DNA of 64,000 bases from positions 8,067,172 through 8,131,171 of the forward strand of contig CM041201.1 of NCBI GenBank assembly GCA_023078555.1. The letters run 5' to 3'. The notes under the pieces were generated by a model. The model saw only the letters and a list, made by a program, of their open reading frames with translations, ran no database searches and had not been told where the DNA came from. The position numbers and the translations under genes are program-made. This DNA is from Ulva prolifera (Eukaryota > Chlorophyta > Ulvophyceae > Ulvales > Ulvaceae). The first letter of the stretch is position 1, and each line of letters opens with the position of its first letter. Positions 1 through 64,000 of this stretch are shown piece after piece.

Positions 1-3000
1 CGCGCGCACAGCATAAGCTCGGAATTTGACTTTGTCTCGTGATGGCACGGCGCCTGAGGGTACGCCGCGGTCAATGGCACGCGCCACGGTCAATTCCGTA
101 CATTGCAGCGTGGGCCCGGCGCGGCCTCGCGAGGCCTCGTAGCGTCAATGCGTAAGGGCCCTACCTTGTGTCTGCAAGCGAGCTGCATGCAGTGGAGACT
201 GTTGGTCGTTGCACACGTCTTCATTCGCTGGCCTCAACTGACAAAGCTTCGACTGACGCTGGCTGGGAGTTGCCGCCAGCCATCCTTCCATCCTACAATC
301 ATAGATGCCATGGCTCCTACCGGACAGTCTCCTGCACCATTAAGCTGTTTCTGAGTATCAACAGGTGTTTTCGCAGGGAGTCTCCTTGGTGTCGAATTGC
401 CTGCAAGGCTGGCTGCCAGTGGCTGTGAGAGAGCTGCAGCTGGTGACAGCCTATGGCATCAGACACAGTGCATCAGCACTACCTGCCAGGACAGCAGAGA
501 TGGTCCATACACAGGTAGCCAACTAGGTGCTACCTGCCTCTCCGAATTTGCCCCAGTGAAGCCAACTGCCTACAATTTCAGGCTTTGGTAACTGCAGCAG
601 CTGCCTCCTCAGCCTCCTGGACAGCAAACAGTTGGCATGCAGCAGTTGCCAGTGCTGTCAGATGAACCCATACCAAGGCATAGGTGCAGCATCAACCTGG
701 AGCACGCCACAACTGTGTGCATAGGGAGGTGGCTGTCCACATGCGGGCCCATGTGGGCTCCACATCAAGCAGCCATACAGAGGAGACTCCCCGGGCATCT
801 GTATATCCTGATCAAGCAATGCCAGGCAGAGACCACAGCTTGAAAATGTGTCCGTGCAGTTTCTCATAGCTAGAGATAGCTCATAAATAATTCAAATTAG
901 TCACAACGATGTCACATCAAACAGATGGCCAAGCAGCATCAGATTCCACAGATGCCTAAGCTTTAGTTGACTAGGCACACAGGGAGCCAACAACAGGTCT
1001 GCAGATGGGGCCTACACACACACACACACGCACATGCTGTGTCAATCCAGTGACATGGCCGCGACGTGCAAGGATCCAGTGGCGTAGCGGCCATATCACT
1101 GGATTGCCACAAGACACAAGCGTATGCTGCCACTTCACTGCGTGTGGGGAGGCAGAGAGCGCACTCAGGCGGCATGGGGAGCCCCCTGCAAGGCCCTGCC
1201 CTTCGAGTGGGGAGCGCCCTGCCCTTCCAGCTGCGAACCCGAACCCCGGCCCCTCCGCCTGCACTAATCAGCTAGTGAGTGTGCCCTAATCAGGGAATTA
1301 GTGTGGCGCAGCCGGTCAGTGGTCACTTATGCCTCCAGATCCCCGGCAGCCGCGATTGTAAGGGGATGGGTGAGATCACTTTTGGGTCTGCGCTGTGGGG
1401 CTGTGCGCCCATGCATGCGCTGGCTCGGGGCCCCTCCAAGACTATCGCCCCAACAGGCATGGGCTGGACGCGCGTAAGGACAGCCAGAAGTAGGCCACCT
1501 GTCGGCATGGGAGGGCATCGGAGGACAGACGCCTCAGAAGTCTGGCGCACTGTCCTTCTGCGAGTCATCTGCAGGTCCCACTACAATAGTTCTGACTCGC
1601 TGATGCCTCAATCCAGTGATATGGCTGGCTGTAGTCAACGATCCTGGCCATACTTTGACGTAGCATGTGTCTAGGTACAGCAGCATGACCAGACGCCGAT
1701 TGTATGCAGCGCTGGTCCGTGAGCACATTTCCCGAATGGGCGTGCCCCTGCTACATGTAGCCGTCAAATCAGTGGCCACTGTGTAAGGTAATGTAGATGT
1801 AGACTGCGAATGCTCGCTATGGCTGCTATTGCTGCTGATATTAGATACCTGCATTCTGCAGGCGCAGCAGTTTCCCCGTGCATCGTCTGAAAGTGGGGCA
1901 AGTGTGTCACACGGACAGTGGCCGGGAGGCAGGTAGCACCGCACAAACAAATGAGGCAACTGTGGGTGTAGCTCGAATTAATTAGAGCACAGTACTGCGC
2001 ATAGTACTGTGCTCGTGTGGCCGTCCGCCAGGCCTGTAGTAGTAACGCTAATGGCACGAAAGATCAACAGCTGCGCGTGATGGCATCTGTACGGCCGGAC
2101 ACCCACTCACGGTCTGAGTCACGGATCTCTCTGCCGGAACGGCCTTGCGCTGCATGCTTTGACAGCCATAGCTCACAGACACAGCAGCAGTGAGGGGTGC
2201 GGTGCTGCTCTCACCATCACAGGCCCTCAGTTCATGCCTGCCAGTGTCAGTAAAGTAAAGCCAATCTGGAATTACTTAGCCGTATCTTCAACAAGTAAAT
2301 TTAAGAGGCCACCACATGTGTGGTCCCGTCCCTTCGGAATGTGCTCTACAAGATATAGCTCGGAAATTACAGATTCACTGTACGTTGCGATCGACAGTGG
2401 AAACCCCAAACACGAGACTGTATGGTCAGACATCCACTTTACCAGGTGCTACCTGGCAGGCGTTCCTAGGTGCTATAGCACTTACAGCACCTATACAGCT
2501 GTATGCGGACACTATGGCTGAAGCCTGGGAGCTGAACAAACTGAATTCAAGGGGCTACATTGAGCTGGAGGTGTTAGACATGCTGGCTGCCACAGCAGTC
2601 ATTGCTGCCGATCTGTCACAACGAAAGCATGGACATGGCAGGCAGGCCAGGTCAACACCCATCTGAGACCCTGACTATAACCCCGGCAAGGCCCAGACAG
2701 CTTGCATTTTTTGCTGTACAGCAACATGTGCACTATGGTGGCAGCAGCCGTGGCAGGACTGGCGACATCAGCATTTCAGCACCCTCTGCTGTGATCGTGG
2801 TCGCAGCAGATCTAGAGCTGTTTTAAAACTCTACTGCAGTAACATGCATGTTGCATGTTGCTGGGCCTACATACAAATCGAGCATGAGAAACAGAGGACA
2901 GCATCTTGTGTGATTACACGAATTTCCAATTGGGCAAGACGCAGCCGCGGCACACAAGTGAGGCCAGTCTGCAGAGTCTCTGCTGCAGCCATGACCAGGG

Positions 3001-5921
3001 CTGCTGCAGCTCCCACACCGGAGAGCACGGCAGCGTTGGACAGCCGTCCAACGCACGCCATCCGAGAGGCCTCTGTTGCACGACGCCTGTGCCGCGCTGG
3101 GCATGATGACAGCCTTCTCACACCCGTGCTGTCACAGTGTTAACAGCGCTCCGATGTGCCCTGGCGTTCCAGCGGGCCAGCCCGGACGTTGGGTGCTCAA
3201 TGCACTGCTCATTTGTGCCGCGTAGATACATAAGAAAGCTTTGAAGCGTCAACCGTGAATCCCGGCACTGAAGTCACAGTTGCAATGAGGCCTCGTGACG
3301 CCATGGTGAGGTTGCGGGCTGATGGTTGAGGGACCTCGCGCTCGGCTGGGCCTGCTTCTCATGAAGCTGATGCCCAGATTTGGCTGCGACTCAAGCCGTC
3401 GACTCGTCGCTGAGGTCAGGTGAGCGCGGTCATCAACGCCCGGATGCACACGTCGTCGTCCACCGGCTTACTCGGGGATCCAGCGCACCGCCCTCGAGCT
3501 CTCCGTGGATCCAGCGGGATTGCCCACATGACGCAAGAGATACCTAGAAAAGCGGTGCTGTGCAGGCGTTTCGGAAGACAGTGACATGTTTTGTTACCGC
3601 GTCCAGAAAGGCGATGGAGCCAGCTGACACGCATTAGCAGCGATGACACACTGAGCGGTTGCCTGGGAGCAAATTCGTGCACATTTTGCGCGTGCCTGCC
3701 GCCATTGTGAACCGTTTTTCACAACTGGCTCTGGACTCCATGGCCACGCGCGCGCTGCACGCCTGCGAGGTCGCAACCTAGGCAAAGGTGCCACCAAGGC
3801 TGGTGTACATGTGTTGCGGGACGCCATCGAGGCGAGTCCCTAGACGCCTCAGTCAATTGCTATGCCAAAACATTTCTGTGATCTCCTGTAGCCAGAGCTG
3901 CGTACCTGCGCCTCAGAGATTCGCTGATGGATGATGCATCATGGGGCCTACGGCGCGCAGGAGCGCTGGCGCGAGCGTGCGAACGAGAGTGGCCTCTGCA
4001 GCGCAATTGATCCATGGGTCATGCCGATAATGCGGGCCAGATTGCAACATGAAGCTGTCGTGCGTGCGGATGATGTGCGCTCGCAAGCTGCGCAAGCTCT
4101 GATGCCCAGATGAGCAACAGCAGGCCCTATTGTGAGGTCAAACGGGCAGAGTCGCCAACAGTCACGTTGCGCCTCGGACGGAGGCTGCGTAGTAGAATCG
4201 TCGGGTGCATGAATGCTCGTGAGTAATGTCCGCGCGTTCCGGTTGCAACCACACGGCCGCGATCCTTATGCATTCTAGCAGATGTTCAACTGTTCCATGA
4301 TAGGGCCGTCCTGGGATGCGTGCTGTTGTAGCTGTGCTCTGCAGCGGCTGTGATGACGGTCCAGTATTTGGGAGGATATGCATGAGTCACCCGGCAAGTA
4401 TGGCGGGTTCGAAGCAGCACACGGCAGACCCGCCCGTCGCACAGTTTGAATGACCACTGCCAAACGCCCAGCTGGACTGCAGGGTCAGCACTGCAGCGCA
4501 TGCCGGATGACCAGTGGCAGGCAGCAGACTTGGTATGTACATCGATAAATCATCGGCCTGCAAAATCTACAATCTCGCCGCCCCTCCTAATTCATTTTCG
4601 CTAACCTCAGCTGACACTGACGCTCGAGTGTGGCGTAACCTGAGGCCAACATCGGGATAACGAGATAATACAATTCGTGCCTTCCTAGCTTATGCATGAA
4701 GGCCCTGAGAAAGAGAAATGCCATCGTGACTTGCCGGCAACAGGCTGCTACATAAATTCGACGGCCATATTCGAGACTGTGCGTGTCATCATCCATCGTT
4801 TCCGTCGCCAGTGGCAGCTTTCTCTCAGGTCAGGACTACAGAATTTGTAGAGACCCGAGACACCACGGTATGTCCTCGACACCTGAGCGCTCCGCAGCAG
4901 TCGATAATAGAAAATCGTATTGTTATCCTATTGCACTTGCAGTAGCTGTGCTTCATCGTCGAGACATGGTCCGGGCTGCGCTTCGACGCAGGGCGACTGC
5001 GAAGCGTTCGCAGCGCCCCTTTTGTCGATCTCTTCGCAGACGCAAGCCTCAATGTGCTCTTGCTCCTTCGACTGCAATCTCTCAACAATTCCCCGTGGCT
5101 GTTATCTGGTATTCGTGCAAGAGCTGCTCGACACTTAGTCAGGTCGATGCGCTGCGGCACCCGTCGTTTATCCTCCGAACTGCGCTCCTCGTGTAGCCAG
5201 CGCATCAGCATGCAGCTATGGATTGTCTCAAAATAGATGTGACATTCTCTTTTTCGGCATGTAGATGTGTCGATGTGGTTGGTCAGGCCGTGATTCATCA
5301 GCTACGCAGTTCGCTCGAGTGCCCATGACTGGTTGGGCTGCTGGTGGTCAGGTCAGCATATCGTGTTGCTTCGAAACAGCTTGGTACAGGCATATCGCCT
5401 CCTGGTATCTTTGCTGTGATTCTTGCCGTCTGTCAGCACCGCGGCAGAATGCTGCTGTGCCGTGGCATCGCGCTGGTTGGCGGACCGTGCATCGCATGCC
5501 ACAGTGCCTCCTGCACCTCAGCGTACCGCGACGTTGTAGCACCATAGTCATCGTGGTGTACTAGCAGATCATCCACGTTGCGCGGGGACTTTGTGCACAC
5601 GTGTTACCACCTCCCCCAGCAGATGCCTCTGGCTTCGGCGCAGCCCACGCTGTGCAGTCACTGCTCTGCAAAGCGTCGTTCGACGTCTCCCACGCCGCCA
5701 CGCTGACGCCGCAATTGTGCCTCCGAATTAGTCTCTTCGAAAGCAGCATATCCAGCTGGATCAATGCACATCTCGGTGCTGCATACCGTCATTTCCCACA
5801 TGCACCGGGTCCGCCACCGTAATGAGCCCAGGCTTCGTAAACCTGCTCACTTATGCATGCGGCGTGTGCAGGTTGCGCTTCGTTCGGATTCTTGAGTATT
5901 CACACAACCCGGTATCACACA
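1..5921. other. no supported gene; non-coding or unrecognised
   Basis: I looked at both strands here and found only short open frames with no family resemblance, no consistent splice-phase chains and no tRNA- or rRNA-like sequence. Scattered CA/TG runs occur (for example around 1015-1030). A weak, degenerate match to the short interspersed repeat described for 29.4 kb may lie at about 2247-2330, in reverse orientation: it shows GTAAAGTAAA at one end and CACATGTGTGGTCCCGT at the other. A minus-strand stretch near 4950-5110 has an acidic, coiled-coil-like translation in one frame, but nothing joins to it. Genes made of short exons could be missed. Confidence 0.4.
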
Positions 5922-7537
5922 ATGATGAACCTCGTCGCATCCATGGTCTTGGCTTTCGCCATGATTTCCGTCCCTGAGGACGTGGAGGCTCACCGGTTTT
6001 CGCTGGCTTCTGTAGAGGAGACCCTTGAAACCACCGGCCGCGCCCTGCTTGTCCGGCGGAAAAGTGCGACCCGAGTCCGCCTCTCTGTCCTCCACCTGCC
6101 TGCTGATCACCCAATGCATTCGGATGCATGTGCTGCTTAACTGCTGGCCTGGAGGCTAGCTGCCAAGGGCCTGCCTACTATCTAGTCTATCTCTGTGTGC
6201 ATTGAGGTGTGTTGACGTGATGCAATGCAGGAGCAAAGGCAGCTCCTCACTGCTAAATGTGCTACCCTGAGACTGGCAACATGTACCTGGCTGGTTTGTG
6301 TGTGCTGATCATTATTGTCGTTGCAGAGAAGGGCCGCAACAACGGCAACGAGGGCAATGAGGGGAACGAGGGCAATGAGGGGAACGAGGGCAATGAGGGG
6401 AACGAGGGCAATGAGGGGAACGAGGGCAATGAGGGGAAGAAGAAGCGCCGTGGCAAGAAGGGCAAGAAGGGAAAGAAGGGCCGCAACAACGGCAACGAGG
6501 GCAACGAGGGCAATGAGGGTAATGAAGGCAACGAGGGCAATGAGGGTAATGAGGGAAGGAAGGGAAAGAAGGGCAAGAAGGGAAAGAAGGGCCGCAACAA
6601 CGGCAATGAGGGCAATGAGGGCAATGAGGGTAACGAGGGCAACGAGGGCAATGAAGGGTGTGCACTCTCCACTTGCATATCCATGTTTTCTATCCGTCAC
6701 CTCCTGAATTATCACTCAGTTGTCCCAGCCAGGATCTAGTATCACTCTTTCCTATTCCATCTGGTGAAATCAGCCCATCTACTGTATGTATCAGTCAACA
6801 CTGCGTGTCGCCTCCCTCCCGCTGTCTCCTGACCAGCACAGTGCCGTGCAGTGGCGGTGCTTTGCGGACCTCTGGTGGCGGTGGCAAGTGGGTCGTCTGC
6901 ATCCGAGGCTCCAGCGAGCGCTTCGGGCCCTCGCATGCGCGCAAGCCAGCGGGCATGACCGTCTACAGCAATGGCCGGTGCCAGCTGGACGAGTGGGCTG
7001 GCGGTTTCGACGGCTACTGGTCCACAGATGCTGGAGACAACCACGAGAACGAGTTCGCTCAGGCCTGCAAGGAGGTGTGCTGTGTACAACAAATGAATGA
7101 ATGCCACCGATGTGCACTCTGTTGGATCCCTGGCCGCCTGTTCTCCATGCCAACTCTCATTACCATTCGCCACGCGCCAGACATGTTGAAACTGTGTGCT
7201 TGAATGACCACAACCCCAGAGAGGAGGAGGCTGATTGCATGGTCGTTGTGTTGCGTGAGGATACCGTGTTCCTCCTGCTGGCCGTGTGCGCCCCTTTCCA
7301 AGGTGTGGCTGTTTGCAGGCGCTCGGCGAGAACGGTGCTCGTGTCGGCAACACAGGCAAGAACCTGCCGCAGAACGCCCGTGTCAACGCGTTCATGCAGG
7401 AGATGCGCGACAAGGCGAAACCGCTCAACATGGACTACCCTCGCGACGCGGCCTTGGCTGATGGAGGCAAGCGCATGGAGAACATCAACAAGGCCTCCCG
7501 CGTCTGCACGTCGATGATCACCGTGAAGAACTGCTAA
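5922..7537 (+). CDS. secreted repeat protein with NEG/KKG blocks (four exons)
   Basis: Exons 5922-6063, 6327-6657, 6837-7074 and 7319-7537 join in frame to 309 residues; introns are GT-AG and phases match (1, 2, 0). The start is the first of two adjacent ATGs. Residues 1 to about 23 form a signal peptide (hydrophobic core LVASMVLAFAMISV, likely cleavage after DVEA), so the product should enter the secretory pathway. Exon 2 encodes three Asn-Glu-Gly tripeptide runs (10, 7 and 6 copies), each opened by RNNG and separated by Lys-Lys-Gly-rich blocks, giving alternating acidic and basic segments. Exons 3-4 encode a non-repetitive tail with six cysteines (PCS, VCI, RCQ, ACK, VCT, final NC), suited to three disulfides, ending at TAA. 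I recognise no family. An extracellular matrix, wall or mineral-associated role is only a guess from the polyampholyte composition. The exon 3 acceptor could also be 6852, which would drop five residues. Confidence 0.72.
6340..6657 (+). repeat. 9-bp coding minisatellite (Asn-Glu-Gly codons)
   Basis: Tandem 9-bp units of the form AAY-GAR-GGN occur in three blocks of 10, 7 and 6 copies. They are separated by AAG-AAG-GGC-type units encoding Lys-Lys-Gly. The first block alternates strictly between two unit types (AACGAGGGC and AATGAGGGG), so it expanded as an 18-bp dimer; the other two blocks are mixed. The array lies inside exon 2 of the secreted protein gene and keeps frame throughout. Confidence 0.9.
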
Positions 7538-9487
7538 GCGCGCAGCGCGCGCGGTCTTCTCGTGATCGATTGGAGAGCGGTGGTGGGTGTGTTCTCAGGC
7601 GTGGACAGGCAGGGAGTTCCTCGGCGAGGTCTCGAGGACATGGCGGTCACGGCTCGACGTGGTTGCAGGCCTGTGCTGCCTTCTGCGGTGCAGGCCTGTT
7701 CTTCAACCTACCTTTTCTTAAGCCTAATCTGCGCGTGTGTGATTTTTGCCTAAGGCGCTCTCTGCAGCGCCACCTGCTGCACAGCTGCTGAGGTGGAGAT
7801 GAGCGCCTGTGAGGGAGCTGTGCGGGATGTGTGTTGCCCTTCTCCTACGTGGGGGAGATGCTGTAGCAAGGGCACTAGAGCTGCGGAATTTATGGCATTC
7901 AGCCTACGGGCGGCGGATGTTCGGTGCGAGTATGTTGCCGCGGGCACCCGAGATGGGCTCTGTGAGTGTCACAGGCTAGAAGTCCCATGGCAGGAGCCTG
8001 AGAGTGAACCAGTATGATGTCGCGCAACAATAAGGCGAGCCGGTGGGCGTTTCGCGCTGGCCAATGAGCGTAGACGGAGGGTGAGCTCGGGTGTCCACTC
8101 TGGGGCTGCTGAGGGTTGCTCTCTGGCTGTGACTTGGTCAAGTACATCCTTTCTATTTGATATTCTTTGGGAATTCGTAGGAGCCTTTTTTCTGTAATCT
8201 CGCCACAAATGCAAATTCTGATCCTTTGACTACCTGACTTGGTAGAAATGGATGTACTGTCCGTTGGAATGTGGTGCATGTACTGGTCACAAGCTCTGTA
8301 CGTTAACCAACCGATGGAATGCTGAGTGGATGATAACATGTACCTGAGTGGATGATAACACAATACCTGTCCCATCATTGCTGTTGACATGGAAAAAAAA
8401 GTTGTGTGTGGCATAGCAATCTGCACTAGCCAGCACCAACGATACGTCTTAATCACATCGTCAGTTTGGCATGATGGTAATTAATGTGGAGCAAGTGTGC
8501 ACATCGCTGTTATGCTGGAAGCAAGAACTGTAGCACGGGCACCTGCTACATGAGCCTGTACACATTCCGCATCTCGTCACCAGTGTAGATGTGTCCCACT
8601 GCTACACGTATGTATTTTAAGCCATGGGTTTGAACCCCCCTCCGCACGCCATATCGCGACGCATGTAGCGTAGTCATGCTGGTGTCGTCACACAATTTCT
8701 GGCACACCTGTTACATCTCTGGGTTCCTGCCCCTGCAACTCCCGGTGTACCACGCAGATGCGTGGATGATGCTGAAGCAGGGACCTGTTCCACTGGGACA
8801 AGTGCATGCATGCAGCGTGGCCTGTAACAGTGGCCTGCTGCAGCGAGATGCAGATGTACTTGTCCTTGTAACTCTATGCACTAGACGCCTACCCTGACTC
8901 GGTGACCTGCGGCGTCCAGGTCCAGCACATGGCAGAGGCACTGCCAAGTCACCACGATTTGGAAGCCACACCACTGGGCAGTGTACGGCACCGCACGGAC
9001 CATATGGTGTACCGACGTCGTCGCGAGCAGTTGCCATAGCCATCCCACGGCAAAAATGATTATTGCCATGTGTTCTGTAATAGTGCTTCTAGATTCCAGC
9101 CCATGGGCAAGCCTGGAACCAACGAAGGTGCTGAGGTCACCTCCGACAGACCAGCCTCCCCCCTCCCTCAACCAGAACATGTGACGGCGGCCGCAATCAC
9201 GCAGGGGGGCAAGTTGCTGCCACAGCCATGGATGCAGGCAAGGTACAGGCCTCGCAGGTCCATGCAAAAGAATTGTACAGCCCTCACAACCAATGCCCTC
9301 CTGCACTGTCCCACGGCTTAAGCTTGCTGCATATCATGTGCACTTGAGGCCCCTTTTGAATTTGAGGTAGCAGTCGGAACCTCAGAGCTAGAGCAAACAC
9401 CTGTAGGCCTATAGCAGAAGCTCGTGCAAAGCTGCCAGGGCTTGCAGGCCTGGGCTTCTGCGGCTGCAGCTGCGAAGCTGAGATGTC
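7538..9487. other. 3' flank and intergenic; no gene seen
   Basis: This follows the stop codon of the repeat protein. The first few hundred bases are probably its 3' UTR. I see no exon chain or recognisable protein on either strand. A run of eight adenines lies at about 8394. A GGGTTTGAACCC-type sequence near 8630 resembles a tRNA T-arm, but no acceptor, D or anticodon arm can be folded around it. Confidence 0.4.
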
Positions 9488-9700
9488 GTGTTCATGTGTA
9501 TGCATGCAATGATCCGTATATCAGCCGCCCGGACAGCTATGGCGGCGGCCTCTTTTGTCGCGACTTGGCCAAGCTTGGCCGCCCGGTGCCAGTGCGTTGT
9601 GTCCCTCGAGCCTCACGTGGCCGGGCCCGACACGATCGTCGAGGTCGTCTGTCGACACAACAAGACATACCAGGTCGAACGTGACGAGTGGATGGACTGA
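9488..9700 (+). CDS. possible terminal exon, unknown protein
   Basis: A 70-codon open frame ends in TGA at 9700. Its last 150 bases are clearly richer in G+C than the surrounding DNA. The C-terminal part (with GPDTIVEVVCRHNKTYQVER) looks protein-like, mixing charged and hydrophobic residues. A CAG at about 9520 could be a splice acceptor, making this the last exon of a gene whose upstream exons I cannot find. I recognise no domain. It may equally be chance. Confidence 0.25.
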   Translation: MFMCMHAMIRISAARTAMAAASFVATWPSLAARCQCVVSLEPHVAGPDTIVEVVCRHNKTYQVERDEWMD

Positions 9701-9885
9701 TGTAACGTCCGCGGTGGCCGCTTGTTACACACGGTATGTACAACGCGCCGCTGTCAGCGGATTTGCAAGCTTGTGCGCCAGCGGAAACATGTTGGTCAAT
9801 GTTTGCACATCATTGCAGTCCTACAAGGCATGCCTACAGTTGCCGGCTTCCGCCGACGTCGCGAGGGTCCGTGCACGTGCCGCGA

Positions 9886-10145
9886 GACTGCGGTAGGGGG
9901 GTCTGCGCTCGGGCCATGCACACGTCCACCGGGAACGCGAGCAACTCAGACATCGCCCAGGGCCCTGGGCGGTGTCTATAGACTCACAGTAACATACTGA
10001 ATGCACACAGGCGGGCGTCTCAAGTCACTGGGGGAAAGCGGCCCTTTTGTCGGAAAACGTATGCATGCCTGGGCAGAATGACCCATTTCGCCCAGGGAGC
10101 GCCTACAGCGCCCAGTGCGTGCCCAGCGTACGCCCAGTGAGCCTA
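9886..10145 (+). repeat. inverted repeat family, left copy (~260 bp)
   Basis: This stretch, beginning near GCGGTAGGGGGGTCTGC and ending near CGCCCAGTGAGCC, recurs in reverse complement at 11515-11778. The first 125 bp, through TCTATAGACTCACAGT to the ACACAGGCGG motif, match closely. The inner part, rich in CCCAG and CGCCCAGTG motifs, is more diverged. The pair could be long terminal inverted repeats of a DNA element of about 1.9 kb, or two insertions of one small non-autonomous element in opposite orientation. Confidence 0.7.
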
Positions 10146-11514
10146 GGATACCCTTATAATGTACATATTCAGTGTTGGGACGATCATTTTTATGTCATCG
10201 ATTGTTGTGGCAGGCGTCCTAGCCGTTGTGACTTGTGGGGTCATGTACTGTCACTTGCAGTCTGTTTGGAAGCTGCTTTGCAGAACTGGAGGGCTGTCAA
10301 GAACCAATGCAAGTGTTGTTCACTCCTGGGGATGTGTTGGTTTGTCGCTCTGCGGTTGCTTGCTCCAGCGGCTCTGTCCCCATTGCGTTCTGGCTGGTCC
10401 AGTATATGGCATGAGTATAAAACAACATGCTTCAATAGGCGTGCATGCTTAAATTATGGCATAGTCAAGGTACCTTCAAAGATGCCGACAGCTGTGATCG
10501 AGGCTGATCAAGCGGCGTTCCACCTGATGAAGGTCATTGTATCGTCAACATATGGATGCAGCTGGCCTGCTTGATAAAGCTGACAGGTTCATCATAAATT
10601 ACAGTATCATGTAGTTGCTTCTAGTTGTTTTGCAATCGATGTCACATCTGAATGGCATTCAGGTTGCATGCTGATTGCATGGCAGCATTGTGCAAGAGAC
10701 AGACAACCGAAGCAGTTGACTGTATACTGCTGTGAAGAAGAGTGCAATCAAATGTGTACGCAAGACGAGCTCAGCATGCGCTCTGCATCACTGTCAAGGG
10801 AAATCTGCACTGCATCGGAGGTGTAGGATAGCCAGAATGCGTTACGAACAGACGCTTCGTGTGCTTGGCTCTGTGTCCTGCCACATTCCGCCCACTGATG
10901 ACATCATGATTGTCCACGAATCACGCACGTAAATCGGGGCTGGTTGAACAGCGATCAGTCATTGCGTAGTCGGCAGTGCTGAATGTTTTTGCGTGAACGA
11001 AAATGCTGTCGCGACCGTCACAGCCAGACTCGCAGCTGCTCCGTGTTCTCCAGAACGAAGAAAGTATTGATGTACACAGGCGAAAATGTTGACTGCAAGT
11101 TTTAGATCGCGCAGGGATCATTCTTGCCGTGGCTTCGATGAGCCGGTGTACGGCAGCGTACTTTCAATCTCTGTGACGGAGGAACACTGCTGCTTGTCCC
11201 ACCTGTGCTACTGATCCTGAGCGACCTAGGGCTGGTGCTTTGTGGTATGTGTATGTATTTGTTGTGGTCGAATATAATGCTGTGTTGCGTCTTTGCAACC
11301 TCACCAGGTGTAGCAACTGCACTCAAGTTCAGGTTGAAACATACAGCAATGCCACCAGTTACTTAAGTTCATTCAATGATTAAATCTGTGATAGCTGAGC
11401 CGGCGTGGTGTCCGCTCTCCATGACTGCATCACAGACGCGTCGGACATACCCGCACGACACCAGTTGATAGGCCACTTAACATCCGTGCGACATATCATA
11501 GTGTTTTGGGATGT

Positions 11515-11778
11515 TCTCAGCCCACTGTGCTCACTGGGCGTGCGCTGGTGGTGCGCTGGGCGCCAAATCCGCTTCCATGGGCAAAATCGGCATTTTGGCC
11601 GAAAACAGGCCGTTCCCTGGGCACTTTCGTACGTTTCGCCCAGGGACCGCCTGTGTGCATTCAGTATATCACTGTGAGTCTATAGACACCGCCCAGAGCC
11701 CTAGGCGATATCTGAGTGGCTCGCGTTCCCGGTGGACGTGTGCATGGCCCTAGTGCAGACCCCCCTACTGCGGTCATG
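11515..11778 (-). repeat. inverted repeat family, right copy (~260 bp)
   Basis: This is the reverse-complement partner of 9886-10145. Read on the minus strand it starts CCGCAGTAGGGGGGTCTGC and runs to CGCCCAGTGAGCA. The DNA between the two copies (10146-11514) holds no recognisable transposase; the longest open frame there (ending 10574) has no family features. Confidence 0.7.
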
Positions 11779-12015
11779 CTGGCCGGCTTGGGACTGACAA
11801 ATTTGGATTGTTGGAGGGTTGTTTACATTTATGTGCACAAGAGCCTGGCGTGTTTCGAAGATATGAGACAGATCTGTGCCCAGCTTGTGCCGCAACGACA
11901 AATTTCGGCAAAGCGGAAGGCGCATGTCATATGCGGCATGTGGCACCGCAGGAGCAAGCCATACCACCGCAGTTTCCTGGTTCAGGAATATGAAGCAACC
12001 TTCGGAATTTATATA

Positions 12016-12020
<5 letters not shown>

Positions 12021-12057
<37 letters not shown>
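12021..12057. repeat. (AT)n microsatellite
   Basis: An uninterrupted run of AT dinucleotides, about 18 units, preceded by a slightly imperfect ATATATATTT stretch from 12010. It sits in a region without a gene. Short open frames rich in Tyr-Ile that cross it are artefacts of the repeat. Confidence 0.95.
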
Positions 12058-12059
<2 letters not shown>

Positions 12060-12060
12060 C

Positions 12061-15000
12061 TAGCTTTCTTCGGCCAGCACCTCCCCCAAGCAGGCGGCCG
12101 CGCGCCCCACACGCACGGATATCCGCACGTACAGTGTACTGCATGTGTCCACGTGCGTGTTCAGCACGTGGGCTTGGCCAATTAAAAGAGACGCATGCAT
12201 GTAAGGCATGTTGTAAGATTTGCATGCATGCCAGCCGGCAGAACACCGGTGAATCTTCACCTGCGCAAAGCAGGCAACTCGGCTAACAGCTCAGGCAATA
12301 CCGTCTGCTTAGATACTATAATTAAATGGAATTGTTGTTGCCTTATGGTATCTCAAGGTGGTGATCATGCGGTGGTGCACAGGAGCTACAGCAAGTTGGC
12401 TCACCAAGGGGTGAGCAACCAGGGTGAGCAAAGGGCTGAGGACATGTGAATTTGAAGAAACGAGCCCTAAATGGAGCGCGGATCGGCCTCGCAGGTAGTG
12501 TAGTTCCTGCTGAATTCATAGATGTCGCTGTGGTGCAGAACGGGCATGTTTCGGCAACGTTCTGGGTGCGTATGCATGTGAGGCATCACGACGAAACATC
12601 TGTAGTTTGTCCCACGGTGGCCACGGAGCTCCGCTCTGAGTAGCCCGATTTATGTAAAAATTCCTCACCGATGCTCAGATGCGACGAGCCGTTCCATGCG
12701 CGCGTGTTCTGGCTGACAGTTATCTCTGGTGTTTGATAGTGCTCCTTACCGCGAGCCTTTGTTCCATGTTGTTTACAGCGCATTACGTCAACAAACGGCT
12801 TCTTGGACGACTATATGAGTTTGTGTTGCATTATTGACAGGCTTGGCTCCGATAGCATTCGGCAAGTCGCTGAATGTGCGTGCTATTGGCTTCCTGTCTC
12901 AGCGCGGACATGCACGGTGGGACGTTGGTCCTGCGTCCGTCGCGAGCTGCGACGGCAATTCGTAAATAAATTTCCATTGGGAGGGTCTATGACCAATCTT
13001 TCTTGTGATCGTAGTCGCACTTGTAGCAGGGTCCCTGTTGGGTGAACGTCATGGATTCGGAGACGGTAGCCTTTGTGAACTCCGGGCGCATCGTCAGCGG
13101 AGCACAGGAGAATACAATGTGATCATCTGCGTGTATTCTTGCTATTATGAGTCCTCGTGTCCAGGCAGCGCTGGTTGCCGGGTCCTGTTGCATCCACTGC
13201 CAGTAGTCGCGACCGATGCATGGTAACGCATAGCGAGTTGTGCCCGTGTTTCTGCAACTAGTATTACTCCAGGCTGCGTATGTGCGATCATGCAGCCTCG
13301 TTTTTGTCTTTCGATGTCGCGCTGCGGAGGACGTGGGTACCCCACGTTGTGGTATATTGCCGTGTCACAGGGCACACGCGTCGTCGCCCGACTAAAAACA
13401 GTTCGTACGACGTTCCTCTGTCTGCAGTGAAATTTGCAGCTCTGCATTTGCACCGCAAGGTCTGTTGTGCCAGTCGCTCACCCCTGCAATGCGCACCCCC
13501 ACAGTATTGCCACCGCCACACCTAGTGGCTCACCTTCCAGGTGCACCACTGTGGGTGCGCGATCTGAACGCTGGTGCGCCATTGATTGGTGCGCAAAACA
13601 GGACACTAGGCTGATCAATTGCCATTTCATGTGCAATATGTAGTATATTTCAGTGAAACATACTTGTAGACATACATTCTCGTTACAGTGACCTTCACCT
13701 CACCCAACGGGCCAGCGTGCCCAATCACAGCATTGCTGAACGGGCCTCAGGCTCTACACTACACAACATGCACACATGCAGCAGCTGTACAAGACAGTGG
13801 TGCTTGGAAAGGTAATACGTCCCATGAGCATGGATGTCGGATGTCGCTCCTCTCTACGGTCATTACTCTCCGGGTTCTGTGAGGATCCTGCTCTGTCAAT
13901 CCGAGTTGCCTGCATACACCAGAGGTGTTCACGATCTGTGTATCACTGTACCCATGCCGGAGAGCCCACAGAAAAAAAAGGTCGCATCTAAGGAACTCAG
14001 TCTGGCTACACCGGTGTCATGCTGGCCCTGGCCAGGCGGATGGGACAACACCTGCCAGATACCGTCATGTACGCAGATTGGCTCCTCTACTCTTTGCGAG
14101 ACTGATCTGGCAGGAGCTATAAAGTTCCAGGCGGAGGTGCCTCGCTTGCTGGCTATGCCGGGCGGTAAAATCTTTCGGTTGCCTGCAATCATGTTGACAT
14201 AAATGTGAGGACACGAGCCAATCGGTCACAATTCCACACACATACCAATGTGGCATAAATGTATGGATGACTGCAAGCTATGACTGTGAGCCCCACATTG
14301 ACAGACACACCTTCCACGCTAGACTGACTCTGTCAAAGCTGTTTGCATGGTGAGTCACGAGATGCTGTCAATTGCTGATCTGCATTCATGCACACTGCTT
14401 TGATTTTCCGCATGCCACACACTTAGGCCCGGGTCACAACCCAATAGCAACACGGGCTGGCAACACACCCAATGACACAGACACCGGAGAACGCTTGGCC
14501 AAAACTGGTTTGTAGCTTTTGCAACGCAAGTTTCTGTTTACGTTGTTTCACCTGATAAACCTGTGCACCTGCACAAACGTTTAGTGCTGAGTGGTGAAAA
14601 GATGAAGCCTAGTGCAGCGGTTGAGCGTACACCAGCGACAACGCACCAGCAACTTCAGTGCCAGTATATCAGCCGAATAAATGTAGGCATCAGTGGCGTT
14701 CATGTTGTGATTTCGACTGTATGGCTGTGGACGAGAACTGTGCACCAGAATTGTTGCACAGCCGGTCACAATGCGGACGTACCAGCTACAGATAAGTATC
14801 GCTCATTATGCTTTGTCAGCATTGCGATCATGTATACACAGCCACCTGTCAGAGCCACCCAGGGCGTCCCACAAGCACGTCAACGCTATGTCAATCAGTA
14901 TGCCATGGCAATGCATTCGCAAACGTCCGAATCACGAGGGCAAGATGATTTTGCCAGCCGATCAGGTATGATAAACGCCCGTGCAAAAGCGAAGAAGTCG

Positions 15001-16781
15001 TGATCATCTTCGCCGGACTCGCGGCCTGCTCTTGGAACAGGTCGATCAACAACGCAACTCGCGTAGAATGCACAACAGAAAACCTTACAGGTCCATACGA
15101 ATGAAATAAAAAGTGTCATACTTGCGATGTAAACTGCGAAAGCTTGTTGCAGAATATCTGCTCGCGTAGTGCCGCAGAGTTGCAGCTAACACTGCAACGT
15201 GCACCAGCTGCTGAGGAAGACGAGCTGGCATAATCGAAGTCCTAGACTGATGAATCACATATTTCATGCTCGCACGAAGGGAGATCGCGCCATGCAACGG
15301 CTGCAGGTGACGAAGCAACGAGCAAGGTAACCCGATACTGCGACGGTATATTTACTTGTCCACGCTGCCGACATCAACTATGAATCTTGGCATTGACACT
15401 TGATCGGGGACATATATCCCGGACGTAGCTGGCAGCTAGTACCTGCCCGCATCTTTCACGCCGCGACGTGGCAACAAGGGACATCTGGTCTACATTGCGC
15501 AAATAGTGCTGTGCACAGTGCTAAAGAAAATCCAGACAGGTGGCCGCCACATTCGCTCACTGACGCTGCTGATGATGACAGAGGACGTGCACTGGATTGG
15601 CACGAAAGTAAGTGTGATGGCGATGCGTGCGCAAATGGACTGCAGGATGCGCAGCACGCAGTGCTGCGTGTATGACTTATGCCGCACCACCATTCACATA
15701 ATAAATTTCCGAAATCAGTTTGATCGAAACGCATTTATTTCAGCTGCCATACTTGACCGCGCCTCACACATTGTGCGCCCGACCAGCGAGGGTTGCAAGC
15801 CGTAATTTTCCGCTCATGCCACACAATAGTTTTGATTAGGAAGGCCTAGGATCTTGTCCGAGGCCGATTGTCTCGCGCATGCGCAAATTTGGCGACATCC
15901 AGGCACCATGCGCACCCCGCGCTGCGCACCCTTCCATGACACTCACCCCTTCCGGTGAGCCAAACCTTGTTTCACTCCCTCAGCAATGCAGGTAGCACTA
16001 CATCTAGGACATATAGACCTCATCATATACGCCGAAATGCAGCTATGGCCAAGCATGCAGCTGCCCGTTGCGAAAAAGTCATGCTGTCTAGAAGGCACAC
16101 CCTCGGACTGCTCACCGCCAACTGAGTGCTCACCTCTGCGGTGCGCCATGGCCACGTCACGGAATGTAGAACATCACAGATACCAGTGATGTGGACCACC
16201 CAAAGGTATACGCAGACACTAAAACACGTAGACTGCATTGACTGCCCCCTCAATGCTCTTTCAGAGCCTTTTTCGCCAAGGTACAGTCTCGCTCACCCAC
16301 ATTTGGCGCACCCCCGTTAGTGGCTCACCCTGGTGAGGCAATGTGGCCGTAGTCACTGTGTGTGACGGGGGGCGCCTTCCGAACCTGCTTCGAAGGTGCA
16401 TAGTTCCACCCTGGCAATGTTGCGAAGCTAGCGGAGACATGTGCATGTTGTGCTCGGTGCCCGCCGAGCACAAATTCAAACGCAGCAGCTGTGCGCTGGC
16501 CAGCACGCAGCACATGAAACCTCTCTGCACTACATCGCCAGTCTACTCTGCTAGGCCAAGTCAGACTTGCTACCTGTGTTCCGTGTGAATTGTAGGGCTC
16601 GAATGCGCACAACGGGGGCGCACTGATGTCAGCTTACGATGCAGAGCAGACACCTAATGGATGATCGAGCCCAAAAGTATTTAAATGCTGTGAAATGCTC
16701 ATGCATGGAACTCAGTGCATGAGCATAACGCGAGTGTACTGACGCTTCGATGAGTCATGTAATACAAAAGGGGGCGCTTTC
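12061..16781. other. no supported gene
   Basis: I see no coherent gene. The stretch holds several short GTGCGCACCCC / GTGAGCCAC motif clusters (about 13480-13605, 15890-15965 and 16290-16350) that resemble one another and may mark a degenerate repeat family. Open frames of up to 146 codons occur (for example 14563-15003), without domain features or supporting splice signals. Confidence 0.4.
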
Positions 16782-17120
16782 ATGCATACAGCGAGGCTGC
16801 AAGTTTGGACCCGCGCTTTCTTGGCCTGGATTCAGCTGAAGACGAACGAGTGGCGCCCACGAAGCACAGAGTTCATTACAAAGAGACAACTTACAAGAGC
16901 TCTGGCCAGCGATTGCATGGAGGAAAACGGGGCAGTTCATTGCGATACTTTTACATCCTGTAAGTCATGCTTGTCTGATGAAGCATGTGGCCGCAGCGGG
17001 TTTGTGCGCCCTGCGGCAAAGCACTTTGGTCGTGATTCAGATCCATGCATGGATCAATTGAGCATGCGTTGTCTGGACGCCGCACTCCGCGGGCAACGTA
17101 AGCAGGACCAACCGCAGTAG
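16782..17120 (+). CDS. possible cysteine-rich exon, PSI-like
   Basis: A 112-codon open frame ends in TAG at 17120. Its middle contains a cluster of six cysteines: DCMEENG, then HCDTFTSCKSCLSDEACG, then DPCMD. The CxxCxxxxxCG spacing recalls the PSI (plexin-semaphorin-integrin) cysteine-rich fold, but the usual tryptophan-cysteine after CG is absent (CGRSG). No signal peptide or partner exons were found. It could be a chance frame. Confidence 0.22.
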   Translation: MHTARLQVWTRAFLAWIQLKTNEWRPRSTEFITKRQLTRALASDCMEENGAVHCDTFTSCKSCLSDEACGRSGFVRPAAKHFGRDSDPCMDQLSMRCLDAALRGQRKQDQPQ

Positions 17121-17165
17121 GTAATTGAAGCCTTACATGCAGCCTGCCGCTGTCGCATCCAGTGC

Positions 17166-17292
17166 TCTACAGTTGGGTTTTTTCTTGGCGGGAAAACCGA
17201 TGCCAAACCCTTGTTTTGGTCGGGCTGCCCCCTCCGAGACGGTCGGTAGATGTCGACATCTACCCCGATCGGGGTTTCCCGCCAACGCTGTG
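17166..17292. repeat. GGGAAACCGAT stem-loop element
   Basis: GGCGGGAAAACCGATGCC on the left faces GATCGGGGTTTCCCGCC on the right, giving an imperfect inverted repeat about 120 bp across. A smaller perfect palindrome (GTAGATGTCGACATCTAC) lies inside it. Related motifs (GGGAAAACCGATGG and GGGAAACCGATCGG) recur at about 19675-19750, and TCGGGGTTCCCGCC recurs at about 17910. This looks like a family of small non-autonomous elements with hairpin-forming ends. Confidence 0.5.
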
Positions 17293-17819
17293 GCAATCTG
17301 TCGGGGGTGTTCAAACCAAATTTCGGGATCATTTGCATTACAGCATTTGCAAACTGATTATTGCACGAAGTCTAATCAATTAAAGAATGGGTGCGGCACA
17401 ACTCTGTGCGCATCTTTGTGCGCATCTTTGAACTTGTACTTCGTAAAGTCGCTGTTCTTACAAGAGTCACATATCGTACAGTGCCACTGGTAAGAATTGT
17501 TGACCACGCCTTCGTTTTTGTCTTCTCCCGTTCACTAATTTGTGATCGTACTTCGTATTCCACTGGCACCCATGGAAACTCAAGCTGGCGTGCATGCACT
17601 TTGGTATCAGACAACCTTTACCGAGCGACAGAGCCATCCGCAGCTACTCTTTTCGAACAACTGGCTTCGTTCCTGTCTTTGCCAGCTGATGATGAAGCAT
17701 TATCATGATTATCATGATCAGCTGTGCGCTTGGGCACTCGGCCGGTAAACCCGAAGTTATGCAAGGTCATTCTCGCAACACTCAAGCAACGTGTTAACAG
17801 GCAACACCGATGTCAGCAA

Positions 17820-18000
17820 TAGTTCATTCCGTTTAGTGTTCTTCTGGCCGGACCAGGCCCGACAAGCTGTCGGGACTCCCGAGTCTTGACCAGGCCCGCC
17901 GAGCTGTCGGAATTCTGTCGGGGTTCCCGCCATGCTTCGGTGGCGGACGGCGGGCTTCGCCCGCCAGCCCCCCCGTGGCTTGACGGGACACTACAAGAAT
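17820..18000. repeat. tandem ACCAGGCCCG motifs and hairpin
   Basis: Two copies of ACCAGGCCCG followed by AGCTGTCGG lie about 32 bp apart (near 17850 and 17890). They are followed by GTCGGGGTTCCCGCC and a strong GGCGGGCTTCGCCCGCC hairpin. The TCGGGGTTCCCGCC motif links this to the stem-loop element at 17166-17292. Confidence 0.4.
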
Positions 18001-19136
18001 GGTAGGCATGCGGCAGTGTACATGCCGGACACACGTTTGCCCCGCTGCCGCATTCGGGGACATTACACGCACATTGCAGGCACATTCCAGGGCTGGCTGG
18101 AATGTGTTAGTGAAATGTATGCGGGATGTGTCACCGAAGTGTTCTCGCGGTGTACACCTGCAGCGCACCTCAATGCACGGAATGTGCACGCCGCGACCGC
18201 GCTTGGACGCTCCGACGAACAGCACATCATCTGCCGGCAGCATGTCCTCGTCGTGCACACCGTGCCTCCTCAGCCACCACCGGTCGAGTGGCAATTGAAC
18301 GCGCATCCACACTCCTTCGGCGTGTACATGCCGGATGCACAGCTCCAACACATTTTGTGCCCCACGCCACGACTGTTGTGCGCATCTTCAGCACGTGCAC
18401 ACGCCGTGAGTAATGTACACGATAGCTCTCGACATGTCCATTGCTCTTTGCGATGTATTTTCGGGTGAAGCGCAGCAGCGCAGGGGTTTTGTACTCCTCT
18501 AGCTTGGACCGTTTCAGTGCTGGAGCTCTGTGTTGAGCTCGTCGAGTCCCACGGCTGGAGTATGAACACAGTTATAACGCAAGCTCAGCTTTGGTACCTT
18601 CAGTAAAATCCATATGCTTGAAAATGTATGGCGTTGTGAAAAGCCTGCGCTTGTCCTTCTGAATTTGCGCACAGCAGACCGACGTAGCTAGTAGCGAAAG
18701 GGACGCTGGCAGTAAATCCATTGCACGTGCTTGTGGTGATTCACCTCTCATGATCAAGTGGGTTATTCTGACGTTGGCTGCGATCCTCGAGGAGCTCGGT
18801 AGAGGTATCGCCCTCTATTGCCTGTAGCAGCTACATTTTGCAGCCGCTACATCCTGCAGCAGTCATCGCCTTTGTAGTGGCCACATTACACCTCTAGCTA
18901 TAGCCTGTAGCTGAGGGCCATGTGGATCATGCTGTGAATTTGCCATATGGATTTCCATCTCTACAGTGTGCTGCATCAGTGTGTCCCCTTGGCCTCGCCA
19001 CACGACAAATCGCAATGCCTGTGCAGGTGAAGAGTTTCCCTGCCAGTGGCATGCCGGGTGCCAATACCACTCTTATAGGATAGAGTTATGTTCCCATAGT
19101 CAGTCGGTGTCTGCTTGCAAATTCATGTGATTGTAT

Positions 19137-19592
19137 CTAGATCACTGGTAAAAAGAATATGTGTTGGACGTCTGTAATAATGCAATGAGTGTGACAACAT
19201 GCCAGAAAATTATGCCGGAGTCGGAGAACATGTACAGCGCCCTCAATTGCAGTAGCAACACTGTTCACATCGGTATGACAATGAATGGTGAAGAGTGAAA
19301 GCAATTCTTGCCGATTGTGTAGAACACCATTGCGCAAAGACACAGAATGCGTTCTCGTGGTAGGATCTGTAGCGGAACACACTCGCTTACCTCCACAATT
19401 TTGTGACATACCGGCTAAGGTGACCGACGATTCCACAAGACCATAAACAATTTGCAATACGGGCTCCATGGCATTCATAGTTAGTGACATTAGTAACGCG
19501 CGCAATGCTGCATTGTACTTGGGGTCATTGCATATGCTGATCTTACAAGAGAGTGGTTGTCCTTGACCTGGTTTGATGTACTTTTCATCCAC
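19137..19592 (-). CDS. possible exon(s), unknown protein
   Basis: A 151-codon minus-strand frame begins MDEKYIKPGQGQPLSC and is unusually long for this region, which is lower in G+C. It contains two good donor-like sequences: GTAAGATC right after PLSC, and GTAAGCGAG after QNCGG. The segment with NAMEPVLQIVYGLVESSVTL reads like a real amphipathic protein stretch. Possibly only the 5' part is an exon. No family is recognised, and the rest may be intron read-through. Confidence 0.25.
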   Translation of the reverse strand: MDEKYIKPGQGQPLSCKISICNDPKYNAALRALLMSLTMNAMEPVLQIVYGLVESSVTLAGMSQNCGGKRVCSATDPTTRTHSVSLRNGVLHNRQELLSLFTIHCHTDVNSVATAIEGAVHVLRLRHNFLACCHTHCIITDVQHIFFLPVI

Positions 19593-19664
19593 ATCACGAC
19601 ACAGCTTTCACAGTGTTTAGCCGCTAATGTGTTGCCGAAATGCACATTATCACCTGTCTGGCGT

Positions 19665-19760
19665 TCTTGTAGTGGGAAAACCGATGGCTCGCTTCGCTGG
19701 CCATCGGTTTTTTCGCCTTTTTTTCAATTTTTGTCGGGAAACCGATCGGTCTGTAGAGCA
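19665..19760. repeat. GGGAAAACCGATGG hairpin
   Basis: GGGAAAACCGATGGC, a short loop, then GCCATCGGTTTTTTCGCC form a near-perfect stem-loop, followed 40 bp later by GGGAAACCGATCGG. The motif set matches the element at 17166-17292, so this is probably a second member of the same small repeat family. Confidence 0.5.
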
Positions 19761-20532
19761 CTGGTCGCATCTCAACGGACCCCGTCAGTGCACAAGTGAC
19801 CGCAGCGACGCGATGGTGGCGCAGCCCTAGCAGCGCAGGCGTGATATCGTTGGATATATATATCGTTGGCCGCGGCCGGCTCCACTTCTCGGGATCGGAT
19901 ATGTATGCATCTCGTACACTAGATTACCTCGCGCTGTGCTGGTTTATACCCACTCACGCTTGTGTAATCAATGATATGGCTAGTATTCGACTGGAACAGT
20001 TATGGATTCAGAGCTTCAGCGCTCATGATCGAGCACCTTGGGAGCTAGCGGAGTGCGCGTGGAAAACGTCGCGGCCGCCATGCTATGCCAACGCCGATCC
20101 CATGGGATTCCATCTGTTGATTGTTCGATGCACAACTTCCGGTTTTGTTCGTTGACACGGTGCCCCCGGCCGTCAACGCGTTGCAACGTTGCCGTGCGCC
20201 GTCTCGTCTCCCCCGCACATGTGTACAGCTGACGCGTACGACCTCGTGCTCCAAAGTTTCAGAGGAGCCCAAACTCGGTGCACATGCACAGCACAAGGCA
20301 GCTACTGCCCAGGAGCTCCGGACAGGTAGACGTCTCGCACAGGATCTGTTACGCATCCCTGCAGTTGCACGTGCACATGTGTACCTTGCCATGCGTTGCA
20401 CGCACGTGCGAGCGCCTAGAAGTGAGTTACAAAAGAGTGAACGGGAGAAAACAAACACTGAAACCGAATCTCACCCGAAGCAAATGCAACATACACTCAC
20501 ACACACACGAACACTACAACCGCACTCACAAC

Positions 20533-20811
20533 TCAGTCCGGCAGGATCGCGTCCTCCAGGCCCGCATCATATCGCAACCCTTGCTCCCGAGAGATGACAA
20601 GCCCAGACTTCCGATACATATCCGCATTGCCGCGCTGCAATGACACCGACAACACCCGCAGCGCCCACTGGACAAACGCGCCTTTGGAGATGCGCCCACT
20701 GGCAGCGGCCACATCCCCCAACTGACCGACGAACCTCACGGCAGCCTTGCCCATGAAGCCACACGATTCGACCGCAAACGGAACAAACCGGAACGCGGCA
20801 CGGTCAGGCAC
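20533..20811 (-). pseudogene. non-LTR retrotransposon C-terminal fragment
   Basis: The minus-strand frame carries FVPFAVESCGFMGKAAVRF, then LGDVAAASGRIS, then a segment ending LSVSLQRGNADMYR. From memory of the family, this is the conserved tail found after the reverse transcriptase domain in LINE-type elements of algae and other protists ('P(F/L)xxETxGxxGxxAxxFL ... LSVxLxRGNA'). The reverse transcriptase core and the endonuclease are missing, so it is a dead fragment. DNA upstream in minus-strand sense (to about 21000) does not continue the frame. The LINE fragment at 46.0-46.9 kb encodes the same domain but belongs to a clearly different subfamily. Confidence 0.6.
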
Positions 20812-21381
20812 GGCAGCGCCTAGAAGTCATCGACGCGCGACACAAGCGTGAGAGTGCGCCCGTTCGAGACGGAGAATTCGCGTTTAGACTCGCGCCCGTT
20901 CGCCATGTGCCGTTGTGAAATAGAGCCTGGAGATTGAACATCAATTGGCTGGACGACATAGCGAGAGTAGGTGTACACCCTGGCCACACGTGGCTTCGAA
21001 TTCGTACGCACTTGCTCATGCGAACTCCAGTTTGCGTGAGAACTCGATGCGTATGCGTATGCGAGCCGGACGAGCCCGGGATTCGGATGCGACGCCGACA
21101 GGGCGCGCAGCCAGGATTTTGTGCGTCACAAGGACTGTGTGTCTGCCGCGATCGACACAGAGAGATCTCGCTTGGGCAAGGCTTGCGGCACACGTGAGTG
21201 ACGCTGGCCATGGCCTGGAGGGCCCGCGGGCCGGTGCTCTGTGTGTGTGGACACAGTCGAGAGGCAGGCGTCACAGACACACAGCTACAGCCACACACAC
21301 ACAGCTACACAAAGCCACGCCACGTACAGTATGTATAGTAACCTGGCAGTGCCTGTGTTCCACCAGATGGTGGCCTGCCAG

Positions 21382-21445
21382 ACATGTGTACAAGGGAGGC
21401 AGCTTGCAATAAATGTATTGCAAGCTGCCTCCCTTGTACACATGT
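21382..21445. repeat. perfect 30-bp inverted repeat, 4-nt loop
   Basis: Arm 21382-21411 (starting ACATGTGTACAAGGGAGG) is matched without any mismatch by its reverse complement at 21416-21445, with AATG between them. Pairing stops sharply at both outer edges. It lies 15 bp before the LINE-like element at 21461. No transcript is evident around it. Confidence 0.95.
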
Positions 21446-21460
21446 ACAGAGGCACATTAC

Positions 21461-22251
21461 TGTGTTACAAGGACAAAGGCAGCAAGGCGGGCACCGCGGA
21501 AGAAGCAAACAAACGAAGCAAACACACAGACACCCAGTCACGCGGGCAAGGCGGTACTGACGGGACTTGCGGTCCCATGTGATGATCTCTCGCCGCTCAC
21601 TGGCCATCCGGCCTGAGCGGCGAGCCGCCCGAGGCGTCCTCGTCGCTCTCTCGCGGGCCGGGCGCCGTCCGAGGCTCGGACGCGCTGGTAGGCGGCGTGT
21701 GCTGCCTCGCCCGCGTGCCCCGGCCCCCGCACACGGCGCGCCTCGGCCGTGCTCCGTTCCGGGTTTCGCGGATGGGGGCGCCCCCATGTGTGTTGTCCCG
21801 GCGCTCGGGGCTGGCCTGATCGGGGCATTGGGGCGGGGGTCCTGGGGGCCCCCGGCGGCTTCCGTGTGGGGCCGGCGCCGGCCGGGCCGCTGCATGGGGC
21901 TGCCGCAGCCGCGCGGGCGGCGGGGTCGTGTGGCGTGTTGGCGTGTGGGTTTGTGGGTGCTTGGGTGTGTGTTTGGGTTTGGGTCTGGGCCGCGTGCGGG
22001 TGCGTGGGTGCGTGGGTCGGGTTTCAGTGTGTGGTTCGTGTGGTAGTGTGTGGGAGCGTGGGGGTGTGTGGGTGCTTGTTCTGCCTTGGCGTTGGCTGTT
22101 GCTCTCCTGCTGCGTGCGCTTTGCGTTGTTCGTGCTCTCCCTTTTGGTCCTGGCGGTGCTACCGGCCCCTCCGGCTTTTTCCTTTGTAACACAGACACCC
22201 ACGCACGCGACACCCGCCCAAAAAAAAACCCAGCACCGGCGCAGCAAAAGA
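21461..22251 (+). mobile_element. internally deleted LINE-like element, copy 1
   Basis: It begins TGTGTTACAAGGACAAAGG and carries the 3' part of the element's ORF (ending DLSPLTGHPA, TGA at 21614-21616) and a GT-rich 3' region ending CCTTTGTAACACA at 22193. About 60 bp more follow, resembling the element's own 5' leader (GACACCCACGCAC ... CACCGGCGCAGCAA), to 22251. The 13-nt sequence CACATTACTGTGT occurs at 21453-21465 and again at 22252-22264. This could be a target-site duplication of 8-13 bp that partly overlaps the element's own TGTGT start. Compared with the 46.0-kb copy it lacks most of the ORF. From about 21538 to 22192 the two copies are almost identical. Confidence 0.65.
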
Positions 22252-22264
22252 CACATTACTGTGT

Positions 22265-25200
22265 CTTGCCAATTGCAACATCTGATCCCATAGGATCAGA
22301 TACAGTGAATGTGCACTGCTGTAATCCATCTGTATCCAACCCACATCAGTAACTCCGTGGTGCCCTGGCCATGAGCAAAAACATAGTGGCAATGTGCTTG
22401 TGCCTGCGGGTGCGTTGCAGTATGGCACAGGACTTTCATATGGGCCCATGCGGACAGTTTCTGTCAGATCTGCAGGTCTATGACTAGAAGTCACACCTCC
22501 TGACTCTGCAGAGATCTGTAGCATCGCACATGCACCAAGGGGTGAGACTGTATGCATGGCATTGGCATCATGAGGCAGCAGCTTGGCATTGGCATCATGA
22601 GGCAGCAGCTATGCTTCTGCCTTTGCTGCACTGGGTTCTCTGGACTCTTTGCAACCAGGATGGCGTACAGAAGAGACAGCTCTGAGACGCAGTGGCAACA
22701 GGGAAGAGGATCAGGAGGTTTCAGCAGGACTGCGGAGCTGGCAGCAGGAGGTGACACAAGCATGATCAGAGCTTACTCAATGATCAACCTCAACTTGCAG
22801 GGCCCTGCTCCACAGCCACATATGTCACTTGACTAAGCTCTTATCATATGAGGCTTTGAAGGAGCAGATGTGGGTCCCTGACTAAGATGCTGTGGATCCT
22901 GACACAGACCACATGACTCAGAAGGCTCTTGTTGCTATGCACCTACAGCTACACTTTGTATTGCCAGCTGTGAGCCTGGCATCTGCCCAGCCCGCATGCA
23001 TGCGCTTGGCATCTTGCATTCCTCTTTCAAGCCAGTCCATGGCTTCTGAATGCTTGCATGTGCATTGCTGCTAGCACAGTAATAGATGTGGACCTGGAGC
23101 TAGTCTAATTGAGACTTGAGGTGTGGCAATCGTTTGGTTTTCCTTGCTTCCATCAGACCTGCGCCCTCCACACTAGCTGCCATGGGCCACACTAGCTGCC
23201 ATGGGAAAGCTAGGCATCAGTACAGTGTGGACAGTCGGCACTGTTGCATTTGTTGGTGAGGTTCATCATCTGCAGTGCTGGCATAGTCATCAACTGTTCC
23301 TGGTGCCTCATGATGTAAGGGGTATGCGTGGTGAGCTTGCATGGTGCTACAGTCAACTTCGGCCAGCAGTTCAGTCCCAATCCACAGCCAGTCAAACCAC
23401 GGTCTGATATGGGAACTCCAATGGAGTGGCCCAACGTTGACTGGGACAAGGATGCAGTCATGAGCCTGAAATGATGAAAGCAGCAGCCCTCCAGCCCTCT
23501 GGACTTGTTGCGATTCAGTTGATGCTCAAACTTAAGCAGCCCAAAGTTCACCTCACCTGCAGGTGGTGATGCTGTCTGACCGCATGGCAGTTATGTTATA
23601 TTACAAACTAATTCATGTGTGCCTGCCTACTGTGATGCCCAGACCAGGTCAGGTTCACATTTGAAAAACAACACATTTGAAAAACAGTCTGCTGTGCATC
23701 ATCATGCATGCAGACTGTGTTTTTAGCACACAGCATCAGGCACTGCACACACGTGCTGTAGCCATCAATTCCGTCATATTGCCAACATGCTTTCATAGTG
23801 TGGCAACAGCAGTGGACATCAACTATACCCGGTTGTATGTTACAGCAGTGGGACAGAAGCCACCTAGGCTTGCTGAGAAGTGCACCTGCAGTGCCAGGTT
23901 GTCTGTCTGCATCACATGGGCTCACTCTAGAATCTGGCTCAGATATTTGGATGACTGCACCAAAGATATCTCAGCAGCAGGGTGCTACTAGCACCAACAC
24001 GTGTGTGTGCTAAGAATAATGTCTAAGAATAATGTGACTCGTGCCTGCTGTTGCTGCCTGAGTTGCCTTTGAATCAGGCCCCCTGGCTGAGGGAGCAGCA
24101 GATAATTTGCACCGTGCCTGATCTCATGCCCTCGTCAGCGCCCGAGTGTGCAGGAGAGACTCACAGGCGAGTGGCACATGGCCAGCTACGTGGCTTGATC
24201 GACATTCACACATGAAAGTTGGTGGAACACTGACGAGTCAGAGACACCATTGCTGCAGGGCATGGTTGCAGGCGAGCCCAGCCCCCCTTAAGCCCCAGAT
24301 GCATGAAAAGTTGCCTTCCAGTCCCTGCCATGTGACGTAGGTAAGCTGTCGTTGAGGTGCAAGTCGTCGAGTGTGACAAGTGTGACAGCCGGACGAGCGT
24401 ACAAGGGCTAGAAGGACAGGCCTCTGGAGATAGGGCACTAGGCAGGACGGTGACGGGCGGGCGTTGCCTTATCTTATGGCGCTACGCTATGCTCTCACTG
24501 GAGTTGTGAAATGATTTTCTCTGCAATCATCTGTACGTGCCTGTGATTCGAGTGGGTCACCCAGCACTCTGGACATGCTTGTGGCTCCAGATTGGATCTG
24601 CTGGGTAGTGCCCCCTGCATTCTTCCAGCGATGAAAGCCAGCTCCATGTGTTGTAGAGATTCCCGGGGCTGCTGTGATGGCAGGGGAATGCTTGGCCTGA
24701 TGAGGCCAGGAAAACGAGGACTCTGCTGCAGTCAGCCAGGCTGTCCAAGGAATCACATCCTTCCCCCAAAGGCTGTGGTTATGAACAGATCATAGCAGCT
24801 GCTTGTACAGGACCAAGCCTGCACTCGGGAGCCACTGTTGGCATTTGGTCATCAGCAGGAGGGCTTGTGCTAGTTGCCCAGCGCTCCAGTGGGACCTGTC
24901 AAGCAGTGATGGATAAGTTAGTGACATCAGATATGTATGGTAATGCTCACAGCGTATATGTTGACAGCTGGCTTGCAATGGTGACTTGCCCATCCCTGCA
25001 GCTTCCTTTGGAGCACATGCTGCGACTGCCAGTGACATGCGGTTGAGCACGATGCTACATGGAGAAGACTAATTCAGCGCCAGCTCTGGCATCTGGCTTG
25101 CGTGACGCCAACATGCCAGGCATACGGTCGAGCCATTGGCATGGTCGGCCGTGTGCTCGAGGAGCCGCTTACGGGACTGCAAGATGACAAATCAGCTCAG

Positions 25201-25700
25201 TCTGTAATCTCAGCTGTGTGGATAAGTGATGGGTGAACCTCGAGATAGCTGAGCGGTACACTTCATGACACTCGATGGGTGTATCTCTAGCCGGCACCTC
25301 TCGCATCGGAAAGAACGGTTCGCACGCCGTGAAGGACAGGAAATCGTTACCAATTTGCAAGCTCCTGTGTAGGGAGCTGCTGTTCAGTGCTTCAGGTGAG
25401 GTGGTCCAGCTCTTGCACATCAGATCTGTCAAGTGGCTACACGCGCTTGCGGGCGCATGAAGGAATTCAATTGACACGCTAGCGCTGCTCCGCAACAAGG
25501 GATACGAACCGAAATCTCTAGAGAGAACGGGAAAACTAGTTCTTTAGCAGTAGTGAAGTTTCGAGAGCGCATGCATGCCTATGTTTGGGTCAACTGTGGT
25601 GTGTTTGCTGGACGGTTCGAAGGTGTTTAGGGGCAGAGCATGCAGAACGGCATGATGTGAGCATGATTTTCTCTCTCAGAATCTGTAGGTGTCGTCTGGA
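22265..25700. other. no supported gene
   Basis: No gene could be built. Two short tandem duplications stand out: a 27-bp unit (ATTGGCATCATGAGGCAGCA...) repeated at 22561-22610, and an 18-19-bp unit (CACACTAGCTGCCATGGG) repeated at about 23168-23203. The G+C content is close to 50% and open frames are short. A weakly protein-like plus-strand frame lies at 25275-25460, without support from splicing. Confidence 0.4.
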
Positions 25701-25773
25701 CTTGCATTCGTTGTTGCACACAACAAATCGCGCCACGGGCAACTTGCAGCGACGCAATGCCGTGAGGTGGGGA

Positions 25774-25971
25774 TGGATGAAGACTCGCGCAGCTCAGAAA
25801 AGCGATGCCGCGTTGCAATCCTTGGTCGACTTCTGCTGTGCCAATATCGCCGACAATCAAGATCGTCTTGGCGCAGCGTCGGAGGCTGAACTGATCCGAC
25901 TCTTAGGTGCGCGGCAAGCAAGTGGTTCGACTGTCCAGGCACTCATGCAAAACATGAAAGACTACCATTGA
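25774..25971 (+). CDS. candidate N-terminal exon of the thiol dioxygenase
   Basis: A frame from ATG 25774 includes DAALQSLVDFCCANIADN and ASEAELIRLLG. This resembles the N-terminal helix of ADO/PCO proteins, which typically has a 'LxxLxxxC' helix followed by a loop and a short 'xxLxxLL' helix before the cupin core. It lies 140 bp upstream of the first firmly placed exon on the same strand. I could not find a donor that gives the phase 0 needed to join 26115 directly. GTGCGC after 25905 ends in phase 1, so either a further small exon exists or the true donor differs. The first exon may also start earlier. Confidence 0.35.
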   Translation, partial: WMKTRAAQKSDAALQSLVDFCCANIADNQDRLGAASEAELIRLLGARQASGSTVQALMQNMKDYH

Positions 25972-26114
25972 CGCGACTCACTCGAATGCAGAAGATGTTC
26001 CAGTACAAGCTTTGGGATTCCATGAGGGCATCATCTCACAGGTTGCTTCACTCTCGCCTTGCTTGCATTGTCCTTGGTTTCTGGGAACCTCTGTGACCTC
26101 TCTCGCATGTGCAG

Positions 26115-27635
26115 CCCGATGAAGGCTCCATGGGATCCACAAGGTGCTCACTCGAACCAGCTCGCAGCGAGTGTCGCTGCTGTCTCATTGCTGTCTCCGC
26201 GATCTCACTCAGATTCTGACAGATCCCCAGATCGTGGCATGTGCTTGCAGCGTGTCGTACATGCACGTAGCAGAGAAGAAGGGATGCTTCTCAATGGGTG
26301 TATTCCTCTTCAAGGACGGGGCGAATTTGCCCCTCCATGATCATCCGAGCATGTCTGTGTACTCCAGGTGTGCGTCGGCATCTGTCCTGACCAGTGTACC
26401 TGCACACTTCCAGGACACTTCCAGGACAGCAGGCCCTCAGTGCGGTTAGGAGACACAGACACATCCTGCGGTTAGGACACATCCTGCGCTGTACCCCACT
26501 GTCCTGGCCATTGCTAACTCTTGAGATGACACTTGTGTCTGCAAGCACAAGCTTTCGCACCCGCCATGAGATGCAATTGCAATGTGCAAATGTGAGCACT
26601 CAGCCACTACTGCTCGATCCCACCACACATCCTTGTAGTACGATCTGGTGCTCTGCCTTTCAATGGCCCGAGCTCACCTTTCAATCCCACTGACATAGCA
26701 TCATTGCGGTCGCACGTGGTCTCTAGAATGATGCATTATTCATATGGACCTACATCGCGCCAGCCACCTGCCCCTCAGCCACTGCGGTCGCGCTGTGTGC
26801 ACTCCTGTTTGCACGCGGCCCCACGGCTGTCCGTCACCGCTCCACCACAGCAGCGTAGCAAGCCCGCCCACCTGCCCGAAATGCGCCGGCCCCGAGCGAG
26901 CAGCGCCCTCGCTTCCAGGACCCTCTTCGGCACCATCGACGCACAGAGCTATGACTGGCTGGCGGGCCCCCCACCCCCCGGCGGCGCCGCAAGCGCGCGC
27001 CTCGCCGCGACGCACCGCATGGAGGCCGGCTCCGTGTCGGCCCTCTACGCGGACGCCTGCAACGTGCACAGCTTCGCGGCGCGCTCCCCTGCGGCGGTCT
27101 TTGACGTCCTCGTGCCAGGCTACTGCTACGGTCCGCCCCCTCTTAGACGCCCCACAATTGCAATTACCCTCTCACATACTAGCACGGCGCATTGCATAGG
27201 GGCGCCACCACCCGCTCACCCCGATGTACACCTTGGTCGATGTACAGGCGTACCTGCCCCGGCAACGTGGCCCCGATCACCCAGCCCGCACACATATCCA
27301 GATTTACTTCACTCTACATGAAGCTCCCCGCCCTTGAGATGCAGATCTCTGTACAAATGATTGCACTCAGAGCCTGGCTGCACCTGACACCAGACATCAT
27401 CCCACCGCCTGCACGCACAGCAACAGCCCGCCCCTCCCTGCCAGCCCATGCTGCTGTGCAACAGCGCTGTAGCAGACTGCAAGGTAGTGCGCGTGCAGGG
27501 CGCCGCTGTTCATACTTTGCGCGGGCCGGCGGCGCCGGTGGCGGCAGCGCGGAGGAGGAGCTGCAGGACGCCCCCGGCATCGGGCCCTCCGTCCTCTCCA
27601 CCCCCTACCGAGGCTACCTCCCCACAACCTCCTGA
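26115..27635 (+). CDS. ADO/plant cysteine oxidase-type thiol dioxygenase
   Basis: Exons 26115-26143, 26251-26367, 26919-27130 and 27499-27635 join with matching phases (2, 2, 1) to the C-terminal ~165 residues. The family (PCO/ADO, cupin fold) uses Fe(II) and O2 to oxidise N-terminal cysteine of proteins, and cysteamine in animals, to the sulfinic acid; it acts in the cytosol or nucleus as an oxygen sensor. Motifs seen in order: VSYMHV, then MGVFLFKDG, the metal-binding PLHDHPSM (two His), YSRTLFGTID across a junction, the third His in NVHSF, AVFDVLVPGY and RRCSYF, which matches the family's RDCxYY region. The end (TPYRGYLPTTS, TGA) is near the expected position. The metal ligands are all present, so the enzyme could be active. 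Whether it resembles animal ADO or plant PCO more closely cannot be settled by eye. The N-terminus is incomplete. Confidence 0.82.
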
Positions 27636-30470
27636 GCGCCACCGCTGCCGGCCGCGCTGCGGCGCGTCCGCCCGGACGGCTGACACGCCGCTCACGCACG
27701 CCACCACAGCTCCCCTTGCAGGGCTGCCTGGGAAGTGCGGAGGCTGAGATGCGTGGTTGCCCATGGCGTTGTAGCTGCAGCTCCGGCCATGGTTGCCGCT
27801 CCACTTCCAGCACGCGGCGCTGCGCTGCAATCCGTTGCGCCGGTGGGTGGTGCAGGCTGCCAGTGCGTGCATGCTGTTGCACCCGGGACAAGACGCGCAT
27901 TCCACCTGGCCCTCAAGCACGCGGACAGCCTGCAGGCAGCGGGTGGCGTGGTGCTGTTGATTCGACACGTGTTGTGGTGCTGACAACGCAGTGTAGCTTG
28001 GTGCCTGCCGTGGAGGCGTTGGCATGCGGCAGCAGCTCCACCGGTACTGCGCCGTGTGGGGGAGGACACTGTCAGGTCTCATGACGGTCATTGAGGCGAT
28101 CCCGCGGCAGCTCAGCTCTTGTGTCCTGCGGCAGATGTGTGCTAGGTGGCCGTTGGCGGCGTGGCTGCCATGGCAGCACGACGTACCGAGCTTGCTGCTA
28201 GCTGCGGAGAGTATATTGGGCGGCTGCCGCTCATGGGGTGTGACTGGTGGTTGTGCAGGGGCGCCCGAGGTTAGCGTCGATGCGATCCATGTACCTTGCG
28301 GACATTGGCAGAAGCACGCTCGCGGCAGGCTGCTTTGATGTAGACAGCTCTCGGTGTTGTGAATCAGGTGTTGTTGGTATGACCAAAGTGGAAAGGGCGA
28401 TGAGTTGTGCCCATGCATGTGGTCCGGCTGATGTGTTGTGGCTTGGCAGAGGGATGGCCGAAGGCGCGGTGGTGTGCAAGTAACTTGTCATGCTGTGATT
28501 CCATCCAGTGCACGCCAGATGTGCTGTCTTGTTGCATCCGACTTGGGCACCAGCCTCTCGTGCACAAGCCAAGCAGACCGCTGGTACTTGCAGGCTGGTA
28601 TGCACGCCACAGCCATCTAGCACCCTGATACGACACTGCCCACGAACTCAGTGTAAGGGTGCCATCGGTTGTAGCCTGGCAGAGAGGTCAGCGGCCTGAT
28701 GCGTCGAGCATGCAAGGCGGTGTCTGCAAGGGGGTATCGGTGAGCGGTGCGAGCTCGGCCCTAGGTGCGTTACGCCGCTTCGCCCGCTTCGCGTGCGCAA
28801 CAGTGGCCCAGCACACGGCACCGTACAGCTGTTGCAGTCTCAAGCGCCCTCGTGATCGACCTTGTGTGCAACAAAGACTGCGGAGCAAGGGGAGGTGGGG
28901 CAGTCTGCTTGGCCTTGAGCTGCGGCATGCCAACTGGCGTGCGGCATGTGGACGCTCGCAGATGGAGTCGTGTAGGTGCTCGCATTTAAAGGCCTGCAAG
29001 AGCCCACCAGGTGGACTGTGAGGTGACACAGGTGGACAGGTCCTGTGACTGTCGGCTGCTACGGCCGCCAGCAGCTACACCGCTGGAGTGCACAGCATGG
29101 CGGCGTTGCCGTCCGTGTGCAGGCCAAAACGACACCAGCTCCGGTGTGTTTGGTCCTGAGTTCGTGCGGTCATCACGCTCCCCTCCGCAGTTGCTGGAGC
29201 TGCTGCTGCTGCTGCTGTTCCTGCGCTGGCACTGCAGGACGCCCGAACGCAGATTGCAGAGGCGGCCTGGGCAGCCCCCTGCAGGTTGTACTCCTGGTCC
29301 GCCGCTGCCGTACGTGTGCCAGTGCTGCATGAGGTGCCGGGGCAGGGAGCATCTACTAGGCATATGTGGTCCCGTTAACTTGGAGTTGTCAATGTCCAAT
29401 AGGATATGGCTCAGTAAATTTAGATTTACTTTACTTTTACTAGACTATAGCACACTGCAATCACAAGCGCCCGGCAGGCTTGCTGCAGTCTGAGCTGTGG
29501 TCCATGCCGGTGACCTCACGGGGTGCTGCAGCCTATGCATTGCTAAGGCGATCATGGAGCTCAGGCAGGCACCACTTTCCTTCTGTCCGGACGACCTGCT
29601 GTGCTGATCTGGCATGCAATGGCCATGCCACTGTGGATTGTGTGGTGCGGTTGTGTACAGGGGTCCCAGATGAGTCACACCCACAGGGGGTCCCAATGAG
29701 CAGCTAGCACACTTGGACGAACCATGGTTGAGGTGAAAGCTCCCACTGATCTCGAAATGCACTGGACACGCCCAAAACTTGGAAGTGAAGGTTGATTGCT
29801 CACTCAGAGGTGGGCCAGAAAGGCCAGAAGCGTGGACGTCGCCGGCGTCTGCGAAGCGAGGAGGGAAGCCGGCAGTGTAAGCGGTTGAGAAGGCCCCGCG
29901 AAACCGGCGTTCGAAATTGGGCCATTGTTTGTAATTTTCAGACAAAATGCAATCAATTTGCCACATCTTTCGCTGGAGATATGGGAAATGGTCGGTATAT
30001 CCAAGGTTTTGTACGTGCCGGAGGGCACGTCACGTTGAGATTCCACGTATCGAGCTCACAAAGCTATTGGTGACCGCAAATGGTATCTTGAGATAATTTT
30101 CGCTAGGCAATCGCCGGTGTTGAACACGCAGTTTCGCCGCGCCGGCCAAGCTGGGATGAAGCCGGTCGCAGCGCTCAGAGGCGTGGACGTCGACGGCAAG
30201 GCTACAAAGTGTGTGTCTGCTGCTTTGGCTTTACGCTTAAAGCCTCGAGCCTGTTCCGGTCTTATCGTATCGGATGTCCGCGCGACTGCGTCTATATCGA
30301 CAGAGTTTTGAAACGATGGTGTCGACCGGAAACGCCAGCCACCATCTTCATGGCTGGGGACGAGCTGACTTGTTGGTCGGTTGACCTGGCCTTACAACTC
30401 ACTTCAGATCCGTGGATTATTGCGGTCCAGGTATGGCTGATTATGGATGCTTACCCGACACGTTTTGCAG
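27636..30470. other. intergenic; upstream region of PDI-C copy A
   Basis: No gene is supported. Long minus-strand frames (up to 302 codons, 27510-28418) run antisense to the dioxygenase 3' exon and continue into high-G+C DNA; their composition is not protein-like. A CTG-repeat run (GCTGCTGCTGCTGCTG) lies near 29203. One short interspersed repeat lies at 29361-29440. The missing first exon of PDI-C copy A, carrying its start codon, should lie in the last few hundred bases, but I could not identify it. Confidence 0.4.
29361..29440 (+). repeat. ~80-bp short interspersed repeat, member 1
   Basis: It runs from CATATGTGGTCCCGTTAACT through GTTGTCAATGTCCAATAGG to a tail of TTTAC units. Four other members lie in the window: 32981-33060 (minus), 36782-36853, 50647-50729 and 55260-55331. 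The T-rich, unit-repeat tail recalls a short retroposon. No terminal inverted repeats are seen. Confidence 0.8.
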
Positions 30471-31582
30471 GGAGGTTGGTGCACGAGAGAGCGTGACCTC
30501 ACGCTCCTCTGGCGCAGTTGTGGCGACAATCATTTGGTTATTCCTTATCGTTCCTGCTGTGCTGGTGTATATTTTGGTGCAGCCAGGCCGCGATCATGGC
30601 CCGGCAATCCTGTCGAGCAGCGCCCCATGGCTGGTCAGACTCTCGTCTTTCTTTCATCCCGGCTCCAGTGAGCGATCGCAACCCACAGCATCTGCAGATG
30701 CGCATACATCTGACTCGCTTCGTATCAATTTCAACATCAGGTACGTACAATCATCCAGTCACTGCACGCTGTCAACATGGATGCTCCATTCCCCGACACT
30801 ACCGCCTTTCCTGCATCGAACGCGCTCAGCCTCACCGGTGACATTGAGCGCATTCAGTGCCTTGTAGCTTACGGCTGGATCCAGTTGGGTAGCAAGTTCC
30901 TAGCTGTGACTTTGCAATCACCTGGGTCTGCCTGTTCCTGCATGTGCATGTGCATCACTGCTCAAGGCTCTCGTTCCCTGCAGCTTCACCAAGATGTCAT
31001 GCGAGCACATCACATTGGATGCCAGTGACTCCCTCGGGCTGGTGCGCCTCTCCTCGTCCCTGCCAGTGTCTCGAACACCACTCTGCCTCTCCTGTTCAGA
31101 CTATGCCATGCCCTGAGCCCACTTTGCCACAGCATCTGTGTTGCCACACTCGACACGGGGTCGCCATGCCAGTGCCAGGGACAACTTGTGCCACATAGTG
31201 GCGCATGAGCCAACACCGGCCAACGCCTGTGCTGCAGCGCACGCCCCCGGCTTGCCACGGCCAGGGGAATGGGTGCCATTGCAGTGCCGCCCACGCCTGG
31301 CGGCCGCATGCATGCACAGCCCTCCGCACTCCGGCACGCACACACCCCTGCACATGCATGAATGCACGGCCGCTTCGCTGGCACGCGGCAGCAACCCACG
31401 GCTGTGTGCGACTCCAGCAGCACTCTCCTCGTGCCCACCGGCAAGTCTGCTGCGTCCCAAACTTCCGTGAGTGTCACCTGCAGGAGGAACTCCACCTCAG
31501 CAAGACCCCGCTCACCACAGATCCTGAGCCCGTGCCTGTCTCGGCTCAGAGTGGGGGCTTGCGGGAGCCGGAGCGTGGAGCC
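30471..31582 (+). other. copy A exons 1-3: anchor and ERGIC N-terminal domain
   Basis: Exon 30471-30740 (270 nt) encodes a hydrophobic helix, ATIIWLFLIVPAVLVYILV, then a luminal stretch ending LRINFNI. Exon 30984-31041 continues SFTKMSCEHITLDASDSLGL, and exon 31484-31582 gives EELHLSKTPL plus a Pro/Glu-rich linker ending PERGA. The series 'INFNIS-F-x-x-(L/M)-S-C-E-x-x-x-(L/V)-D-x-S-D-x-L-G' followed by 'xLxLxKT' is the signature of ERGIC_N in ERV/ERGIC proteins and PDI-C. The reading frame enters exon 1 with one base completing an upstream codon, so at least one 5' exon with the start codon is missing. The equivalents in copy B (48710-48991, 49258-49315 and 49975-50073) show the same splice phases but strongly different sequence in the first two exons. 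Confidence 0.82.
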
Positions 31583-34500
31583 GTGCGCGCCCCCACCTTG
31601 TTGCGCACATGCATGACGCACATCCCGGGCACGCCTGTGTCGAAACATCGGTCGGGGTGGGGGCAGATGCCTGGGGACAAGCGGCGCGGCACTGAAGCAA
31701 GCTGGGCCGTGAGTCAACGCTTGCCGCCCTCACCATTCTGGCCATTTTAATGCATGCTTGCTCCGTGGGTTTCTGCGCATCGGGGGCAGCTCGTGTGCGT
31801 GCTGTGTGCTGTGAGGTAGCTGAAGAGGCATTTGCTGTGCAGCATGGCGCCATCGTGCCAGCAAACACCAACTTCACGGCGCCGATGACCGCCGCGCAGT
31901 TCCGGGCCGCGCAGCGCCGATACCCCCTCCTCCTGGTGCGCCTCCCCTGCACGCCACCACCAGGCCTGGCTCCCCCCGCCCCCTCTCTCTGCTGCGCGCG
32001 AGGCGGCGGGGTGTGCCTCCGTGTGTGCCATGCATGCCGCAGCCGGAGCAGCTGCGCGCTCTGTAGGAGCTGCTGCGTACCCTCAGCTGTCGACACGGCT
32101 CACGGCCTCCCGCCCATTCCAACCCCCGCACCCCCACCACCCGGCATTCACAACTGCAGCTGCCCTGTTTGGAGCTTCTCGCCGACAGCTTGTCCTTGCG
32201 GCCCGCACAGCTGTGGATCACTGTCCGCCCCGGAACAAAGCGCGCTCGAGCTGTGCCTGTGCAGGTCAACTTTTGTGCGTCTTGGGCGCCGTATTGCAAG
32301 GCCATGGCCCCTGCATGGGAGGCACTGATGCAGTATGCGCGCAAAGCGTACCCGGCCTCAGAGGGCCGCATCCTCGTCAGCAAAGTCGACTGCATCACCG
32401 AGCCGGTGCGCGGCCCACCCCTGCGTCCCTAGCCATGCATCAGGCGCATGCATTATGCCGCCGGGCTTGTTCCTCTGTGGGCGGTTGCAGCTGCTCGGCA
32501 GCGCCGGCGAGGGGCTGATGTCTCGCCTTCAGGGTTTCACGCCGCGGTCAGTGCAGGATCTGTGCGTGGACGAGGCGATCACAGGGTACCCTTCGGCGCG
32601 CATCTACCGCAACGGCTCTGACAAGCTCGCGACCCCCTTAGGCAACCGGCGGGAGCAATACAGTGGCGACCGCACGTACGAGGTGCTCAAGGACTTTGTT
32701 GATGATCTGGTGTCCTCCACCGGCCCCGCACCCGCCCACACGGTGCGCCTTGTTTTGCTGTGTGCCAACACATGCTCCTTCGCGTACGATGGTGGTACCG
32801 GGGACTGGGCCGAGCTGTTGCTGGGCCATGATCCAGCTGCGACGCCCACCTGCTCAGCCGGTCACGCACCCTTCCTGCTGTGATTTGCATCATTCAGTGG
32901 ACATCTGCCTGCGCACCCACTTGCATGGCCGAACTCAACTTGCAGCCGATCGATGTCACAATGGTTCCCAGGAAGCCCACATGTAAAGTAAAAGTAAATC
33001 TGAATTTACCGAGCCTTGTCCTATTGGACAGTGACAACTCCGAGTCAACGGGACCACATGTGGGCAAATCCATCTGAGTAATTTGCATGCGCTATGCAGC
33101 AGGAAAAGCAAGCTAGCGTCATGGACGGTTCTGTCCCGAGCGCCGAGCCCGGGGTGGTGGGCGCCCTTCACCGCGAGGAGGATGCCGCTTCGCTGCCGCA
33201 GCGTGATGTAGAGGTGCCTCCCCCCCTACCACACTGGTGATCGACATGGCGCATAGCAGTGCTGAGTCGTACACAAACTTGCTAGGGGCCGTTCAGCGGG
33301 AGCAGCGAGGGGCTGGCATGATGGCGGCAGGGTCTCAGGCGGCGGTTGGTGCAGGCTCTGAGCAAGGAGGAGGCGATCGTACGGATGCCTCCAGTGCACG
33401 TCTACCGCGACGGCTCACACAAAGCCGCTGCCGTCAGGGACGACACGCATGAGCTGTACTACAACGACGAGCTCACGTACTACAACGACGAGCTCACGGT
33501 GCCCTCCACCGGCCCCGCTCCCACCCACACGGTGCGCCATTCCGCGTGCCGGCAAACGCTCCTCTGTCTCCGATGGAGCCACTGGCTGCAGCCTCCGCGG
33601 CCGCCGACCCTGCAGGGCTTGCCAAGCCTAGCCCGCATGCATTCAGTGAGCAACCCCAAGTGTCTTGTGGGTCAACACGCCATAGCTCCCAGACCGTCGA
33701 CGCCGCGTGTCAGGCCTGGGTTGGAGTGACAATCATCCCAAACACAGGCCAGGGATTCGTGCAGCAGAGGGCATGGATCTACTGGCCCAACGCAGCCGCC
33801 AGGCCAGCAGGCATAGCCTGCGCTGTGTGCTGCGGTGCCATGTCAGCTAATGTGTGCGTTTGATGCATGTAGGACATGCGTGCGGAGCCCCGCGATACCG
33901 TACTTGTGGCAGATGAAGATGCCGACGCGAGAGCCGCGGTGGCTGCGGACAAGACACTCCCGGCGACAGCACATGACAACGTGCGCCCCTTTGATCCCGT
34001 GCTTGTCAGCTATGATACAGTTACCTTGGTCAAGATCACGTAGTACTGGGGGCCCGTAACGGTGTCTGTGTGCACCTACGCCACATCACGTGGCTTAAGC
34101 CAACATCACCCGCACCATCGCGCGGCGCATGAGTTGCGGAGCCACTGCGCCTGCCTCGAAGAAGGCCTCTGTGCTGTGCTGTGCTGTGCTGTGAGGGAGG
34201 TCAAGTGCCGTGTGCTGTGCAGTCTGAAGACGTCACGTCGCTGAGTGCCGAGGAGTATGCTGAGCCGATGACTGCCGAGGAGTTCTGGGCGGCGCAGCAG
34301 GAGCACCCCCTCCTCATGGTGCGCCCGCTCCCACTCCCCGTCGGCCGCTTCCATATCCCATCAGCGTCTGGTGGACTCCTGCTTGAATCTGCACTGCAGC
34401 GGCATGATCCCCCGCACATCCCCGCCCTGTCGCCAGCGGGGCTGCACAAGCATCGCCGCTTCCGGGCCGTAAAGCGCCGATCTCTTCACAGACTTCGTGC

Positions 34501-37500
34501 AAGCGCCTCGAATCTTCGACTTCGACTTCATGACTGTCCGCACGACTTCATGACTGTCCGCACGCAGGGCCCCTGCTTGTGCACACCCCCCTCCCGGCCC
34601 AAACGCGCCGATTCTTTCACACACATTGCGCCAAAACCTTTTACTCTTATTCCCCGCACAAGCACGCAGGGCCCTGCCTGTGCACAGTCATGAATCACAG
34701 CCGCTCAGGGCCTTGCATGACAGAGCACCACAGCGAGCGCGCTGCCAGACACTGCAGCCTGAAGCACACCTGTCTCGGGAGATCCTCACCCGCTGCTCCA
34801 TGCGCCGGCGAGTCGCACACAAGCTGCGGGCGCTATGCGCGACAGCAGCTCCATGCGTGCAGGTCAACTTCTACGCTCCGTGGTGCCCGAACTGCAACCG
34901 GCTGGCCCCGGCGTGGGAGGCCCTGATGGAGCATGCACGCACAACGTACCCTGCTGCCACAGACGGCCGCGTCCGTGTCGCCCGGGTGGACTGCGCCGCC
35001 GAGCAGGTGCGGAGCCGCCCCGACCCCGCCGCTGCTGCGTGCGCTGCGCTGCGCTGTGCTGTGTGGCGCCACCCCTGTGATGTCACCAGCACTCTCTGCA
35101 CATTGCTCTTGGGGGCAGAGTTTCCGCTGGCCGTGCCCTCCCCTGGAGCTGCACCCGACATGTTGAGTGTACTACGGCCTTCGGCATGTTCGGCATGAAT
35201 CAGATGCGCTGTGGCGGGGTGTGGGTGGGTGTTCCGGAGCAACGCAGGTGGGCCGCACGGCGTCACATCACGATACCGTGCAGGAGCTATGCAAGGAGGA
35301 GGCGGTCACAGGGTACGCGACGATGCGCCTCTACCGCCGCGACTCGCGCGGCCACAAGTACGTGTCATACGGGGGAGGCCGCACAGAGGAGGAGCTCACA
35401 GGGTTCCTCGACACCTACGTGAGCGCGAGCCTCCCGGGGCCACCTCAGCCCTCGGAAGTATGTGCCCCCTCCTTCCCGGCAGGCAACACCTTCCGTTTGG
35501 GTCGGAATAACGGTTTTCAAACACCCGTTTTCAACGGAACCCATTGAGGCTACTGTACGCAAGGCTGTCTCAGAATATGTTGTGGTGCCTGCCTTACCGT
35601 GTTCTGATGTTCAAGCAGAAGCTCGTTTCCCTGGAACACATCGAAAGTACCTCCAACTGCTGATGCTTTTCTCCGGTGCACCTCCAGCCGTCCTCTACAG
35701 AGCCGCATGTAGTGGCGCATCGCCGTCGGCGCTATTGTGCCACCTCTAGCCACATGGGCCGAGCGCGTGCCATCTGTTCCCCTGCTTGGTATCTGCGGGG
35801 CGGCGGAGCTTCAGACATATGTTGCGTGTACTCTCAACCGGCCGTGGGCCGTTGGGCGTGCATCCGCACACGGCCGACCCGGCGCGGCAGCCCACCCAGC
35901 GTGCTGCGAAGCAGCTGAAGAGGCGCGTGCTGTGCAGTTTGAAGCTGCGAAGGTAGCGAGAACAAAGTACGCCGCGCTGCTGACCCCCGCGCAGTTCCGG
36001 GCCGCGCAGCAGAGGTACCCCCTCCTCGTGGTGCGCCTCCCCCACCCCCTGGCATCACTCAGTGTTCCACCTGGTAGTTCCCCCTGGTATTCACACCGCC
36101 AACACGTTTTGCTGGTGAATGCATTGCTGTGCCCGCAGCAGTGGTGTCGCCTACGCCACTGGCCGCACCTGTGCAGGTCAACTTCTACGCCGCCTGGTGC
36201 CCCTGGTCCAAGAAACTCCTGCCGAAGTGGATGGAGGTGATGGAGTATGCGCGCACGATGTACCCTACTGCCACCGACGGCCGCATCCGCGTCGCCCGCG
36301 TCGACTGCACCGTTGACGATGTGGTGGACGACGTGCGCGCCTCCACCCTCCTTGCAGCCCCGCACTGTGCTGTGTGCTGTGTGCTGTGCTGTGGACGTGT
36401 CGGCCCTGCTGACGTCGACCACCGTAGCCGCGCAGCCTGTGCGGCGGTGGCGGTACCCATGCATGGGGCATATGCCTGACGACGCTCGCGCTCGCGGCGG
36501 CCAGCCGGGGCTCTGCACCCTGAGGCCATGACCTGTGTGCAGGACCTATGCTCGCGCGAGGTGATCACCGGGTTCCCGTCGGTGCGCATCTACCGCAACG
36601 GCTCGGATGAGTATCAGGAGGGTGCGTTCAGGAGGCATGAGCAGTACCGGGGCGACCGCACGGTGGAGGCGCTCACAGCGTTCATCGACGGCCTCGTGCC
36701 CTCCGCCGGCCCGCCACCCGAGCAGACGGTGCGCCCCAGTGCAGCCTGCGGCCCCTGATGGTGGCGGCTCATGCGCACTACCTGTGGCCCCGTTAACTCG
36801 GAGTTGTCAATGCCCAATAGGGTATTGCTCAGTTTAGGTTTACTTTAATTTACCTGTGCCGGCGACATTAGCGCGCAGCGTGACGTTTACGATGTGTGCA
36901 GCTGCAGCAGCAGCAGATCCGCCTGCGCGAGATCCCGGCGAGGGCGGACCTAGTATCCATGGGGAGCCTCCTTCGCGGCCTGAAGTCTGCGGAGCTGAAG
37001 GACCACAAAGTGCGCCATCCCCTGCCCCTCTTGCGGTTAGTCAGCACACTCGCCCCTATAGCCCGGTCCCTTCCTCAAACGGGCCGGCATCTACCCCCCT
37101 CCCCCACCCACATCCCTTTACGCTCGCAATGCGAACTCATGCACACAGCTTGTATTGCTCAAGAGTGCCTGAATTGCATGGCATGTTGACTGATGAGGTG
37201 CGTGGCGTGTAGGTCGAAGCGGACCTTCCGGCACACGCTGAATATGCAGCTCCGATGACGGCGGAGCAGTTCCGGGAGGCGCAGCGCGCGTACCCCCTCC
37301 TCGTGGTGCGGGCCCGGCTGCTCTTCCTGACCCGCGCCTGCCCCCTCCCCCTCTGGCACACCCGCACCCACTCGATGCCTCATGCATGCCGTATGCGACT
37401 GCAGTCACCGCCTGATTGCCTTGCACCTTGCAGCCCCGCCCGAGCACGCTTTCGGCACAGTTCCGTCGAGCCCCGGCGCGGGCCGGCCGGCCGGCCGCGC

Positions 37501-40500
37501 GCACTCATGCATGCACATACACAGTCAGCTGCCATAGCAGCCGACGAGGCACCTGGGCTCCGCAGCGAGCCCATTCGCGACGGCAGTCCCAGAGGCGATG
37601 GAATCGCTGCTGGCGCGTTTGGGTCCCTCGATCAACGCCGCTGCTCCGCATGAGGCCCTTGCTCCCCCCAGCTGGCGGAGCGCCCTCTGCGGGACACACA
37701 GGCCGCCCTGTGACTTACTCGCCGGCCCCAGGAGTGAGCCCCATCGCTCGTGCCACATGTGCAGGTCAACTTCGACGTGCCATGGTGCCCGAGTTGCCGG
37801 AAGATGGCCCCAAAGTGGGAGGCTGTAATGGAGCATGCACACGCGGCCTACCCCGCCTCCGACGGCCGCATCCGCGTCGGCAGGGTTAACTGCACTGCCG
37901 AGTATGTGTGCAACCTCCGCCCCCTCCCTTTTGCCAGCTGCATATCTCGATGATCATGAGGGCCCCGTTTCGCCAAGCTCCTTACGCTGCCCTCCGTGTG
38001 TGCTGCGCTGTGCTGTCCTCTGAACTCCGCCATTGCTTCGCCATGCTGGCCATCACTGTAGCTCCACGTCCTGTGGACGGAAAACCCCATTACGCGGCAA
38101 CGGCGGCCACAATGCATGGGGCTCATGCGATCGTGTAGTGCATGCGCCGCGTGCAGGCTCTGTGCGAGGCGGAGCAGATCACAGGGTATCCATCGATTCG
38201 TGTCTACCGCGACGGCTCAGACGACATCTTGGTGCGGGGCAGCTACCACGGGCATGAGATGTACAGGGGTGCCCGCACGTATAAGGCACTCAAGGCGTTT
38301 GTCGACGGCCTCGTCACACCGGCCGGTGCCGAACCCACCAAGGACGACGGCATGGTGCGACCCCAGAGAACAGAAGAGCCATGCATGCATCAGCGCTGCC
38401 CCCCCCTCTATACCGATGCCGCGTGAGTGTGGCGTGAACGCGGCGGCACTGCATGCAGGCGATGCATGTGGCAAACGAGGGGGCCATGGTCTCTGAGGGT
38501 TCAGGCGACCGCTTTGCAGGGCAGGAGGGCGAGCACGTACGCTCTCTCAGACCCTGTTGATCACCTTCATGAGACCCTTTTAGTCACCCTGGCCCGCCCT
38601 TGCGCCTGCGCCATGGCACATTCCCTCCGGCGTCTGTGCCTCTCTGACCGCCTCTCTCGCGTGGCGTGATGCGCATCGTAGCATATGTCGCGCCGTACCT
38701 TCGGTCTAGTGGCTGAGCAGCCGCGTGCTACGCAGGTTGAGCAGGACGAGCCGGAATCCGCCGACTACTCCGCGCCCATGACTGCCGCCCAGTTCCACGC
38801 CGCTCGGCAACGGCACCCCTTCCTCATGGTGCGAGTCCCCTGTAGCCACGCTTGCTCTCCCACCCCTCGCCCCCCCCCTTCCCCCCCCGCACGTACCACC
38901 ACTCTTTCACAGTCAACCAGAAGTACTGTGCATGGATCCACCCCGATGGCTGCCACAGCTCAGGCCGCCGCCGACTATGCCCGCAATCATGACGGACACG
39001 CACAAGCAGCGGCCATGGATCCAGCTCGTTTCACAGGCGACGGCTCTCGCTCTCGTCCCCGGCCGCGGAGCGCAGACAAGATCTGCACACTGCATGCATC
39101 TCACCGTCCTGCACCAGTGTAGCGTGCCGACGATGACGTCTGTGTAGGTCAACTTCTTCGCGCCGTGGACCCCATGGCAGGAGCTGTACCCTATCTGGGA
39201 GGCCGCGATGCTGCACACGCGCACACACCCCCTCAACACGGACGGCCGCGTTCGCGTCGCCCACGTCGACTGCTCCGTCGATATGGTGTGCCGCCCCGCC
39301 GATTCCCCCCGGCTCCCGCCTGTGCCACACGCTGTGTGGCGGGCGCCTTGCGTTGCATACCCCCCGCCACAATTGGGCGGCCTAGGGTGGACCCTGAGGC
39401 TGAGGCTGCGAGATAGTGCAGGCCTTTTGCAAGGGGCAGAAGGTGACACACTTCCCGTGGGTCCGCACGTACCGCGACGGCGTGGAAGACGTCATGGTGG
39501 AGGGCGAGCGCCACGTCAGTGACACGTACCAGGGAGACGACATCGAGGGCGAGCTCAAGGCCCTTGTCGACAAGGTCTTGCGACTGTCTGCACGGACACC
39601 GCTCAGTCAACCTAGGCTCTCTGCACCCCACTCTGCAGGCTCCGCACTGGACCGCGTCAGCTTGTTTGTGTCATTCACGTACCGCGGCAGCATGGTGCGC
39701 CCCTGTAGGCCTCAATGCATGTCGACAGTGGGCCGCCGCCTGCAGCACACCCCGCAGCCACCCGCCGCGCCGAAGCCAGGGTCATGCTCCTGGTCCTTAT
39801 GCAGGCAATGCATGTGGAGCTGTACGAGGGCGCGCGTGTGGGGGAAGAGGAGGCCACGGCGGCTGCGGCCATGCGTGAACGGTTCCCAGCGTCGCCACGC
39901 CAGCCCGTGCGCGCCCCACCCGCCTGATCCGCTCCCCTGTATCCCGATGCTACCTCCGCTGTTCACCCCTGAGCCGCAGCACACGAGTGCTGCGGCTCAC
40001 CATCTGAGTGTTGTACGCCACAATTTCATGTAGCCCGGCAGAAGTGTCTGCGGCGCGGCGCGCGCTGTGTGCTGTGGAGTAGATGAATAGGCCCGCGCTG
40101 TGCAGGCCAAAGACGACTTGCTCGGCGCGAACTACTCCGCGCCGATGACCGCCGCGCAGTTCCGGGCCGCGCAGCGCCGGCACCCCCTCCTGCTGGTGCG
40201 GCTCTCCTGAATCAGACGCGTGCCTTCGAAACGTCCCGCCCCACCCCCTGCCTGCCACGACGCAGGCCACCTCGGGAATGCGTGGTAGTCGCGCTGAACT
40301 GCACACGCCAGGGCGGCTGACATGCGATGCCTACGCGTGTGAGGTGAAACGTTTGCTGGAGGATGCTAGTCGCACGACGATCTCGGGCCGACGTCACTAC
40401 CTTCCGGCTTTGCCAAAGGGCATCAGACGTCTGCGTGAATCAAGCAGTATACGTGCATAGCGCATGTGCATGAGGCCCATGCGGTGTGTTGCACATCAAC

Positions 40501-41924
40501 TCGAATGTCATAAAGAAAAGCGGAATCTTGCCAGCAGTCAGCGGGCGTGAGCGGCTCGACAGCCCCATGCAAGACCGCAAATCGCGAGGCGACCCAGGTT
40601 GACTCTTCTTTGGTCTGTGCCTTTTCGACAACATTCTCATCACGTCTGTGCAGGTCAACTTCTACGCCGCCTGGTGCCCCTTTTCCCAGAAGCTCCTCCC
40701 AGAATGGATGGCAGTCATGGAGCACGCGCGCACGGCGTACGCCGACGGCCGCGTCCGCGTCGCCCGGGTTGACTGCGCCATCGAGTCCTCCAAGGTGCGC
40801 GACCCCATGGCCACCAAACGCGCCGTGTGCTGTGCGCCGTGGGCTGTGTGCTGTGCTCCAAATGCCCAAGTCCGACAAGAACTCTGAGAACTGCTCGGCG
40901 CGTGTCGATTGCACTGCACGGCGCCGATGCGGGCCCCCATCTACTCATCCATGCATGAGCCACATGCATCATGCCTCCCACATCCACGCGGTTGTGGCCA
41001 GGCTGCTCGGTGCTGGCCCGGGGCTGGGAACGAGCGGAGTGTGCAGGAGCTGTGCAATGAGCAGAGGATCGCCGCGTTCCCGACGATACGCGTCTACCGC
41101 GACGGCTCGGACGACATCATCGTGGGCGGGAACCACGTGCGCCACAGAAACTTGTACAAGGGTGACCGCACAGAGGCGGCGCTCACGGCGTTCGTCGACG
41201 ACCTCGCGCGCGATGCACACCCCACTCCCACTCCCGAGACGAAGCCGCCGCGGCGACCCCGGCAAGGCTGCATGGTAGCGCTCTCTTGCAGCGTCCGCGA
41301 ATGACACTGCAGCCCTGCTGCATCCCCACACGCATGTGTTCATGCACTGCTGCCGTATCTGCTGCACCGGGGCTTCTGCTGCACCGGCAGGCGCATTCTG
41401 CACAATATGCCCCAGGCCCCAACTGCAACGGGCTGCAGCTGCGTGTGATACGATTCCCACTACGACCACCACGGCCTTTCAGCGGCTGTTTAGCATGGCT
41501 CACAGCCAGCTGCACATCGCCAGGTTTACAGACGCCTCACCACGCTGTGGCGGTGCAGGTGGCGAGCCACGTCATCACCAAGAGAGCACCCGGCACGCTG
41601 TCCTTCCACATGCGCCACGACGGCGCCGTCGCCCCCGCGAGCCCTGACACCGACGTCTCCCACCGCGTCCACCACCTCACCTTTGGGCCCCCCGCCGCGG
41701 TGGAGGGCACCGGTGACAGCCACCGCGACAGCCTCGCGGACGCTGCCTTTGCCGGCCCACACCCAAACATGACGCATGAGCACACCCTACGGCTCACAGC
41801 GGTGGCCCCCAATGCTATCGTGGCGGCACCAGGCGCGTATGAGTACACGGTGGAGTCGCGCAGCTACGTGGAGGATCCGGGGGCCCTGCCGGCGGCCAGA
41901 TTTACGGTGCAGCTGCCGGGATAA
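30471..41924 (+). CDS. six-module PDI-C (thioredoxin/ERV fusion), copy A
   Basis: About 28 exons join in frame to roughly 1,396 residues (first exon missing). Order: membrane anchor and ERGIC N domain; thioredoxin module 1; linker, orphan half-module, linker; modules 2-6 with linkers after 3, 4 and 5; COPII-coated-ERV C domain. Plant PDI-C proteins (PDIL5-3/5-4 type) have the same end domains but one thioredoxin domain. They are ER or early-secretory membrane proteins of the ERV41/ERV46 relationship, thought to pair cargo handling with thiol-disulfide exchange. The single hydrophobic helix near the N-terminus predicts a type II protein with all modules luminal. From exon 3 on, introns are phase 0, with donors mostly GTGCGN and acceptors GCAG/GTAG. 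No frameshift or stop breaks any exon. Alternative: exon 33873-34028 could read on to a TAG at 34041-34043, splitting the locus into two genes. Confidence 0.78.
31843..32742 (+). other. copy A thioredoxin module 1 (APYC site)
   Basis: Exon a 31843-31935 (FTAPMTAAQFRAAQRRYPLL), exon b 32265-32405 and exon c 32557-32742, all phase 0. Exon b reads VNFCASWAPYCKAMAPAW. The usual CxxC is APYC, with the nucleophilic first cysteine replaced by alanine, so it cannot act as a normal dithiol oxidoreductase. Exon c keeps the cis-proline position (GYPSARIYRNG) and the terminal helix (FVDDLV). A stray cysteine precedes the site (NFC). It may act in substrate binding or hold a mixed disulfide poorly. Confidence 0.8.
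32981..33060 (-). repeat. ~80-bp short interspersed repeat, member 2 (copy A only)
   Basis: This is a reverse-orientation member, with TTTAC units as GTAAAGTAAAAGTAAA at its left end, lying in the intron after module 1 of copy A. The matching position in copy B (near 51533) has only an uninterrupted CCACATGTGGGC. In copy A, CACATG lies on both sides of the insert, which suggests a target duplication of about 6 bp. So this insertion postdates the separation of the two copies. Confidence 0.8.
33100..34028 (+). other. copy A orphan half-module and linkers
   Basis: Exon 33100-33213 is an acidic linker (QEKQASV ... LPQRDVE). Exon 33355-33531 is a c-type thioredoxin exon (SKEEAIVRMPPVHVYRDGS), ending in the same VPSTGPAPTHT as module 1 exon c (SSTGPAPAHT). 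It has no a or b partner, so it lacks any CxxC. A 21-bp in-frame tandem duplication (Tyr-Tyr-Asn-Asp-Glu-Leu-Thr) is present at 33457-33498; copy B is six bases shorter in this exon. Exon 33873-34028 is an acidic, Ala-rich linker ending VSYDTVTL. Its donor (GTCAAG) is unlike the others. Without splicing it would end VKIT-stop, giving an alternative gene end. Confidence 0.62.
34223..35457 (+). other. copy A thioredoxin module 2 (CPNC site)
   Basis: Exons a 34223-34318, b 34863-35006 and c 35284-35457, phase 0. Exon b has a complete dithiol motif in PWCPNCNRLAPAW, so this is one of only two redox-complete modules. However, exon c reads GYATMRLYRR: the cis-proline that thioredoxin folds place beside the active site is replaced by alanine, which normally alters substrate release and metal binding. 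The donor of exon c is GTATGT rather than GTGCGN. The intron that follows holds an A+T-rich stretch (about 35480-35640) that differs more between the copies than neighbouring DNA. Confidence 0.8.
35938..36728 (+). other. copy A thioredoxin module 3 (CPWS site)
   Basis: Exons a 35938-36030, b 36177-36332 and c 36543-36728. The site is AAWCPWSKKLLPKW, a single-cysteine CxxS form. From family knowledge, plant PDI-C proteins often have C-x-W-S/C here, so this module may be closest to the ancestral one. A CxxS site can trap mixed disulfides or isomerise but not oxidise. The cis-proline is kept (GFPSVRIYRNG), as is the family hallmark HEQYRGDRT. Exon b runs five residues longer than in the other modules (VVDD before GTGCGC). 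Confidence 0.8.
36782..36853 (+). repeat. ~75-bp short interspersed repeat, member 3
   Basis: It lies in the intron between module 3 and the linker exon at 36902. The same insertion is present at 55260-55331 in copy B, so it predates the duplication. It starts TGTGGCCCCGTTAACTCGG and ends in TTTACTTTAATTTAC. Confidence 0.8.
36902..38536 (+). other. copy A linker, thioredoxin module 4 (CPSC site), linker
   Basis: Linker exon 36902-37009 (LQQQQIRLREIPARADL, ending LKDHK) is Gln/Leu-rich and possibly helical. Module 4: a 37213-37305, b 37765-37905, c 38157-38354. Exon b reads VPWCPSCRKMAPKW (CPNC in copy B), and exon c keeps cis-proline (GYPSIRVYRDG). It is the only module with both a full dithiol and cis-proline, making it the best candidate for real oxidoreductase activity. 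Linker exon 38459-38536 (AMHVANEGAMVSEG...) follows. The a-b intron here has about 147 bp (around 37552-37698) that copy B lacks. Exon b ends AEY in this copy, against AEQ in copy B and in module 2. Confidence 0.8.
38736..39906 (+). other. copy A thioredoxin module 5 (TPWQ site) and linker
   Basis: Exons a 38736-38828, b 39148-39285 and c 39422-39694, then linker 39805-39906. Exon b reads APWTPWQELYPIW: both active-site cysteines are gone (Thr and Gln), so the module is redox-dead. Exon c keeps proline (HFPWVRTYRDG) but runs 25-30 residues past the usual end, into a Ser/Pro-rich tail ending TYRGSM. A shorter form using a GTCTTG donor is possible. The linker (AMHVELYEGARVGEEEA...) shares its AMHV start with the linker after module 4, so linker exons were duplicated too. 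Confidence 0.74.
40106..41274 (+). other. copy A thioredoxin module 6 (CPFS site)
   Basis: Exons a 40106-40195, b 40654-40794 and c 41047-41274. The site is AAWCPFSQKLLPEW, a single-cysteine CxxS form like module 3. Exon c keeps the cis-proline (AFPTIRVYRDGSDD) and ends in a Pro/Arg-rich tail (PETKPPRRPRQGCM) leading to the C-terminal domain; its donor is GTAGCG. The a-b intron is about 80-90 bp longer than in copy B. Confidence 0.8.
41559..41924 (+). other. copy A last exon: COPII-coated ERV C-terminal domain
   Basis: The acceptor GGTGCAG is followed by 121 codons and TAA. Motifs: APGTLSFHMRHD, DVSHRVHHLTFGPP, LADAAFAGPHPN, EYTVESRSYVEDPGALPAARF. These match the pattern of the ERV/PDI-C C domain ('GxxxxSxHS ... 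(N/D)xSHxxxHLSFG ... YEYTxxS ... PxAxFxFxLSP'). Family members usually continue into a second membrane helix after this strand. Here the frame stops four residues after FTVQ, so no C-terminal helix is visible, unless GTGCAG inside the last codons serves as a donor to an unseen exon. Confidence 0.82.
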
Positions 41925-43640
41925 GCGCAGCTTCCGGAGCAAGCGCAGCAGCGTCCCCGCTAGATGCCCAGCGTGATCAGCCTTACAAAGGCAGGCCTGT
42001 GCGGGCAACTGCATGGTGACCGCCAGCAGTGAGGGCTTCTGCAAGTGAGCGACGTCGTCGTGATAGCGGCTCGTGGCATAGACCGTGCGATCTATCCGCA
42101 CTGAGGACCAACCCAGTGTGGTGCGACACCCTGGCGGTTGAGGCGTGCGTCAGGCCATGCCATGCAGGGAGAGCATGGAGATCGTGTGCCCCATGCCCTC
42201 AAGCGGCAAGCGTGGCCGCGCTGCCGAGGTGGCCACGCTGGGGGGAGGGTGCCTGCCGCTTACGCTCCGCTCGGGGCACGTTGTTGCCCGCGCAAGCCGT
42301 TCGGACAGATGACGTTCAGACGCATTTGCGTCGCGTGATGGGTCGGCAATTACACAGCTGCTCCGCTTGCGCACGTTCAGTACACAACGGTTTATCATGC
42401 ATACAGTCTGCTGTGTGGACACATGGCCTCTTTGATCCCGCGTGATTGCTTTTCCTTTTTTTCACTTTTCCTAGTTTCAGCAGGGGTTTCGGGCCTGGAC
42501 AGCACGGCTGCCTGCCGTCTGTTACCAATGCTGCAAGCACACTGGCAGTGCAGTTCTGTGTGTATCGTGGCGGCATCGCTACGCGACTGTGGTGCCGGCA
42601 TCCATAGATTTTGTTTGAGGCAAGCATGGACCGGGCTGCAGCAAGTGCTCTCGTGCGGCTGCGGGCTCTGTTACTGACTGTAATCGCTTGAACCGCTGTC
42701 GAGAGTCTTGATAGGCTCCAATGGCGGCAGGTTGAGGTGAAATGGCATCAAACAGCAGAATTGCTCTCACGGCAGCCGGGACGCAGCCGGGACGCAACGG
42801 GGCTTGAAAAAACAAAACTGTGGGGAGTCCACCAGGGACAGTCTCATGTTGGCAGCTGTCATCGGCATGCACCATATCGCCCGTGTCTCCTCAGCCTGGT
42901 TTGTGTGTGAAAGCTGTACTCCAGGCTGCAGGTAACATGTGAGATGCGGATTGGCAGCCTGTACCGCACCTCTGTGCTGGTGGAAAAGCTCGTAGACGCT
43001 GACAGCGAATGGCCACACGTATTCATTGCTCGAGGTGTCGTCACTCTGAAGTTGGCGAGGTGTTTGGTGCTTGCGGGCTCGAGGCTGAGCATATGAGTAT
43101 GGCACTGGCAGTTACCTCAGGCTGCCTCTGGGATCATCTCTGCAGCCCACACAAGCGCTCCTACATGATCATGCCCCAGACTGTGGCTTGTCGCCGAGCG
43201 TTGGACAACTAATCATTGATTTGTTGATTGACTGCAGGCAGTCTCGCGTGCACAAAGGCCAGGGTCAGGCAACCAGTGTGTCTCTCGCTGGCACTGGTGT
43301 AGCTAGAACTGCTGCACATGACCTCTGTTGGCACGCGGAGGCAGTGTGATGAGAGCATCGATATGCATGCCCTGTATCTGTGGGTTCTGCAACCAGATCA
43401 GCTGACTGCGACGAACAGCATTGAACGATTCATTGAGTCATTGATTGAGTGTGACTTTGACTGCGAAGCAGCTACTTGTAGAAACGTAAACGATGTGAAG
43501 CGGAACAACCTGATTCCAGTTTGGAACATACGATCGATCATGTCACCACACTTGGTGATTAGGCGATAATTCAGGATCGATGTACTGTGAAGAGCGGCCC
43601 TGACCATATCAAAGTCAACTAGGCCACCCGCTCGTTACGG
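41925..43640. other. duplicated 3' flank; no gene supported
   Basis: This repeats at 60144-61866. Both copies keep an 83-codon frame (43318-43569 here), but nearly all of its differences between copies change the amino acid, so it does not behave as a conserved protein. Another short frame near 42948-43100 (MRIGSLYRTSVLVEKLVDAD...) is broken in copy B by a small insertion. Confidence 0.5.
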
Positions 43641-43937
43641 GCACACAAGCATGGTCTGATATCTGGCAGGCCAACTCACATTCACACGGGGTTATGGTCA
43701 CCCTTGATGCTGGCATCTGCTTCGTGTCAGGAATATAGTGTGGTCTCAGAGACTGGCCATGCATGTCCTCGATATACAGCGGACTAGCCCAACGGCAGTG
43801 GCTGGTTCACTGCCTTATATCGATCGTTGATATCTCAGTAACTACCCTTTGTCAATATCTCTGCTCGCTCTACCTCACATCTCAACACTTCGGTCCTAAT
43901 TCTGCGACTGAAACACAAGCTGCAGCTTCCAGTACAC

Positions 43938-44005
43938 TGTGTTGCAAGGACCAAGGCAGCGAGGCGGGCAGCATCGCGAACTCAGCAAGCAGCACAAGAA
44001 CACTA
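43938..44005 (+). mobile_element. LINE-like element, 5' end fragment
   Basis: TGTGTTGCAAGGACCAAGG, then GCAGCGAGGCGGGCAGC, matches the first ~40 bp of the elements at 21461 and 46035, with drift thereafter. No ORF follows. It is likely a solitary, 3'-truncated or decayed copy. Confidence 0.5.
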
Positions 44006-44574
44006 CCGAGTGCAATGTACATTGTGATGCAGCACGCTTGAACTATGCATCATTTCTGTCAACGTGCAAGCCTGAATTCCGCATGTGCAGCCATCTGGTG
44101 TCGCAAACGATACCAGATCATCCGTACCATACCAGATGATCTGAGCACCCGTCAGGCAGGTCTGAGATGATTTGGTCAGCAGAGTGGCAAATGATTTGTA
44201 AGTCCCATGCAGCAGGCAGCACAAGGCCGCAAAAAATTGCTGCATTGTGGTTGTTGACGGAACAGTAGCAAATACTTCGCATCAATGTGATGGCATTCCG
44301 CACCATACAGCAGATGTAGCAATAAAGGAATGGCCTGAATCACAGACTGTTGTGCAGAGGCTCAAGGGCTACCGGGTCAAGCCCACCGATGATATTGGGA
44401 CTGACCAGCAACACACTGTCACACTGATCCGGCCTCCAGTGCTGTGGCCTTCGTCGCAGCCGAGCTCGCGGCGACAGCGCATTACCTGCCTCTGCTGGGC
44501 CATGTAAAGCAGCACAGAGAGCGCACAGATGGCATTTTTCACTGAATTTGAGACTTTTCACATCGGGTCGCTAC

Positions 44575-45714
44575 TAGGGCTGTAAATTTAACTTTACCCC
44601 CATTTTAACGGAGTTTAAAATGCTATTTTACTTTACAATTTTAACGTTAAAACGATTTCGAGGCTTTAAAGGGGTCATTTTACTTTTATTTTACTTTAAC
44701 GCATTTTAACTTTAAGGTTGCTTTAAAACCAAAGTTGAAGCCAAAAAGGGCTGCATTCTGATGGCTTTGACCGACCTCACAGGACAAACATCACTAACAA
44801 AGCACGGTGGTCATGATATAACTCATAGCACACCTGTTGCTGGCTCCTAGTACTTAAATCCGTGTCGCTATGCGCCTGCTCATGCTGTGGGAGTCAGTTT
44901 CCGTAGCCCGTGTGCACCTGTCACTGATTTGGCAGTGAGCAACTTCCAGACATGGCACAAGACAAACGTCCTGCTGAACCTCTGCAAGAGACTGAAAGTT
45001 CCGATGAGGCAAATCTGGCTGATTCGGCAGATGTAGGTGGCTCCAATCTGCGCAGAAAGCCAGTTGCGACTGATGTTGTGTCTCGTGGTGTTGTTGAAAA
45101 GTTTGCCGAGCTCGAGAGAAGCTGCCATTGAAATCATATCTGCGAAGCCCTGCTGTGCAACTGTGGAGAGGCTGTGGAATATATTTCTAGACAACTTGAC
45201 CTCCAAGAGAAGGTCAATGAAAAGCAGTACGCTGGCAACGCCATAGTACACCAAAATCAACCTCCGTCACCTAGGCGATAATGATGCAGCTGTTGACGAA
45301 ATTCGATGTTTTGAACGTCTGCTTGGTTTTGTTGATGAAGTGTATGAGGAAGACTCTTCTGGATCTGGTGTGCCAGAATTCTGTTCGAACGAGGGTGCAG
45401 TAGCATGTGGCCTGCAGTCTGACAGCCTAGGAGCATCTCCATCGTCGTCAAGTTGCTCAGGAGACGCAGATAATTGATAGGCGGTGCAATAGGTGTATCT
45501 AGGTGGCTGTGGACGTGTTTGTGCCGTGTTTGTGCCGTGCCATTGGCCGAAACTGCCTCCTCGACATGTTTAACAGTTTTACTGGTAAAGCAGGAAAACA
45601 CTAGTTTAAAACACGTTTAAAGTAAAGATTTTTTAGCCTATTTTACTTTTATTTTACTTTAGCTTTGTTAATTAACGTTAAACCCTGCCCCCAGATGTTA
45701 AATTTACAGCCCTA
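44575..45714 (+). mobile_element. hAT-type DNA transposon with intact ends and 8-bp TSD
   Basis: The element is 1,140 bp. It starts TAGGGCTGTAAATTTAAC and ends GTTAAATTTACAGCCCTA, giving terminal inverted repeats of 18 bp. It is flanked on both sides by GTCGCTAC (44567-44574 and 45715-45722), a perfect 8-bp target duplication as expected for the hAT superfamily. Subterminal regions are rich in TTTTAACGTTAAA and TTTTACTTTA motifs. Inside is only the C-terminal end of a transposase, so the copy is non-autonomous. The unspoiled target duplication suggests a fairly recent insertion. Confidence 0.93.
45103..45477 (+). pseudogene. hAT transposase C-terminal dimerisation remnant
   Basis: One frame reads REAAIEIISAKPCCATVERL, then WNIFLDNLTSKRRSMKSS, LATP, a TAG stop (45244-45246), then YTKINLRHLGDNDAAVDEI and an acidic, Ser-rich end at TGA 45475-45477. 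The 'SA.PC.A..ER.W.IF......KR..M......LV....NLRHL' layout is the hAT C-terminal dimerisation region. The in-frame TAG and the lack of the RNase H-like core show that it is dead. A separate 59-codon acidic frame (44952-45131, MAQDKRPAEPLQETESSDEA) precedes it in another frame, and may be coding sequence shifted by an indel. Confidence 0.75.
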
Positions 45715-46000
45715 GTCGCTACTCCATTACACGCGAGATCAGACCTGCGTCGTACAGTCATACGAAACCAGCATGTACACCGCTAGGCGTTGACGAGACA
45801 GATTACAGTGTGCTGGTGCGTGATTGGCCCCCTTTGGCCGCGCTCGTGATGCGCTGGGTGCCGCTTCGGGCGAGGGCTTTCTGGCCGGAGGAACACGTTC
45901 TCAGTGCGCTTTTTCCAGCTAACGCACAGCAGCCTGAGCAGAATAAGCAGTGGCTGGTATCAGTGTACAGACTTTCCATGGTCTTCTCCGAAGTTGAGTT

Positions 46001-46948
46001 ATGCCCGCGACCCTACGCATGCCGGACGAGCATATGTGTTACAAGGACGAAGGCAGCAAGGCAGGCAGCACCGCGAAAGGAGCAAGCAAACGAAGCAAAC
46101 ACCAAGACACCCACGCACAGCTCACCCATCACCGGCGCAGCAAGCGACACAGATCCGCAGACCGCCAAGCACACACCCACACACCAGCATACACACGCAT
46201 AGACCCCACGGCCCACACACAACAACACAACAACCACTCCGCGCCCGCAACCACTCTTGGCGCCCAGGTCCCCATTCCCACCACCTACGCAGCTGCTGCC
46301 GTGTTGACGGGTGACGTCGAGATGACCGGCCCAACCCCGGCATCGCCGGCCCCAGCAGGCCCCGCAGCAGCCGCAGGGGACCTCCCCTGTGCGCCGGCAG
46401 CCGCTCGCACGCCGTGCGTCGGACAGCCGCACGCGAGCCCCGCGCATGACGCCCCGCCAGCCATCCTCCCCAGGTCACGCGTGGGCGCCCAGCGGGGCGA
46501 CATACTCGCGTTCTTTCCAGGCTCGCCGGTGATCGGCGACGTGTGTGTCACTCACCCGCTTGCAGGTTCCAACGTTCGCGCGGCTGCGCTGCGCGACGGC
46601 GCCTCGGCGGACGCCGCCGACCGGCGGAAACGCGACAAGTACGGCCGCTCGGGAGTCGGAGGGCTCAGCTTGGTCCCGCTGTCGCATGAAACATACGGGC
46701 GTGTGGGCCCGGCGGCGTTCGCATTCCTGAACAGGCTCGCCGATGTGGCTGCAGGGGCAGGCGCGGTCTCTCGGCGGCGCTTCCTGGAGAATGCGATGCG
46801 CGACATCTCCACGACGCTCTGCCGCGCCGTTGCACGCCAGGTTCACGCCGCTGCCCCGCTGATGGCGCGTCACGCGGGCAAGGCGGTACTGACGGGACTT
46901 GCGGTCCCATGTGATGATCTCTCGCCGCTCACTGGCCATCCGGCCTGA
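46001..46948 (+). pseudogene. LINE ORF remnant: leader joined to RT C-terminal domain
   Basis: A 315-codon frame. The first ~170 residues are Thr/His/Pro/Ala-rich leader. From ILAFFPGSPVIGDVCVTHPL it becomes the post-polymerase domain: AADRRKRDKYG, LVPLSHETYGRVGPAAFAFL, then FLENAMRDISTTLCRAVARQ, ending in TGA 46946-46948. From family memory, this 'DVxVxxPLA ... ADxxxRRKRDKY ... (V/F)PLxxETxGRxG' block follows the reverse transcriptase in algal LINEs. The RT core (YxDD) is absent, so the frame is a deletion derivative even though it stays open. The ATG lies just upstream of the element boundary. Confidence 0.62.
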
Positions 46949-47519
46949 GCGGCGAGCCGCCCGCGGCGTCCTCGTCGCTCTCTCGCGGGCCGGGCGCCGT
47001 CCGAGGCTCGGACGCGCTGGTAGGCGGCGTGTGCTGCCTCGCCCGCGTGCCCCGGCCCCCGCACACGGCGCGCCTCGGCCGTGCTCCGTTCTGGGTTTCG
47101 CGGATGGGGGCGCCCCCATGTGTGTTGTCCCGGCGCTCGGGGCTGGCCTGATCGGGGCATTGGGGCGGGGGTCCTGGGGGCCCCCGGCGGCTTCCGTGTG
47201 GGGCCGGCGCCGGCCGGGCCGCTGCATGGGGCTGCCGCAGCCGCGCGGGCGGCGGGGTCGTGTGGCGTGTTGGCGTGTGGGTTTGTGGGTGCTTGGGTTT
47301 GAGTTTGGGTCTGGGCCGCGTGCGGGTGCGTGGGTGCGTGGGTCGGGTTTCAGTGTGTGGTTCGTGTGGTAGTGTGTGGGAGCGTGGGGGTGTGTGGGTG
47401 CTTGTTCTGCCTTGGCGTTGGCTGTTGCTCTCCTGCTGCGTGCGCATTGCGTTGTTCGTGCTCTCCCTTTTGGTCCTGGCGGTGCTACCGGCCCCTCCGG
47501 CTTTTTCCTTTGTAACACA
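46035..47519 (+). mobile_element. rearranged LINE-like element, copy 2
   Basis: It starts TGTGTTACAAGGACGAAGG and ends CCTTTGTAACACA. Its ends are imperfect inverted repeats of each other over about 40 bp, although its protein is a non-LTR retrotransposon type. The 3' 650 bp are almost identical to 21538-22192. A Pro/Ala-rich leader is fused directly to the reverse transcriptase tail, so the polymerase and endonuclease are deleted. No target duplication is evident at the borders. Confidence 0.68.
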
Positions 47520-48709
47520 ACAACACAACCGCCAACACCACAACGCCTGCCGCCGTACGACAGGGCCGCGCCCAACACACTGCTGCCTGAGGCCGCCCAT
47601 CATGGCCGCCCGATCGCCGGGGGCCGCCCGATCGCCGGCCCACGCCGCACCGCACCCAGGACAATGCATCGCCCAAGCCGTCTCCGCAATCCCTGCACAT
47701 GCCAACGAAGGCACCCCGCACGCCCATCGGACCTGGCCCAGCTCAGCTCAGGCTGGCTGGTCCAGCTAGCTGGAGGCAGAGGCCATCGGTTGGTGGCGTC
47801 ACGCGGGCGGGGCTCCGGAGGGGCACCCCACCGCTCAGGTCGGATGGCCTGCAAGCTGCGAGAGGTCACCGGACGAGCATGACACCTTGTCATTGACAAG
47901 CACGACGTGCTCGTACCCATGCGTGCCGACAGTCGGCACTGCCGACTCACCTTCGACAGGGGCGCTGGTCGTCTAAGCGCTTTCGGTCATTCGAATTCAC
48001 GCCCTGCTAACGTTGAAACAGTGCACGGCAGGCGGTGAGTTGTAACACATGACACACAGCATGCTGTGTTTGTCTGAATCCGTTCACTCGTCTGGAACAC
48101 AAACACGCAGCATCGGTGCTGGCGCGCTGCCACGCGCGCAGGATACCGGTAGGCGCGGAGTAGCCGGTGTCGGACGCGTCGGATGCCTGCGGAAGAGCAG
48201 TCAACGAGAAGCTCACGTTGATCACTGTATGTGGTCACAAAGGACAGAGGTCGGGCATGAAGCCGTTTCTCGGAAACCACTCGCAACCCCACTCACACAG
48301 TTAAAGCACGAAGGCGCTTATACCAACACACGACACACCTGTTTCGTAAGTGATTCAATATACTTATAGGTTCCCAGGACCGCACTCGAGATAGCTACAG
48401 GGATTCACCGGCGCCGCTCTGACAAGCTCTAATCAGAGCGGGGAGCTTGACAATGAGGTCGACCCGACAGCGAGAAGACGTGGAAGTTTGCCAGAAGTAC
48501 GCAGCGTATGCCTCGAGCGCGCTACAGCACTGTAGCTAGCCTCGCGGTATCACTCAGCCTGCCGATTTGTCCCAGCGCTGCTTTCGAGGGGCGCTACTCG
48601 AGCCCACATGCAACGAAGTTCAGACTTATGCCCAGTACTGCATTCTTCCTGTGGTATTATCATGTCTTTTTGTATGTATTGCTGATCCCGAGCTGCTGCG
48701 CGCCTGCAG
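47520..48709. other. intergenic; upstream of PDI-C copy B
   Basis: No gene is supported. A short tandem duplication of GGCCGCCCGATCGCCGG lies near 47607-47640, and a GTGCCGACAGTCGGCACTGCCGAC palindrome-like cluster near 47925-47945. The missing first exon of PDI-C copy B should lie near the right end. Confidence 0.4.
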
Positions 48710-50073
48710 GCACGTCGACGCGGTACGTGCACGCAAAGACGCGACATCTACACGCTCCACTGTTACCGTCGCGGTGACTATTGTCCTGATATTCCTTGTT
48801 ATTCCATCTGGCCTCGTGTATATTCTCTTGTCGCCTGGGCATGATCCTTTCCCCGCGAATCTGGAGCTGCCCAGGTGGGTCCAGATTTCACTCTCTTCTT
48901 CCTCGCCTCTGGAGACGCACGACGGTCAGCCATTTACAGATGCTGCTGATTCGTATTCATCTGGTCTCTTACAAATAAATTTCAACATCAGGTGTGGACA
49001 CGATGATGCACCTAGACAGCCAGTTGCTGCCATGACGGATCGACCTGTAGCCCCACCTGCCGCTATCGTCAGCATCGTGCATTTACTTTGAAAATTGACG
49101 TTGCTATCTCGAGATAGTAGCATGCCCAAACTGTCGGCATGACTGTCTCCTCGCCGTGGTCAGCCATATCTCCACGCGTCGAGCAGACAGATGCCCTGCT
49201 AGCCACGTAACAGTCAATGCAAAGGCACATTCCTGATCACATCCGCTGTGGTTGCAGCTTCACAGAGATGACATGTGAGCACGTGAAACTTGATGTCAGT
49301 GACTCTCTTGGGCTGGTGCGTCTTCCGTTGTCCCTGATATAGCGTGTACAGTGTATGGTGCTATCCTGCACATCAATAAGCAGCACCTAAGCGTGTCTTC
49401 ACACAGTTCATCCCCAGTGGTCCAGCATCCTTGTAGCATGTGTCCACCCATGGGGTGCCCTCGTCTGGAACACATAGATGAGCACTATACGATGTGCACA
49501 AAGCTCAGTGAAGGAGCAGCTGCATCACTGGATTCGATTCAAGTACAACGTTGCCCCAATGTTTTAAATTGGATCCGCATCTCAAGCCAGAGGCCTGCCA
49601 GTATGCAGAGAGAGGTCACGGTGTTGCCACAGCTGACAGAAAGTCAATGCTTGTGCTGCGTTCTTGTCTACCCTCCGTGCACCGTACCGCGTAATACTGG
49701 ACCGCGTGAGGAGTCCCCAACTCCTGATCCCCCATCTATGGTCATCCTGAATGCATGGCCTGCCATTTCAGTGCCGCCCACGCTTGGCGGCCGCATGCAT
49801 GCACATGCACAGACCCTCCGCACTCCGGCCCGCACACGCCCCTGCACATGCATGCATGCACGGCCCCGTCGCTGGCACACAGCGACCCACGGCTGTGTGC
49901 GACTCCAGCAGCACTCTCCGCGTGCCCACCGACAGCTCTGCTCCGTCCCAAACTCTTGTGAGCGTCACCTGCAGGAGGAACTCCACCTCAGCAAGACCCC
50001 TCTCACCACAGAGCCGGAGCCCATGCCTGTCTCGGCTCAGAGTGGGGGCTTGCAGGAGCCGGAGCGTGGAGCC
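48710..50073 (+). other. copy B exons 1-3: anchor and ERGIC N-terminal domain
   Basis: Exon 48710-48991 encodes TVTVAVTIVLIFLVIPSGL, then VYILLSPGHD, and ends LLQINFNI. Exon 49258-49315 adds SFTEMTCEHVKLDVSDSLGL, and exon 49975-50073 adds EELHLSKTPL and a linker. Phases match copy A exactly. Residues just before the helix (RARKDATSTRST) occupy the place of the 'RKVPxDLTxxT' segment that precedes the anchor in ERGIC/PDI-C proteins. The third exon is nearly identical to that of copy A, while the first two are only about half identical in protein by eye, marking the edge of the homogenised region within intron 2. Confidence 0.82.
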
Positions 50074-53000
50074 GTGCGTGCCCCGACGTTGTTGCGCAAA
50101 TGCATGACGCGCATCCCGGCCATCTCTGTGTCGAAACATCGGTTGGGGTACGGTCAGGTGCCTGGGGACAAGCGGCGCGGCACTGAAGCAAGCTGGGCCG
50201 TGTGTGAATGCTTGCCGCCCTCACCATTCCGGCCATTTTAATGCGTGCTTGCTCCGTGGGTTTCTGCGTATCGGGGGCAGCTTGTGTGCGTGCTGTGTGC
50301 TGTGAGGTAGCTGAAGAGGCATTTGCTGTGCAGCATGGCGCCATCGTGCCAGCAAACACCAACTCCACGGCGCCGATGACCGCCACACAGTTCCGGGCCG
50401 CACAGCGCCGATACCCCCTCCTCCTGGTGCGCCTCCCCTGCAGGCCGCTACCAGGCCTGGCTCCCCCCGCCCCCTCTCTCTGCTGTGCGCGAGGCGGCGG
50501 GGTGTGCCTCCGTGTGTGCCATGCATGCCACAGGCAGAGCAGCTGCGCTCTCTGTAGGAGCGGCTGCGTACGCTCAGCTGTCGACACGGCTCACGGCCTC
50601 CCGACCATTCCAACCCCCGCACCCCCACCACCCGGCATTCACAACTCGGCATATGTGGTCCCGTTAATTCGGAGTTGTCAATGTCCAATAGGATACGGCT
50701 CAGTAAATTCAGATTTACTTTACTTTACTGCAGCTGCCCTGTTTGGAGCTTCTCGTCGACAGCTTGTCCTTGCGGCCTGCACAGATGTGGATCACTGTCC
50801 GCCCCGGAAGAAAGCGCGCTCGCGCTGTGCCTGTGCAGGTCAACTTCTGTGCGCCTTGGGCACCGTATTGCAAGGCCATGGCCCCTGCATGGGAGGCACT
50901 GATGCAGTATGCGCGCAAAGCGTACCCGGCCTCAGAGGGCCGCATCCTCGTCAGCACATTCGACTGCATCACCAAGCCGGTGCGCGGCCCATCCCGGCGC
51001 CCCTAGCCATGCATCAGGCGCATGCATCATGCCGCAGGGCTTGTTCCTCTGGGGGCGGTCGCAGCTGCTCGGCAGCGCCGGCGACGGACTGATGCCACGC
51101 CTTCAGGGTTTTACGCCGTGGTCAGTGCAGGATCTGTGCGTGGACGAGGCGATCACAGGGTACCCTTCGGTGCGCATCTACCGCAACGGCTCAGACAAGC
51201 CCGCGACCCCCTCAGGCCACCAGCATGAGCATTACAGTGGCGATCGCACGTACGAGGTGCTCAAGGACTTTGTTGATGATCTGGTGTCCTCCACCGGCCC
51301 CGCACCCGTACACGCGGTGCGCTTTGTTCTGCTGTGTGCCAATACATGCTCCTTCGCGTTCGATGGTGGTACCGGGGACTGGGCCGAGCTGTTGCTGGGG
51401 CATGATCCACCTGCGACGTCCACCGGCTCAGCCGGTCGCGCATCCTTCCTGTTGTGATTTGCATCATTCAGTGGACATCCTTTTGCATGGCCGAACTCGA
51501 CTTGCAGCCGATCGATGCGGTCACAACGGCGCCACATGTGGGCAACTCCATCTGAGTCATTTGCACGCGCTATGCAGCAGGAAAAGCAAGCTAGCGTCAT
51601 GGACAGTTCTGCCCCGAACGCCGAGCCCCGGGTGATGGGCGCCCTTGACCGCGAGGAGGATGCCGCTTCGCTGCCGCAGCGTGATGTAGAGGTGCCTCCC
51701 CCCCCAACCCCTGACCCCTGCCACACTGGCGATCGACATGGCGCATCGCAGTGCTGAGTCGCACACAAACTTGCTAGGGGCCGCTCAGCGGGAGCAGCGA
51801 GGGGCTGGCATCATGGCGGCAGAGTCTCAGGCGGCAGTCGGTGCAGGGTCTGAGCAAGGAGGCGGCGATCAGACGGATGCCTCCAGGGCGCGTCGACCGC
51901 GACGGCTCACACAAAGCCGCTGCCAGGGACGACACGCATGAGCTGTACTACAACGACATGCTCACGTACTACGACGAGCTCACGGTGCCCTCCACCGGCC
52001 CCGCTCCCACCCACACGGTGCGCCATTCCGCGTGCCGGCAAACGCTCCTCTGTCTCCGATGGAGCCACTGGCTGCAGCCTCCGCGGCCGCCGACCCTGCA
52101 GGGCTTGCCAAGCCTAGCCCGCATGCATTCAGTGAGCAACCCCAAGTGTCTTGTGGGTCAACACGCCATAGCTCCCAGACCGTCGACGCCGCGTGTCAGG
52201 CCTGGGTTGGAGTGACAATCATCCCAAACACAGGCCAGGGATTCGTGCAGCAGAGGGCATGGATCTACTGGCCCAACGCAGCCGCCAGGCCAGCAGGCAT
52301 AGCCTGCGCTGTGTGCTGCGGTGCCATGTCAGCTAATGTGTGCGTTTGATGCATGTAGGACATGCGTGCGGAGCCCCGCGATACCGTACTTGTGGCAGAT
52401 GAAGATGCCGACGCGAGAGCCGCGGTGGCTGCGGACAAGACACTCCCGGCGACAGCACATGACAACGTGCGCCCCTTTGATCCCGTGCTAGTCAGCTATG
52501 ATACAGTTACCTTGGTCAAGATCACGTAGTACTGGGGGCCCGTAACGGTGTCTGTGTGCACCTACGCCACATCACGTGGCTTAAGCCAACATCACCCGCA
52601 CCATCGCGCGGCGCATGAGTTGCGGAGCCACTGCGCCTGCCTCGAAGAAGGCCTCTGTGCTGTGCTGTGCTGTGCTGTGAGGGAGGGCAAGTGCCGTGTG
52701 CTGTGCAGTCTGAAGACGTCACGTCGCTGAGTGCCGAGGAGTATGCTGAGCCGATGACCGCCGAGGAGTTCCGGGCGGCGCAGCAGGAGCACCCCCTCCT
52801 CATGGTGCGCCCGCTCCCGCTCCCCGTCGGCCGCTTCCAAATCCCATCAGCGTCTGGTGGACTCCTGCTTGAATCTGCACTGCAGCGGCGTGATCCCCCG
52901 CACATCCCCGCCCTGGCGCCAGCGGGGCTGCACAAGCATCGCCGCTTCCGGGCCGTAAAGCGCCGATCTCTTCACAGACTTCGTGCAAGCGCCTCGAATC

Positions 53001-56000
53001 TGCTCCCACGACTTCATGACTGTCCGCACGACTTCATGACTGTCCGCACGCAGGGCCCCTGCTTGTGCACACCCCCCTCCCGGCCCAAACGCGCCGATTC
53101 TTTCACACACATTGCGCCAAAACCTTTTGTTCTGATTCCCCGCACAAGCACGCAGGGCCCTGCCTCTGCACAGTCATGAATCACAGCCGCTCAGGGCCTT
53201 GCATGACAGAGCACCACAGCGAGCGTGCTGCCAGACACTGCAGCCTGAAGCACACCTGCCTCGGGAGATCCTCACCCGCTGCTCCATGCGCCGGCGAGTC
53301 GCACACAAGCTGCGGGCGCTATGCGCGACAGCAGCTCCATGCGTGCAGGTCAACTTCTACGCTCCGTGGTGCCCGAACTGCAACCGGCTGGCCCCGGCGT
53401 GGGAGGCCCTGATGGAGCATGCACGCACAACGTACCCTGCTGCCACAGACGGCCGCGTCCGTGTCGCCCGGGTGGACTGCGCCGCCGAGCAGGTGCGGAG
53501 CCGCCCCGACCCCGCCGCTGCTGCGTGTGCTGCGCTGCGCTGTGCTGTGTGGCGCCACCCCTGTGATGTCACCAGCACTCTCTGCACATTGCTCTTGGGG
53601 GCAGAGTTTCCGCTGGCCGTGCCCTTCCCTGGAGCTGCACTCAACATGTTGGTGACCTTCGGCATGTTCGGCATGAATCAGATGCGCTGTGGCGGGGTGT
53701 GGGTGGGTGTTCCGGAGCAACGCAGGTGGGCCGCACGGCGTCACATCACGATACCGTGCAGGAGCTATGCAAGGAGGAGGCGGTCACAGGGTACGCGACA
53801 ATGCGCCTCTACCGCCGCGACTCGCGCGGCCACAAGTATGTCGCATACAGGGGAGGCCGCACAGAGGAGGAGCTCACAGGGTTCCTCGACACCCTCGTGA
53901 GCGCGAGCCTCCCGGAGCCGCCTCAGCCCTCTGAAGTACGTGCCCCCTCCTTCCCGGCAGGTGAAACCTTCCGTTTGGGTCGGAATAGCGTATTAAAACA
54001 CCCGTTTTCAAAACAGGAATTCATGGAGGCTACTGTAATCAAGGCTATCTCAGAGCATGTTGTTGTGCCTGCCTTGCCGTGTTCTGATGTTCAAGCAGAT
54101 GCTCGTTTCCCTGGACCACATGAGATCACACCTTCAACTGCCGATGCTTTTCTCCGGCGCACCTCCAGCCGTCCTCTACAGAGCCGCATGTAGTGGCGCA
54201 TCGCCGTCGGCGCTGTTGTGCCGCCTCTAGCCACATGGGCCGAGCGCGTGCCATCTGTTCCCCTGCTTGGTATCTGCGGTGCGGCGGAGCTTCAGACATG
54301 CGTTGCATGTACTTTTAACTGGCCGTGGGCCGTTGGCAGTGCATGCGCACACGGCCGACCCGGCGCAGCAGCCCGCCCAGCGTGCTGCGGAGCAGCTGAA
54401 GAGGCGCGTGCTGTGCAGTTTGAAGCTGCGAAGCTAGCGGGAACAGAGTACGCCGCGCTGCTGACCCCCGCGCAGTTCCGGGCCGCGCAGCAGAGGTACC
54501 CCCTCCTCGTGGTGCGCCTCCCCCACCCCCTGGCATCACTCAGTGTTCCACCTGGTAGTTCTCCCTGGTATTCACACCGCCAACACATTTTTCTGGTGAA
54601 TGCTTTGCTGTGCCCGCAGCAGTGGTGTCGCCTACGCCACTGGTCGCACCTGTGCAGGTCAACTTCTACGCCGCCTGGTGCCCCTGGTCCAAGAAACTCC
54701 TGCCGAAGTGGATGGAGGTGATGGAGTATGCGCGCACGATGTACCCTACTGCCACCGACGGCCGCATCCGCGTCGCCCGCGTCGACTGCACCGTTGACGA
54801 TGTGGTGGACGACGTGCGCGCCTCCACCCTCCTTGCAGCCCCGCACTGTGCTGTGTGCTGTGTGCTGTGCTGTGGACGTGTCGGCCCTGCTGACGTCGAC
54901 CACCGCAGCCGCGCAGCCTGTGCGGCGGTGGCGGTACCCATGCATGGGGCATATGCATGACGACGCTCGCGCTCGCGGCCAGCCGGGGCTCTGCACCCTG
55001 AGGCCATGACCTGTGTGCAGGACCTATGCACGCGTGAGGTGATCACCGGGTTCCCGTCGGTGCGCATCTACCGCAACGGCTCGGATGAGTATCAGGAGGG
55101 CGCGTTCAAGAGGCATGAGCAGTACCGGGGCGACCGCACCGTGGAGGCGCTCACAGCGTTCATCGACGGCCTCGTGCCCTCCGCCGGCCTGCCACCCGGG
55201 CAGACGGTACGCCCCAGTGCAGCCTGCGGCCCCTGATGGTGGCGGCTCATGCGCACTACCTGTGGCCCCGTTAACTCGGACTTGTCAATGCCCAATAGGG
55301 TATTGCTCAGTTTAGGTTTACTTTACTTTACCTGTGCCGGCGACATTTGCGCGCAGCGTGACGTGTATGATGTGTGCAGCTGCAGCAGCAGCTGATCCGC
55401 CTGCGCGAGATCCCGGCGAGGGCGGACCTAGCATCCATGGGGAGCCTCCTTCGCGGCCTGAAGTCTGTGGAGCTGAAGGACCACGAAGTGCGCCATCCCC
55501 TGCCCGTCTTGCGGTTGGTCAGCACACTCGCCCCTATCGCCCGGTCCCCTCCTCAACCGGGCCGGCATCGAACCCCCTCCCCCACCCACGTCCCTTTGCG
55601 CTCGCAATGCGAACTGATGCACACAGCTTGTATTGGTCAAGAGTGCCTAAGTTGCAGGGCATGTTGACTGATGAGGTGCGTGGCGTGTAGGTCGAAGCGG
55701 ACCTTCCGGCACACGCTGAATATGCAGCTCCGATGACGGCGGAGCAGTTCCGGGAGGCGCAGCGCGCGTACCCCCTCCTCGTGGTACGGGCCCGGCTGCT
55801 CTTCCTGACCTGCGCCTGCCCCCTCCCCCTCTGGCACACCCGCACCCTCTCGATGCCTCATGCATGCCGCATGCGACTGCAGTCACCGCATGATCGCCTT
55901 GCACCTTGCAGCCCCGCCCGAGCACGCTTTCGGCACAGTTCCGTCGAGCCCCGGCGCGGGCCGGCCGGCCTGCCGCACGCACTCATGCATGCACATACAC

Positions 56001-59000
56001 AGTCAGCTGCCATAGCAGCCGACGAGGCACACAGTCCGCCCTGTGACTGACTTGCCGGCCCCAGGAGTGAGCCCCATCGCTCGTGCCACATGTGCAGGTC
56101 AACTTTGACGTGCCATGGTGCCCGAATTGCCGGAAGATGGCCCCAAAGTGGGAGGCTGTAATGGAGCATGCACACGCGGCATACCCCGCCTCCGACGGCC
56201 GCATCCGCGTCGGTAGGGTTAACTGCACTGCCGAGCAGGTGTGCAACCTCCGCCCCCTCCCTTTCGCCAGCTGCATATCTCGATGAGGGCCCCGTTTCGC
56301 CAAGCTCCTCACGCTGCCCTTCCTGTGTGCTGCGCTGTGCTGTCCTCTGATCTCCGCCATTGCTTCGCCATGCTGGCCATCACTGTAGCTCCACGTCCTG
56401 TGGACGGAAAACCCCATTACGCGGCTACGGCGGGCACAATGCATGGGGCTCATGCGGTCGTGTAGTGCATGCGCCGCGTGCAGGCTCTGTGCGAGGCGGA
56501 GAAGATCACAGGGTACCCATCGATTCGCGTCTACCGCGACGGCTCGGACGACATCTTGGTGCGGGGCAGCTACCACGGGCATGAGATGTACAGGGGTGCC
56601 CGCACGTATAAGGCACTCAAGGCGTTTGTCGACGGCCTCGTGACGCCGGCCGGTGCCGAACCCACCAGGGACGACGGCATGGTGCGACCCCAGAGAACAG
56701 AAGAGCCATGCATGCATCAGCGCCGCCCCCCCCTCTATACCGATGCCGCGTGAGTGTGGCGTGAACGCGGCGGCACTGCATGCAGGCGATGCATGTGGCA
56801 AACGAGGGGGCCATGGTCTCTGAGGGTTCAGGCGACCGCTTTGCAGGGCAGGAGGGCGAGCACGTACGCTCTCTCAGGCCCTGTTGATCACCTTCTTGAG
56901 ACCCTTTTAGTCAATCTGGCCCGCCCTTGCGCCTGCGCCATGGCACATGCCCTCCGGCGTCTGTGCCTATCTGAGACCGCCTCGCGCGCGTGGCGTGATG
57001 CGAATCGTAGCATATGTCGCGCCGTACCTTCGGTCTAGTGGCTGAGCACTATCCGCGGGCTATGCAGGTTGAGCAGGACGCGCCGGAATCCGCCGACTAC
57101 TCCGCGCCCATGACTGCCGCCCAGTTCCACGCCGCTCGGCAACGGCACCCCTTCCTCATGGTGCGAGTCCCCTGTAGCCACGCTTGCTCCCCCCCCCGCC
57201 CCCCCCCCCCCCCCCCCCGCACGTACTACCACTCTTTCACAGTCAACCAGAACTACTGTGCATGGATCTACCCCGATGGCTGCCGCGGCTCAGGCCGCCG
57301 CCGGCTGTGCCCGCTGTTGTGGCGGACACGCACAAGCAGCCGCCATGGCTCCAGCTCGTTTCACAGGCGACGGCTCTCGCTCTCGTCCCCGGCCGTGGAG
57401 CGCAGACAAGATCTGCACACTGCATGCATCTCACCGTCCTGCACCGGTGCAGCGTGCCGACGGTGTCGTCTGTGTAGGTCAACTTCTTCGCGCCGTGGAC
57501 CCCATGGCAGGAGTTGTACCCTATCTGGGAGGCCGCGATGCTGCACACTCGCACACACCCCCTCAACACGGACGGCCGCGTTCGCGTCGCCCACGTCGAC
57601 TGCTCCGTCGATATGGTGTGCCGCCCCGCCGATTCCCCCCGGCTCTCGCCTGTGCCGCACGCTGTGTGGCGGGCGCCTTGCGTTGCATACCCCCCGCCAC
57701 AATTGGGCGGCCTATGGTGGACCCTGAGGCTGCGAGATGGTGCAGGCCTTTTGCAAGGGGCAGAAGGTGACACACTTCCCGTGGGTCCGCACGTACCGCG
57801 ACGGCGTGGAAGACGTCATGGTGGAGGGCGAGCGCCACATCAGCGACACGTACCAGGGAGATGACATCGAGGGCGAGCTCAAGGCCCTTGTCGACAAGGT
57901 CTTGCGACTGTCTGCACGGACACCGCTCAGTCAACCTAGGCTCTCTGCACCCCACTCTGCAGGCTCCGCACTGGACCGCGTCAGCTTGTTTGTGTCATTC
58001 ACGTACCGCGGCAGCATGGTGCGCCCCTGTAGGCCTCAATGCATGCATGCATGTCGACAGTGGGCCGCCGCCTGCAGCACACCCCGCAGCCACCCGCCGC
58101 GCCGAAGCCAGGGTCATGCTCCTGGTCCTTATGCAGGCAATGCATGTGGAGCTGTACGAGAGCGCGCGTGTGGGGGAAGAGGAGGCCACGGCGGCCGCGG
58201 CCGTGCGTGAAAGGTTCCCAGCGTCGCCACGCCAGCACGTGCGTGCCCCACCCGCCTGATCTGCTCCCCTGTCTTCCAATGCTACCTCCTCTGTTCACCC
58301 CTGAGCCGCAGCACACGCCGTCCGAGTGTTGTACGCCACACTTTTATGTAGCCCGGCGGAAGTGTCTGCGGCGCGGCGCGCGCTGTGTGCTGTGGAGTAG
58401 ATGAATAGGCCCGTGCTGTACAGGCCAAAGACGACTTGCTCGGCGCGAACTACTCCGCGCCGATGACCGCCGCGCAGTTCCGGGCCGCGCAGCGCCAGCA
58501 CCCCCTCCTGCTGGTGCGGCTCTCCTGAATCGGACGCGTGCCTTCGAAACATCCCGCCATACATGCGATGCCTACGCGTGTGAGGTGAAACGTTTGCTGG
58601 ATGAGGCTAGTTGCACGACGATCTCGGACCAAAGTCACTACCTTCCGCCTGGCCAAAGGGCATCAGACGTCTGCGTGAATCAAGCAAAATACATGCATAG
58701 CGCATGTGCATGAGGCACATGCGGTGTATTGCGCATCAACTCGAATGTCATAAAGAAAAGCGGTATCTTGCCAGCAGCCAGCGGTCGTGAGCGGCTCGAC
58801 AGCCCCATGCAAGACCGCAGATCGCGAGGCAACCCAGGTTGACTCTTGTTTGGTCTGTGCCTTTTGGACAACATTCTCATCACGTCTGTGCAGGTCAACT
58901 TCTACGCCGCCTGGTGCCCCTTTTCCCAGAAGCTCCTCCCAGAATGGTTGGCAGTCATGGAGCATGCGCGCAGCGCGTACCCCGACGGCCGCGTCCGCGT

Positions 59001-60143
59001 CGCCCGGGTTGACTGCGCCATCGAGTCCTCCAAGGTGCGCGACCCCATGGCTTCCAAACACGCCGTGTGCGTGCTGTGTGCTGTGCTGCAAATGCCCAAG
59101 TCCGACAAGAACTCTGAGAACTGCTTGGCGCGTGTCGATTGCACTGCACAGCGCCGACGCGGGCCCCAGTCTACTCATCCATGCATGAGCCACATGCATC
59201 ATGCCTCCCACATCCACGCGGCTCGGGGCTGGTCCGGGGCTGAGAGCGCGCACGCCGCGTGCAGGAGCTGTGCAATGAGCAGAGGATCGCCGCGTTCCCG
59301 ACGATACGCGTCTACCGCGACGGCTCGGACGACATCATCGTGGGCGGGAACCACGTGCGCCACAGAAACTTGTACAAGGGTGACCGCACAGAGGCGGCGC
59401 TCACGGCGTTCGTCGACGACCTCGCGCGCGATGCACACCCCACTCCCACTCCCGAGACGAAGCCGCCGCGGCGACCTCGGCAAGGCTGCATGGTAGCGCT
59501 CTCTTGCAGCGTCCGCGAATGCGAGTGCAGCCCTGCTGCATCCCCACACGCATGTGTTGCATGCACTGCTGCCGTATGTGCTGCACCGGGGCTTCTGCTG
59601 CACCGGCAGGCGCATTCTGCACAATATGCCCCAGTCCCCAACTGCAACGGGCTGCAGCTGCGTGTGATACGATTCCCACTACGACCACCACGGCCTTTCA
59701 GCGGCTGTTTAGCATGGCTCACAGCCAGCTGCACATCGCCAGGTTTACAGACGCCTCAGCACGCTGTGGCGGTGCAGGTGGCGGGCCACGTCATCACCAA
59801 GAGAGCGCCCGGCACGTTGTCCTTCCACATGCGCCACGACGGCGCCGTCGCCCCCGCGAGCCCTGACACCGACGTCTCCCACCACGTCCACCACCTCACC
59901 TTCGGGCCCCCCGCCGCGGTGGAGGGCACCGGTGACAGCCACCACGACAGCCTCGCGGACGCTGCCTTTGTCGGCGCACACCCAAACATGACGCATGCGC
60001 ACACCCTGCAGCTCACAGCGGTGGCCCCCAATGCTATCGTGGCGGCACCAGGCGCGTATGAGTACACGGTGGAGTCGCGCAGCTACGTGGAGGATTCGGG
60101 GGCCCTGCCGGCGGCCAGATTTACGGTGCAGCTGCCGGGATAA
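48710..60143 (+). CDS. six-module PDI-C (thioredoxin/ERV fusion), copy B
   Basis: This has the same 28-exon structure as copy A and joins in frame to about 1,398 residues. All splice phases agree, and no exon is broken. Active sites by module: APYC, CPNC, CPWS, CPNC (CPSC in copy A), TPWQ, CPFS. The ERV C-terminal exon is 59778-60143. The 5' exons (48710-48991 and 49258-49315) match copy A only at the level of the protein pattern, whereas everything from exon 3 on is nearly the same DNA. The two products should share luminal function but differ in membrane anchor and the ERGIC N region. A LINE-like copy ends about 1.2 kb upstream. Start codon exon not found; alternative gene end at TAG 52527-52529, as in copy A. 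Confidence 0.78.
50334..52514 (+). other. copy B module 1, orphan half-module and linkers
   Basis: Module 1 exons: 50334-50426, 50839-50979 and 51131-51316 (site APYC, preceded by FCAPW). Linker 51578-51691; orphan c exon 51847-52017 (GLSKEAAIRRMPPGRVDRDG), six bases shorter than in copy A and changed at the normally conserved VYRDG (VDRDG); linker 52359-52514 with the unusual GTCAAG donor. The orphan exon's loss of the conserved tyrosine hints at relaxed constraint. Confidence 0.7.
50647..50729 (+). repeat. ~83-bp short interspersed repeat, member 4 (copy B only)
   Basis: It sits in the a-b intron of module 1. Copy A at the same place (near 32150) has uninterrupted CACAACTGCAGCTG. Here that sequence is split by CGGCATATGTGGTCCCGTT ... 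TTTACTTTACTTTAC, with at most 2-3 bp duplicated. Together with the copy A-only insertion at 32981 it shows that the family moved after the gene duplication. Confidence 0.85.
52709..55487 (+). other. copy B modules 2 and 3 with linker
   Basis: Module 2: 52709-52804, 53349-53492, 53762-53935 (CPNC; cis-proline replaced, GYATMRLYRR). Module 3: 54419-54511, 54658-54813, 55021-55206 (CPWS; GFPSVRIYRNG; HEQYRGDRT). Linker exon 55380-55487. After module 2 the frame stays open for a further 86 codons (to 54193), reading through the donor. This includes EFMEATVIKAISEHVVVPAL and is A+T-richer; copy A is frameshifted there, so I treat it as intron. Confidence 0.8.
55260..55331 (+). repeat. ~72-bp short interspersed repeat, member 5
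   Basis: This is the counterpart of the insertion at 36782-36853, at the same intron position, so it was inherited through the gene duplication. It ends TTTACTTTACTTTAC. Confidence 0.8.
55691..60143 (+). other. copy B modules 4-6, linkers and ERV C domain
   Basis: Module 4: 55691-55783, 56098-56238, 56484-56681 (CPNC here; GYPSIRVYRDG). Linker 56786-56863. Module 5: 57068-57160, 57478-57615, 57746-58018 (TPWQ, redox-dead). Linker 58137-58238. Module 6: 58424-58513, 58894-59034, 59265-59492 (CPFS; AFPTIRVYRDG). C-terminal ERV exon 59778-60143 (DVSHHVHHLTFGPP; EYTVESRSYVEDSG). The a-b intron of module 5 contains a long poly-C tract at 57189-57218. The a-b introns of modules 4 and 6 are shorter than in copy A by about 147 and 85 bp. 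Confidence 0.8.
57189..57218. repeat. poly-C tract in copy B intron
   Basis: Nearly 30 cytosines interrupted by a single G, in the a-b intron of module 5. Copy A (38867-38890) has a shorter, mixed C/T tract, so this expanded after duplication. It is just downstream of a splice donor and far from the acceptor. Confidence 0.9.
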
Positions 60144-61866
60144 GCGCAGCTTCCGGAGCAAGCGCAGCAGCGTCTGCTTGCCCCGCTAGATGCCCAGCGT
60201 GATCAGCCTTACAAAGGCAGGCCTGTGCGGGCAACTGCATGGTGACCGCCAGCAGTGAGGGCTTCCACAAGTGAGCGACGTCGTCGTGATAGCGGCTCGT
60301 GGCATAGACTGTGCGATCTATCCGCACTGAGGACCAAACCAGTGGGGTGCGACACCCTGGCGGTTGAGGCGTGCGTCAGGCCATGCCATGCAGGGAGAGC
60401 ATGGAGATCGTGTGCCCCATGCCCTCAAGCGGCAAGCGTGGCCGCGCTGCCGAGGTGGCCACGTTGGGGGGAGGGTGCCTGCCGCTTACGCTCCGCTCGT
60501 AGCACGTTGTTGCCCACGCAAGCCGTTCGGACAGATGTCGTTCAGACGTATGTGCGCCGCGTGATGGGTCGGCGATTGCACAGCTGCTCCGTAGGCGCAC
60601 GTTTGGTACACAACATGTATTTTCATGCATACGTTCTGCCGTGCGGACGCACGGCCTCTTTGATCCCGCATGATTGCTTTTCCTTTTTTAACTTTCCCTA
60701 GTTTTCAGCAGGGGTTTCGGGCCTGGACAGCACGGCTGCCTGCCGTCTGTTACCAATGCTGCAAGCACACTGGTAGTGCATTGCTGTGTGTATCGTGGCG
60801 GCATCGCTACGCGACTGCGGTGCCGGCATCCATAGATTTTGTTTGAGGCAAGCATGGACCAGGATGCAGCAAGTGCTCTCGTGCGGCTGCGGGCTCTGTT
60901 ACTGACTGTAATCGCTTGAACCGCTGTCGAGAGTCTTGATAGGCTCCAATGGCGGCAGGTTGAGGTGAACTGGCGTCAAACAGCAGAATTGCTCTCACGG
61001 CAGCCGGGACGTAGCCGGGACACAACGGGGCCTCAAAAAAAAAACTGTGGGGAGTCCTCCGGGGATAGTTGCATGTTTGCAGCTGTCATCGGCATGCACC
61101 ATATCGCCCGTGTCTCCTCGGCCTGGTTTGTGTGTGAAAGCTGTACTCCAGGCTGCAGGTAACATGTGAGATGCGGATTGGCAGCCTGTACGACACCTCT
61201 GCGCTGGTGGAAAAGCTCGTAGACGCTGACAGCGAATGGCCACATGTATTCATTGCTCGAGGTGTCGTCACTCGCTGAAGTTGGCGAAGTGTTTGATGCT
61301 TGCGCGCTCGAGGCTGAGCATGAGTACGGCACTGGCAGTTACCTCAGGCTGCCTCTGGGATCGTCTGTGCAGCCCACACAAGCGCTCCTACATGATCAGG
61401 CGCCGGACTGTGGCTCGTCGCCGAGCGTTGGACAACCAATCATTGATTTGTTGATTGACTGCAGGCAGTCTTGCGTGCACAAAGGCAAGGGTCAGGCAGC
61501 CAGTGAGTCTCTCGCTGGCGCCGGTGTAGCTAGAACTGCTGCACATGACATCTGTTGGCAAGCAGAGGCAGTGTGATGAGAGCATCGATCTGCATGCCCT
61601 GTATCAGTGGGTTCTGCAACCAGATCAGCTGACTGCGACGAACAGCATTGAACGAATCATTGAGTCATTGATTGAGTGTGACTTTGACTGCGAAGTAGCT
61701 ACTTGTAATAACGTAAACGATGTGAAGTGGAACAACCTGATTCCAGTTTGGAACATACGATCGACCATGTCACCACACTTTGTGATTAGGCGATAATTCA
61801 GGATCGATGCACTGTGAAGAGCGGCCCTGACCATATCAAAGTCAACTAGGCCACCCGCTCGTTGCG
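60144..61866. other. duplicated 3' flank of copy B; no gene supported
   Basis: Counterpart of 41925-43640. An 83-codon frame (61545-61796) is shared with copy A, but ten residues differ and almost no change is silent, so coding is doubtful. The plus-strand frame 61244-61576 is not shared with copy A. Confidence 0.45.
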
Positions 61867-62355
61867 ACTGATGCGTGTCCAGCATGCCCGGCACGGCCGG
61901 TGAGGGGCAAGATCCCGTGGAGCGTGCGCGGCGGATGCTTGCGGCGGTCACTGCAGGTGAGGCTGGCTGGAGGAGCATGTGGCGCACCCGCCGTCCACCT
62001 TCTGCAGAATCAGGGCAAGTGCATCGAGGGTGTAAGCATGTCCGTAGGTGGCGACATCCTGTGCTGCTACCAGTGCATACGGAGCACCCAGAGAAACATA
62101 GCAACAAGTTTCCGTACCACCGCTGAGCAGGATGCCATCAGGCATTTGGTAAAGCTAGCATGTCGGGTGCGCGCGCCCGCAAGAGTACTTTCAGCGCATG
62201 GCAAGGGAATCCATGTCGCCCTGACAGATGCATGTACACCTGCACACGGGGATGCAGACAGGCTGATATTGAATGTCGAAGAATCCTGTGACTTGGAGGG
62301 CAGGTTGGCACCTCCGGCAGCCACGGCTGCGTTCACCGGCGGCGGGTGGTTTGTG
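61867..62355. other. unassigned; possible short exons
   Basis: A frame starting ATG 61884 (MPGTAGEGQDPVERARRMLA) runs to a good GTGAGG donor after AVTAG. A later plus-strand stretch near 62197-62300 (HGKGIHVALTDACTPAHGDA) is protein-like. I cannot connect them or recognise a family. Confidence 0.25.
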
Positions 62356-62712
62356 TGTGTTACCAGGACAAAGCCGGTAGCACCGCCAGGTCAACGGGGA
62401 AGCACACGAACAACCCAAAGCACGCACGTCAGGAGAGCGACAGCCACCTCGAACCCGCCAGAACTCAGGGCAAAGGCACAACAAGCACCCGCACACAGCA
62501 CCCCGCCTCAGCCCGACAGAAACCCACTGAACACGTACCCACACACCCCCACACCACACCCACACACACGTCCCCGCACAACCCCCCAACACACCCGCGC
62601 CCGCACGCAATGCGACCCTGCCACCCACACGGTCGCGGTGGCCCAAGCTGGCAGCCTGGCTGGAGCCGGCCCAATGCGCAACTTGAAGGCGCCGGGGGGG
62701 CCCGCCCCCCCA
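62356..62712 (-). mobile_element. LINE-like element, 3' end fragment (inverted)
   Basis: TGTGTGTTACCAGGACAAAGCC, a GGTAGCACCGCCAGG stretch and the following CACACCCAC-rich DNA are the reverse complement of the 3' end of the elements at 22193 and 47519 (CCGGCTTTTTCCTTTGTAACACA preceded by GT-rich DNA). The copy is diverged and 5'-truncated; it contains no ORF of the element. Confidence 0.6.
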
Positions 62713-63791
62713 GCCCCAGACCCCGACCCAGATGGGCTGTGTGTGTTCTGATCGAGGAGTGTGGTAGTCTTGATATTAACTGTCAGGAAGTCAAGATCTC
62801 TTCCATGCAAAAACCTGATCACGTCTGGTTTGACAGGGGTGTTCTCTGAGAGTCGAACATCAGCGCTAGTGTACAAGGCATACCATGATTACATACCGTT
62901 CAAGCCGATCCCGGGCTTGTGTAAGGTCATTTCATGGGCAATCCTTCTGTTGCCTCACCTGGCATCGATGACAAGGACACCCGCAGATTGTCATTGACTT
63001 TGCTCAGTTGCTGGCTCAAGTGCAATGGTGTTGCTCTCTGGTTCCAGGCTGCCAATTGAATTGCTTCCTTCACGGCACTGCCAAACCTGATCCTCAGAGC
63101 TGCTGCGGAGCAGTCTACAGTTCTTGACTGTGACCGGAGTTGCCACACGCACTTCTGACTTTGCCACTGTTGCAGCTGCACGTTGGTGCACCTGTGGCGG
63201 TGTCGGGGTGGGTGTGGAACAACAACGCGGTCATGGACGCACCGGACATGAACATGTTCCCAATGCATTCCTGTGAACATGGCTCTTCCATGTTCAAAGG
63301 AACCTTCATGAACACAGACGTTTTATGCCGGCACGTAGCGATAATGCCTGCGATGGGTTGAATGTCATTCCAGGCGCCCTGACGTTGACAACAACATACC
63401 TCTTGGGCCCTGCACACTGAGGCTATGCTGCAAGCACCCTTGCCTCGCCTCTTCTGCATGTCTCATTCTGCATTCGCTCGCTAAATCCTGTAGTGTTCAA
63501 TGCTTTCAGCTCCTTGAAGCCACTTGTAAGTTTCCCACCGGCTCCGGATGCCTGCATTTACCGGACGATGAAAACGATATGGGTAGCGGGGAAGTGGCCA
63601 CAAGGTCGAATGCCACCGTTTCCCACCGGCTCCGGGATAGCATTTGATTACCAGCGAATGGTGCAGGAAGCCGCACCATGGTGCACAACTGGACAAACTG
63701 GCTGCTCAAAGTTCACATAAACATGAAGATGTAGCAGTTAGGGAAACACTGATTTTGTTCCTGCGGCTCTGGCTGGCGCGGTTGCTAAGTC
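62713..63791. other. no supported gene
   Basis: Short frames only. TTTCCCACCGGCTCCGG occurs twice about 90 bp apart (near 63532 and 63619), a small direct repeat. No splice chain was found leading into the ankyrin gene; an in-frame TAA lies immediately before its ATG. Confidence 0.4.
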
Positions 63792-64000
63792 ATGTTCGAC
63801 CTCCTGTACGCAGCGGCAGTGGGAGATTTGTCAAGCGTGAAGCATTGTGTGCTTCGTGCACGGAAAGCTGACTTCCTTTGGGGTGACCTGACCAGGAAAT
63901 GCTGTCGTGGCCGTGCACCGCTGCAGTACGCCGTCCTCGGTGGTCATGCCGCGGTAACATTAGAATTACTCCAGGCAGGTGCGGACCCCACCTCTGCAGT
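63792..64000 (+). CDS. ankyrin-repeat protein, 5' part (runs off the window)
   Basis: A frame from ATG 63792, just after an in-frame TAA (63786-63788), stays open to the window edge. It reads MFDLLYAAAVGDLSSVKHCV and, further on, APLQYAVLGGHAAVTLELLQ followed by AGADPTS. The second segment fits the ankyrin consensus (xxPLxxAxxxGHxxVxxxLLxxGADPxx) in every key position. The first fits the repeat's start (LLxAAxxGDLxxVKxxL), with a longer insert between them. Ankyrin repeats mediate protein-protein binding; what else the protein carries lies beyond the window. The frame has no intron so far. Confidence 0.8.
   Translation, partial: MFDLLYAAAVGDLSSVKHCVLRARKADFLWGDLTRKCCRGRAPLQYAVLGGHAAVTLELLQAGADPTSA

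Follow-up and report, generated by a model that had tools for sequence, protein, structure and literature searches.

A gene predicted to encode a PDI-C-type protein with six thioredoxin domains in tandem was found at positions 30156 to 41924 of the forward strand of the analysed window, a 64,000-nucleotide stretch of the Ulva prolifera genome. The six-module architecture is well supported by sequence; the tandem of six domains appears to be new with respect to the database and literature matches listed, and the PDI-C type from which the domains would derive is known. A second gene of the same layout (copy 2) lies in the same window, and an ordinary single-thioredoxin PDI-C gene (copy 3) is found 14.7 kb past copy 2, outside the window. 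Exon and module positions are collected in Table 1.

Table 1. Exons and modules of the two six-module genes, in window positions
Feature	Positions	Strand	Remarks
Copy 1 E1	30156..30208	+	ATG, short N-terminal tail; joins E2 in phase 2, like E1 of copies 2 and 3
Copy 1 E2	30471..30740	+	predicted membrane span (residues 34-52) and stalk
Copy 1 E3, E4	30984-31041, 31484-31582	+	remaining ERGIC_N region; Pfam 30.0 bits, residues 86-127
Copy 1 module 1	a1 31843-31935, b1 32265-32405, c1 32557-32742	+	active site WAPYC
Copy 1 putative relic of seventh cassette	d1 33100-33213, c1' 33355-33531	+	a and b absent
Copy 1 linker d2	33873-33980	+	after relic cassette, before module 2
Copy 1 module 2	a2 34223-34318, b2 34863-35006, c2 35284-35457	+	active site WCPNC
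Copy 1 module 3	a3 35938-36030, b3 36177-36332, c3 36543-36728	+	active site WCPWS
Copy 1 linker d4	36902..37009	+	open, phase 0, GT-AG in both copies
Copy 1 module 4	a4 37213-37305, b4 37765-37905, c4 38157-38354	+	active site WCPSC
Copy 1 linker d5	38459..38536	+	modelled in copies 1 and 2
Copy 1 module 5	a5 38736-38828, b5 39148-39285, c5 39422-39694	+	WTPWQ
Copy 1 linker d6	39805..39906	+	present too in genomic fragment P0140, another source
Copy 1 module 6	a6 40106-40195, b6 40654-40794, c6 41047-41274	+	active site WCPFS
Copy 1 last exon (C)	41559..41924	+	luminal Erv C domain; stop 41922-41924
Copy 2 E1, E2, E3	48453-48505, 48710-48991, 49258-49315	+	ERGIC_N 34.7 bits
Copy 2 E4 to C	49975..60143	+	26 exons matching copy 1; six modules and relic

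Gene model and thioredoxin modules

The 29 exons of copy 1 join into a single frame of 1,398 residues, in agreement with the ~1,400-residue product proposed in an initial annotation of this DNA. In frame 0, the only stop of the joined coding sequence is the final one; its other two frames contain 24 and 34 stops. All 28 introns are GT-AG, with GTGCG donors in 20 and TGCAG acceptors in 24. The gene start had been placed at 30471; the true start lies one exon earlier, at the 53-bp exon E1. This position was preferred because it keeps the phase-2 junction to E2 found in all three copies, and a start at 30444 (the ATG GAT GCT frame) was rejected as out of frame with E2. TGTAA motifs, two per six-module gene body, were rejected as internal poly(A) signals because they are too common. 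Linker exons (d) were modelled at four of the five inter-module junctions, the one between modules 2 and 3 having none. Some d exons may be intronic; the copy 1 protein minus the d exons and c1' has 1,169 residues.

The phase-0 repetition of a three-exon cassette, claimed at the outset, was borne out, as six a-b-c sets lie on the forward strand in one open frame. A Pfam scan of copy 1 likewise recovered the six tandem thioredoxin modules of the initial annotation, as six Thioredoxin stretches (277.6 bits, E 4.3e-84). The modules are 35-55% identical to one another and differ in their active sites. Module 5 lacks an active-site cysteine, module 2 of copy 1 has GYAT at the cis-proline position, and the module 4 site is WCPNC in copy 2. 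In an unrooted module tree, one clade received 91% support and modules 1 and 4 grouped with 76%; support for an order of module origin was weak, at 40-76%.

Only introns 1 and 2 of copy 1 are in phase 2. The remaining 26, from E3 on, are in phase 0, and all internal exons from E4 onward have lengths that are multiples of 3, so that modules could be skipped in any number. One gene might thus yield several related proteins, each with anything from one to six thioredoxin domains. We regard this as doubtful, since the same exon symmetry is expected from plain duplication of a phase-0 cassette, and no isoform was seen. Among the matches listed from the whole-length and two-module profile database searches, there was no transcript of a six-module gene. 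The assignment of copy 1 to a single gene is supported by its reading frame, by selection and by its having no more than one segment of strong hydrophobicity.

Between modules 1 and 2 lies what, from its sequence, is a decayed relic of a seventh cassette, in which c1' is 42% identical to c1. Between copies 1 and 2, d1, c1' and d2 together carry 15 nonsynonymous and no synonymous changes (Fisher P value against the abc exons, 0.0007, in a comparison picked after the counts were known), and no constraint was seen on the relic cassette. The initial annotation had missed this cassette, along with E1, copy 2 and copy 3.

A second six-module gene and selection

Copy 2 (48453-60143, forward strand) encodes 1,400 residues in 29 exons, as in copy 1. 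The two proteins are identical at 57 of 125 aligned residues (46%) over E1 to E3 and at 1201 of 1269 from E4 to C. Copy 3 was taken as 473 residues, because 23 extra residues at the beginning of its C exon were rejected as missing from P0003. Among ten open reading frames neighbouring the genes, one had a Pfam match at E <= 0.01.

Tandem repeats are often misassembled, and a module or the whole gene could in principle be a false repeat. We consider this very improbable given the divergence between modules noted above, and the two copies have distinct insertions and differ at 2.9% of exon sites and 4.8% of intron sites. Furthermore, fragments matching modules 5 and 4 exist in another source; they run through introns and are therefore genomic. 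A 473-residue single-module relative sits on a 1,786-bp contig of the database that yielded these fragments and is therefore apparently spliced.

Selection across the six-module genes is uneven. Between copies 1 and 2, dN/dS is 0.59 overall, 0.40 for the six modules, 0.88 for the a exons, 0.68 for the C exon and 2.1 for the d exons; modules 1 and 3, with few changes, gave values of ~0.66 and ~0.75. The moderate overall value and that of the a exons would fit a pair of decaying PDI-C paralogues, functionless today, as would the one cassette already decayed, the lost C-terminal span and the failure of the database searches to find a transcript. Such decay is nevertheless improbable in view of the value for the modules, and neither copy has an internal stop, a frameshift or a splice-dinucleotide loss, against 23 indels in their aligned introns. 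From E4 to C, the exons of the two copies differ by two indels of 3 bp each, both within c1'.

Terminal domains and membrane topology

The PDI-C origin proposed initially was supported. Pfam ERGIC_N matched copies 1 and 2 above the cut-off of 27 bits (Table 1), and the C domain appears, from sequence, to be a shortened and divergent homologue of the PDI-C C domain, with 52 of 121 aligned residues identical between copies 1 and 3, a tblastn match to the copy 3 C domain (E 1.4e-20) and a PDI-C profile match up to position 469 of 525. The three-family HMM check suggested with that annotation returned ERGIC_N and Thioredoxin, but COPIIcoated_ERV gave no score at E <= 1 in copy 1.

A single hydropathy peak (19-residue, above 1.4) was found in each six-module protein, at residue 34 in copy 1, where it is the only one in 1,398 residues, and at residue 40 in copy 2; copy 3 has two. 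No second membrane span was detected in copies 1 and 2, either by hydropathy or by searching for the TM exon nearby and elsewhere, and this exon was found only at copy 3 and at two other ERV loci. The six-module proteins end in FTVQLPG, without a GKxx tail, and copy 3 ends in LGKQG. The six-module proteins are therefore not complete ERV-type receptors, and the description of an ERV-type cargo-receptor scaffold was not supported, the C domain being shortened and divergent.

The protein might still serve as a cargo receptor by pairing with an ERV-family partner or with the single-module PDI-C, cycling between the ER and Golgi via the partner's tail. Besides the single PDI-C, the genome contains two more ERV-family loci, and the luminal Erv region is mostly retained. 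However, neither a second span nor a GKxx tail was found in either copy, and the C domain is below Pfam detection; we think this reading unlikely.

Relatives and known systems

PDI-C proteins, the plant and algal PDI / Erv41-Erv46 hybrids such as Arabidopsis PDI7, 12 and 13, share with the six-module protein the order ERGIC_N, thioredoxin and Erv C domain, a first luminal conserved cysteine (M-S/T-C) and a cysteine preceding the C domain (GCM); the exon layout of the six-module genes also matches that of the nearby single-module gene. In contrast, the six-module protein has six thioredoxin domains rather than one, a single membrane span without a GKxx tail rather than two spans and a tail, and a C domain below COPIIcoated_ERV detection. 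In its account of the family, one survey defines PDI-C by a single thioredoxin domain, describes very little as known of its roles, and lists CxxC for the green algae covered (PMC4729789), unlike the CxxS modules found here.

None of 238 retrieved proteins was another multi-thioredoxin PDI-C. In the whole-length search, which scored the 7,992 candidates with the most words in common, the only matches were two DNAJC10-like proteins, and no multi-module PDI-C was returned. A two-module profile search scored 7,996 candidates and gave 179 matches, and no two-module PDI-C was present in the best 120 of these 179. The best among the matches listed, P0123 (73% query cover), has a single module. The two stretches scored in P0089 and in P0071 come from one domain divided by an insert, which by eye is an intron left unspliced, and both were rejected as two-module proteins. 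The suggestion that the architecture was undescribed stands, in that the matches listed from the literature and databases searched included no earlier description of a six-thioredoxin PDI-C.

ERdj5 (DNAJC10) is a soluble ER protein with six thioredoxin-like domains. It has a J domain and no Erv domains, the reverse of the six-module protein, and the Pfam scan of copy 1 matched no J-domain family at E <= 1. TXNDC5 (ERp46; 8eky), which among solved structures gave the best sequence match to module 4, is soluble and has three PDI a-type domains in tandem, each CGHC, and no Erv domains. ERp44, found among the two-module profile matches listed and among the P0003 fold matches, is soluble, with a retrieval tail, one active a-type domain and two b-type domains; its CxxS active site (CRFS) holds clients in mixed disulfides. 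The six-module protein differs from it in having two CxxS sites (CPWS and CPFS), six modules and a membrane anchor.

Proposed origin and function

Collectively, these findings suggest that the six-module protein is probably a PDI-C-derived, single-span ER protein that would act as a multivalent thiol exchange-and-trap chain. A PDI-C thioredoxin cassette would have been duplicated in tandem inside the gene, giving six modules and the decayed seventh, as the sequence supports. The gene would then have been copied, or homogenised by gene conversion, to give the two genes now found near the ordinary PDI-C. The predicted protein has a single N-terminal span with the entire chain across the membrane, in the ER lumen by homology (type II). 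For a close PDI-C relative with one module, the predicted fold places the thioredoxin within a loop of an Erv41-like beta-sandwich; by extension, the six-module chain may exit and re-enter the same trimmed sandwich, forming a loop and not a free string.

With the second span and the GKxx tail gone, the protein would no longer cycle as a cargo receptor and would reside in the ER membrane. Modules 2 and 4 (CxxC) may carry out disulfide exchange, and modules 3 and 6 (CxxS) may hold clients in mixed disulfides, by analogy with ERp44. Modules 1 (AxxC) and 5 (no cysteine) would contribute binding or spacing without classical catalysis. A bolder and rather speculative reading is that a cargo-receptor fold has become a fixed multivalent disulfide trap, in which graded exchange, trap and silent modules close into a loop on an Erv41-type sandwich, with a length adjustable by in-phase gain, loss or skipping of cassettes.

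In PDI-C proteins, a disulfide enzyme is combined with a cargo-receptor fold, and the six-module pair represents a natural domain amplification near the unchanged parent gene. The six modules keep a mix of CxxC, CxxS and cysteine-free sites, and the second membrane span has been lost. On a common backbone, the modules provide a series of naturally occurring active-site variants, and the six-module genes would allow a direct test of the role of the PDI-C thioredoxin once it is apart from two-span cargo cycling.

Structure of the six-thioredoxin gene

The window (G000:C6:8067172-8131171) belongs to a eukaryotic assembly of 88.9 Mb in 44 contigs. Copy 1, the six-thioredoxin gene, was modeled as 29 forward-strand exons joined by GT-AG sites into one frame of 1,398 residues, ordered as a short tail, a membrane span, the rest of ERGIC_N, six cassettes of three exons each (a, b, and c), and a luminal C domain. 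The initial annotation had started the gene at 30471, which is exon 2, the gene beginning upstream of it. In the Pfam scan, thioredoxin was recognized in six stretches (E = 4.3e-84) and ERGIC_N passed its cut-off; no COPIIcoated_ERV match was obtained in the copy 1 protein. Overall, the analysis confirms and extends the six-module gene first noticed. Introns 1 and 2 are in phase 2 and the remaining 26 in phase 0, with GTGCG donors in 20 of 28 introns and TGCAG acceptors in 24. Four of the five module-to-module junctions carry a linker exon, d. Exons d1, c1', and d2 lie between modules 1 and 2, and we interpret d1 plus c1' as what is left of a seventh cassette that lacks a and b. Exon c5 has a long tail unlike other c exons, also seen in P0140, a short database protein.

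Could the modules belong to separate genes? The N-terminal span is the only strongly hydrophobic stretch in the 1,398 residues, so a product starting within the array would be without a recognizable ER-targeting segment. No transcript joining the modules into a single message was found in the database. P0140 (c5-intron-d6) and the likewise short P0142 (c4-intron; 90% identical to copy 2 c4) come from another source and read through introns as genomic sequence; this places modules 4 and 5 in other sequenced material and says nothing on splicing.

Genes, repeats, and related loci (window coordinates unless a contig is named)
Feature	Position	Remarks
Copy 1	30156-41924 (+)	six thioredoxin modules
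Exon c5, copy 1	39422-39694	
Copy 2	48453-60143	sister gene, inside window
Aligned blocks, copies 1 and 2	31274-43639; 49761-61866	~12 kb, intron before E4 to past gene
Copy 3	74843-79211	ordinary single-thioredoxin PDI-C, read as the parent, outside window; two membrane spans, GKxx-type tail
Weak b-exon match	G000:C4:2242126-2242254	outside window; 40%, E 2e-4; perhaps another PDI-type gene
Further ERV-family loci	C1:7844-7846 kb; C6:4817-4819 kb	
ORF upstream of copy 1	26596-27318	PCO_ADO (cysteine-oxidase type), 32.2 bits, cut-off 27
657-column repeat	21537-22193; 46869-47519	98.5% identity; one copy between the two six-module genes
Dispersed ~80 bp repeat	29361-29437; 32983-33062; 36783-36853; 50650-50728	

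A sister gene and the pattern of selection

Copy 2 has the identical 29-exon plan and encodes 1,400 residues, with no internal stop in its frame. The aligned blocks match at 92-96%, whereas exons E1-E3 share just 57 of 125 residues, a pattern that points to gene conversion or to a 5' end that was swapped. The encoded proteins thus differ in tail and membrane span, while the rest of the chain is almost the same. The ~80 bp repeat lies in introns of both genes and upstream of copy 1 (genome-wide, 1,431 first-look candidates, of which 40 were scored, giving 41 listed matches). It is partly copy-specific: one element sits in intron a1-b1 of copy 2 but is missing from that intron of copy 1, and it shows a possible 3-bp ACT duplication.

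The gene model was picked on copy 1, leaving copy 2 as an independent test. In the aligned part, the two copies differ at 112 of 3,810 exon sites (2.9%) and at 302 of 6,242 intron sites (4.8%). Introns contain 23 indels, 16 of them not multiples of 3; exons contain 2, each of 3 bp and each in c1', where the intron rate would predict 14 (P = 9e-5). None of the 100 splice-site bases in 25 alignable introns has changed (P = 0.007). Over 1,269 codons, dN/dS was 0.59 (bootstrap, 0.41-0.89); by exon class, each from few changes, the a exons gave 0.88, the b and c exons 0.35 each, and the C exon 0.68. The modules have thus been retained and the relic has not: the six modules gave 0.40 (888 codons; 40 nonsynonymous and 31 synonymous changes), and the relic stretch d1+c1'+d2, with 15 nonsynonymous changes but no synonymous ones, differed from the modules (P = 0.0007) in a test picked after the counts were seen. 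Module 5 has the fewest nonsynonymous changes (2, with 4 synonymous) despite having no active-site cysteines. The d exons are the part of the model of which we are least sure, because as a class they are unconstrained (13 nonsynonymous and 2 synonymous changes; dN/dS, 2.1); without d and c1' the predicted protein would have 1,169 residues. We consider it highly probable that the six-module gene is real.

Origin and novelty of the modules

Modules are 35-55% identical to one another and 43-56% identical to the copy 3 module. In an unrooted tree (39 sequences, 143 columns), the twelve modules of copies 1 and 2 formed one clade (91%), joined at 100% by copy 3 and its single-module PDI-C relative P0003, with the database protein P0004 outside. 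Modules at the same position in the two copies always paired (support of 100% for modules 1-5 and 99% for module 6), indicating that the six modules predate the split or last homogenization of the two copies. Branching among modules was weakly supported (76% for modules 1 + 4, 51% for 3 + 6, and 40% for the group of all except module 5). One b exon searched against the genome gave 14 matches: six in each six-module gene, a single one in copy 3, and a weak one in another part of the genome.

Among the matches listed, green algae were the closest named relatives of the six-module protein, and P0003 and P0004 were the two nearest overall. A module profile found one module in 233 of 238 listed proteins (PDI-C, and also many ERp44). 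Of the other five, two are PDI-C proteins whose two stretches are a single domain split by an insert; the remaining three, which scored three to five stretches, are DNAJC10-like in two cases and in the third a thioredoxin-domain protein of a flatworm. No multi-thioredoxin PDI-C was present among the 238 proteins or the literature matches listed.

Receptor scaffold and active sites

The protein had been described as a chain of thioredoxin folds on an ERV-type cargo-receptor scaffold; the scaffold is only partly kept, and the receptor interpretation is partly supported. A PDI-C profile from 120 relatives matches the final module together with the C domain and reaches position 469 of its 525; the end missing from copies 1 and 2 holds the second membrane span. 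The second-span exon was found in copy 3, with weak matches at the two other ERV loci and no trace near copies 1 and 2; by hydropathy, copies 1 and 2 have one span each and copy 3 has two. Copy 3 is 473 residues long, since P0003, its best database relative (89% identical), places the start of its last large exon at MSGF. By Pfam match span, the two further loci look like the ERV-A and ERV-B of PMC4729789. That paper defines PDI-C by a single thioredoxin domain and two spans; the six-module proteins, with six modules and no second span, are therefore PDI-C-derived but outside PDI-C by this definition.

The active sites of modules 1-6 are WAPYC, WCPNC, WCPWS, WCPSC (WCPNC in copy 2), WTPWQ, and WCPFS, and that of copy 3 is WCPWC. 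The same source reports CxxC PDI-C in all green algae it analyzed and CxxS in land plants; here, both occur together in one protein of a green-algal lineage. The paper describes exchange as possible with CxxC, and isomerization or stable mixed disulfides with CxxS. The mix fits an exchange-and-trap model without proving it, and such a thiol role for the six-module protein is proposed tentatively. Taken as one statement, a six-module gene together with a thiol exchange-and-trap role appears moderately probable.
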